A stretch of DNA of 38,096 nt from Alphaproteobacteria bacterium (lineage in GTDB: Bacteria; Pseudomonadota; Alphaproteobacteria; GCA-2731375): the NCBI GenBank assembly GCA_029937535.1, contig JAPYPT010000011.1, positions 1 through 38,096 of the forward strand, given 5' to 3'. Both the position numbers and the translations under genes were made by a program. This document shows positions 1-38,096 of this stretch, in pieces. Each line of letters begins with the position of its first letter. Positions within the stretch are counted from its first letter, which is position 1. The notes below the pieces were generated by a model. It had not been told where the DNA came from. It did not search any database and worked only from the letters and a program-made list of their open reading frames with translations.

Positions 1-1
1 G

Positions 2-577
2 CATCCGGCGGGGTACTGCTGGTTTGACCCCATGCCATGTCTGGAGCGGAATGCCGAGCTGCTGGCCCCGCTGTTGGGGGATATTCTGCGCTGTATTGGC
101 GGCGCCATACATCGCCCGCGCCGGGATAGTCTGGAACGGCTCCGCCGGGACATTGAAACGGGCCAACTGGCCGGCGGGCGGACCTTGGCGGGCGCGCGGG
201 TTCTGCCGCGGGCGGCGGGTTTGCTGGTCTGCCGGGAGGCCGGGAGGCTACCGGATGCCATTACAATCGGCCGCTATAAAAGCGGCCGATGGGATCGTTT
301 CACCTGGACCTTGACCGGGGATCCACCTGGACGTCTATCGCTTGGCGCGCTGGGAGAGGATGGTTGGCTGCAGGTCCGAGACCAAGCGCAATACACACCC
401 CCCGCCCCGGTTCGCGCCAGCCTGCCGGCATTGTGGCGCGATGGCCGGGTTCTGGCCGTTCCCAGCCTTAATCTGAGGCAAACGGACAATTCGCCGAATA
501 GATGGCGAAATATCCGCTTTTCCGCCGCTTTTTTGCCCTCCAGACCTTTGCAGCCCGACGGATTGGTGCTTGTTTAA
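2..577 (+). CDS. tilS: tRNA(Ile)-lysidine synthetase, C-terminal part
   Basis: Partial gene: the reading frame is already open at base 2 and closes with TAA at 575-577, so the N-terminal PP-loop ATPase domain lies upstream of the window. TilS uses ATP and lysine to turn C34 of the AUA-reading tRNA-Ile into lysidine. The visible part resembles the poorly conserved C-terminal region of alphaproteobacterial TilS: an Arg-rich stretch with ERLRRDI, then GARVLPRAAGLLVCREAG, and near the end LPALWRDGRVLAVPSL, a typical TilS tail. Position supports the call, because tilS directly upstream of ftsH is a standard order in this class. The catalytic residues are not in the window, so activity cannot be judged. 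Confidence 0.85.
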   Translation, partial: HPAGYCWFDPMPCLERNAELLAPLLGDILRCIGGAIHRPRRDSLERLRRDIETGQLAGGRTLAGARVLPRAAGLLVCREAGRLPDAITIGRYKSGRWDRFTWTLTGDPPGRLSLGALGEDGWLQVRDQAQYTPPAPVRASLPALWRDGRVLAVPSLNLRQTDNSPNRWRNIRFSAAFLPSRPLQPDGLVLV

Positions 578-694
578 CGGCGTCTTAGTATTATCTTTAT
601 GGTAACGGATCAGAATAGTGTAATGAGTTGGTCCCCTTTGATGGGGGAGCAGTGAGATCAGGTCTGCCGCAAGGTCGCCGGAGAAGGAAGCAAG

Positions 695-2626
695 GTGAGC
701 AATTTTAGTCGCAACATCGCCCTTTGGGTGATCATCGCCCTTTTGGTATTGGCGTTGTTTAACCTGTTTCAAGGTCCGGGCACGCGGGGTACCGAGACCA
801 CGCTGGCCTATTCGCAATTCCTGTCCGAGGTTGAAAGCGGTCAGGTTCGCGATGTCACCATTCAAGGCAGTACCATCACCGGTCACTATACCGGCGGCAC
901 ACCCTTCAACTCCTATGCGCCCAACGACCCCGATCTGGTGCGCAAATTGAACCAGCACGGCGTTACCATTTCCGCGGCACCCGATGAAGAAGGCACGCCG
1001 ACCCTGTTCGCCATTCTATTGAACTGGTTCCCCATGCTGTTGTTGATCGGCGTGTGGATCTTTTTCATGCGTCAGATGCAATCAGGCGGCGGCAAGGCCA
1101 TGGGCTTTGGCAAATCGAAGGCGCGGTTGTTGACCGAACGCCAGGGCCGGGTCACCTTTGACGAAGTGGCGGGCATTGATGAAGCCAAGGAAGAGCTGGA
1201 AGAAATCGTCGAGTTCCTGAAGGACCCGCAGAAATTTCAGCGCTTGGGCGGCCGTATCCCCAAGGGCTGTTTGCTGGTCGGCCCGCCCGGCACCGGCAAG
1301 ACGCTTTTGGCCCGCGCCATCGCGGGGGAGGCCAATGTACCGTTCTTCACCATCTCCGGCTCCGACTTCGTTGAAATGTTCGTGGGTGTTGGCGCCTCGC
1401 GCGTGCGGGATATGTTTGAACAGGCAAAAAAGAATGCCCCCTGCATCATCTTCATAGATGAAATTGACGCCGTCGGACGTCATCGCGGCGCCGGCCTGGG
1501 CGGTGGCAATGACGAGCGCGAGCAGACCCTGAACCAATTGCTGGTGGAAATGGATGGCTTCGAGGCGAACGAAGGCGTGATCCTGATCGCCGCCACCAAC
1601 CGCCCCGATGTCCTCGACCCCGCCCTGCTGCGGCCGGGCCGCTTCGACCGTCAAGTGGTGGTGCCCAATCCCGATATTATCGGCCGGGATAAGATCCTGA
1701 ATGTACACATGCGCAAGGTTCCCCTGGCCCCGGATGTGGACAGCCGGCTCATCGCGCGTGGCACGCCGGGCTTCTCTGGCGCCGATCTGGCCAATCTGGT
1801 CAACGAGGCGGCGCTGCTGGCGGCGCGGAAGAACCGGCGCGTGGTCACAATGCAGGAGTTCGAGGAAGCCAAGGACAAGGTCATGATGGGGTCGGAAAGA
1901 CGCTCCATGGTGATGTCCGACGAGGAAAAGGAACTGACCGCCTATCACGAGTCCGGACATGCCCTGGTGGGGATGTTGGTAAAAGGCAACGATCCGCTGC
2001 ACAAGGTCACGATCATCCCCCGTGGCCGGGCCCTGGGCCTTACCATGAACCTGCCCGAGACGGACAAGTACGGTTACAAGAAGAGTGAGATTTGCGCCAA
2101 ACTGGCCATGACTTTCGGCGGCCGCGTGGCGGAAACCCTGATCTACGGCGCCGACGATGTTACCACCGGGGCCGGCCAGGATATCCAACAAGCGACCTCT
2201 TGGGCCCGGCGCATGGTCACGGAATGGGGCATGAGCGAACGACTGGGGCCCTTGGCCTATTCCGGTAACGAGCAGGAAATTTTCCTGGGTCATTCAGTTA
2301 CCCAAACCAAGAATATTTCGGACGCCACGGCAAAGATCATCGACGAGGAAATCCGCCGTTTCGCCGAGGATGCGGAAACTTTGGCCACCAAGGTCCTGAC
2401 GGAAAATCTCGATGCGCTGCATGCCGTCGCCAAGGCGCTGCTGGAATACGAGACCCTGAACGGTGACGAAGTCGCCCAATTGCTGCGTGGCGAGGATATT
2501 GACCGGCCGGACGAGTCAGAACCGTCAGAGGACAACACCGCCGCGACCTCGGTGCCGCCGTCAACGAAAACGAAAAAGCCGGAAGGTCCGGGCGGTATGG
2601 AGCCCGAGCCGCAACCTGGTTCTTGA
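695..2626 (+). CDS. ftsH: ATP-dependent membrane zinc metalloprotease FtsH
   Basis: Membrane-anchored AAA+ protease that forms hexamers and degrades misfolded membrane proteins and regulators such as RpoH or LpxC in other bacteria. The 643 residues show the family layout: transmembrane helix at about 9-26, a periplasmic domain, a second helix at about 103-125, the AAA domain with Walker A GPPGTGKT (about 196-203), Walker B IIFIDEID (about 250-257) and the second region of homology ([19 protein letters not shown]), then the zinc site HESGH at 418-422. Length is normal. The start is GTG at 695, preceded by a GGAGAAGGA ribosome site; no better ATG exists upstream in frame. The C-terminal about 40 residues are a charged, Pro/Glu-rich tail, as usual. 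It lies 117 bases after tilS. Confidence 0.98.
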
Positions 2627-2679
2627 CCCCGCCGCCCTTTTCATCCCAGGTTCCCCGCCGAACGCCGTCATAGCGGACC

Positions 2680-3552
2680 ATGGCGCATGCCCTCCCAACA
2701 TCGCCGCGGCCGCCCATTGCCGGCATCGAGGAGCCTTGGCCCCTGGTGATGGGTATCATCAATGTTACCCCGGATAGCTTTCACGATGGCGGCCGGCGAC
2801 TGAATTCAAAGGCGGCCATCGAAAACGGCCGGTCCATGGCGGCGGCGGGCGCCGCTATTCTGGATATTGGCGGCGAATCGACCCGGCCCGGCGCCGACGA
2901 GGTATCCGAACAAGACGAACTGGCGCGGATCATACCCGTGATAGAGGCACTGGCGGCGGACGGTCATGTGGTATCGGTTGACACCCGAAATGCCGCCGTA
3001 ATGACCAAGGCGGTCGCGGCGGGCGCCCGCATGATCAACGACGTCACCGCCCTGCGCCACGATCCGCGAAGCCTGGCCACGGCGGCGGCACTGAACGTGC
3101 CCGTGATACTGATGCACAGCAGGGGCACGCCGGCCAATATGCAGACACTGACAAAATATGACGATGTCGTCGCGGAAGTTCTCGAGGCATTGGGCGCCCG
3201 TATCGCGGCCTGCAACGACGCGGGCATCGACAGGCGCCAATTGATCGTTGATCCGGGCCTGGGTTTCGCCAAGACCGGCATGCAGAGCGCGTTGGTCTTG
3301 GGCAATATGAAAGCGTTCCAGGCATTGAACTGTCCCATATTAATTGGCGCCTCACGCAAGTCATTCATTGGTGATTTGACGGGCGCCGATCGTTCGGAAG
3401 ACCGTCTGCCCGGGTCCCTGGCCGCCGCATTGTGGGCGGCGCAACAAGGGGCGGCCATTGTGCGGGTTCACGATGTGCCTGAAACCGTCCAGGCGTTAGC
3501 GATTTTTCGATCCCTTTGTTATAAAGAAACCAAGAATCAAGAAGCAGAGTGA
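2680..3552 (+). CDS. folP: Dihydropteroate synthase
   Basis: Condenses 6-hydroxymethyl-7,8-dihydropterin pyrophosphate with p-aminobenzoate to give 7,8-dihydropteroate in folate synthesis; this is the sulfonamide target. The 290 residues carry the signature blocks in order: [15 protein letters not shown] (about 24-38), [11 protein letters not shown] (about 62-72), [10 protein letters not shown], the (V)DPGLGFAKT pterin loop and GASRKSFIG near the C-terminus. Length is typical. The ATG at 2680 has only a weak ribosome site; it puts about 23 residues before the first conserved block, which is plausible. It follows ftsH by 53 bases and precedes glmM by 7, the usual alphaproteobacterial order, so it is probably cotranscribed. 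Confidence 0.97.
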
Positions 3553-3559
3553 GGGGCGC

Positions 3560-4909
3560 ATGGAGCGCGAATTTTTCGGCACTGACGGCATCCGGGGAAC
3601 GGCCAACACCTGGCCCATGACGGCGGAAATAGCCATACGGGCGGGCATGGCGGCGGGTTCGCAGTTTACCCGTGGTGAGCATCGCCACCGGGTCGTGGTG
3701 GGCAAGGATACCCGGCTGTCGGGCTATATGCTGGAGCCGGCCATGACCGCTGGTTTCACCTCCGTCGGCATGGATGTCATATTGGTTGGGCCCCTGCCGA
3801 CGCCGGCGGTGGCCATGCTGACCCGGAGCCTGCGGGCCGATTTGGGCGTCATGCTGTCGGCCTCGCACAATGCCTTTGCCGATAACGGCATCAAATTCTT
3901 TGGCCCCGACGGCCATAAACTGTCCGACCGCATTGAGTCCGAGATCGAGGCCCGCATGCAGTCCGATATGTCCACCTCTCTCGCCCAACCTGTCAGTCTC
4001 GGCCGCGCCATGCGTCTGGACGATGCGCCGGGCCGTTATATTGAAGCCGCGAAGGCGACATTTCCAACCGACCGCCGCTTGGATGGCCTGAAAATCGTCG
4101 TCGATTGCGCCAATGGCGCCGCCTACAAGGTAGCCCCGACCGTATTGTGGGAGTTGGAGGCGGAGGTCATTCCCATTGGCGTCGATCCCGACGGTTTTAA
4201 CATCAACCGGGATTGCGGTTCGGTGCATACGGATTTTATGTGCGAACAGGTGGTCGCCCATGGCGCCGATGTTGGCATCGCGCTGGATGGTGACGCGGAC
4301 CGCCTGATCCTGGCCGATGAAAACGGACAGGTTGTCGATGGCGACCAGTTGATGGCCGCCATCGGCGATCATTGGGCCGAGACCGGGAACTTAAAAGGCG
4401 GCGGCATCGTCGCCACCGTGATGTCTAATTTGGGGCTTGAGCGGTACCTGGCGGCCAAGGGTTTGGAATTGATCCGCACCCAGGTCGGGGACCGCTATGT
4501 GGTGGAACATATGCGCCAGCACGGTTACAACGTGGGCGGCGAACAATCAGGCCATATCGTCATGTCGGATTTCGGCACCACCGGCGACGGCCTGGTTGCC
4601 GCCCTGCAGGTGCTGTCCCTGGTATTGGCCGAGGACCGCCCGGTGAGCGAGGTTTGCCGCCGGTTCGAAGCCGTCCCACAATTGCTGAAGAATGTCCGCT
4701 TTACCGGCGCCTCGCCCCTGGAATCACCCCGGATCAGCCGGGCCATCCAGGCCCAGCGCAGCCGTCTGGGGGACAAGGGCCGCCTGTTGATCCGGCCATC
4801 GGGAACGGAACCGCTGATCCGCGTGATGGCGGAAGGGGACGATCAGGACCTGGTCCATTCCGTGGTCGATGAACTGGTCGAAATGATCGGGGCCATGGCG
4901 GGCGATTAA
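3560..4909 (+). CDS. glmM: Phosphoglucosamine mutase
   Basis: Interconverts glucosamine-6-phosphate and glucosamine-1-phosphate on the route to UDP-GlcNAc, feeding peptidoglycan and lipopolysaccharide. The 449-residue protein matches the family length. It has FGTDGIRG at the N-terminus, the phosphoserine loop [13 protein letters not shown] with the catalytic serine at 102 (the same position as in E. coli GlmM), the metal loop DGDADR near 243-248, GGEQSGH as sugar-specificity loop and [12 protein letters not shown] as phosphate-binding loop. All key residues are present. The start has GAGGGGC before it. Its stop codon shares one base with the thiD start (TAATG), so translation of the two is probably coupled. 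Confidence 0.98.
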
Positions 4910-5727
4910 TGAACCAAACAGCGCACCAAACACCTCGCGGCCGCGTCCTTATCATAGCCGGGTCGGATTCTGGTGGCGGGGCCGGCATTCAGGCCGACAT
5001 CAAATCCGTCACCGCACTGGGCGGATTTGCCGCCACGGCGATCACCGCCCTGACGGCGCAAAACACATTGGGTGTTCATGGTATCCATGAAGTGCCGCCC
5101 GCCTTCGTGACGCAACAGATCGAGGTCGTGCTCGAAGACATAGGCGCCGATGCCATCAAGACCGGGATGCTGCATCGCCAAGAGGTCCTGGATGCCGTGG
5201 TCGGCGCTTTGGAGCGCTTTGGCGGGGAGGTGCCGTTGGTGGTCGATCCGGTCATGGTGGCCAAGGGCGGGGCCTCGCTTTTGGACGATGATACGCGATC
5301 CGTGCTGCGTCAACGCCTGATCCCGCGCGCCGCCGTCCTGACCCCCAATATACCGGAGGCCGAAATTTTGGCCGAAATGACCATTTCGAACGAACAAGAC
5401 ATGGCAGTGGCGGGCCGCAAGCTGCTCGCCCTTGGTCCTGGGGCCGTGTTGATGAAGGGCGGGCATTTGCCCGGCGATGGCGTGGTCGATCTGTTGTTGA
5501 GCGCGGACGGCATCGAACGCCATGCCTCGCCCCGCATCCATAGCCGCCATACCCATGGCACCGGCTGCACCTTGGCCTCGGCCATTGCCTGCGGTTTGGC
5601 CCAGGGCCTGGCGGTCGGGGCGGCGGTGACGCGGGCACGTAAGTATGTCCTGGAGGCAATTCGCACGGCGCCCGGTCTGGGCCAGGGCCACGGTCCCTTG
5701 AACCACGGCCACACCGTATCGGGTTAG
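4909..5727 (+). CDS. thiD: Hydroxymethylpyrimidine / phosphomethylpyrimidine kinase
   Basis: Phosphorylates HMP and HMP-phosphate to give HMP-PP for thiamine synthesis, and may also salvage pyridoxal-type compounds. The 272 residues show a ribokinase-fold protein of normal length: the N-terminal IAGSDSGGGAGIQADIKS motif, GMLHRQEV, DPVMVAKGG, LTPNIPEAE, and the anion-hole/catalytic segment HTHGTGCTLASAIAC near the C-terminus, with the conserved Cys. It overlaps the glmM stop by one base. There is no thi-box-like structure in front of it, as expected for a gene inside an operon, so there is no sign of thiamine-riboswitch control. The ThDP enzyme at 23859-25469 uses the cofactor but is not linked genetically. 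Confidence 0.96.
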   Translation: MNQTAHQTPRGRVLIIAGSDSGGGAGIQADIKSVTALGGFAATAITALTAQNTLGVHGIHEVPPAFVTQQIEVVLEDIGADAIKTGMLHRQEVLDAVVGALERFGGEVPLVVDPVMVAKGGASLLDDDTRSVLRQRLIPRAAVLTPNIPEAEILAEMTISNEQDMAVAGRKLLALGPGAVLMKGGHLPGDGVVDLLLSADGIERHASPRIHSRHTHGTGCTLASAIACGLAQGLAVGAAVTRARKYVLEAIRTAPGLGQGHGPLNHGHTVSG

Positions 5728-5731
5728 CCCC

Positions 5732-6256
5732 TTGAGCGACGAAAACATCACCGGCGACAAAACGGACCAGGCGCGCCGGCGCCACTACGCCTGGCACGAC
5801 CCCACGGCCCATTGGTCGCGCCTGGGCGAATTGTCGGGGCTGGATTATCTCCGGGCCGTGCTGGATGGCAAAGTGCCGAAACCGCCTGTCGCCATTGCCA
5901 TGCGCCTGGCCCTGACCGAGGTCTCCAAGGGCCGGGTGGTCTATGCGGGTCAGCCCGGCGAGGACTTCGCCAACGATGTGGGCTCGGTCCAGGGCGGCTG
6001 GGTCGCGGCCGTGATAGATGCGGCCATCGGCAGCGCGGTACATTCCGCATTGCCCCTGGGCGCGCGCTATACCACCTTGGAATTGAAGGTTAACTATGTC
6101 CGCGCGGTAAGCATCGATAGCGGCAGCATGCGCTGCACGGCCGAGACCCTGCACGTCGGCCGCACAACGGCGACGGCCAAGGCCCAAGTGGAGGATGCGG
6201 CCGGCAAAATGTACGCCCATGCCACCACAACTTGTTTGATCCTGCCAGCCGAATGA
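5732..6256 (+). CDS. PaaI-family (hot-dog fold) acyl-CoA thioesterase
   Basis: Probably hydrolyses an acyl- or aryl-CoA thioester in the cytoplasm. The 174 residues contain the hot-dog domain at about 60-170, with the long-helix segment GSVQGGWVAAVIDAAIGSAV, then YTTLELKVNYVRAV and the C-terminal block GRTTATAKAQVEDAAGKMYAHATTTCLI, all typical of PaaI/YbgC-like thioesterases. The usual His-Gly-Gly at the start of the helix reads Gln-Gly-Gly here, while the acidic residue in the helix (VIDAA) is kept. The start chosen is TTG at 5732, four bases after thiD; it keeps the N-terminal HYAWHDP...LSGLDYLRA segment, which family members share. Its stop overlaps the next gene as ATGA. The substrate is unknown. 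Confidence 0.85.
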   Translation: MSDENITGDKTDQARRRHYAWHDPTAHWSRLGELSGLDYLRAVLDGKVPKPPVAIAMRLALTEVSKGRVVYAGQPGEDFANDVGSVQGGWVAAVIDAAIGSAVHSALPLGARYTTLELKVNYVRAVSIDSGSMRCTAETLHVGRTTATAKAQVEDAAGKMYAHATTTCLILPAE

Positions 6257-7464
6257 GAGGCGCGCCCGGAGCGGAAGGCCAGCCGGTCCTGACGCCCGGA
6301 CAGACGCGAAGTTTGATATTCATTCTCGGCACGCTGACCGCTTTCGGCCCTTTGTCCATCGACATGTATCTGCCCAGCATGCCGGCCATGGCGGTGGATC
6401 TGGACGCGCCCACGGCACGGGTGCAAATGACCTTGAGCAGCTATTTCATCGGCGGGGCGCTGGGGCAGATGCTGTTTGGTCCGCTGTCGGACCGGTTTGG
6501 GCGGCGGCCGTTGTTGCTGGCCGGGATAGCCTTATATGTCCTGACCTCCACCCTTTGCGCCCTGTCCAGTGGCGTCGAGATGCTGATCGCGCAACGGTTT
6601 TTGCAGGCCATCGGCGGCAGCGCGGCGTCGGTGCTGGCCCGCGCCATGGTGCGCGATTTCTTTTCCGGCGACCGGGCGGCCCGTGTCCTGTCCCTGATCA
6701 TGCTGGTGATGGGCGCCGCACCCCTGGTGGCGCCATTCTTGGGCGGCTATCTGCTGTTGTGGTTCGACTGGCGGGCCATTTTCTGGGCCTTGTCCGGCTT
6801 CGGTGCGGTCTGTTTTGTGCTGGTGCTTGCCGTTGTGCGGGAAAGCCATCCAAAGGAACGGCGCATTCGGCACGGCCTGGTGGGAATGCTGGGCATGTAT
6901 GGCCGCATCATCCGCCATGCGGGCGCGGTCGGGTACCTGTTGGCCAACGCCACCGCCTACGGCGGCATGTTCGCCTTTTTCGCCGGGTCGCCGTTCGTCT
7001 ATATCCGGCTCTTTCGTGTGGCGCCAGAAAACTATGGCTATCTCTTCGCCTGCAACGTCATCGCCTTGATGGCGGTGTCCCTGTTGAACGCCAGATTGGT
7101 GACACGCCTGGGCGCCCACCGTCTGTTCGCCCTGGGTACGGTCTTGGTCGCCCTATCGGGCATGGCCTTGCTCTTTACGGCCATCACGGGTTTTGGCGGC
7201 CTGCCCGGGATCGTCATCCCCATATTTATTTACGTCGGCTCGCTAAGCCTGATCGGCGCCAACAGTCTGGCCTTGGCCCTGGACCGGTTTCCCCAGGCGG
7301 CGGGCAGTGTGTCGGCTTTGTCGGGCGGCATAAGTTTCCTGTACGGCTCGCTTTGCACCGGCGCGGTGGGTCTGTTTCATGACGGCAGCGCGCTGGCCAT
7401 GGCGGCCGTCATTGCCGCCACGGGCCTGCTCACCCTGGTCCTGCAAATCCGCCTGACACGCTAA
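6253..7464 (+). CDS. Bcr/CflA-type multidrug efflux transporter (MFS)
   Basis: Inner-membrane proton-driven exporter of the major facilitator superfamily, with 403 residues and about 12 hydrophobic segments. The first helix ends in LSIDMYLPSMPAMAVDL, a hallmark of the Bcr/CflA (DHA1) group, and the loop after helix 2 has FGPLSDRFGRRPLLL, the MFS motif A. In related proteins this group exports bicyclomycin, chloramphenicol or sulfonamides; the substrate here cannot be told. ATG at 6253 overlaps the stop of the thioesterase as ATGA and is preferred over the in-frame TTG at 6232. Its TAA stop lies at the left edge of a repeat element (7461-7577) whose hairpin may end transcription. Confidence 0.92.
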   Translation: MRGAPGAEGQPVLTPGQTRSLIFILGTLTAFGPLSIDMYLPSMPAMAVDLDAPTARVQMTLSSYFIGGALGQMLFGPLSDRFGRRPLLLAGIALYVLTSTLCALSSGVEMLIAQRFLQAIGGSAASVLARAMVRDFFSGDRAARVLSLIMLVMGAAPLVAPFLGGYLLLWFDWRAIFWALSGFGAVCFVLVLAVVRESHPKERRIRHGLVGMLGMYGRIIRHAGAVGYLLANATAYGGMFAFFAGSPFVYIRLFRVAPENYGYLFACNVIALMAVSLLNARLVTRLGAHRLFALGTVLVALSGMALLFTAITGFGGLPGIVIPIFIYVGSLSLIGANSLALALDRFPQAAGSVSALSGGISFLYGSLCTGAVGLFHDGSALAMAAVIAATGLLTLVLQIRLTR

Positions 7465-7577
7465 AGCATGTTCATTTTAAACATGCTTGGACTCTTAAGA
7501 AAAGAGCCATTGAACCAATCACTTGGGTCGCATTAAATACGTTTTGGTCGACTACGATTAATTGAAAATGGCTCTAA
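7461..7577. repeat. Dispersed palindromic repeat, family R1, copy a
   Basis: About 117 bases between two convergent genes. It starts with CTAAAGCATGTT, which pairs with AACATGCT at 7480-7487 to form a short hairpin. A CTCTTAAGAAAAGAG palindrome follows, and the end (AAAATGGCTCT) pairs back to AGAGCCATT near 7502-7510. The left end provides the TAA stop of the MFS gene and the right end the TAG stop of the minus-strand Fe-S protein gene. By hand about 58 of the first 70 bases match the inverted copy ending at 33006. A role as bidirectional terminator is inferred from position and structure. Confidence 0.75.
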
Positions 7578-8224
7578 TAATTTCGTAAAAACGCGGCCAT
7601 GTGAAAGGCCGCCTGAGCCGGTTCGTACAAATAGTTCCGGCCAACCGGACAGGCCCGCCGGGCCCGGCAACCGGTGTCCAGGCAATCGGCACCATCGGGT
7701 TGTTTCATGTGGCCGGCGCAGGCCGGCACGTCATAGCCGTTGGCGCTGAACGCGGAAACCGGGCAGGTATTCAGACACGGTTTTTCGGCGCAATCATCAC
7801 AAGGATAGATATCCAGCGGCGGCGGTAGGACCATTTTATGTTGGAACAGCAAAGCGCCGCGATAGGCATGCCACAGACCGTATTCGGGATGGATCAGTGG
7901 CCCTATGGGCGAAGGCGTCAGACCTTCGGCCCGGCCCGCCCAGGTGATAAACGGCTGATAGGGCGGTCCGTCAAAGGGGAACACGATCCCTGCACAGAGA
8001 TCATTTGCCAAAGGCGTCAGCAACTTACAGCACCAGTTATCGAGGGCATGGCGGCTGCCGTCGGGACCCGTGAAGCACCGCCATAAATCAGCGCCCGCAT
8101 TGCCGATCAGAACCACCGTCGCGGCCGCCAGATCATCGCCGTCCAAGGGATGAAAACCGCCGCGCGGGATGAGGCCCAAGGGGCTCAGCGAGGCCGTCAC
8201 CCGATCATAGTCAACTTCGCTCAT
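7574..8224 (-). CDS. Ferredoxin-like 4Fe-4S protein, function unknown
   Basis: A 216-residue soluble protein with a Cys-rich C-terminal third. From about residue 149 there is C-x2-C-x4-C-x3-C-P (CDDCAEKPCLNTCP), then four further Cys in ACAGH, DCLDTGC and ACPVG. This could hold one or two 4Fe-4S clusters, with an arrangement like the ferredoxin-type tail of epoxyqueuosine reductase-like proteins, but the cobalamin-binding QueG domain is absent. The N-terminal part has VVLIGNAGADLWRCF and HALDNW, seen in related ferredoxin-like proteins. The start at 8224 is chosen for GGAGGC about ten bases upstream; a longer frame to 8410 lacks such a site and overlaps the divergent gene. The stop codon is formed by the end of a repeat. 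The electron partner is unknown. Confidence 0.75.
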   Translation of the reverse strand: MSEVDYDRVTASLSPLGLIPRGGFHPLDGDDLAAATVVLIGNAGADLWRCFTGPDGSRHALDNWCCKLLTPLANDLCAGIVFPFDGPPYQPFITWAGRAEGLTPSPIGPLIHPEYGLWHAYRGALLFQHKMVLPPPLDIYPCDDCAEKPCLNTCPVSAFSANGYDVPACAGHMKQPDGADCLDTGCRARRACPVGRNYLYEPAQAAFHMAAFLRNY

Positions 8225-8267
8225 AAGCCGGTCGCCTCCAATATGAATCCGTGGCATCTTGCAGGCA

Positions 8268-9146
8268 ATGACCGCGAATTCAAGCATCCATCCGTTCATA
8301 GCCAAAATCCTGGCCGTCATCATGGCCGCGGCGCTGTTGTCCGTGCTCGGCCAATGCCAGCCTGTGCCGAAGCCATTCGCTGCCGGACACAAGGGCGATT
8401 TCAGCGCCATTCAGATCGGCCCGCGCGCCGGCACCGTGGTCCTGCCCATCGCCGGCGATATGCCCACGGGCGTGGCCGGGGCTCTGGCGGAGGCCATGGC
8501 GCGGGCCTTGCGGCGGCGGGAGGTCACCGCCAGCACCACCACGGGCCACCGCCGCAGCCATCGTCTACGGGGTGAAGCTATCCTGGTTTCGGAGACTCAA
8601 TTGCAGTTGACCTGGCGCTTGAGCAGATCTGATCACACCGAAGCCCTGGCAATAACCCAGATGGAAGACATCTCCCCCGGCGCCTGGCAGCGGGGCGACA
8701 ACGCGCTCTTGGAGCGGTTGGCCGGCAAGGGGGCGGCGGCGCTTGACCGTCGGTTGCGCCGCCTCGAACGTGGCCGGGGTCGGCGCGATGCCTTGGCGTC
8801 CGTCACCTTGGGGCCGCTGGACGGCGTGCCGGATCAAGGCGGCCGGGAACTGGCCCTGGCCATGCGGGCCGCCTTGGCGGATGCCGGCGTACCCCTGTCG
8901 GACGATCCTGTTGACGATGGCTTCATCCTGTTGGGCAGCATGCATCTGAGCCCCGATGGCGCCGGCCAGAGGATCGAGATGGTCTGGCACCTGATCCGCC
9001 CCGACGGCAAGGAATTCGGCACCATCAGCCAGGCCAACACCGTGCCCGCGGCGCAACTGGCCGGTAATTGGCGAAGTCTGGCCCGCGCCATCGCCCGGGC
9101 GGGCGCGCCCGGCGTACGGGACCTCCTGCGCCGTGACCCTGGTTAG
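8268..9146 (+). CDS. Probable exported protein or lipoprotein, unknown function
   Basis: A 292-residue protein I do not recognise. ATG at 8268 gives a hydrophobic N-terminal segment (residues 10-28) ending in VLGQC with Cys30. This is a candidate lipobox, but Gln before the Cys is unusual, so plain signal-peptide cleavage is also possible. The rest is hydrophilic and Arg/Ala-rich, with two similar-looking halves: each has a run around ALAEAMARAL / LALAMRAALADAG followed by a strand segment ending in TWRLSRSDHTEA / VWHLIRPDGKEF, which suggests an internal duplication. It is transcribed away from the Fe-S protein gene, with 43 bases between the two starts. Confidence 0.7.
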   Translation: MTANSSIHPFIAKILAVIMAAALLSVLGQCQPVPKPFAAGHKGDFSAIQIGPRAGTVVLPIAGDMPTGVAGALAEAMARALRRREVTASTTTGHRRSHRLRGEAILVSETQLQLTWRLSRSDHTEALAITQMEDISPGAWQRGDNALLERLAGKGAAALDRRLRRLERGRGRRDALASVTLGPLDGVPDQGGRELALAMRAALADAGVPLSDDPVDDGFILLGSMHLSPDGAGQRIEMVWHLIRPDGKEFGTISQANTVPAAQLAGNWRSLARAIARAGAPGVRDLLRRDPG

Positions 9147-9196
9147 AGACCGCGCCTATGTGATACGCTTGACGCTCGCAATAGGGAGAGTTCGCC

Positions 9197-10066
9197 ATGA
9201 CCATGAACAGCCCGCTGTGGGGCGCTGAACTGGACCATATTCGCCTGGATTCCGGCAATCCAGGCGCATTGGCGGCCTTTTACCGGGATGCCTTCGCCAT
9301 GGCCGACGATTCCCTGGACGACGGCAGCAGATTGCTGCGGGGGCCCGACCGCCGCCTGATTATCGGCGCGGGCACGGCCGGTGAGCAACCCTACAGCGCC
9401 TTTCGCTTTCCCGATTCCGGGCGGTTGCAGGCGTTCAAGAATCATCTGACGGCCCAGGGTGTTAACCTGATGCCATCGCCCACGCCGCTGTTCGGCCAGG
9501 ACGCCTTCGCCGTCGCCGATCCCGATGGCCGGCAAATGGTGTTCGGGCTGCCCAGTCCGGCGCACCAGACCGGTGATAGTGGGCCGCAAGGTCATCCACC
9601 GGGCCGGCTGCAACACGTCGTGGTGGCGACCGCCGATCTGGCGCCCATGATGGCCTTTTACGAGGATACTTTGAGTTTCGTGGCCACCGACCATGTCCTG
9701 CGCGACGAAGATGACGGCAGCCAGACCCTGACGGCGATCTTCTACCGCTCCACGCCGGAGCATCATTCATTCGCCATGTTCCTCTCGGATGCCCCCCGCC
9801 CGGACCATCATGCCTATGAAGTGTCCTGCTGGAACGATATCCGCGATTGGGCCGATCATATGTCCGATCTGCATATCAAATTATGGTGGGGTCCCGGCCG
9901 TCATGGCCCGGGCAACAACCTGTTCTTCATGGTCGAGGACCCGGACGGCTACAAAGTGGAAATCTCCGCCGAGCTGGAGAACATGGACGACAGCGCCCCG
10001 ACACGGCAATGGCCCCACACGGAGCGCTCCCTCAATCTCTGGGGTCCCGGCTGGATGCGGGCCTAA
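9197..10066 (+). CDS. Two-domain VOC protein, type I extradiol dioxygenase-like
   Basis: 289 residues made of two vicinal-oxygen-chelate domains (about 10-118 and 138-262). The second domain has His140, His204/205 and Glu255. These match in kind and spacing the 2-His-1-Glu iron site of type I extradiol ring-cleaving dioxygenases such as BphC (His146, His210, Glu260). The first domain has His14 but no matching acid, as usual for this family. The protein ends RSLNLWGPGWMRA, a tail also common in this group. It probably opens a catechol-type ring or is a related metalloenzyme; the substrate is unknown. AGGGAGAG lies upstream of the ATG. No other aromatic-ring catabolic gene is adjacent, so it may act alone. 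Confidence 0.8.
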   Translation: MTMNSPLWGAELDHIRLDSGNPGALAAFYRDAFAMADDSLDDGSRLLRGPDRRLIIGAGTAGEQPYSAFRFPDSGRLQAFKNHLTAQGVNLMPSPTPLFGQDAFAVADPDGRQMVFGLPSPAHQTGDSGPQGHPPGRLQHVVVATADLAPMMAFYEDTLSFVATDHVLRDEDDGSQTLTAIFYRSTPEHHSFAMFLSDAPRPDHHAYEVSCWNDIRDWADHMSDLHIKLWWGPGRHGPGNNLFFMVEDPDGYKVEISAELENMDDSAPTRQWPHTERSLNLWGPGWMRA

Positions 10067-10167
10067 AGCATTTCTGAATAGGAAATGCTCTGATTCTTAG
10101 GATTAGAGCAATTTTTCCAATCACTTAGGATCGCTTCGCGATTCACATTAGATCGGAATTGCTCTAA
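10063..10167. repeat. Dispersed palindromic repeat, family R1, copy b
   Basis: About 105 bases between convergent genes. It opens with CTAAAGCATTTC, whose partner GAAATGCTC follows seven bases later, then GATTCTTAGGATTAGAGCAATT and, after an inner GATCGCTTCGCGATTC hairpin, closes with AATTGCTCTAA. The layout is the same as at 7461-7577. The left end supplies the TAA stop of the VOC gene and the right end the TAG stop of the minus-strand GlcG-family gene. It probably doubles as a two-way terminator. Confidence 0.75.
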
Positions 10168-10655
10168 AGCCCCGAGTCTTTCCAAGCCTCGTCCGGTTCC
10201 GCCGGCGCGGGGGCCAGTCCGGCGGCCTTGATGCCCTGGATGGCGCAGTATTCGTCTTTTTCCGAAGTGTCGCCGCTGATGCCGACGGCGCCAATAACCT
10301 TGCCGTCGCCGTCCAGCACCAAAACCCCGCCCGGCACCGGTACGAAGCGGCCCTGGGAGGCGCCGACCAGGGCGCCTTGAAAGGCCGGGCGCTGGCCAAG
10401 GCGGTCGCGGATGGTGCGGCTGGGAATGCCCATGCCAAGCGCGCCCCAGGCCTTGCCCGTGGCAATATCCACACGCAGGATCCCCGATCCATCCTGCCGT
10501 TTCAAGGCAATGACATGGCCGCCCGTATCCAGCACGACCACGGTCAGGGGCAACATCCCCGCGCCGTCGCCAGCCGCCAGGGCGGCATCAATGATCCGGT
10601 CGGCGGCGGCCAAGGGCAGGTCGGTCTTCAAGTCGTAGAGCATTGGGTCGGCCAT
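10164..10655 (-). CDS. GlcG/HbpS-family heme-binding-like protein
   Basis: 163 residues covering the whole GlcG/HbpS (DUF336) domain: an N-terminal helix (ADRIIDAALAAGDG), VVVLDTGGHVIALKRQDG, the ATGKAWGALGMG segment, PGGVLVLDGDGKVIGAVGISG, and the diagnostic tail DTSEKDEYCAIQGIKAAGL. Members include the heme-degrading extracellular HbpS of Streptomyces and GlcG near glycolate oxidase genes; most have no assigned role. No signal peptide is visible, so it is probably cytoplasmic. It is the second gene of a minus-strand pair, starting only five bases after the NUDIX gene stop. Its TAG stop lies in the end of a repeat. Confidence 0.9.
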   Translation of the reverse strand: MADPMLYDLKTDLPLAAADRIIDAALAAGDGAGMLPLTVVVLDTGGHVIALKRQDGSGILRVDIATGKAWGALGMGIPSRTIRDRLGQRPAFQGALVGASQGRFVPVPGGVLVLDGDGKVIGAVGISGDTSEKDEYCAIQGIKAAGLAPAPAEPDEAWKDSGL

Positions 10656-10660
10656 TCCTG

Positions 10661-11206
10661 TTACCGGGTCCGGTGGCGGTCGATTTCCGGGTTGTCGAAG
10701 GGTTGAAAGACGGACAGGTCCTTGGTCTCGTGATAATGCCGCAGGGCCCAGACGCCCGTGGGAAAGGCGATATCATCCCAGGGAATATCTTCCCAGGCGA
10801 CCAACTTAACATCCAGACTTTCCTCGCCCGCGCCCATCTCCGGGCTGACCATGCGGGCCCGGTACATCATGTGCACCTGGCTGATGCGGGGGATGTTGTA
10901 GACTCCGATCAAGGCGTTGATTTCGACCGTGGCGCAGGCTTCCTCAAGGGTTTCCCGCCGGGCGCCCTCGGCGGTGCTTTCGCCTTCCTCCATGTACCCG
11001 GCCGGCACGGTCCAATAACCGAGGCGCGGTTCAATCGCCCGCTTGCACAGCAGGATCTTGTCCTCCCAGGTGCAAACCGCGCCCACCACGATCTTTGGAT
11101 TAACATAATTGATCCAGCCGCAATCATCGCAGACATGACGTTCATGGGTGTCCCCGTCAGGCACCGCGCGCGCGAAGGGATAACTGGCTATAGGTCCGTT
11201 GTTCAT
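10661..11206 (-). CDS. NUDIX hydrolase with N-terminal zinc-ribbon-like segment
   Basis: 181 residues. It begins with a short segment containing [19 protein letters not shown], the zinc-ribbon remnant seen in NADH-pyrophosphatase-like NUDIX proteins, followed by the NUDIX box [21 protein letters not shown] (about residues 70-91) with the G-x5-E-x7-RE-x2-EE pattern complete. Such proteins cleave nucleoside diphosphates linked to another moiety, for example ADP-ribose, NADH or FAD; the substrate cannot be named here. The ATG at 11206 has only a weak AGGG before it. It leads the pair with the GlcG-family gene and is divergent from the Rid-family gene. Confidence 0.9.
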
Positions 11207-11289
11207 GACCCTAATTTGGCATCAAGGCGCGCCTACGTCCAGATACAGGTTATGATGTTGGCGACTATTGACCTGAAAGGAATGAAAAT

Positions 11290-11691
11290 ATGGCCGATGC
11301 CTTTAATCCACCTGGTGTGGCGGTGCCGTTCGGCGCCTTTTCCAATGCCGCCTGGCAACCTCCCGGAAGGGTCCTGCATCTTGCCGGTCAAGTTGGCGTG
11401 GACCAGGACTGGAACCTCGTCGGTCCCGGCGACATGGTCGCCCAGGCCCGCCAGACCCTGGAAAATCTACAAGCCATTCTGGCCAGTGCCGGCGGCGAAA
11501 TGGATGATATCGTCTCGGTCATTGTCTACGTGACGGAGATGGAACCATTGATGGCCGTGCATGAAGTGCGCAAGGAATTTTTCTCGGCACCGTACCCGGC
11601 CTCGACCCTGGTGCAGGTCGCGGCCCTGGTAAAGCCCGAGTTCCTGATCGAGATTTCCGCCGTCGCCGTCATCCCCGAACATCGAGGCTAG
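11290..11691 (+). CDS. Rid (YjgF/YER057c/UK114) family protein
   Basis: 133-residue trimer-type protein with the Rid fold: GRVLHLAGQVGVDQDWNLVGPGDMVAQARQTLENLQAIL, VSVIVYVTEMEPL and ASTLVQVAALVKPEFLIEISAVAV. In E. coli RidA the imine-deaminating Arg105 sits in the motif (P)ARSCV; here the aligned residues are PASTLV, so that Arg is replaced. The protein therefore belongs with Rid subgroups that lack the catalytic arginine, and enamine/imine deaminase activity should not be assumed. AAAGGA lies just upstream of the ATG. It is followed six bases later by the DUF350 gene. Confidence 0.92.
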   Translation: MADAFNPPGVAVPFGAFSNAAWQPPGRVLHLAGQVGVDQDWNLVGPGDMVAQARQTLENLQAILASAGGEMDDIVSVIVYVTEMEPLMAVHEVRKEFFSAPYPASTLVQVAALVKPEFLIEISAVAVIPEHRG

Positions 11692-11697
11692 ACAATC

Positions 11698-12111
11698 ATG
11701 GACGTCGTGTTGCAAAGCTTCGCCACCGGCTTTCCGGTCTTGTTGCTGCATTTCTCGCTCACCCTGGCCATGCTGGCGGGCGGCGTCGTTTTGTACACCT
11801 TCATCACCCCGCACAAGGATTTCGCCCTGGTGCGGGAGGGCAATCTGGCCGCCGCCATTTCCCTGTCGGGGGCCATTTTGGGCCTGGCCATACCCTTGGC
11901 CTTTTGCATGGCCGCGTCAGTCAGCATGGCCGAAATCATCATCTGGGGTCTGTTGGCGGTCGTTGTCCAGCTTCTGGTGTTTCGTCTGAGCGATTTGTTG
12001 CTGCGCGATCTGTCCACGCGCATCGAAGCTGGCGAGATGGCCCCCGCCGTCCTGCTGGCCGGGATTAAGCTGTCCGTGGCGGCCATCAACGCCGCCGCCA
12101 TCTCCGGTTAA
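11698..12111 (+). CDS. DUF350 (YjfL/UPF0719) inner-membrane protein
   Basis: 137 residues with four hydrophobic helices (about 11-33, 52-76, 80-96, 115-135). The conserved segment between helices 1 and 2, TPHKDFALVREGNLAAAISLSGAILGLAIPLA, is the signature of DUF350. The family is often associated with phage-shock-type membrane stress genes or with glutathionylspermidine-synthase-like genes, but has no proven activity. Here it is six bases after the Rid gene and 18 bases before an anchored trypsin-like protease, so the three may be cotranscribed. Confidence 0.9.
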   Translation: MDVVLQSFATGFPVLLLHFSLTLAMLAGGVVLYTFITPHKDFALVREGNLAAAISLSGAILGLAIPLAFCMAASVSMAEIIIWGLLAVVVQLLVFRLSDLLLRDLSTRIEAGEMAPAVLLAGIKLSVAAINAAAISG

Positions 12112-12129
12112 CCTGTTGCCGGAGCCGGC

Positions 12130-12978
12130 ATGAACCGCCTTACCTATCTCATCGCCATGCTGGCCGTTCTGTACGGCGTGGTGAACGGCGTAATGAATGA
12201 CGAGGTTGGCGGCGGGGTGGATAATGATGGGTCCCGTCGGCCCCGTCATGCCGCGTCGGCGCCAGCGCCCCAACAGGCCGGACCTGGCGGTCCAACCATC
12301 GAGGTCGACGTGGGGAGCAAAGGGTCGAGCACCGGAACCGCGTTTGCGATCACCGACAACGGCTGGTGGTTGACGGCCCGTCATGTGGCCGACGGATGCG
12401 ACGCTATCTGGATACAAACGGCGCCGCGCAAGGGCCTGCGGGCACTGGAAGTCCATCTGCACCCTAATGCCGATCTGGCCCTTTTGCGCACCCGTGCCGG
12501 ACGGGCGCCGCTGGACCTAACCCAGACCATGCCGGGACGCGGAGAGAATGGCTTTGCTCTGGGCTATCCCCAAGGTCAGCCAGGAGAAGTGCATGCCAGA
12601 GCCATTGGTCAAGCGCGCATGCGATCCGTTGGCCGCTATCGTATCAACGAGCCCATTCTGGCGTGGGCCGAGGTGACCCGGCGGCCCCGTGACCTGCCGG
12701 CCTTGGGCGGTTTGTCGGGCGGACCCATGCTGGACGATCAGGGCCGTGTGGTTGGGGTCCTGGTCGCCACGTCAAAGCGCAGGGGCCGGGTCATGACCAC
12801 CGCGCAATCATCGATCCATGAATTCCTGATGCAATTCCCCGAGGCCCTAGGCGGACTTGGCGCTCAGACCCTGCCCCTCAGCAGCAACAGCTTTACCGCC
12901 CGCGGCCAAACCCTGCGGCGCGATCTGACCATTGCCAAGGTATTCTGCCGCGTACGCCAAACCAGGCGCCGACCCTGA
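12130..12978 (+). CDS. Membrane-anchored trypsin-like serine protease
   Basis: 282 residues. An N-terminal hydrophobic segment (about 4-22) acts as signal anchor or signal peptide, a Pro/Ala-rich linker follows to about 55, then a chymotrypsin-fold domain. The triad is visible: His85 in TARHVADGCD, Asp115 in NADLALL and Ser196 in LGGLSGGPMLDDQGRVVGV. There is no PDZ domain, so it is not a DegP/DegS type. It probably cleaves or senses proteins in the periplasm; the DUF350 neighbour is a possible membrane partner. The last about 40 residues are Arg-rich and unlike the family. The gene ends seven bases before the convergent porin gene, so the terminators must lie inside coding sequence or be absent. 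Confidence 0.85.
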   Translation: MNRLTYLIAMLAVLYGVVNGVMNDEVGGGVDNDGSRRPRHAASAPAPQQAGPGGPTIEVDVGSKGSSTGTAFAITDNGWWLTARHVADGCDAIWIQTAPRKGLRALEVHLHPNADLALLRTRAGRAPLDLTQTMPGRGENGFALGYPQGQPGEVHARAIGQARMRSVGRYRINEPILAWAEVTRRPRDLPALGGLSGGPMLDDQGRVVGVLVATSKRRGRVMTTAQSSIHEFLMQFPEALGGLGAQTLPLSSNSFTARGQTLRRDLTIAKVFCRVRQTRRRP

Positions 12979-12985
12979 ACAATAT

Positions 12986-13834
12986 CTAAAACGACAACAG
13001 GGTTCCGAAAATGAATTCAGTGGAGGTGATTTCGATGCCGATGGCGTTCAAATTGTCGGCTACATCCCAGTAGGTAATACCGCCCGTCATGGTGATGCCG
13101 GGGCCGAGGCTGTAAATCAAACCAACCTGATAACCATCGGTCTCATCCAGGCCCAAACCGGTGCCCGCCTCAACCTCGCCATGGGCATAGGCCGCGCCAA
13201 TGGTCCAGGGGCCGGTGGCGTAGGCCACGCCGAGGGAATAATCAATCCGATCGGTGTTGGGGGCGGACGTGCCTTGATTGTCTTCACGGTAATCCGCACC
13301 GAAGGTAAGGCCGGCAAAGCCGAGTTTCACACCCAGATCCCATTGATCCTGGTCGCCGGCCCTCGTCGCGGCAAGGTCGAGATCGCCTTTGCCGATGCCG
13401 GCATGGAGGCTCATGTCTATGCCGCCGATGCTGCGGTTGTAGTTCGCGTCCATGGCAATGGTTTTTGACCGCTGGCCGGCGGTGTTCGCAGCTTGAGCGG
13501 CGGCATTGGTGCCACCGCAGCTCATCCGAGTCTCTTCACAATTTTCCGGAGTGTAGGATATGCCCAATTGAAAGCCGCTCATACGGGGCGTGAAATAGGC
13601 GAGTTGCTCCGAATCGTCTGAAATACCGGTGCCTAATCCCGGCGTCGCCATGGCATAATCCAACACGCCAATCCCAGTGACGGGTTTCAGCGCGCCGCCG
13701 TTCATGGCCGCCGAATAGGCATTAAAAAAGCCGCCCAGGCCAAGTTTGATCTTATCCGCGCCTTGCGCCGCGCCGCCCATGAGCATCATCGCGGCGGCTA
13801 TCATCGCGGCCGTTCCCCGGAACCTTGTTTGCAT
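12986..13834 (-). CDS. Outer-membrane porin, internally shortened
   Basis: 282 residues. It has a signal peptide (1-26, cleavage likely after AAQGA), a first strand KIKLGLGGFFNAY, and a C-terminal run of alternating strands (GDQDQWDLGVKLGFAGLTFGADY, YSLGVAYATGPWTIGAAYAHGE, YQVGLIYSLGPGITMTGGITYWD) ending in a terminal Phe, the outer-membrane insertion signal. It resembles alphaproteobacterial 16-strand porins, but the block normally found after strand 1 (DNEIYF...TTLDNGL... through FG.V.LG) is absent, so it is about 80-100 residues short. The start at 13834 follows GAGGAGG by about ten bases. It could be a working smaller barrel or a decaying gene; the frame is intact. Confidence 0.85.
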   Translation of the reverse strand: MQTRFRGTAAMIAAAMMLMGGAAQGADKIKLGLGGFFNAYSAAMNGGALKPVTGIGVLDYAMATPGLGTGISDDSEQLAYFTPRMSGFQLGISYTPENCEETRMSCGGTNAAAQAANTAGQRSKTIAMDANYNRSIGGIDMSLHAGIGKGDLDLAATRAGDQDQWDLGVKLGFAGLTFGADYREDNQGTSAPNTDRIDYSLGVAYATGPWTIGAAYAHGEVEAGTGLGLDETDGYQVGLIYSLGPGITMTGGITYWDVADNLNAIGIEITSTEFIFGTLLSF

Positions 13835-14002
13835 GGCGCCCGACCTCCTCACGCAGCCTCGCGGACCTACGGTCCCCGCAGATAATTTATGACTCCGAAG
13901 GGTTAATTTTCCGTATCCAGCGGCAATATGACGCCACTGTCGCCGCCGGTGCCAAGACGCTATGTTGGTGGTTGATTTTGGCGGCGTGGAGGCGTGGTGA
14001 AT

Positions 14003-15154
14003 ATGGCTGATGATGGCGGTGACGTGGCGCCGGGACCTTTGGACGGCATTCGGGTGCTGGATTTTTCGATGTTCCTGGCCGGCCCCTACTGCACCCGGCT
14101 GATGGCCGACATGGGCGCGGAAATCATCAAGGTGGAGCCACCGGGCGGCGATTTTCTGCGCAACGCACCACCATTCCGAAATGGGCGAAGCGCCTATTTC
14201 GGACATATAAATTGCGGCAAAAAGAGCCTGGAACTGGATTTGAAAAGCCCCCTTGGCCAGGACGCCGTCCGCCGCCTGTTGCCCAGCGTGGACGTGGTAT
14301 TGGAAAATTTCCGCCCCGGCGTCATGGGCCGGTTGGGCCTGGACTATGAGACGCTTTCAGCCCTGAAGCCGGATTTGGTCTACTGCTCCATCTCCGGCTA
14401 CGGGCAGACTGGTCCGGGTAGCCAGCGGCCGGCCTTCGCACCGATCATCCATGCCGCCTCCGGCTACGACCTGATCATGATGAAATACCAGGGCGATGCC
14501 GACCAGCCGCCGCCCACCCGCTCCACCGTGGCTGACATTCTGGGCGCCACCCATGCCCTCGGCGCCATCAACGCGGCCCTGGTACAACGCCTCTCCACGG
14601 GCCGGGGCCAGCGGATCGACGTGGCCATGATGGATGCCATGCACAATATGCTGGCCTATGAATACCAGGCCGCGCAGATGGAGGCGCCGGACCGGCCGAT
14701 CGTCTTTTCGCCCCTGCGGACATCCGATGGTTTCGTCATGGTGGCGCCGGTCAGCCTAGCCAATTTCAAGGGCCTGACGGAAGCCGCCGGCCGCCCGGAA
14801 TTGCTCGAGGACGCGCGATTTGCCGAAGCCAAGGCCCGGGTGCGGAATTGGGACCAATTGCTGGCCGAAGTCGAGGCCTGGTCCGTCGGGCAGACCACGG
14901 ATGAATGCGAGGCCGCGATCCTGGCGGCGGGCTGCCCTTGTACCCGCTATCTCCAGATCGGCGAAGCCATGGCGGAACCGCAGATTGCGGAACGCGGCGC
15001 GGCGGTGGAGCTGGCGGATGCGGGCGAGCGCTACTTGGTGGCTAATTGTCCGGCACAATTCGTTGGCAGCGACGTGGGCGCCAAGCCCTGGGTCGCCGGC
15101 CTGGGCCAGCATACGGCGGAAATTCTGGCGGAAATTGGCCTGACCCCAGGCTGA
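14003..15154 (+). CDS. CaiB/BaiF family III CoA-transferase
   Basis: 383 residues of a family III acyl-CoA transferase, which moves CoA between carboxylic acids by an aspartyl-CoA thioester. Visible blocks: LDGIRVLDFSMFLAGPYCTRLMADMGAEIIKVEPPGGD, GKKSLELDLKS, DVVLENFRPGVMGRLGLDYETL, ISGYGQTGP, and STVADILGATHA with the catalytic Asp at 178. A GGAGG site ends ten bases before ATG 14003, so that start is preferred to the GTG codons at 13994 and 13997. The substrate pair is not evident; the family covers carnitine, formyl/oxalyl, benzylsuccinate and mesaconyl systems. It is divergent from the porin. Confidence 0.93.
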   Translation: MADDGGDVAPGPLDGIRVLDFSMFLAGPYCTRLMADMGAEIIKVEPPGGDFLRNAPPFRNGRSAYFGHINCGKKSLELDLKSPLGQDAVRRLLPSVDVVLENFRPGVMGRLGLDYETLSALKPDLVYCSISGYGQTGPGSQRPAFAPIIHAASGYDLIMMKYQGDADQPPPTRSTVADILGATHALGAINAALVQRLSTGRGQRIDVAMMDAMHNMLAYEYQAAQMEAPDRPIVFSPLRTSDGFVMVAPVSLANFKGLTEAAGRPELLEDARFAEAKARVRNWDQLLAEVEAWSVGQTTDECEAAILAAGCPCTRYLQIGEAMAEPQIAERGAAVELADAGERYLVANCPAQFVGSDVGAKPWVAGLGQHTAEILAEIGLTPG

Positions 15155-15226
15155 TCCGTCCTCTTCTATTGCCCGAACTGTGGTCATGAGGTATTTACAC
15201 CAGAAGAACGTGATATAGGGAATGCC

Positions 15227-16453
15227 ATGCAAACCGACGGATTGAGCGGCAAACATATCCTGTTGATCATAAGCGGCGGCATCGCCGCCTATAAGTCATT
15301 GGACCTTATCCGCCGCCTGAAAGAGCGCGGGGCGGGTGTTCGGTGCGTCCTGACCGCCGGCGGGGCGCAGTTCGTCACGCCGTTGTCCGTCGCGGCGTTG
15401 TCCGAGGAAGCGGTGTTTCAGGACCTGTTTTCACTGAAGGACGAAAGCGAGATGGGGCATATCCGCCTCTCCCGCGAGGCCGATGTGCTGGTGGTGGCAC
15501 CCGCCAGCGCCGATCTCATGGCGAAAATGGCGGCAGGCTTGGCCGACGATCTGGCTTCGACTATTTTGCTGGCCACGGACAAGCCGGTTTTGTTCGCCCC
15601 TGCCATGAATACACGCATGTGGGACCATCCCGCGACCCGCCGCAATTTCCAGACTTTGCTGGACGATGGCCTGACCGCGATTGGACCCGGCCAGGGCGAT
15701 CTGGCCTGTGGCGAAGTGGGTGCGGGGCGTATGTCGGAACCTTTGGAAATTGTCGCCGCCATCGAAGCGCTGATTGGGGACGCGGCGCCGGAGCTGCCAC
15801 TGCAAGGCCGCAAAGCCATCGTGACGTCGGGCCCCACCCATGAGGCCATCGACCCGGTGCGCTATCTCGCCAACCGCTCGTCGGGCAAACAGGGCCATGC
15901 CATTGCCGGCGCTTTGGCCCGGCTGGGCGCCGAGGTCGTGCTGGTCGCCGGACCGAACAATTTGGCCGATCCGGGCGGGGTCACGGTGCGCGCCATCGAA
16001 TCCGCGGCCCAGATGCTGGCGGCTTGTGAAGCCGCCCTGCCCGCCGATATCGTGGTCTGCGCCGCCGCCGTTGCCGATTGGCGGGTCGCGGGCGAGGCGC
16101 AACAGAAAATGAAAAAGGACGGCAGCGGCCAACCCCCAGCCCTGGCCCTGGTCGAAAATCCCGATATTCTGAAGACGATCAGCCATCTAAATGGCGGCCG
16201 GCCGGAGCTGGTCATTGGTTTCGCGGCCGAGACCGAAAAAGTCGTCCAGCATGCGCAAAGCAAACTGACGCGCAAGGGCTGCGACTGGATCGTGGCCAAC
16301 GACGTGGGCGCGGGTACCGGCGTCATGGGTGGGGATGACAACACAGTGCATTTGATCACCGCCCAAGGGGTGGAAGACTGGCCCACCATGGCCAAGGACG
16401 CCGTGGCGGTCACCCTGGCCGAACGCATCGCCGATCATTTCGGCTCCGAATAG
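15227..16453 (+). CDS. coaBC: Bifunctional phosphopantothenoylcysteine decarboxylase / phosphopantothenate-cysteine ligase
   Basis: Makes 4'-phosphopantetheine for coenzyme A: the C-terminal CoaB half joins cysteine to phosphopantothenate using CTP, and the N-terminal FMN-containing CoaC half decarboxylates the product. The 408 residues are normal. CoaC features are GGIAAYK, His78 in [20 protein letters not shown] and Cys161 in [11 protein letters not shown]. CoaB starts near 190 with [28 protein letters not shown] and keeps the KMKKDG segment and a conserved DWIVANDV stretch. The start is ATG 15227. dut follows after four bases, the common alphaproteobacterial pairing. Confidence 0.97.
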
Positions 16454-16457
16454 ATTG

Positions 16458-16904
16458 ATGCTTGCGGTTCCCGTACAAGTGTTGGCCCATGGTGCCGGCC
16501 TGCCTTTACCAACCCGGGCCACGGCGGACAGCGCGGGCATGGATCTACGGGCCGCCGTCGGGACGGATGTTGTGCTGTCACCCGGCGCCAGGGTGCTGAT
16601 CCCGACCGGCATCGCGTTGGCGTTGCCCACCGGCTACGAAGGTCAGGTCAGGCCGCGTTCCGGTCTGGCCTTGAAGCACGGCGTCACCGTATTGAACAGT
16701 CCGGGCACGGTGGACGCTGATTACCGGGGCGAAGTCAGCGTGGTTTTGATCAACCACGGTGAAGAGCCGTTTGTCGTCCGCCGGGGCGACCGTATTGCCC
16801 AAATCGTCATTGCCCCGGTGACGGAGAGCGCCTTGCAAGAGGTTGATATACTGCCCGAAAGCGGGCGGGGCGCCGGTGGTTACGGCTCCACGGGAACCGG
16901 GTAA
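16458..16904 (+). CDS. dut: dUTP diphosphatase
   Basis: Trimeric dUTPase that hydrolyses dUTP to dUMP, keeping uracil out of DNA and feeding dTMP synthesis. The 148 residues show all five family motifs: AGMDLRA (27-33), [11 protein letters not shown] (65-75), [10 protein letters not shown] with catalytic Asp86, GDRIAQIVI, and the C-terminal P-loop-like [14 protein letters not shown] 16458 is four bases after the coaBC stop; the TTG at 16455 is in frame but adds nothing. The rrf2-type gene follows after six bases. Confidence 0.97.
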
Positions 16905-16910
16905 AGGGCG

Positions 16911-17375
16911 ATGCCGCGGCTGTCGAAAAAAACCATGTACGTGCTGGAGGCGGTGTTGGATATCGCCTGTAATGCCCGTCCCGATCCGGTGCAATCCAAG
17001 GATATTGCCCAGCGCCAGGGCATCCCGCAACGCTATCTGGAGGGCGCATTGCAGAACCTGGTCCGCGCCGGCGTGCTGCGGGGCGTGCGTGGCCCCAAGG
17101 GCGGCTACCGCCTGGCCCGCGAGCGCCGGCGCATCACCGTGGCGGAAGTTGTCCGCCTGATGGAAGGTCAGGAGGAGGGCGACGGAGAGGACGGAAAGCT
17201 GTCAATCTCTCCCCTGGGCCGGGCCGTGGTGCAACCTTTGTGGCAGGAATTGCATGACGACATGCTGACCCGCCTGGAAAAAGTCACTCTGGAGGATTTG
17301 TTCCGCCAGGCCCGTCAGGCCGGCGTCGCCGATGGCGCCAAGGCCGGGGAAAGCGGCGCGAATTTTGATATCTGA
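16911..17375 (+). CDS. Rrf2-family transcriptional regulator without cluster cysteines
   Basis: 154 residues with the Rrf2 winged helix-turn-helix: KKTMYVLEAVLDIA, SKDIAQRQGIPQRYLEGALQNLVRAGVLRGVRGPKGGYRLAR, then the RRITVAEVVRLMEG hinge. IscR and NsrR hold an Fe-S cluster through three Cys around 90-106; this protein has only Cys20, so it cannot bind such a cluster the same way and resembles CymR-type members instead. The next gene encodes cysteine synthase, and Bacillus CymR represses cysteine genes in complex with CysK. That parallel suggests control of sulfur metabolism but is inference. The gene ends in a 20-base palindrome that may be its operator. Confidence 0.92.
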   Translation: MPRLSKKTMYVLEAVLDIACNARPDPVQSKDIAQRQGIPQRYLEGALQNLVRAGVLRGVRGPKGGYRLARERRRITVAEVVRLMEGQEEGDGEDGKLSISPLGRAVVQPLWQELHDDMLTRLEKVTLEDLFRQARQAGVADGAKAGESGANFDI

Positions 17376-17389
17376 TGATAAATTCAGAT
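17370..17389. promoter_or_regulatory. Palindrome before cysK, possible Rrf2 operator
   Basis: Perfect six-base arms ATCTGA (17370-17375) and TCAGAT (17384-17389) around an eight-base AT-rich centre. It includes the rrf2 stop codon and ends 11 bases before the cysK ATG. A third TCTGATGA copy overlaps the cysK start. Symmetry, AT-rich centre and position between a regulator and its likely target fit an operator. A small attenuating hairpin is the alternative, as there is little room for a promoter downstream. Confidence 0.35.
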
Positions 17390-17400
17390 GACAGCTTCTG

Positions 17401-18384
17401 ATGACAAGTGACCCTAACGATATGGCCGCGCGCCGCACGGAAGGACGGGGACGGGTCTACGACTCGATCATCGATACCATCGGCAACACGCCCCTGGTCC
17501 GCCTCTCGCGCCTGCAAAAGGACGCCGGGGTCAAAGCGGACATTCTCGCCAAGCTGGAGTTTTTCAACCCCCTCGCCTCGGTCAAGGACCGCATCGGCGT
17601 CGCCATGATCGAGGCCATGGAGAAAGCCGGCGTGATCGATCCCGAAACCGTGCTGGTTGAACCCACATCGGGCAATACCGGCATTGCCCTGGCCTTTGTC
17701 GCCGCCGCCAAGGGTTACCGCATCATCCTGACCATGCCCGATTCCATGTCGGTGGAACGCCGCCGCATGCTGTCCCTGCTGGGCGCGGAACTGGTTCTGA
17801 CCGCGGCCGAGGATGGCATTAACGGGGCTATCCGGAAGGCGGAGGAGCTGGTTGCCGGGCTGCCCAACGCCGCCATCCCGCAGCAATTCGAGCATCCCGC
17901 CAATCCCGATATTCACCGTCACACCACGGCCCGGGAAATCTGGAACGATACGGGGGGCAATGTGGATATCGTGGTCGCCGGCGTCGGCACGGGCGGCACC
18001 ATCACGGGCGTCGGTGAAACATTGAAGGCGCTGAAGCCGGAGGTGTGGATGGTTGCGGTGGAGCCGGAGGACAGCCCCGTCCTCTCGGGCGGCGATCCGG
18101 GTCCGCACAAAATTCAAGGTATCGGCGCCGGCATCATCCCCGCCGTGCTGAACCGGGATATTGTCGATGAAGTCCTGACCATCGGCAACGAAACCGCGTT
18201 CGATACCGCCCGCCGGGTCGCGGCCCTGGAAGGCCTGCCGGTGGGCATATCGTCCGGCGCGGCCCTGGCGGCGGCGATCGAAGTGGCCGAACGGCCCGAG
18301 AACGACGGCAAGACCATTGTCGTCATCGTGCCATCCTTTGCCGAACGATATCTGTCGACGGCGCTGTTCGAGGGCATGGCCTGA
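17401..18384 (+). CDS. cysK: Cysteine synthase A (O-acetylserine sulfhydrylase)
   Basis: PLP enzyme that makes L-cysteine from O-acetylserine and sulfide. The 327 residues contain the PLP lysine Lys62 in [11 protein letters not shown], the substrate loop [12 protein letters not shown], the phosphate-binding [16 protein letters not shown] and [19 protein letters not shown], and the SSGAALAAA segment with the conserved serine that contacts the pyridine nitrogen. Against the usual Lys41 numbering there are about 20 extra residues at the N-terminus. The ATG at 17401 has no clear ribosome site, and the in-frame ATG at 17422 would give a more usual length; the exact start is therefore uncertain. 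The upstream Rrf2 regulator probably controls it. Confidence 0.95.
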
Positions 18385-18406
18385 ACCCAGGCTAGTTTTC
18401 TTTGCT

Positions 18407-18434
18407 TTGTAATCTTGGACGGTCATACTACTAT
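18407..18434 (+). promoter_or_regulatory. Candidate sigma-70-type promoter for the amidohydrolase gene
   Basis: TTGTAA (18407-18412) and TACTAT (18429-18434) are separated by 16 bases, each matching four of six consensus positions, 30 bases before the ATG at 18464 and after the cysK stop. This is a by-eye match only. Confidence 0.3.
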
Positions 18435-18463
18435 CTTGTCCGGCTTCGAGGAGGATTATTGTC

Positions 18464-20188
18464 ATGGCTTTGGATCTGCTCATTCGTAACGGCACGGTTG
18501 TTGACGGCTCGGGGCTACCCCGGTACCGGGCGGATGTGGGCATCATGAACGGCCGCATTGTCGAGATCGGGCGCATCCATACGCCCGCGGCCCGGACCAT
18601 CGATGCCGATGGAATGATCGTCGCGCCCGGCTTTATTGACGGCCATACCCACATGGATGCCCAGATCGCCTGGGATCCCATCGGCAGTTGCTCGTGCTGG
18701 CATGGGGTGACGACCGTTCTGATGGGCAATTGCGGTTTCGCCCTCGCGCCGTGCAAGCCAGGGGACCGGGAATGGTTCGCCCGCTGTCTGGAGGCGGTGG
18801 AGGATATCCCCACCGAGGCCATGCTGGCCGGCATCGACTGGAATTGGGAGACCTTTCCCGAATACCTGGCCAATGTGGAACGCCTGCCAAAGGCGATGAA
18901 TTATGGCGCCTATATTGGCCACTCCGCCTTGCGCATGTATGCCATGGGATCCCGCGCCTTGGATGAAACCGCCAATGAAGACGACCTTAAAGTCATGGGC
19001 GCGGCGGTGCGGGAGGCCTTGCAGGCCGGCGCGGTGGGTTTCTCCACCTCGCGGGCCTCTACCCACATCACGCCCGACGGCAGCCCCGTCGCCAGCCGCA
19101 TCGCCGATTGGACGGAAATCGACTATCTGGCCGGCCAGATGGCGGATCTGAATGCCGGGGTGTTTCAGATTGGCCCGGACGTCACCTCCGGCCCGGCGCA
19201 GCGCGTCTTTCTCGACCGTCTGCAAAAAGTGGCCTTGGACTGTGGACGCCCGGTCATGTTCGGCACCATCTCGACCCGCCAGGGCGCCGAGCCGAACCAT
19301 TGGCAGTATCAGTTGGACTTTATCGATGACACGGTGGCCAAGGGCGGGCGCATGTTCGGGCAGACCACGACCAAGTCCATCAATGCCGTATTCTCGTTCA
19401 AGTCCTACCTGCCATTCGACAAACTACCCGGCTGGCAAGACGTGCGCGCGCTGTCCTTGGCGGAGCAGAAACAACGTCTGCGCGATCCGGACGTGCGCCG
19501 CCAGTTGGTCGCGGCGGAGGCCGAAATGAAACCCCGGGGCGATGAATTCCAGGGCGGGGGTGCCGCCACGACAAATCCCCTGAAACCCGATTACGGCAAC
19601 CTCTTCGTCATGCAGGGCGTCGATTGGAACGATCCCACGGTCGCCGAGCTGTCGGCGAAGGGTGGGCAGAACCCCGTGGAAACGATGATCGATCTGGTCC
19701 TGGAAAACGAAGACCAGATCTTTGTCCAGCCGCTGGTTAACGAGACCCCGGACGATGTTCTGGGCATGCTGAACCATCCACTGACCCTGGCGACATTCTC
19801 CGATTCCGGCGCCCATGTCTGTCAAGAGATGGGCTCGTCCCTGCAAACCCATATGTTGAGCTATTGGGTGCGCGACAAAGAGGCCTTCACCCTGGAACAG
19901 GCCGTCCGCATGTTGACATTCGACAACGCCTCGGCCTGGGAAATGCCCGACCGTGGCCTGATCCGCACCGGCTATGCCGCCGATATTGTGATATTCGACG
20001 AAGCCGGCATCAAACCCTGCCTGCCGACGGTGGAAGAGGACCTGCCCGGCGGTGCCAGGCGGCTGGTGCAAAAGGCCGAGGGTATCCAGGCCACCATCGT
20101 CAACGGCCAGGTCGCCTTCGAGAACGGCGACAGCACCGGCGACTTCCCCGGTCAGGTCATCAAGGGACCCTTGGCAAGCAGGGCGTAG
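18464..20188 (+). CDS. Amidohydrolase family 3, N-acyl-D-amino-acid deacylase-like
   Basis: 574-residue metal-dependent hydrolase of the D-aminoacylase group. The N-terminal beta-sandwich (DLLIRNGTVVDGSGLPRYRADVGI) and the barrel entry GFIDGHTHMD with His61 and His63 are clear. Cys90 in MGNCGFA matches the metal-bridging Cys of D-aminoacylase, and Asp447 in FSDSGAHV is the catalytic acid. The C-terminal GLIRTGYAADIVIFD closes the sandwich. It is about 90 residues longer than classical D-aminoacylase, so the true substrate may be another N-acyl or cyclic amide. GAGGAGG lies about eight bases before the ATG. No transporter is next to it. Repeats follow directly. Confidence 0.88.
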   Translation: MALDLLIRNGTVVDGSGLPRYRADVGIMNGRIVEIGRIHTPAARTIDADGMIVAPGFIDGHTHMDAQIAWDPIGSCSCWHGVTTVLMGNCGFALAPCKPGDREWFARCLEAVEDIPTEAMLAGIDWNWETFPEYLANVERLPKAMNYGAYIGHSALRMYAMGSRALDETANEDDLKVMGAAVREALQAGAVGFSTSRASTHITPDGSPVASRIADWTEIDYLAGQMADLNAGVFQIGPDVTSGPAQRVFLDRLQKVALDCGRPVMFGTISTRQGAEPNHWQYQLDFIDDTVAKGGRMFGQTTTKSINAVFSFKSYLPFDKLPGWQDVRALSLAEQKQRLRDPDVRRQLVAAEAEMKPRGDEFQGGGAATTNPLKPDYGNLFVMQGVDWNDPTVAELSAKGGQNPVETMIDLVLENEDQIFVQPLVNETPDDVLGMLNHPLTLATFSDSGAHVCQEMGSSLQTHMLSYWVRDKEAFTLEQAVRMLTFDNASAWEMPDRGLIRTGYAADIVIFDEAGIKPCLPTVEEDLPGGARRLVQKAEGIQATIVNGQVAFENGDSTGDFPGQVIKGPLASRA

Positions 20189-20544
20189 GGCCTAGATTAA
20201 ACACGCCAGACGACACACGCTTATCTTAGAGTCATTGCCGGGCTTGACCCACTGCTGTCCGGTTTAATTTCGGAGCGGCGCCAAGACCGAAATGATCAGC
20301 TCAACCGGCACCAGGTCGCCTCGTGGCCCTGGATGCCCGTGTCAAGCACGGGCATGACATTTTTAGCAGTTTTCAGCCAATAATGTCCCTATTTCGTCAT
20401 TGCCGGGCTCGACCCGGCAATCCAGGGCAACAAACTCATGTGTTTGCGGCTCTGGGTCGCCAGTACTTTGCGGGTCTCCGCTTGGCCGCGTCCGAGGATG
20501 ACGAAATGTCGTGTTATATGGCGTTAAAATGAATGCAGGTTGCC
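20189..20544. repeat. Gene-free block with MITE-like repeats between convergent genes
   Basis: No coding sequence of substance. A left part begins near 20209 with ACGACACACG and runs into GTCATTGCCGGGCTTGACCC (from 20232). The middle has CCCTGGATGCCCGTGTCAAG with GGGCATGACA, half of another palindrome. A second, complete unit runs from 20395 (CGTCATTGCCGGGCTCGACC) to 20515 (GACGAAATGTCGTGTT) and matches the unit at 32803-32913 over long stretches, including GGCAATCCAGGGCAACAAAC. It seems to be a nested or doubled insertion. It may also end transcription for both flanking genes. Confidence 0.7.
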
Positions 20545-21624
20545 CTAACTAACCTTCGCCAGCACTTCGGTCTTGAGCAGCGACATGGACTGGTGCCAGG
20601 CGCCGTATGGCTCCCATTCATGGCCCATGGCGAGCAAGGTGCCAAAATCACCGACCTCGCCCTTTAGGTCGTTGAGCTTTTGGGCGACCTCATCGACACT
20701 GCCGACGATAAATACATTGTCGATCAGATAGTCGATGGTGACATCGCTGTCCGCCATGTCCGGGTCATTCTTCAACAGCCCCAACATCCCGACCTTGGGC
20801 AGCAGGCGCAGGAAGTATTGTTCAAAATCCCGGGCCATGACGCCCTCTCTGGCCTGTTTGCGGGCCTCGGCGCCGCTTTCGGCGACGAAAATCTCCCGCG
20901 CCACGCGCCACGCGCTCCGGTCCGGCGCGCGCCCCGCCTCCTCGGCCCCCGCCGCGATGGCATCCCAATGGGTCTTCAGCAAATTGGGCGGGATCAGATT
21001 GATCGACATGGGGATCCAGCCCCGGCCGCCGGCAAACTTCAGGGTCGGAGAATGCGGCGATACGCCGGCCAGGGCGATGGGGGGATGCGGTGTCTGATAG
21101 GGCCGGATATGGGCCCGCAGGCCGATGTCGTCCGCCGTCTCGGGTATGGTGAAGGTCCACCATTCGCTCTCATAAACACCTGGCTTGGGGTCCGCCCACA
21201 GTTGCAGAATGGTGTCCAACGAGGCCCGCGTGTAAGCCGCGTTATCCACCGTCGCATTTTCGCCCCAATAGCCGAACACCTGCATATCGCCCGGAAAACT
21301 ACCCGTGCCGATGCCCCAGTTGAAGCGCCCTTGGGCCATATGGTCCAACTGGGCGATGCGGCAGGCGAGGACGAAGGGGTTGTGGTTCGGCATGCAGCTA
21401 ACCCCGGTGCCCAGGCGGATCTGCTTGGTCAGCGCCAGCGCCTGGGCGATAAACAGCTCGGGCGACGGGATATTCTCCCACTCAGACGTGAAATGCTCGC
21501 CGATCCACGCTTCGCCATAGCCAAGTTCGTCCAGCGCGACAATCTGCGCCAGATCCGATTTCAAGGTCTCCGTGAAATTGGCGCCCGGCGGATGCAGGGG
21601 CATGGTGAAAAGGCCAAGTTGCAT
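20545..21624 (-). CDS. LLM-class flavin-dependent oxidoreductase (bacterial luciferase family)
   Basis: 359-residue TIM-barrel oxidoreductase using FMNH2 or F420. Visible marks: LGLFTMPLHPPG at the N-terminus, LDELGYGEAWIGEHF, IRLGTGVSCMPNHNPFVLACRIAQLDHMAQGRFNWGIGTGSFPGDMQVFG, and PIALAGVSPHSPTLKFAGGRGWIPMS, all typical of the limonene-monooxygenase-like branch. Normally such enzymes oxygenate hydrophobic or organosulfur compounds. AGGAG lies eight bases before ATG 21624. It stands alone, divergent from the exported DP/NP-repeat gene, with no flavin reductase beside it; a Ddn-family gene at 37401 is the other possible deazaflavin user. Confidence 0.92.
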   Translation of the reverse strand: MQLGLFTMPLHPPGANFTETLKSDLAQIVALDELGYGEAWIGEHFTSEWENIPSPELFIAQALALTKQIRLGTGVSCMPNHNPFVLACRIAQLDHMAQGRFNWGIGTGSFPGDMQVFGYWGENATVDNAAYTRASLDTILQLWADPKPGVYESEWWTFTIPETADDIGLRAHIRPYQTPHPPIALAGVSPHSPTLKFAGGRGWIPMSINLIPPNLLKTHWDAIAAGAEEAGRAPDRSAWRVAREIFVAESGAEARKQAREGVMARDFEQYFLRLLPKVGMLGLLKNDPDMADSDVTIDYLIDNVFIVGSVDEVAQKLNDLKGEVGDFGTLLAMGHEWEPYGAWHQSMSLLKTEVLAKVS

Positions 21625-21763
21625 GAAACAGTCTCCTGAATTGAGAGGGTAAGATCTTGGTTGATCGGAATGCTAACGAAGGAAACGGAAAAACACCAAC
21701 GATCCTCGCGCCGAAGGCCGCGATAGGTTAGGTTCCCTGCATCCAGTGTGGGGGTGCTTGGTC

Positions 21764-22252
21764 ATGTTCGTCATTTGGAAATTATTTCGGGCAATTGTGA
21801 TCGCCGGTCTTTTTAGCCTCGGTATCTCGAGCGGTTACGCGGGCGAAGTGCAGGAAATCCAACTGCGCGACGGCAGCGTCATCCGGGCCGAGATCATTAG
21901 TTTGAGAAACGGCGTCTATACCTTGCTCTCGCCGACGATCGGCATGATGCGCATCGAACAAAGCGATGTCGTCGGTACTTCCAGCGGCACGGCGGCCCCG
22001 CGCCGGACATCGCGGGAACCAAGCACCTCACGGCGTATCGAAACCACCCGCCAGTCGCTCCAGTCGAACCCCGAGGCGATGGAGAAGATCATGTCGCTGA
22101 AGGGGGACCCGGACATTCAACGCATATTGGATAACCCCAAGCTCATGGATGCCATTCGCCGGGGCGATCTCAATTCGTTGGCCAACGATCCCGACATCAA
22201 GCGAATGATGAATAATCCGGCTGTCCGTGATTTGATCAAGCGTGGACAATGA
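21764..22252 (+). CDS. Exported protein with C-terminal DP/NP (STI1-like) repeats
   Basis: 162 residues from ATG 21764, which has a G-rich site about nine bases before it; the GTG at 21746 is a weaker choice. A signal peptide (1-26, ...SSGYAG) is followed by a small beta-rich segment (EVQEIQLRDGSVIRAEIISLRNGVYTLLSPTIGMMRIEQSDVVG), which looks like a five-strand SH3/Sm-like barrel. After a Ser/Arg linker the last 50 residues carry four short units: GDPDIQRILDNP, PKLMDAIRRGD, NDPDIKRMMNNP and PAVRDLIKRG. This spacing of DP/NP before short helices resembles the STI1 motif of chaperone adaptors. Function is unknown; it may bind hydrophobic helices in the periplasm. Confidence 0.75.
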   Translation: MFVIWKLFRAIVIAGLFSLGISSGYAGEVQEIQLRDGSVIRAEIISLRNGVYTLLSPTIGMMRIEQSDVVGTSSGTAAPRRTSREPSTSRRIETTRQSLQSNPEAMEKIMSLKGDPDIQRILDNPKLMDAIRRGDLNSLANDPDIKRMMNNPAVRDLIKRGQ

Positions 22253-22268
22253 GGGAAAGATTCCCGGC

Positions 22269-22568
22269 CTAGCGCTTTTCCAGAAACCGTTTTGTCGCGG
22301 CCAATAAATCGCGCAGCCCGCTCGGTTGATCATGCAGCTTGGCGATCAGGAACAGGCGGCAGGAGTAGGAGGCGATTTCCGCCTCGCCGGCCGTAATCAT
22401 TGTATGCGCCGCCACCATTTCGTCCGCGCTCAGACTATCCAGAACCGGACGCCCGCCCCCCAGCACCCTGGCGCGCAGCTTCTCCAGCATAACGGCCGGA
22501 TCGGGTTGCGGCGATTGCCTATTTGACATCGGCCGGCTCAACGTCTCATGGGGCTTGCCATTTTTCAT
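22269..22568 (-). CDS. Hypothetical protein, 99 residues
   Basis: A small protein I cannot assign. The ATG at 22568 has GAAGGGA ten bases upstream, which favours it over the internal ATG at 22526. The sequence is mostly helical and soluble: PAVMLEKLRARVL, then LDSLSADEMVAAHTMITAGEAEIASYSCRLFLIAKLHDQPSGLRDLLAATKRFLEKR. No membrane segment or known motif is seen. It ends 16 bases from the stop of the convergent exported protein gene and is divergent from the nrtS-like gene. Confidence 0.55.
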   Translation of the reverse strand: MKNGKPHETLSRPMSNRQSPQPDPAVMLEKLRARVLGGGRPVLDSLSADEMVAAHTMITAGEAEIASYSCRLFLIAKLHDQPSGLRDLLAATKRFLEKR

Positions 22569-22707
22569 CGGCCAAAATTCCCTTCACATATCCGTTATGT
22601 CGCCAAACTACGGATTGATGGATATTGAAACGCGCCACGCCGGTCTTAAGTATCGTCAAACACGGTTGTCTTTTCAACGAAGACTAACAACACCCGGCGG
22701 GAGAAAC

Positions 22708-22971
22708 ATGTCGCGCAATAGCCCAAAATCCCAAACCGGCCAGCATACATTCATCGATGGCTTGGTGAACCCCATGACCCTGCGGCGCGGCTTGGTTGTT
22801 TGCCTGGCGGTTGGCTCCCTACTTACGCTCATCAATCAGTGGGATAATCTGGTGGAACATCAAATGTTGTACCCTTGGCAGACGCTGTTTACCTATATGG
22901 TACCGTTCGTTGTTTCGACCTTCAGCAGCGCCAGCGCATGGGCCGCGATGCAACCGGTGAAATCGTCATGA
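22708..22971 (+). CDS. NrtS-like small nitrate/nitrite transporter
   Basis: 87 residues from ATG 22708, which has GGCGGGAG just upstream; longer frames upstream lack a site. It has two transmembrane helices (about 30-47 and 62-82). The pattern [27 protein letters not shown]...[21 protein letters not shown] fits NrtS, the two-helix protein that mediates nitrate/nitrite uptake in some cyanobacteria, where two paralogues work together. Only one copy is seen here. Its stop overlaps the next start as ATGA, so it is coupled to the DUF1348 gene. Transport of nitrate by this protein is inferred from the family only. Confidence 0.75.
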
Positions 22972-23432
22972 CGCGCCCGCCCCTGCCGCCCTTCACGGAA
23001 GAGACCGCGCGGATCAAGGTACGGGCGGCGGAAGATGGCTGGAACGGCCGGGACCCGGCCAAAATCGCCCTGGCCTATACGGCGGACAGTATCTGGCGCA
23101 ATCGCGCCGAGTTCGTACAGGGCCGTTCCGATATTGAGGCGTTTCTGACACGCAAATGGGCGCGCGAGCTCGACTACCGGCTAATCAAGGAATTGTGGGC
23201 CTGTTCGGGCAATAGGATCGCCGTGCGTTTCGCCTATGAATGCCACGACGCGGACGGAAACTGGTTCCGCTCTTACGGCAACGAGAACTGGGAGTTCCAT
23301 GCCGACGGCCTCATGCAACGCCGCATCGCCTCCATCAACGACCTGTCGATCTCAGAGGCAGAGCGGAAATTCCATTGGCCCCTGGGCCGCCGTCCCGACG
23401 ACCATCCCGGGCTCAGCGAGCTGGGGCTATAG
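22968..23432 (+). CDS. DUF1348 / NTF2-like (SnoaL-type) protein
   Basis: 154 residues. Almost the entire length is the DUF1348 domain of the NTF2-like cone fold: [67 protein letters not shown], then [27 protein letters not shown] and [34 protein letters not shown]. The family has no fixed activity; members may bind a small ligand. Translation is coupled to the nrtS-like gene by the ATGA overlap, so the two products probably serve one process. Confidence 0.92.
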
Positions 23433-23513
23433 CGGCTTCACGAAGATCACAAAGTCCCGTAAAATATCGGCAAGACATAGCAATTTCGCTGTAGATTCAG
23501 TAGAGGTACCCTC

Positions 23514-23840
23514 ATGACCGCGTTCTATGAACTTCGCCAATACAAAGTGCTTCCCGGTAAAATCGACGAATGGGTCAAGGTGATGGAGGATGAGATCATT
23601 CCCTTTCAAGTCTCGAAGGGCATGGTCATCTGTGGCAGTTTTCAGGGCGAGGAAGACGACAGCGTCTATGTCTGGCTGCGCCGTTTCGAAAGCGAGGAAC
23701 AGCGGGAAGCGCTCTATAAGGCCGTCTACGAGTCCGACTATTGGAAGAATGAAATATCCCCCAGGGTGCCGGACTATCTCGACAGACCCAACAATGTGGT
23801 AACGCGGATCATCCCAACCACGAAATCCACCGTTCGCTAA
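23514..23840 (+). CDS. NIPSNAP family protein
   Basis: 108-residue dimeric alpha-beta barrel protein. FYELRQYKVLPGKIDEWVKVMEDEIIPF, GSFQGEEDDSVYVWLRRFESEEQREALYKAVYESDYWKNEISPRV and the closing TRIIPTT are the NIPSNAP signature. Bacterial members have no defined reaction; some sit near degradation genes. AGAGG lies six bases before the ATG. It runs on the + strand and ends 18 bases before the convergent end of the large catabolic operon, so it is not part of it. Confidence 0.93.
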   Translation: MTAFYELRQYKVLPGKIDEWVKVMEDEIIPFQVSKGMVICGSFQGEEDDSVYVWLRRFESEEQREALYKAVYESDYWKNEISPRVPDYLDRPNNVVTRIIPTTKSTVR

Positions 23841-23858
23841 GCTCTATTCAAATTCGCT

Positions 23859-25469
23859 TCAGCCACGCAGGGAGCGCATTTGTTCCAGATAGCCGTCGGG
23901 TTCAAGGACCACGTCGATCAGACATGGCCCTTGATCCTTCGCGGCCTCGGTCAACGCCGTGGACAGGTCCTTGGCATTGTCGGCACGCCAAGTACGCAGG
24001 CCCAGCCCTTGCGCGGCGGCGGCGAAATCGGGCCGTTGCCAGGTAAAGCCCAGGTCCGGCAGTTGCATCTCCTGACGCTTAATATCGATCAATGACAGGG
24101 CGCCGTCGTTGAAGACGATGACGGTCAGGTTCGCCCGTTGCTGGGCGGCGGTGACCAATTCGCCCATGCACATCATCAGGCCGCCGTCTCCGGTCATGGC
24201 CACCGCGCCACGCACGGGATCGTGCAACGCGGCGGCGATTGCCGCCGGCAGGGCGAAGGCCATGGTCGCCAGGCCATTGGAAATCAGCACATCATAAGGT
24301 TTCCCGGCCGGCCAAAAGGCCACGGCGGAGAACATGTGGGCGCCGGCATCGACCGCCAGGCGCGGCCGTCCGGCAAACGCGGCGGCCGCTGATTTGACGA
24401 TATCCACGGGCGTCAGGCCGGGGCGGTCCGGGAACGCCATGGCCTCTTGAAAGGCGCTGCGATGCCGTTGAATTTCGGCTGCGGTCCATTCCGCCGGCGA
24501 CAAGGTGGTTGTCAGTTGGTCAATAATGGCCGCGATGGGGCCGTATAGGCCCACCGCCGGGGTCAGATAATGCTTGGCGTGGCGGACCTCGCCCAGATCG
24601 ATGACAGGGGCGCCGTAGGCCCAGGGCTTGCGGATCAACTCCACCGGGTCCAGGCCCGCCAGGATGATCAGGTCGGCCTCCGCCACGCAGGGGAATTCCG
24701 CCTGCCCGCCAGTGAAGATGCCGGCGAAGTTGTCATGGCCGTCGGGAATAACGCCCTTGGCCATGTATGTCACCAGCGCCGGCGCGTTCAACGCTGCCGC
24801 CAGCCGCCGGACTGCCCCGGCGTTGTCCCGCGATGTGCTTTCAAAGCCGGCTACGATGACGGGCCGTCGGGCCGCCTTGATCATGGTCAGAGCGGCATCC
24901 ACGTCGCCGACGATACCTCTGCCTTCGGTTCCGGCCCCGGCGGGGCGGGCGGTGACAGCCCGTTTGGCCACGGCCCCCGTCAGTTCCACGAAGGCCGGGC
25001 CCTTGGGCGGGGCTGCCAGGATTTGCAGCAATTCGTCGATTTCCGCGCCTGGGTCGTCGCCCGATAGCGTGCTGGCCGCCTTGGTGATGGGTTCCAACAC
25101 CCCCGCCTGGTCGAAATATTGATGCGAGACGTAATCCCGTTCATCGGCGCCGAAACCATCGGAGACGAAGATTACCGGCGCCCGGTCCAGATAGGCCGAG
25201 GCGATGCCGTTTGCCGCCGATGTCAGGCCGGGGCCTTTCGTCGCCAGCGCCAGGCCGGGGGCGCCCGTAAGCCAGGCGGTGACGGCGGCCATGATGGTGC
25301 CCGCATCTTCCCGCCGGCTGAGCACGAATTCGATCCCGGCGCGCCGCCCGGCATCGATCAGATCCATGCTGCTGCCGCCACCGGGTACGCCAAAAACCCG
25401 TTCGAGGCCCTGTTGTTTGAGGCGGTCGATCAGTAATTCAGCGACGGTCATCGCGCCATCAGTGTTCAC
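23859..25469 (-). CDS. ThDP-dependent enzyme, acetolactate synthase-like
   Basis: 536 residues with the three-domain ThDP fold. The N-terminal PYR domain has VFGVPGGGSSMDLIDAG and the catalytic Glu54 in SRREDAGTIMA. A central FAD/DHS-like domain includes RRPVIVAGFES. The C-terminal PP domain carries the ThDP/Mg motif GDGGLMMCMGELVTAAQQ...FND (about 424-452). It looks like the 2-oxo-acid decarboxylase/carboligase branch (sulfopyruvate, phenylpyruvate, benzoylformate or acetolactate types), but no substrate residue can be read off. GTG 25469 follows AAAGGGAG; ATG 25451 is the alternative. It is the last gene of the five-gene operon, 13 bases after hyuA. With a class IV aminotransferase upstream, a 2-oxo acid derived from an amino acid is a reasonable substrate. 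Confidence 0.9.
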   Translation of the reverse strand: MNTDGAMTVAELLIDRLKQQGLERVFGVPGGGSSMDLIDAGRRAGIEFVLSRREDAGTIMAAVTAWLTGAPGLALATKGPGLTSAANGIASAYLDRAPVIFVSDGFGADERDYVSHQYFDQAGVLEPITKAASTLSGDDPGAEIDELLQILAAPPKGPAFVELTGAVAKRAVTARPAGAGTEGRGIVGDVDAALTMIKAARRPVIVAGFESTSRDNAGAVRRLAAALNAPALVTYMAKGVIPDGHDNFAGIFTGGQAEFPCVAEADLIILAGLDPVELIRKPWAYGAPVIDLGEVRHAKHYLTPAVGLYGPIAAIIDQLTTTLSPAEWTAAEIQRHRSAFQEAMAFPDRPGLTPVDIVKSAAAAFAGRPRLAVDAGAHMFSAVAFWPAGKPYDVLISNGLATMAFALPAAIAAALHDPVRGAVAMTGDGGLMMCMGELVTAAQQRANLTVIVFNDGALSLIDIKRQEMQLPDLGFTWQRPDFAAAAQGLGLRTWRADNAKDLSTALTEAAKDQGPCLIDVVLEPDGYLEQMRSLRG

Positions 25470-25482
25470 CGCGCGCTCCCTT

Positions 25483-27612
25483 TCACAATTGCCGCAGGGC
25501 GATAAAGTTCAATCCTTCGTCCACTTCACCGCTGAAATCAGGCGGCAGCACAAGGGTGGATTCCACTTCCTCCAGCACCGCCGGGCCGCTGATTTTCACG
25601 CCGGGCGCCAGGCTGCCGCGGTCATAAACAGGTGTCTCCATAAAGCCCACGTCCGGGCCGAACCAGACCGGACGCATGGTTTGTTCGGCAGCTTCCCACT
25701 GGATTTCGGCCGAACCGCGAAGGGCGTCCCGCAGGGGCGGGCGCGGTCCGGTGACCACCACGCGCCAGGTAATGGTCTCGGGCGGCATGGCCTCGGTGCG
25801 GCCGAACCGGCGGCGGTAGCTCTGGGAAAAACTCCGGGCGACGGCTTCCCCATCGCCGTTTTCAATCCAGTCCCGTTGCACGGGTACCTCGACTTCATAG
25901 CCCTGGCCCACATAACGCATCATGATGGAGAGAGTGCTGGTTATATCGACCTCCGCCACGCCGGCATGGCGCACCATGTCCCTGGCCTGTTCCATCATTG
26001 TTTGGATCATCGAAGCGACGATGGGCCAATCCACCCCATCCAGCCGCGCCATGCTGGCCTGGGCCAGCTCGAACGAGATCGGCGCGCCGAGCATCCCGAT
26101 GGCCGATGCCACGCCCGCGCCCACGGGACAGATCAAGCGGTCAATGCCCATCTTGCGGGCCAGGCCGCAGACATGCACCGGGCCGGCGCCGCCAATGGGC
26201 ACCATGGTAAATTTCTCCACATTCAGGCCCTTTTCGATGGCATGGATGGCGGCGGCCTGGGCCATGTTGCCGGTGACGATTTCGTGGATACCCCACGCTG
26301 CCTCTTCCATTGTGATGCCCAGGGGTTCCGCCAGATATTCGTTTATGGCCGCCGCCGCCCCATCCCGGTCCAGTTGCATGGCGCCGCCCAGGAAATTTCC
26401 GGGATCGAGATAGCCCAGCACCACATCCGCATCCGTCACCGTGGGCTCCCGGCCGCCCAGGCCATAACAGACCGGGCCCGGATCGGAGCCGGCGCTATCG
26501 GGACCGACCTGGATCAGGCCGAGGCGGTCGATCCGCGCGATACTGCCGCCCCCAGCGCCAATCTCGATCATATCGATGGCGGGGATCTGCAAGGGCAGGC
26601 CGCTGCCCTCGGCAAACCGGAATACGCGGGCGACTTCGAACGTGGCGGCGCGCCGTGGTTCGCCATTCTCGATCAAACAGGCCTTGGCCGTGGTGCCGCC
26701 CATGTCGAAGCAGAGCAGATCCCCGGCCTTTTCATCCGGCCCGGACATCGCCCCATACAGCACGGCGGCCTGGGCGCCCGCGGCCGGCCCGGACTGTACC
26801 AGGCGGATCGGGTATTCCGTCGCCGTGTCCTGCCTGACCAGGCGGCCGTCCGAGAGGATCAACAGCAAATCCCGCGCGAAACCCAACTCCGTCAATCCGG
26901 CGACCAGCCGGTCCACGTAGGTTTTAAAAATCGGGTGAACATAGGCATTGGCGACCGTGGTGGAGCTGCGCTCATACTCCCCCATTTCCGGGCTGACGGT
27001 CGAAGAAATCGAAACCGACAGGGAGGGCGCGATGTCCATGAGCCGCTCACGGATCGCCACCTCATGGGCCGGATTGCGGTAGGCGTGCAGCAGGCAAACA
27101 GCAACGGATGCCACGTCCAGTTGCCGGAACCTCTCGACGATGCCGTCCAGTTCATCCAGTACGACCGCCTCGATGACCGCGCCGTCGGGGCCAATCCGTT
27201 CGGTGATTTCCTGACGCCGGGGCCGGTCGGCAATGGGGTCGGGCATTTCGATTTCCAGGTCAAACAGGTCGTAGCGCCACTCCCGGCCGATCTCCAGGAC
27301 ATCGCGAAAGCCCCGCGTGGTAATCAGACCGGTCTTCACGCCCTTGCGTTCGATCAGGGCATTGGCCACCAAAGTGGTGCCATGAATGACCGCGTCGACC
27401 TCCCCCGGACCCACGCCACAATCCGCCAGAATGCGGGATATGCCCGCCATGACCGCGCGGGAGGGATCATCCGGCGTGGTGAGTAGTTTTGTCTTTTCGG
27501 TACGGCTGTTGGCCACATCCCACAACACCACATCGGTGAAGGTACCGCCGATATCAACGCCGATACGATAGTTCGCGGCAGCTTTGTCAGGCGCGTCTTC
27601 AGTCGCCGCCAT
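25483..27612 (-). CDS. Hydantoinase/oxoprolinase family protein, HyuA subunit
   Basis: 709 residues of the ATP-dependent hydantoinase A / 5-oxoprolinase family. The N-terminal actin-like ATPase motif YRIGVDIGGTFTDVVLWD and the core DAVIHGTTLVANALIERKGVKTGLITTRGFRDVLEIGR are textbook; SGPAAGAQAAVLYG, LCFDMGGTTAKACLIENGEP and GAGGGSIARID follow. With HyuB it would couple ATP hydrolysis to opening a cyclic amide (5-oxoproline, N-methylhydantoin, caprolactam) or, in other branches, to carboxylating ketones. The start overlaps the hyuB stop by 14 bases, so the two are made together. An antisense frame across it is a shadow. Confidence 0.95.
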   Translation of the reverse strand: MAATEDAPDKAAANYRIGVDIGGTFTDVVLWDVANSRTEKTKLLTTPDDPSRAVMAGISRILADCGVGPGEVDAVIHGTTLVANALIERKGVKTGLITTRGFRDVLEIGREWRYDLFDLEIEMPDPIADRPRRQEITERIGPDGAVIEAVVLDELDGIVERFRQLDVASVAVCLLHAYRNPAHEVAIRERLMDIAPSLSVSISSTVSPEMGEYERSSTTVANAYVHPIFKTYVDRLVAGLTELGFARDLLLILSDGRLVRQDTATEYPIRLVQSGPAAGAQAAVLYGAMSGPDEKAGDLLCFDMGGTTAKACLIENGEPRRAATFEVARVFRFAEGSGLPLQIPAIDMIEIGAGGGSIARIDRLGLIQVGPDSAGSDPGPVCYGLGGREPTVTDADVVLGYLDPGNFLGGAMQLDRDGAAAAINEYLAEPLGITMEEAAWGIHEIVTGNMAQAAAIHAIEKGLNVEKFTMVPIGGAGPVHVCGLARKMGIDRLICPVGAGVASAIGMLGAPISFELAQASMARLDGVDWPIVASMIQTMMEQARDMVRHAGVAEVDITSTLSIMMRYVGQGYEVEVPVQRDWIENGDGEAVARSFSQSYRRRFGRTEAMPPETITWRVVVTGPRPPLRDALRGSAEIQWEAAEQTMRPVWFGPDVGFMETPVYDRGSLAPGVKISGPAVLEEVESTLVLPPDFSGEVDEGLNFIALRQL

Positions 27613-29230
27613 GAACCTTGCGCGCCTTTTCCTCGCTCAACAGTCCACGGCGGACATCTTCCGCAACCGACAGCGGGTCCCGTTGGCCGGGCGGAAACAG
27701 ACCGCCGCCGCCCGGTGTTTGAAAGGTCGCGATATCGCCCGGCAGAAGTTGCTGCCGGGATTTGGCGGCAATAACCTTGCCGTTAACCAGATCCCGCCCC
27801 GGCGCGCCGTTCTCGCCGCCCAGCAAACCGCGCGGCGGAAAGTGGATGCGTTCGTGGCGGATGGTCATGGTAATCGGCGTCTTGGCAACGGACTTAAACG
27901 ACAGCCGCTGGGCATCGCCGCCCCTAAACTTGCCCATCCCGGCAGTATCGGGGACGAAACATTTTTCGGTCACCAACAGCGGCGCCTGGTTTTCGAACAA
28001 CTCAATTGGCTGGTTAGAGACGTTGGAGGGGAAACTGAGGCAACCGGGCCCATCCCCATTGGGCCGCGCCCCGTGGCCACCGTTCATGAAGAACATCTTC
28101 ACGAAAGGCGCTCCATCATCGACCTGTTGACCCTTGAAATAGACATTCCACAGGGGCGAGCCGGACTCGGCGATGACCCGTTCCGGCAGCACCGTGCTCA
28201 AGGCGCCGAAAATGGCGGGCGGTGCATAATGGCCCGACAGATGCCGGCCCCAGACCGGCGCCGGGCGCTGGGCGTTCAACAGGCAGCCAACCGGCGCCCG
28301 GATCGTCACCGCCTCGAACGAGCCGCTGTTATTGGGCGCGCCGGGGTCGAGCAGACATTTCAAGGCAAAGCAGGAATAAGCCTGGGTATAATTCATCACG
28401 CTGTTGATGGGATAGGGGATTTGTGGCGAGGTGCCGTCGAAATCCACCTCGATTGCCTGGCCCGCAATGGTTACCGTGCAGCGGATGGTCAGGGGTTCGT
28501 CAAAGCCATCGACCTGGAATTCATCGCTGTAAGAGCCATCGGGCAACCCGGCGATCACCGCCCGCATGCTGGCCGATGAGCGGCGCATGATCTCTTCGAT
28601 CACCGCCTCGAAATCATCCAGGCGTTCCTCTTCCAGGACTTGGATGATCTTCCGCTGGCAGTCGTGGTAGGCGGCGAATTGCGCCCGGATGTCGCCCAAG
28701 GTCTCGTCCGGGTCGCGCAGATTTTCCGTGATAAAATCAATGACAAGCGAATTTTCCTCGCCCCCCTCGACGATTTTGCAAATGGGGATGCACAGGCCTT
28801 CTTCGTAGCAGTCCTGGGCGCTGGGCGAGGGCGCGCCGCCGATATCGACCGTATGGGCGGTGCTGCCGGCAAAGGCGAGCAGCCTCTCCCCCCTGAAGAT
28901 CGGGCAGATCATGGAGATATCGTTCAGATGCCCGGTGCCGATCCAGGCATCGTTGGTGATGATGACATCGCCGGGGCGCAGGCTTTCTTTTGGGAACTTC
29001 TCCAGCACGGCGGCCAGGGTCCGGGGCAGGGTGCCGATGAAACTGGGGATGGAGCGCTTGGACTGCACGAACTGCCGGCCTTGCGTGTCCAGCAGGGAGA
29101 ACGCCATGTCGTAATTGTCCCGCACCACGGTGGAAAAGGCGGCGCGGATGAAAGTTTCGGAAACCTGATCGACGATGCCGTTCAGGCGCTGCCAGATCAG
29201 GCCGAGGCGGATCGGATCGAGATCAGCCAT
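27599..29230 (-). CDS. Hydantoinase B/oxoprolinase family protein, HyuB subunit
   Basis: 543 residues, the usual HyuB length. The sequence MADLDPIRLGLIWQRLNGIVDQVSETFIRAAFSTVVRDNYDMAFSLLD at the start, LRPGDVIITNDAWIGTGHLNDISMICPIF, the CTVTIAGQAIEVDFDGTSPQ block and the C-terminal MTIRHERIHFPPRGLLGGENG with the Gly/Pro-rich LLPGDIATFQTPGGGGLFPPGQRDP are family hallmarks. HyuB is the partner that carries the substrate-hydrolysing metal site in characterised complexes. It overlaps the aminotransferase stop by eight bases at its start (AATGGCTGA) and hyuA by 14 bases at its end. Confidence 0.95.
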   Translation of the reverse strand: MADLDPIRLGLIWQRLNGIVDQVSETFIRAAFSTVVRDNYDMAFSLLDTQGRQFVQSKRSIPSFIGTLPRTLAAVLEKFPKESLRPGDVIITNDAWIGTGHLNDISMICPIFRGERLLAFAGSTAHTVDIGGAPSPSAQDCYEEGLCIPICKIVEGGEENSLVIDFITENLRDPDETLGDIRAQFAAYHDCQRKIIQVLEEERLDDFEAVIEEIMRRSSASMRAVIAGLPDGSYSDEFQVDGFDEPLTIRCTVTIAGQAIEVDFDGTSPQIPYPINSVMNYTQAYSCFALKCLLDPGAPNNSGSFEAVTIRAPVGCLLNAQRPAPVWGRHLSGHYAPPAIFGALSTVLPERVIAESGSPLWNVYFKGQQVDDGAPFVKMFFMNGGHGARPNGDGPGCLSFPSNVSNQPIELFENQAPLLVTEKCFVPDTAGMGKFRGGDAQRLSFKSVAKTPITMTIRHERIHFPPRGLLGGENGAPGRDLVNGKVIAAKSRQQLLPGDIATFQTPGGGGLFPPGQRDPLSVAEDVRRGLLSEEKARKVHGGD

Positions 29231-30161
29231 TGTAAACCGGGGTCAACCAATGTCCGTGACCTGGGTGCCGGCCGCGGACGATGTCGTCAAACCGCGCCTG
29301 CAAACGCCGGGTGAGGGGACCCGGTTCGCCCGTCCCCACCGGGCGGCCATCAAAGGCGGTGACCGGACCGATCTCCTGCCCGGTGCCGCAATAGAAGGCT
29401 TCCTCGGCCAGATAAAGCTCCGTGCGGCCAAGGGGCCGCTCGGCCGTTTCGATGCCCAGATCGCCGGCCATCTCCAGGATGGTTTGCCGGGTGATGCTCT
29501 CCAATATGCCGCTGTTGACGTCCGGCGTCAGGAAAACCCCGTCCCGCATCAGGAACAGACAGCCCCCCGGCCCCTCGGCGATGGTGCCATTCTGATTTAG
29601 GATCACGGCGCCGCCCGCGCCCTGGCGCTTGGCCTCCAGCCCGGCCAGGCGGCTGTTCAGATAGTTGGCCGAGGCCTTGATGCGCGGCGGCGAGGCGTTC
29701 TCAGCGTTGCGGGTCCAGGACGAGGTGACGAAGGTCTGCCCCGCCTCGAAGACGGCGGCGCGCGGGCGCGGCCGGCAGATTACCGTGCTGCCCGTGGGCG
29801 AAGTCGCGGTCATGGAACCCCAATCGTCCACATAGACTTGCAGCCGGATATAGCTGTCCTCACGGAACTCGTTGGCGCGCAAGGTCGCCAGAATGTCCTG
29901 GGCCAGAACCTCGGAAGATGGCGGATCGTCCAGTTCCAGCAGCGCCATGGAGAATTGCAGCCGCTTGAGGTGGTCGTCCAGGCGGAAGATCAACAGCTCT
30001 TCTTGGTCCTCGTTCCAATAGGCCCGAAAGCCCTCGAACACCAAGGCGGCGAAGGTCAGCCCCGGCGCCATGACGGAAATCTTGGCGTCCCCGTAGGCGA
30101 CCAGCGCATGGTTCTGGCTCACCCACTTGATCCGGGCGCGGCTGTCTTCGGTTGTGCTCAC
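29223..30161 (-). CDS. Class IV (branched-chain-type) aminotransferase
   Basis: 312-residue fold-type IV PLP enzyme. The PLP lysine is Lys162 in ASPPRIKASANYLNSRLAGLEA, and the phosphate cup includes GILESITRQTILEMAGDLGIETAERPLG. The N-terminal SVMAPGLTFAALVFEGFRAYW replaces the usual HGL/YGTSVFEG motif of IlvE with a related form. The branch covers BCAT, D-amino-acid transaminase and R-amine transaminase; the sequence favours BCAT-like but does not settle it. GTG 30161 is the start, four bases after the hydrolase gene. In this operon it probably removes the amino group released by the HyuAB hydrolase and passes a 2-oxo acid to the ThDP enzyme; that is inference. Confidence 0.92.
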   Translation of the reverse strand: MSTTEDSRARIKWVSQNHALVAYGDAKISVMAPGLTFAALVFEGFRAYWNEDQEELLIFRLDDHLKRLQFSMALLELDDPPSSEVLAQDILATLRANEFREDSYIRLQVYVDDWGSMTATSPTGSTVICRPRPRAAVFEAGQTFVTSSWTRNAENASPPRIKASANYLNSRLAGLEAKRQGAGGAVILNQNGTIAEGPGGCLFLMRDGVFLTPDVNSGILESITRQTILEMAGDLGIETAERPLGRTELYLAEEAFYCGTGQEIGPVTAFDGRPVGTGEPGPLTRRLQARFDDIVRGRHPGHGHWLTPVYNG

Positions 30162-30165
30162 CGGC

Positions 30166-31113
30166 TCAAACGTCCCAGCTGGTGAAGATGGCGCGCAGGG
30201 CGGTGACGAAGGCGAGCGGTTGATCTATGGCGATGTGGTGCTGGGCGTCGGGGACACAGATCATGGGGTTGGCCGGGTCGAAAATACTGCTCATGTAGTC
30301 CACCACTTCGGGGCCGAAAATGGCGCTGTCGGCGCCCCAGACCATGGCCTTGGGGCAGGGCATGGCGCGCAGGTAATCCTCCAGGGGGTCGTCATGCAGG
30401 CCGGCGACACGGGCCGTTGGATCGAATTTCCAGGTATAGCCGCCGTCGCATGCCTTCAGGGAATTGCGGGCGATGTGTTCGAGGATGTACTCGTTTTCGC
30501 AATATTGCGGCGGGATGGTGCGAAAGCGGTAGACCATTTCCTCCGGGTCCGTGAAAACCCGGTTCGCGGGCCGCTGGGGCGGGTCATAAACCCGGCGGCT
30601 ATCGCCCGTGGGCCGGTTTTCGGGGCGCAGGGGGCTATCGACGATGACCGCGCCGGATAGGTTGGCGCCCTGATCCTTGCCGTAACACATGGTCATGTAG
30701 CCGCCGAAGCTGTGGCCCACGATGATGGGTTTTTCGCCCAAGTCCGCATGGGCCAGCACGGCGGCGATTTCGGCTACATGAACCTGGGCGCCATAATTCT
30801 CCCGCCAGCCGCTGTCGCCCATGCCCGAGAGGTCGATGGCCGCGACGGGCCGGTCGGAGCTGAAAAACGGCGCGATAAAATCCCACCAATGGGCATGACA
30901 GCCGGCGCCATGGATGAACAGAATGCCCGGTTTATCGGCGGCTTGCGGTCCCCACCGCAAATAGTGGATATCGCAATCAAGCACCTGCACATGGTGCGAG
31001 GTGGGCTCGTCCTTCAGGGCATTTTCGAACCAAAGGGGCGGTTCCATGGCGGGCGGCTCTTGCGGCTCCGGTACGGGGGGTGGATCAAATTCCATGCGCT
31101 GTTCCCATATCAT
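30166..31113 (-). CDS. Alpha/beta hydrolase, first gene of the catabolic operon
   Basis: 315 residues with an alpha/beta-hydrolase fold: oxyanion segment FIHGAGCHAHWWD, nucleophile Ser135 in IVGHSFGGYMTM, acid in the FGPEVVDYM region and His in PDAQHHIAIDQP. The first about 35 residues are Pro/Glu-rich and may be disordered. The start is uncertain: ATG 31113 has a poor ribosome site, while ATG 31095 has GGGAAC five bases before it. It opens the minus-strand operon, divergent from the carotenoid-oxygenase gene with about 175 bases between them. It may cleave an ester or amide that releases the operon's substrate. Confidence 0.88.
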   Translation of the reverse strand: MIWEQRMEFDPPPVPEPQEPPAMEPPLWFENALKDEPTSHHVQVLDCDIHYLRWGPQAADKPGILFIHGAGCHAHWWDFIAPFFSSDRPVAAIDLSGMGDSGWRENYGAQVHVAEIAAVLAHADLGEKPIIVGHSFGGYMTMCYGKDQGANLSGAVIVDSPLRPENRPTGDSRRVYDPPQRPANRVFTDPEEMVYRFRTIPPQYCENEYILEHIARNSLKACDGGYTWKFDPTARVAGLHDDPLEDYLRAMPCPKAMVWGADSAIFGPEVVDYMSSIFDPANPMICVPDAQHHIAIDQPLAFVTALRAIFTSWDV

Positions 31114-31287
31114 CCTGGTGCGGTGGTTGAACGGGCAATATTACACGGCCCGCCACGCCAATATAGAGCCTTTCCCGTATTCTCCATTTTGGCGATCCGG
31201 CCAGAAACTTGAAAATCCCGGACCTGGCGATGGAAAATACACATCGCCTTATGATATTATGATGGGAACATAATGGGGGAAGCCGAT

Positions 31288-32643
31288 ATGTCAGAAGCCG
31301 AGAACCTTCGGAACGAACCGGTATCAGTGGCGGACAACCCGGTCCTGCAAGGCAACTTCGCGCCGGTGGCGGAGGAGATTACGGCCCGCGACCTTACCGT
31401 CGAGGGCACCATCCCGGCGGAATTGAACGGCGCCCTATTGCGCGACGGGCCCAACCCCATCGCACCCGGCCCCGGCCATCATTGGTTCATGGGCGACGGT
31501 ATGATCCACGGCATCTCCATCGCCGGCGGCCAGGCCCAGACGTATCGCAACCGTTGGGTTCGGACGCCCGAGGTCGAGGCGTTGAAGGGTCTCCCCGCCG
31601 GGCGCATCAGCCCGAACCAGCCCTTCAAACAAGGCTCTGGCAGCGTCAATGTCATTGGCCATGGCGGGCGCATTCTGGCCTTGCCGGAGGTTGGCCTGCC
31701 GTGGGAGCTGGATGGAGACCTGAACACCATCGGCCAGCATGACTTCGACGGCGCCCTGGCCAGCAATATGACGGCGCACCCAAAGATTGACGCGGAGACG
31801 GGGGAGCTGGTGTTTTTCGGCTATGACTTCGGTCCCATCAGCCTGCGCTATCATGTGGCCGACCGCGAGGGGAATTTGCTGCGGACGGTGGAGATTGAAA
31901 AACCCATCCCCACCATGATGCATGACTTCGGCGTCACCGCGTCGCGGGTTATCTTCATGGATCTGCCCGTCGCCTTCGATATGGAAATGGCCATGGCCGG
32001 CAGGGGTTTGCCGTTCCGCTGGCGGGACGACATGCCGGCGCGCCTCGGTCTGCTGCCGCGCGCGGCCACCTCCGACGAGGTGCAGTGGATCGAGATCGAC
32101 CCTTGTTTTGTCTACCATCCCCTGAATGCTTTCGACGACGGCGACCGGATCATCTTCGACGTGGTGCGCCATGACCGCACCTTCGTCCAGGGTCAGCTCG
32201 AGGGCGGCGGCGAGGTGCGCCTGGAACGCTGGACCATCGATCCCGCCAAGGAACGGGTGACATCGGAAATCATCTCCGAACGCGGCCAGGAATTCCCCCG
32301 CGTGGACCCGCGCGTGGAATGCAAACCCCACCGATATGGCTATACGGTGGATTTTGAACTGCAGGTCGGGCCCGGCGGACTTTTGAAACATGACCTCGAG
32401 GCCCGCACGGTAACCCCGCACGACGTCGGCCCGGCGGGCGCGGCCAGCGAGGGTGTGTTTGTCCCCGTCGGCGGCGGCGAGGATGAAGGTTATGTCCTGT
32501 CCGTGGTTTATGATGGCGACAGCGGCACCAGCCATGTGCGGATCATCGATGCCCAGGATTTCGCCGCGCCGCCCGTGGCCAAAATTCAACTACCGGCGCG
32601 CGTACCCTTTGGCTTCCATGGTAACTGGATCCCGGCGGACTGA
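31288..32643 (+). CDS. Carotenoid cleavage dioxygenase-family protein
   Basis: 451-residue seven-bladed propeller enzyme that cleaves a carbon-carbon double bond with Fe(II) and O2. The four iron ligands are visible at His164 (TAHPKID), His212 (MMHDFGVT), His277 (VYHPLNAFDDGD) and His444 (FGFHGNW). The N-terminal DGPNP and YRNRWVRT also match. Lignostilbene-type members have Lys in the LALKE segment; here it is LALPE, so cleavage of hydroxystilbenes looks less likely than of apocarotenoids or related compounds, but this is tentative. ATG 31288 is chosen because GGGGGA lies seven bases before it; ATG 31273 is also in frame. A hairpin follows the stop at 32646. Confidence 0.93.
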   Translation: MSEAENLRNEPVSVADNPVLQGNFAPVAEEITARDLTVEGTIPAELNGALLRDGPNPIAPGPGHHWFMGDGMIHGISIAGGQAQTYRNRWVRTPEVEALKGLPAGRISPNQPFKQGSGSVNVIGHGGRILALPEVGLPWELDGDLNTIGQHDFDGALASNMTAHPKIDAETGELVFFGYDFGPISLRYHVADREGNLLRTVEIEKPIPTMMHDFGVTASRVIFMDLPVAFDMEMAMAGRGLPFRWRDDMPARLGLLPRAATSDEVQWIEIDPCFVYHPLNAFDDGDRIIFDVVRHDRTFVQGQLEGGGEVRLERWTIDPAKERVTSEIISERGQEFPRVDPRVECKPHRYGYTVDFELQVGPGGLLKHDLEARTVTPHDVGPAGAASEGVFVPVGGGEDEGYVLSVVYDGDSGTSHVRIIDAQDFAAPPVAKIQLPARVPFGFHGNWIPAD

Positions 32644-32645
32644 GC

Positions 32646-32686
32646 TAGCGCATGTCGCGTTTAATTGAACGCGAGGCCATGCGCTA
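32646..32686 (+). terminator. Hairpin after the carotenoid-oxygenase gene
   Basis: TAGCGCATG (32646-32654) pairs with CATGCGCTA (32678-32686), and an inner CGCGTT/AACGCG stem lies within. It begins three bases after the stop. There is no U-run, so it may act as an mRNA end or a repeat rather than a classical terminator. Confidence 0.45.
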
Positions 32687-32751
32687 AAACCTTTAAGATA
32701 GAGCAACTTATCCGCATTCAATTGAATCCAATTGAATGCGGGTTGCTCTAG
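32687..32751. repeat. Near-perfect palindromic repeat, family R2, copy a
   Basis: Core AGAGCAAC-TTAT-CCGCATTCAATTG and its near-complement CAATTGAATGCGG-GTT-GCTCT, with flanking AAACCTTTAAGAT. The complete 65-base unit recurs in inverted orientation at 37977-38041 with one mismatch. Its right end (GCTCTAG) abuts the R1 copy that starts at 32749. Confidence 0.85.
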
Positions 32752-33006
32752 AGCAATTTTCAACTAATTGGATTCACACTACACGACACACGGCCATATT
32801 AACGTCATTGCCGGGCTCGACCCGGCAATCCAGGGCAACAAACTCAGGTGTTTGCGGCCCTGGATCCCCGGATCTTCGCTTCGCTACGTCCGGGGATGAC
32901 GAAATGTCGTGTTGCGTGAATTGGATTCGCTCTTGCGATTCAAGTCGTTGGTTTAATTGCTCTTTTCTTAAGAATCCGAGCATGTTTAAAGAGGACATGC
33001 TCTAGA
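32749..33006 (-). repeat. Palindromic repeat, family R1, copy c, interrupted
   Basis: Read on the minus strand it begins TAGAGCATGTCC at 33005, then AAACATGCTCGGATTC, then TTAAGAAAAGAGCAATT, and continues like copies at 7461 and 10063. It is broken by a 132-base insert at 32781-32912 and resumes to end ...AGTTGAAAATTGCTCT at 32751. The sequence AATTGGATTC flanks the insert on both sides. Confidence 0.75.
32781..32912. mobile_element. MITE-like element inserted in repeat R1
   Basis: Starts ACACGACACACGG and ends TGTCGTGT, giving eight-base inverted ends (ACACGACA/TGTCGTGT). The inside has GTCATTGCCGGGCTCGACCC, GGCAATCCAGGGCAAC and GGATGACGAAA, the same as the unit at 20395-20515. Both flanks carry AATTGGATTC, a possible target duplication. 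It encodes nothing, so any movement would need an enzyme from elsewhere. Similar palindromes are common in alphaproteobacterial genomes. The whole stretch 32644-33099 holds only repeats and the leader of the next gene. Confidence 0.6.
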
Positions 33007-33099
33007 CGGAATTGTGATATTGGCTTGAAATAACAAAGCCGTGTTTGGACTTCCTCAACACTTCCCGTCCATCATGATGGACGGAGGAGACTTGTAGAC

Positions 33100-33567
33100 A
33101 TGAATTTGTTGGACGTATTGCTGAACCCCGACCGGGACGAGTTTCCGAACCGGACTATTGTCGTGGACGCCGCCAATCTGTTGGAGATTGGCGAGTTTCA
33201 ATTCCTGCAATTGGCCTTCGCCCATTGGCACGGCCGGGACATGGACGCGGGCGAAGCCGATGCCATCTTCGACAGTTTCATGGTCCGCAGCGAGGTTCCC
33301 GGTTGGGCCTTGCTTTTTGCCCGCCATATCCGCCAATTGGATGATGACAGCCAGTTGGACGGCAACGATCCCACCTATCACCGCTTTGATGTCGCCAGGA
33401 ATGTCTCCGGCCGGCTGAGCCCGCGGATGGGTTTCCTGGCCGCCACGGTATTTCTGGTTGCTTCCCTCGGCGGCGCCTTGGCCCTGGCCAACCAGACGGC
33501 CCCGTGCAGCGGCCCGTTTCCGCCCTGTGTAACCAGTGACGAGATGCCGGGGACAAAGGCTAACTAG
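33100..33567 (+). CDS. Hypothetical protein with one membrane helix near the C-terminus
   Basis: 155 residues, not recognised. GGAGGAG lies ten bases before the ATG, a strong site. Residues 1-105 are soluble and acidic, with NLLEIGEFQFLQLAFAHWHGRDMDAGEADAIFDSFMVRSEVPGWALLFARHIRQLDDDSQLDGND; a helix at about 110-130 (MGFLAATVFLVASLGGALALA) is followed by a short tail with two Cys (APCSGPFPPCV). This suggests a cytoplasmic domain anchored by its tail, with a small periplasmic end that may form a disulfide. It is followed by another small membrane protein gene. Confidence 0.7.
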   Translation: MNLLDVLLNPDRDEFPNRTIVVDAANLLEIGEFQFLQLAFAHWHGRDMDAGEADAIFDSFMVRSEVPGWALLFARHIRQLDDDSQLDGNDPTYHRFDVARNVSGRLSPRMGFLAATVFLVASLGGALALANQTAPCSGPFPPCVTSDEMPGTKAN

Positions 33568-33628
33568 CACCCCTGGGCGGTATTTGCCCGCACTTGCTCC
33601 GGGCTCGCGCCTTGGTTAGGCTCGCCCC

Positions 33629-33832
33629 ATGTTTGAATTCGCGGGCTACTGGGAAGGCCCCATCAACATCATCTTCCTGATCGTCACCGCCGGCATCGCC
33701 GTGCACGCGATCCGTCACCGGGACAAGGATGGCAAGAGCGATGCCGTGCGCCTGTTGTTCGGCTGTATCGCCGCCGTATTCTTCATGTTGGTGCTGTTTC
33801 AGGACGTCCTGGGCCTGGTGACGTTTTCCTGA
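33629..33832 (+). CDS. Small two-helix membrane protein, unknown function
   Basis: 67 residues: MFEFAGYWEGPINIIFLIVTAGIAVHAI forms one helix, then a charged loop RHRDKDGKSDAVR, then LLFGCIAAVFFMLVLFQDVLGLV as a second. Hydrophobic pattern and loop charges look like a real inner-membrane protein with both ends outside. No clear ribosome site precedes the ATG, and no family is recognised. It lies 61 bases after the previous small gene. Confidence 0.5.
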   Translation: MFEFAGYWEGPINIIFLIVTAGIAVHAIRHRDKDGKSDAVRLLFGCIAAVFFMLVLFQDVLGLVTFS

Positions 33833-34045
33833 GCCGGGATTTTGTTCGGGCCGCGCGGGCAACCTGCATTCTCTGCTCTACACAGACCAAACTAGCCGGA
33901 TAGAATTGACACGTAATCGGCGAAGGTGCTGGCAATTGAATTTAATTGAAGAATATTGATGCAAGACGTAAACTAAAATAAGTTGAGTTCAAAATTTCGA
34001 TGGTTTCCTCGTTTGTTGCTGTTTCAAACAGTTAGAGAGGCTTCC

Positions 34046-37000
34046 ATGGCGAACCAGGAAACGCAACCCGGTCGGCAAAGCACAATCCCGTTGCCGCCAC
34101 CAACCGCTCTTCGGGACAAGGGTCTGGCCGGTCGTCGCGAAATTGAAGGGCAACGCCGTCAAGTCACGGTGCTTTTCGCTGATGTGGTCGGATACACGCC
34201 GTTGGCGCAAAAACTGGGCGACGAAAATACATTTCTATTCATGCAGCGTGTGATCCGGGAATTGAGCGAGGCCGTACACACGGAAGAAGGCCTAGTCCAG
34301 GAGTTAACCGGTGACGGCCTTATGGCCTTGTTTGGCGCGCCCATCGCCTACGAGGATGCACCAATCCGCGCCTGCCGTGCCGCCCTGGATATTCAGGTCC
34401 GCATGATGCAAATCGGCGATGACGTCGCCGAGGCCCATGGCGCGCGGCCGCAACTTCGCATTGGCATTCACACGGGCAGCGTCGTGGTAGGCAAGGTTGG
34501 CGATGACTTGCAAATGGAGTTCACCGTTTTGGGCGATACGGCGAACCTGGCTTCGCGCCTGGAGGGTGCGGCGGAGCCGGGCGAAGTGCTTATGAGCGAA
34601 GCCACTTTTGCTCTGGTCGGCGATTACGTAGAGAGCACTCTCGCCGGTGAACGCGAACTCAAAGGCATCGAAGGCCGCCGTACAGTCCATCGGCTGGACG
34701 GCCTGTTGAGCGAGGTCAGCCGCTTCGATGTCGCGTTAAAACATGGCCTGACACCGTTGATCGGCCGCCATCGAGAACTGGAGCAATTGGAAGAGAGTTG
34801 GCGTCAGGCAAAGGCCGGCAATATCCGCTTGGTCAACATCGTTGGCGAACCGGGCATCGGAAAATCCCGGCTGGTGCACGAATTCCGTGCGATTGCGGAA
34901 GGCGATGACGCCATTTTTTTCCAGGGCTATTGCGCCACCGGATCCCGCGCCGCGCTATTCCGGCCGTTCATTGAGGTGGTGCGCAGGTCCTTCCGCGTTG
35001 ACGAGCGCAGCGACAAGGCGGCCGCGACAAAGGCCCTCCAGGGCGGCCTCGAGTTATTGGGTCTGCCGGCGGATCGGCACCTGCCCTACTTGCTCAATCT
35101 TTTGGGTTATGAAGCCGGTGACATCATCGACCGCATGGGCCGGGACGAGGTGAAGCGCCTGACATTGGAAACCTTGCAATCGATACTCTTCGAACGCTGC
35201 CGGGCTTCTCCCGTGGTGCTTTGCCTTGAGGATCTGCATTGGATTGATGCCGCTTCGCAGGGATTTCTGCAATGGTTGGCGGAGGCCCCGGACAGCCTGC
35301 CATTGCTGGTGTTCTGCACCTATCGGCCCGAACATCTGCCGACCTGGGCGCGGGGCGACCATATCGCCCAGATCGATCTCACACCCCTGACCGGTACGGG
35401 TACGCTCGATCTGGTCAAACGCCGGCTTGATGTTGATGAATTGCCGAGTGAGTTTGCGACCCTGCTAAATGAAAAGGCAGAAGGCAATCCGTTATTTGCG
35501 GAAGAAGTCACCAGCTATCTGATCAAATCGGGACAAGTGCGGGAGACCGAACGGCAGGTAAAGTTTCAGGCAGCAAAAGATCAAACTGGTTCGGCGGGTG
35601 TGCCCGACACGCTTGGCGGACTTTTGACGCAGCGTATCGATCGGCTGGAGAACGACACCCGTAGGGTATTGGAGGCCGCCGCCGTGGTCGGCACGCGCTT
35701 CACCCTCGATCTGGTTGGGGAAGTGACCGGTCTCGGCGACGCTCTAGCGCATCACTTGGAAGAACTTGAACGTGAAGACCTGATATTCATGGAGGATTCA
35801 GGCAATACTTCGCGTTTCCGCATCAAACACGCCCTGGTTCAGGACGCTGTCTACAACAGTCTATTGTCAGCTGACCGTGAAAGTTTGCACCTGTCCGTCG
35901 CAACGGCCATGGAAAGAATTTACGCCGGGCGCGAGAATGAAGTTCTCGATCTGTTGGCCGATCACTACACCCGAACCGGCAAGATCCAGAAAGCCATCCT
36001 GTATCTTTCGCTGGCCGGCGAGCGGGCCTACCGCACCTATTCAATTCCTGAAGCCGACAGCCGTTATCATCAGGCCTTGCGCCTTATGGAAGATAACCCC
36101 GGCAAGACCGAACCATCATTAATAATTGATCTGGTGCTGGATCTTGCCCGGCTCTACTACTTCACCGGCCAAAGTGGCAACCTTATCAAAATCGTAGAAA
36201 AATATTTACCTGACGCCGAAGCATTGGGTGACAAAGTGCGTCTATCGCACTGCCTATCAGAAATTGGTTACGCCTATGTCTTCGCGGGCGAACCCGAAAC
36301 TGGGAAGCCAATGCTGGAGCGGGCGCTTGTCATGGCCCAGGATATCGGCGACACGAGCGCCCAGGCCCACGCCTCCGCCGGATTAGCCTGGTATTACGGT
36401 TTCGTTGCGGAATATTCGCCAGCCAATCGGGCGGCACTTCGTGAAAACGGCGAGCGGGCGTTTGAACTAGGGCGGGATGGAAAGGATTTCTGGCTCGCCG
36501 CCAAGGGCCTCTATGCCATGTCCATCGGCGTCCTGATAGAGGGCAACCCCGGCGGATCGCGGGATTTGGCCCAACGACTGCTGGTCTATTCGCGGACCAC
36601 CGAACATCCTTGGCCCAGGGCCATGGGCGTCGACCTGCTTTGCGGTATCGACCTGGTTACCGAGGATTTCCAGAGCGCTTTGGTGCGGAACGAAGAATCC
36701 CTGCATTCGATCAACGATCCGATTGCACAACAAATTTTCGGCATGCGAAAAGCGGCCGCGTTGACCGGACTAGGCCGCGCACGGGAGGGCTGCGAACTGT
36801 TCGTCAAGTTTCGCAGTGAACTGATCCAAAATAGATTTATTCTGGCGCTTTCATTTATGGACTATCTGTATGGCGTCGCCCAGGTGCTGGATGGAAATTT
36901 CGCCCAGGGAATCCGATTTATCAAGGAAAGCCGAAAACAAATTATGCGCTGGGGGAATCCGCGCCTCGCGGAGTTTGAGGATTTTTTTCTTGGCCAGATT

Positions 37001-37324
37001 TACCTGGCCCTGGCACTGGGCGAAGAGAAACCATCGGCCGGTGTTATTTTTAAGAATCTTGGTTTTCTAATTTGGAATTTACCGCAAGCGGCACGTAAGG
37101 CAGAGCATCACCTGCGGGCAGCTGAGTACATATTCCGTCAGCAGAATGCACCAAGTTTCATCGCCCAGGCGTTGGTTGGCCTTGGTTTGCTCGCGGTCAA
37201 ACGCAAACGGCACGACGAAGCACGAGAAATATTCCAAGAAGCCCGAGAATTGGCTGCGTCGGTTGAGGGGATGGCAATCGTGGAGGTTGCGGATAAGCAA
37301 CTGGTCTCACTGCGCAAGAATTGA
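34046..37324 (+). CDS. Class III adenylate/guanylate cyclase domain fused to STAND-type ATPase and TPR repeats
   Basis: 1092-residue soluble signalling protein. Residues 38-218 form a class III cyclase domain: metal Asp46 in LFADVVGY, Asp90 in LTGDGLMALFG, and the transition-state pair Asn167 and Arg171 in DTANLASR are present. The purine-selecting positions are unusual: Glu86 where Lys is usual and Thr160 where Asp is usual; Thr there marks class IIIb. An AAA_16/STAND ATPase follows, with P-loop GEPGIGKS at 267-274 and LEDLHWID near 394-401, then TPR-like helices from about 640 to the end. The layout resembles mammalian soluble cyclase ADCY10. ATG 34046 has AGAGAGG close upstream; a TTG at 33983 is less likely. 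The input signal is unknown. Confidence 0.92.
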   Translation: MANQETQPGRQSTIPLPPPTALRDKGLAGRREIEGQRRQVTVLFADVVGYTPLAQKLGDENTFLFMQRVIRELSEAVHTEEGLVQELTGDGLMALFGAPIAYEDAPIRACRAALDIQVRMMQIGDDVAEAHGARPQLRIGIHTGSVVVGKVGDDLQMEFTVLGDTANLASRLEGAAEPGEVLMSEATFALVGDYVESTLAGERELKGIEGRRTVHRLDGLLSEVSRFDVALKHGLTPLIGRHRELEQLEESWRQAKAGNIRLVNIVGEPGIGKSRLVHEFRAIAEGDDAIFFQGYCATGSRAALFRPFIEVVRRSFRVDERSDKAAATKALQGGLELLGLPADRHLPYLLNLLGYEAGDIIDRMGRDEVKRLTLETLQSILFERCRASPVVLCLEDLHWIDAASQGFLQWLAEAPDSLPLLVFCTYRPEHLPTWARGDHIAQIDLTPLTGTGTLDLVKRRLDVDELPSEFATLLNEKAEGNPLFAEEVTSYLIKSGQVRETERQVKFQAAKDQTGSAGVPDTLGGLLTQRIDRLENDTRRVLEAAAVVGTRFTLDLVGEVTGLGDALAHHLEELEREDLIFMEDSGNTSRFRIKHALVQDAVYNSLLSADRESLHLSVATAMERIYAGRENEVLDLLADHYTRTGKIQKAILYLSLAGERAYRTYSIPEADSRYHQALRLMEDNPGKTEPSLIIDLVLDLARLYYFTGQSGNLIKIVEKYLPDAEALGDKVRLSHCLSEIGYAYVFAGEPETGKPMLERALVMAQDIGDTSAQAHASAGLAWYYGFVAEYSPANRAALRENGERAFELGRDGKDFWLAAKGLYAMSIGVLIEGNPGGSRDLAQRLLVYSRTTEHPWPRAMGVDLLCGIDLVTEDFQSALVRNEESLHSINDPIAQQIFGMRKAAALTGLGRAREGCELFVKFRSELIQNRFILALSFMDYLYGVAQVLDGNFAQGIRFIKESRKQIMRWGNPRLAEFEDFFLGQIYLALALGEEKPSAGVIFKNLGFLIWNLPQAARKAEHHLRAAEYIFRQQNAPSFIAQALVGLGLLAVKRKRHDEAREIFQEARELAASVEGMAIVEVADKQLVSLRKN

Positions 37325-37327
37325 ACT

Positions 37328-37350
37328 GCCTCGCCTTTGGACGACGAGGC
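37328..37350 (+). terminator. Candidate terminator after the cyclase gene
   Basis: GCCTCG (37328-37333) pairs with CGAGGC (37345-37350), followed by GAATTTTG. The stem is short and the T-run is only four, so it is a weak candidate. Confidence 0.3.
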
Positions 37351-37400
37351 GAATTTTGACCGGTTTGGTAGCAAGGGCTGGCAAAGGGGGTAAACCAATT

Positions 37401-37916
37401 ATGGCGAAAAAATCGTATAATCTTTTCTACAGCCTGATGCTTCAAATCGCTGCCTCAGGCGTCGGTGCTTGGTGTTTTTCAAAGACGTTGCGCCAGATTG
37501 ACTTCGTCTTTCTAAGCATGAGTGAAAAATCGCTAACCAAAATTCTGACGAGTTTGCCTATCATCACAATTACGACACGTGGCGCCAAGACTGGAAAACC
37601 ACGGCCCGTGCCGCTGCTCTATCTGACAAACGCGGACAATGCGGCGGAGTTCGCACTCGTCGGAACGAACTTCGGCAATTCGCGCCATCCGGCCTGGTAT
37701 CTCAATCTGAAAGCGAATCCCGAGGCCGAAGGCGCCATGGACGGCATCACGAAGCGATACATCGCGCACGAGGCCGAGGGCAACGAGTACGATCGCTACC
37801 TCCAGCACGCCCATGATATCTTCCCCGGAGCGCCAAATTATGTGCGGCGTATCGGAGACAAGCGGCATATACCCATCATGGTGATGCGTCCTATTGAAGA
37901 TAATACCTCATATTGA
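37401..37916 (+). CDS. Nitroreductase/quinone family protein (Ddn-like, deazaflavin-dependent)
   Basis: 171 residues; AAAGGGGG lies ten bases before ATG 37401. The Ddn (F420-dependent nitroreductase) split-barrel core is plain: ITITTRGAKTGKPRPVPLLYL, FALVGTNFGNSRHPAWYLNLKANPEAEG and the C-terminal RIGDKRHIPIMVMRPI. In mycobacteria such proteins reduce quinones or nitro drugs with F420H2. An N-terminal segment (SLMLQIAASGVGAWCF) is mildly hydrophobic and may attach to the membrane. It follows the cyclase by 76 bases, with no clear functional link. Whether this host makes F420 cannot be seen here. Confidence 0.88.
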   Translation: MAKKSYNLFYSLMLQIAASGVGAWCFSKTLRQIDFVFLSMSEKSLTKILTSLPIITITTRGAKTGKPRPVPLLYLTNADNAAEFALVGTNFGNSRHPAWYLNLKANPEAEGAMDGITKRYIAHEAEGNEYDRYLQHAHDIFPGAPNYVRRIGDKRHIPIMVMRPIEDNTSY

Positions 37917-37976
37917 CAGAAACTCGGTACCGTTGGGGAGCGAACAGTCTGGTCATTCGATGAAATTTGAAATCGA

Positions 37977-38041
37977 CTAGAGCAACCCGCATTCAATTGG
38001 ATTCAATTGAATACGGATAAGTTGCTCTATCTTAAAGGTTT
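37977..38041. repeat. Near-perfect palindromic repeat, family R2, copy b (inverted)
   Basis: The reverse complement of 32687-32751 with a single difference (GAATACGG for GAATGCGG). It lies 60 bases after the Ddn-family stop. The remaining bases to 38096 are AT-rich and show no gene. Confidence 0.85.
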
Positions 38042-38096
38042 TAGACCATTTTCGAAATTGAATGAATCAATTTTGACTTATGGGATTCCTTTTTTA

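Follow-up and report, generated by a model that had tools for sequence, protein, structure and literature searches.

The four genes AT4, HyuB, HyuA and ThDP, which encode a class IV aminotransferase, the two subunits of a HyuAB-type ATP-dependent enzyme and a ThDP-dependent enzyme, form the conserved core of a proteobacterial gene cluster and are a real unit. Whether this core is a conserved catabolic module that would work by the steps proposed below, with HyuAB acting as a cyclic amidase, is about evenly balanced. The cluster was followed up from one copy of a marine-type alphaproteobacterium in a window of 38,096 nucleotides, the whole stretch of DNA that was analysed.

Five minus-strand open reading frames in the window span positions 23859–31113. 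In operon order they encode an alpha/beta-hydrolase, ABH (30166..31113; nucleophile motif GHSFGG; Pfam Abhydrolase_6, 71 bits); AT4, a BCAT-like class IV aminotransferase (29223..30161; FEGxR, YxR and a CGTGQE loop; Aminotran_4, 149 bits; TIGR01122); HyuB, the metal-site subunit (27599..29230; Hydantoinase_B, 472 bits; metal ligands assigned by alignment); HyuA, an ASKHA-type ATPase subunit (25483..27612; Hydant_A_N, 173 bits; Hydantoinase_A, 280 bits; DIGGTFTD, DMGGTTAK and GxxPGP); and a ThDP enzyme of acetolactate-synthase fold (23859..25469; TPP_enzyme N/M/C, 97/63/110 bits; catalytic Glu54). All of these Pfam scores lie far above the cut-offs. Successive junctions measure +4, -8, -14 and +13 bases, and the ORF check and Pfam together reproduced every family, coordinate and spacing given in an earlier note on this DNA.

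An intergenic region of 159 bp (31114..31272) lies between the start of the minus-strand operon and a diverging plus-strand gene. A consensus scan of this region returned no confident promoter, with a single minus-strand match near the start at 31294–31267, and promoter and terminator scans were uninformative. The diverging gene (31273–32643), which is also kept as a neighbour in locus L049, encodes an RPE65-family carotenoid/stilbene-type dioxygenase that scores 428 bits against a cut-off of 675 for apo-carotenoid 13,14-dioxygenase. Positions 33983–37324 encode an adenylate/guanylate cyclase fused with an AAA_16 ATPase and TPR repeats (1113 aa). The genome is a 5.6-Mb draft of 534 contigs with 25 HyuA matches, the window's contig being G000:C69, and its closest named relatives among the matches listed are Rhodospirillaceae and other alphaproteobacterial MAGs.

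To count linkage, the ThDP alignment was scanned against 84,980 species genomes, and the best 80 loci plus the window gave 81 loci, in which HyuA or HyuB had to lie within 6 kb of the ThDP gene and AT4 within 9 kb. HyuAB adjoins the ThDP gene in 68/81 of these loci, AT4 lies near it in 43/81 and both are present in 41/81. Many of the 81 loci end at contig ends; among the matches listed, 42 have more than 8 kb on both sides, and these include HyuAB in 35, AT4 in 26 and both in 25. Linkage among the matches listed spans alpha-, beta- and gammaproteobacteria and at least four gene orders. The order AT4–HyuB–HyuA–ThDP occurs in Rhodospirillaceae, SAR116 and one further family (L176). It is kept in 11 of 14 other genomes of the window's own family, where the contig of L038 ends inside HyuB and HyuA/ThDP stop–start overlaps of a few bases are common. 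Falsiroseomonas and other Roseomonadaceae carry ThDP–HyuB–HyuA with AT4 reversed, Variovorax KK3 and Limnohabitans carry HyuB–HyuA–aldehyde dehydrogenase–ThDP–TctC–AT4, and loci L063 and L083 have HyuBA diverging from ThDP–TctC–AT4. Linkage that persists through such rearrangement argues strongly for joint function. The earlier note had allowed that the genes might rarely be neighbours elsewhere; the core of four is instead linked across three proteobacterial classes.

When 385 genomes were sampled evenly across the class, a HyuB orthologue was found in six, of which all six carry AT4 and five carry the ThDP gene, against overall counts of 26/385 and 22/385. The corresponding hypergeometric P values are 5e-8 for AT4 and 2e-6 for ThDP, although three of the six genomes belong to one genus and independence is therefore overstated. 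Furthermore, all eight Roseomonas-type genomes with ThDP–HyuBA but no adjoining AT4 carry an AT4 orthologue elsewhere, with 60–70% identity to the Falsiroseomonas copy (one is partial). Protein distances of HyuA, ThDP and AT4 are correlated at 0.87–0.95 (HyuA–ThDP 0.95, HyuA–AT4 0.92), which shared ancestry alone could also give. As an internal control, 20 further HyuAB regions were examined in the window's genome. AT4 was found beside none of them, and two have ThDP-type neighbours of other kinds, namely a split sulfopyruvate-decarboxylase-like pair (L144) and a full-length ThDP enzyme (L157). The control regions, the 385-genome counts and the linkage across gene orders rule out chance neighbours.

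In locus L053, AT4 is followed directly by the ThDP gene and HyuBA is missing; L051 is alike but cut at its end. Both come from draft MAGs close to the window's clade. No HyuB orthologue was found among the approximately 30 or more HyuB copies of these two genomes (best 43–44%), and, given 30 or more other copies, a paralogue could replace HyuB there. This pairing suggests that AT4 and the ThDP enzyme catalyse consecutive steps, with HyuAB as a feeder. Similarly, on a Variovorax megaplasmid an aldehyde dehydrogenase gene directly precedes a ThDP gene of 44% identity that has no HyuAB or AT4 close by, which makes these two enzymes look like consecutive steps as well.

The genes around the core vary. 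ABH was found in only 6 of the 81 loci (best 80 matches plus the window), so that the five-gene unit first described holds for AT4, HyuB, HyuA and ThDP and not for ABH. This hydrolase reached no NCBIfam cut-off, its nearest PDB matches are weak (58 bits), and it is a lineage-specific accessory, esterase/amidase-like, outside the core. The earlier observation of a cluster free of transporter and regulator genes is correct for the window and does not extend to many relatives, in which TctABC and LysR genes are included. Among the matches listed, seven loci have LysR and TctC–TctB–TctA ahead of AT4, TctA or TctB occurs in twelve or thirteen overall, TctC receptors lie near in 35 and an aldehyde dehydrogenase is present in eight. 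Locus L036, whose Tct and LysR genes were named from the overlapping locus L075 on the same contig, reads ABH, LysR, TctCBA, AT4, HyuB, HyuA, ThDP; from this order, the contact of ABH with AT4 in the window may stem from loss of the importer block.

Other hydrolases occupy the same setting. Among the matches listed, a beta-lactamase-type esterase follows ThDP in five loci (L052 and L054–L057); Pfam and NCBIfam both give this assignment, and a reading of the gene as an acyl-CoA dehydrogenase was discarded, acyl-CoA dehydrogenases being a separate family found in L058 and others. A gamma-glutamyltransferase-family gene lies just before ThDP–HyuB–HyuA in twelve Roseomonas-type loci among the matches listed (in L109, 7316–9004, 406.6 bits against a cut-off of 357.85), and is a possible clue to a glutamyl-type substrate. 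Falsiroseomonas clusters contain another alpha/beta-hydrolase. That the hydrolase differs while its setting stays the same hints that the pathway begins with a hydrolysis.

From the computed linkage, co-evolution, intact catalytic motifs, non-membership in characterised sub-families and AT4–ThDP pairing without HyuAB, we infer a set of reactions, their order and a type of substrate. Where the cluster is most complete, LysR would control a TctABC importer that takes up a carboxylate, an acidic cyclic amide, from which ABH, in the window's lineage, would probably first remove an ester or outer amide. HyuAB, spending ATP, would open the cyclic amide (a lactam, imide or similar) to an alpha-amino acid, AT4 would convert this into a 2-oxo acid, and the ThDP enzyme would decarboxylate the 2-oxo acid to an aldehyde. 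An aldehyde dehydrogenase, encoded in the cluster in several relatives and elsewhere in others, would then yield the acid. The linkage of 68/81 and 43/81 among the matches listed, the importer and LysR genes in front, the dehydrogenase neighbours and the intact HyuAB motifs count in favour of such a module. Against it count the Lys that replaces a reference Asp in HyuA, a ThDP fold closest to carboligases, the lack of an aldehyde dehydrogenase in the window's cluster and the gamma-glutamyltransferase-type Roseomonas clusters in which AT4 is unlinked.

The transamination and decarboxylation steps resemble the arginine transaminase pathway, which couples a transaminase to 5-guanidino-2-oxopentanoate decarboxylase. 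As in the proposal made here, an amino acid is converted to an aldehyde by a transaminase together with an ALS-like ThDP decarboxylase. The arginine pathway, however, has no HyuAB, and the ThDP enzyme scores 187 bits with the PRK07524 decarboxylase model, for which the cut-off is 500.

Caprolactam degradation in Pseudomonas jessenii proceeds through the CapAB caprolactamase, an omega-aminotransferase and 6-oxohexanoate dehydrogenase (PMC6061476, PMC8453981), and provides a precedent for a lactamase followed by a transaminase (PMC6061476). Like the operon and its relatives, the caprolactam system clusters a HyuAB-type ATP-dependent enzyme with a transaminase and an aldehyde dehydrogenase, and domain architecture and metal site are alike. 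The two differ in the transaminase (class IV in the operon, fold type I in the caprolactam system), in the Lys of HyuA that replaces Asp302, in the vicinal Cys pair of CapB, which is absent from the aligned HyuB, and in the additional ThDP enzyme. The caprolactamase models score HyuA and HyuB at 488 (CapA) and 202 (CapB) bits, below the NCBIfam equivalog cut-offs of 1000. The best PDB match is the N-methylhydantoinase/5-oxoprolinase HyuAB family (PDB 7hk5; 378 bits for HyuA, 194 bits for HyuB), from which the operon is set apart by its two separate chains, its separate clade, the motif DMGGTTAK in place of DIGGTSAD and the absence of an N-carbamoylase from the cluster.

The ATP-site motifs of HyuA are intact (DIGGTFTD, DMGGT and GSDPGP, for the patterns DxGGTxTD, DxGGT and GxxPGP). 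HyuB retains an Asp-His-Asp-His metal site, D41, H101, D104 and H126, which is invariant in 12 family copies and aligns with the CapB metal ligands D41, H99, D102 and H124 (PMC8453981). Mapping of the caprolactamase pocket onto HyuB gave remote correspondences only, from which the substrate is not readable. By analogy with these distant relatives, HyuAB may open a cyclic amide. This reaction is the weakest link of the pathway because an activity is known for none of the Lys-type (DMGGTTAK) HyuA proteins that were met.

It is rather unlikely, though conceivable, that the same module employs its Lys-type HyuAB for another ATP-dependent reaction, for instance one that activates or carboxylates the imported acid or a pathway intermediate. 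What speaks for such a reaction is residue Lys310, which occupies the site of CapA Asp302 and is a Lys in 58/58 operon HyuA proteins and also in the nearest HyuA paralogues, in contrast with the Asp found in four reference enzymes with structures (CapA, N-methylhydantoinase, ApcC and AcxA). In the caprolactamase study (PMC8453981), this site, with Asp302 in caprolactamase and Lys281 in the alpha' subunit of acetophenone carboxylase, is singled out as the charge change around the substrate that stands out most. The 58 operon HyuA proteins also form one clade (SH-aLRT 100), nested among DMGGTTAK paralogues and apart from all four references in a quick tree whose long reference branches leave the exact root unsure. 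Operon HyuA is, as judged from the alignment, a subfamily with a charge reversal near the ATP gamma-phosphate and with no characterised member among those met. The complete metal site of HyuB argues the other way, although carboxylases share that site; a third carboxylase subunit is not seen in the cluster, and the adjoining transaminase fits a step that releases an amino acid, as in the proposed opening of a cyclic amide. An identity with acetone or acetophenone carboxylases, which the earlier note had named as a threat to its cascade, was set aside, since HyuA does not group with ApcC or AcxA, within the precision that the long reference branches allow. The HyuA proteins of the window's genome fall into two halves, one Lys-type (TTAK) and one Asp-type (TSxD), and the genome also has more than 20 ThDP-enzyme matches.

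The ThDP enzyme shares with AlsS/BudB the fold, the ThDP-binding motifs, the catalytic Glu and the HQ motif. Its model (pLDDT 88, pTM 0.91) is nearest to AlsS (TM 0.89, 26% identity), and the nearest structures also include carboxyethylarginine synthase and an HKA synthase. Its scores nevertheless fall far below the acetolactate synthase cut-offs (TIGR00118, 196 vs 538; NF006378, 256 vs 510; TIGR02418, 238 vs 551). AlsS residues Q424 and Q487 are reported to position the second (acceptor) pyruvate (PMC9469723), and the ThDP enzyme has A401 and K464 at these sites, the latter being K in 83/83 rows with a readable motif. Because of the missed cut-offs and the replacement of both acceptor glutamines, the enzyme is not a true acetolactate synthase, contrary to one possibility that had been raised at the outset. 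A role as carboligase, linking the 2-oxo acid of AT4 to an acceptor in a biosynthetic or acyloin-forming operon, would suit the nearest structures, catabolic acetolactate synthases and the two other synthases; the substituted glutamines, the recurrent aldehyde dehydrogenase neighbour and the importers in front, which suggest catabolism, make it unlikely. Decarboxylation of a 2-oxo acid to an aldehyde is the preferred reading, and the aldehyde dehydrogenase in eight relatives supports it indirectly.

AT4 carries CGTGQE in place of the GTAAE-type loop of the genome's own ilvE. This CGTGQE loop is diagnostic, being found in 40/40 cluster AT4 copies including the window's, in 0/6 of the genome's own paralogues and in 0/3 PDB relatives. 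Arg residues in loop 130–134 were dropped as a sign of an acidic substrate, since the beta- and gammaproteobacterial copies retain them in part only. It is highly improbable, and already contradicted, that AT4 and the ThDP enzyme serve ordinary branched-chain amino acid metabolism and happen to lie next to one of the many HyuAB pairs: AT4 narrowly exceeds the TIGR01122 (ilvE_I) cut-off (251.5 vs 245.55 bits) and 25 HyuA matches make chance neighbours conceivable, but a canonical ilvB (766.7 bits) and a canonical ilvE (289.2 bits) lie elsewhere in the genome, none of the 20 other HyuAB regions has AT4, and linkage persists across classes and gene orders.

No pathway that matches the AT4–HyuBA–ThDP set was found in the open-licence literature, in keeping with the initial suggestion that the set may be new; the protein families are known, and the gene set is conserved, widespread and undescribed in the open literature searched. 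A bolder proposal, which is rather unlikely, is that the Lys-type HyuAB reaction is new to its family and that AT4–HyuBA–ThDP with TctABC constitutes a new, widespread pathway by which marine and freshwater proteobacteria break down an acidic N-heterocycle. HyuAB genes are abundant in environmental genomes, as the 25 HyuA matches of the window's genome illustrate, and few have a known substrate. The conserved partners suggest the next two chemical steps, the type of importer and a regulator, which turns a large HyuAB sub-family into a testable pathway, and the gene set is carried by hosts that can be cultured, among them Falsiroseomonas stagni and Variovorax. The pathway would also give a reaction to an ALS-like ThDP family that is unnamed in NCBI models.

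Several further loci bear on HyuAB neighbourhoods in general. Locus L144 (G000:C326:5000-16244) encodes, in one direction at 957–10062, a kynureninase, a tryptophan 2,3-dioxygenase-like gene, an amidase, the split sulfopyruvate-decarboxylase-like pair (130 bits against a cut-off of 148 and 124 against 221.5) and HyuA–HyuB; it is a second HyuAB–ThDP pairing, possibly in tryptophan or kynurenine-type catabolism. Locus L174 (G083:C96, 7047–15345) holds two tandem HyuB–HyuA pairs, at 57% and 64% to the window's HyuB, behind an importer-like block; no ThDP gene lies in the vicinity, and an AT4 orthologue is on another contig. In the HyuA tree and in the ThDP tree alike, clusters from a 'Chloroflexi' MAG (L093) and a 'Rhodospirillales' MAG (L071) group with those of gammaproteobacteria, a placement that reflects either co-transfer or wrong binning.
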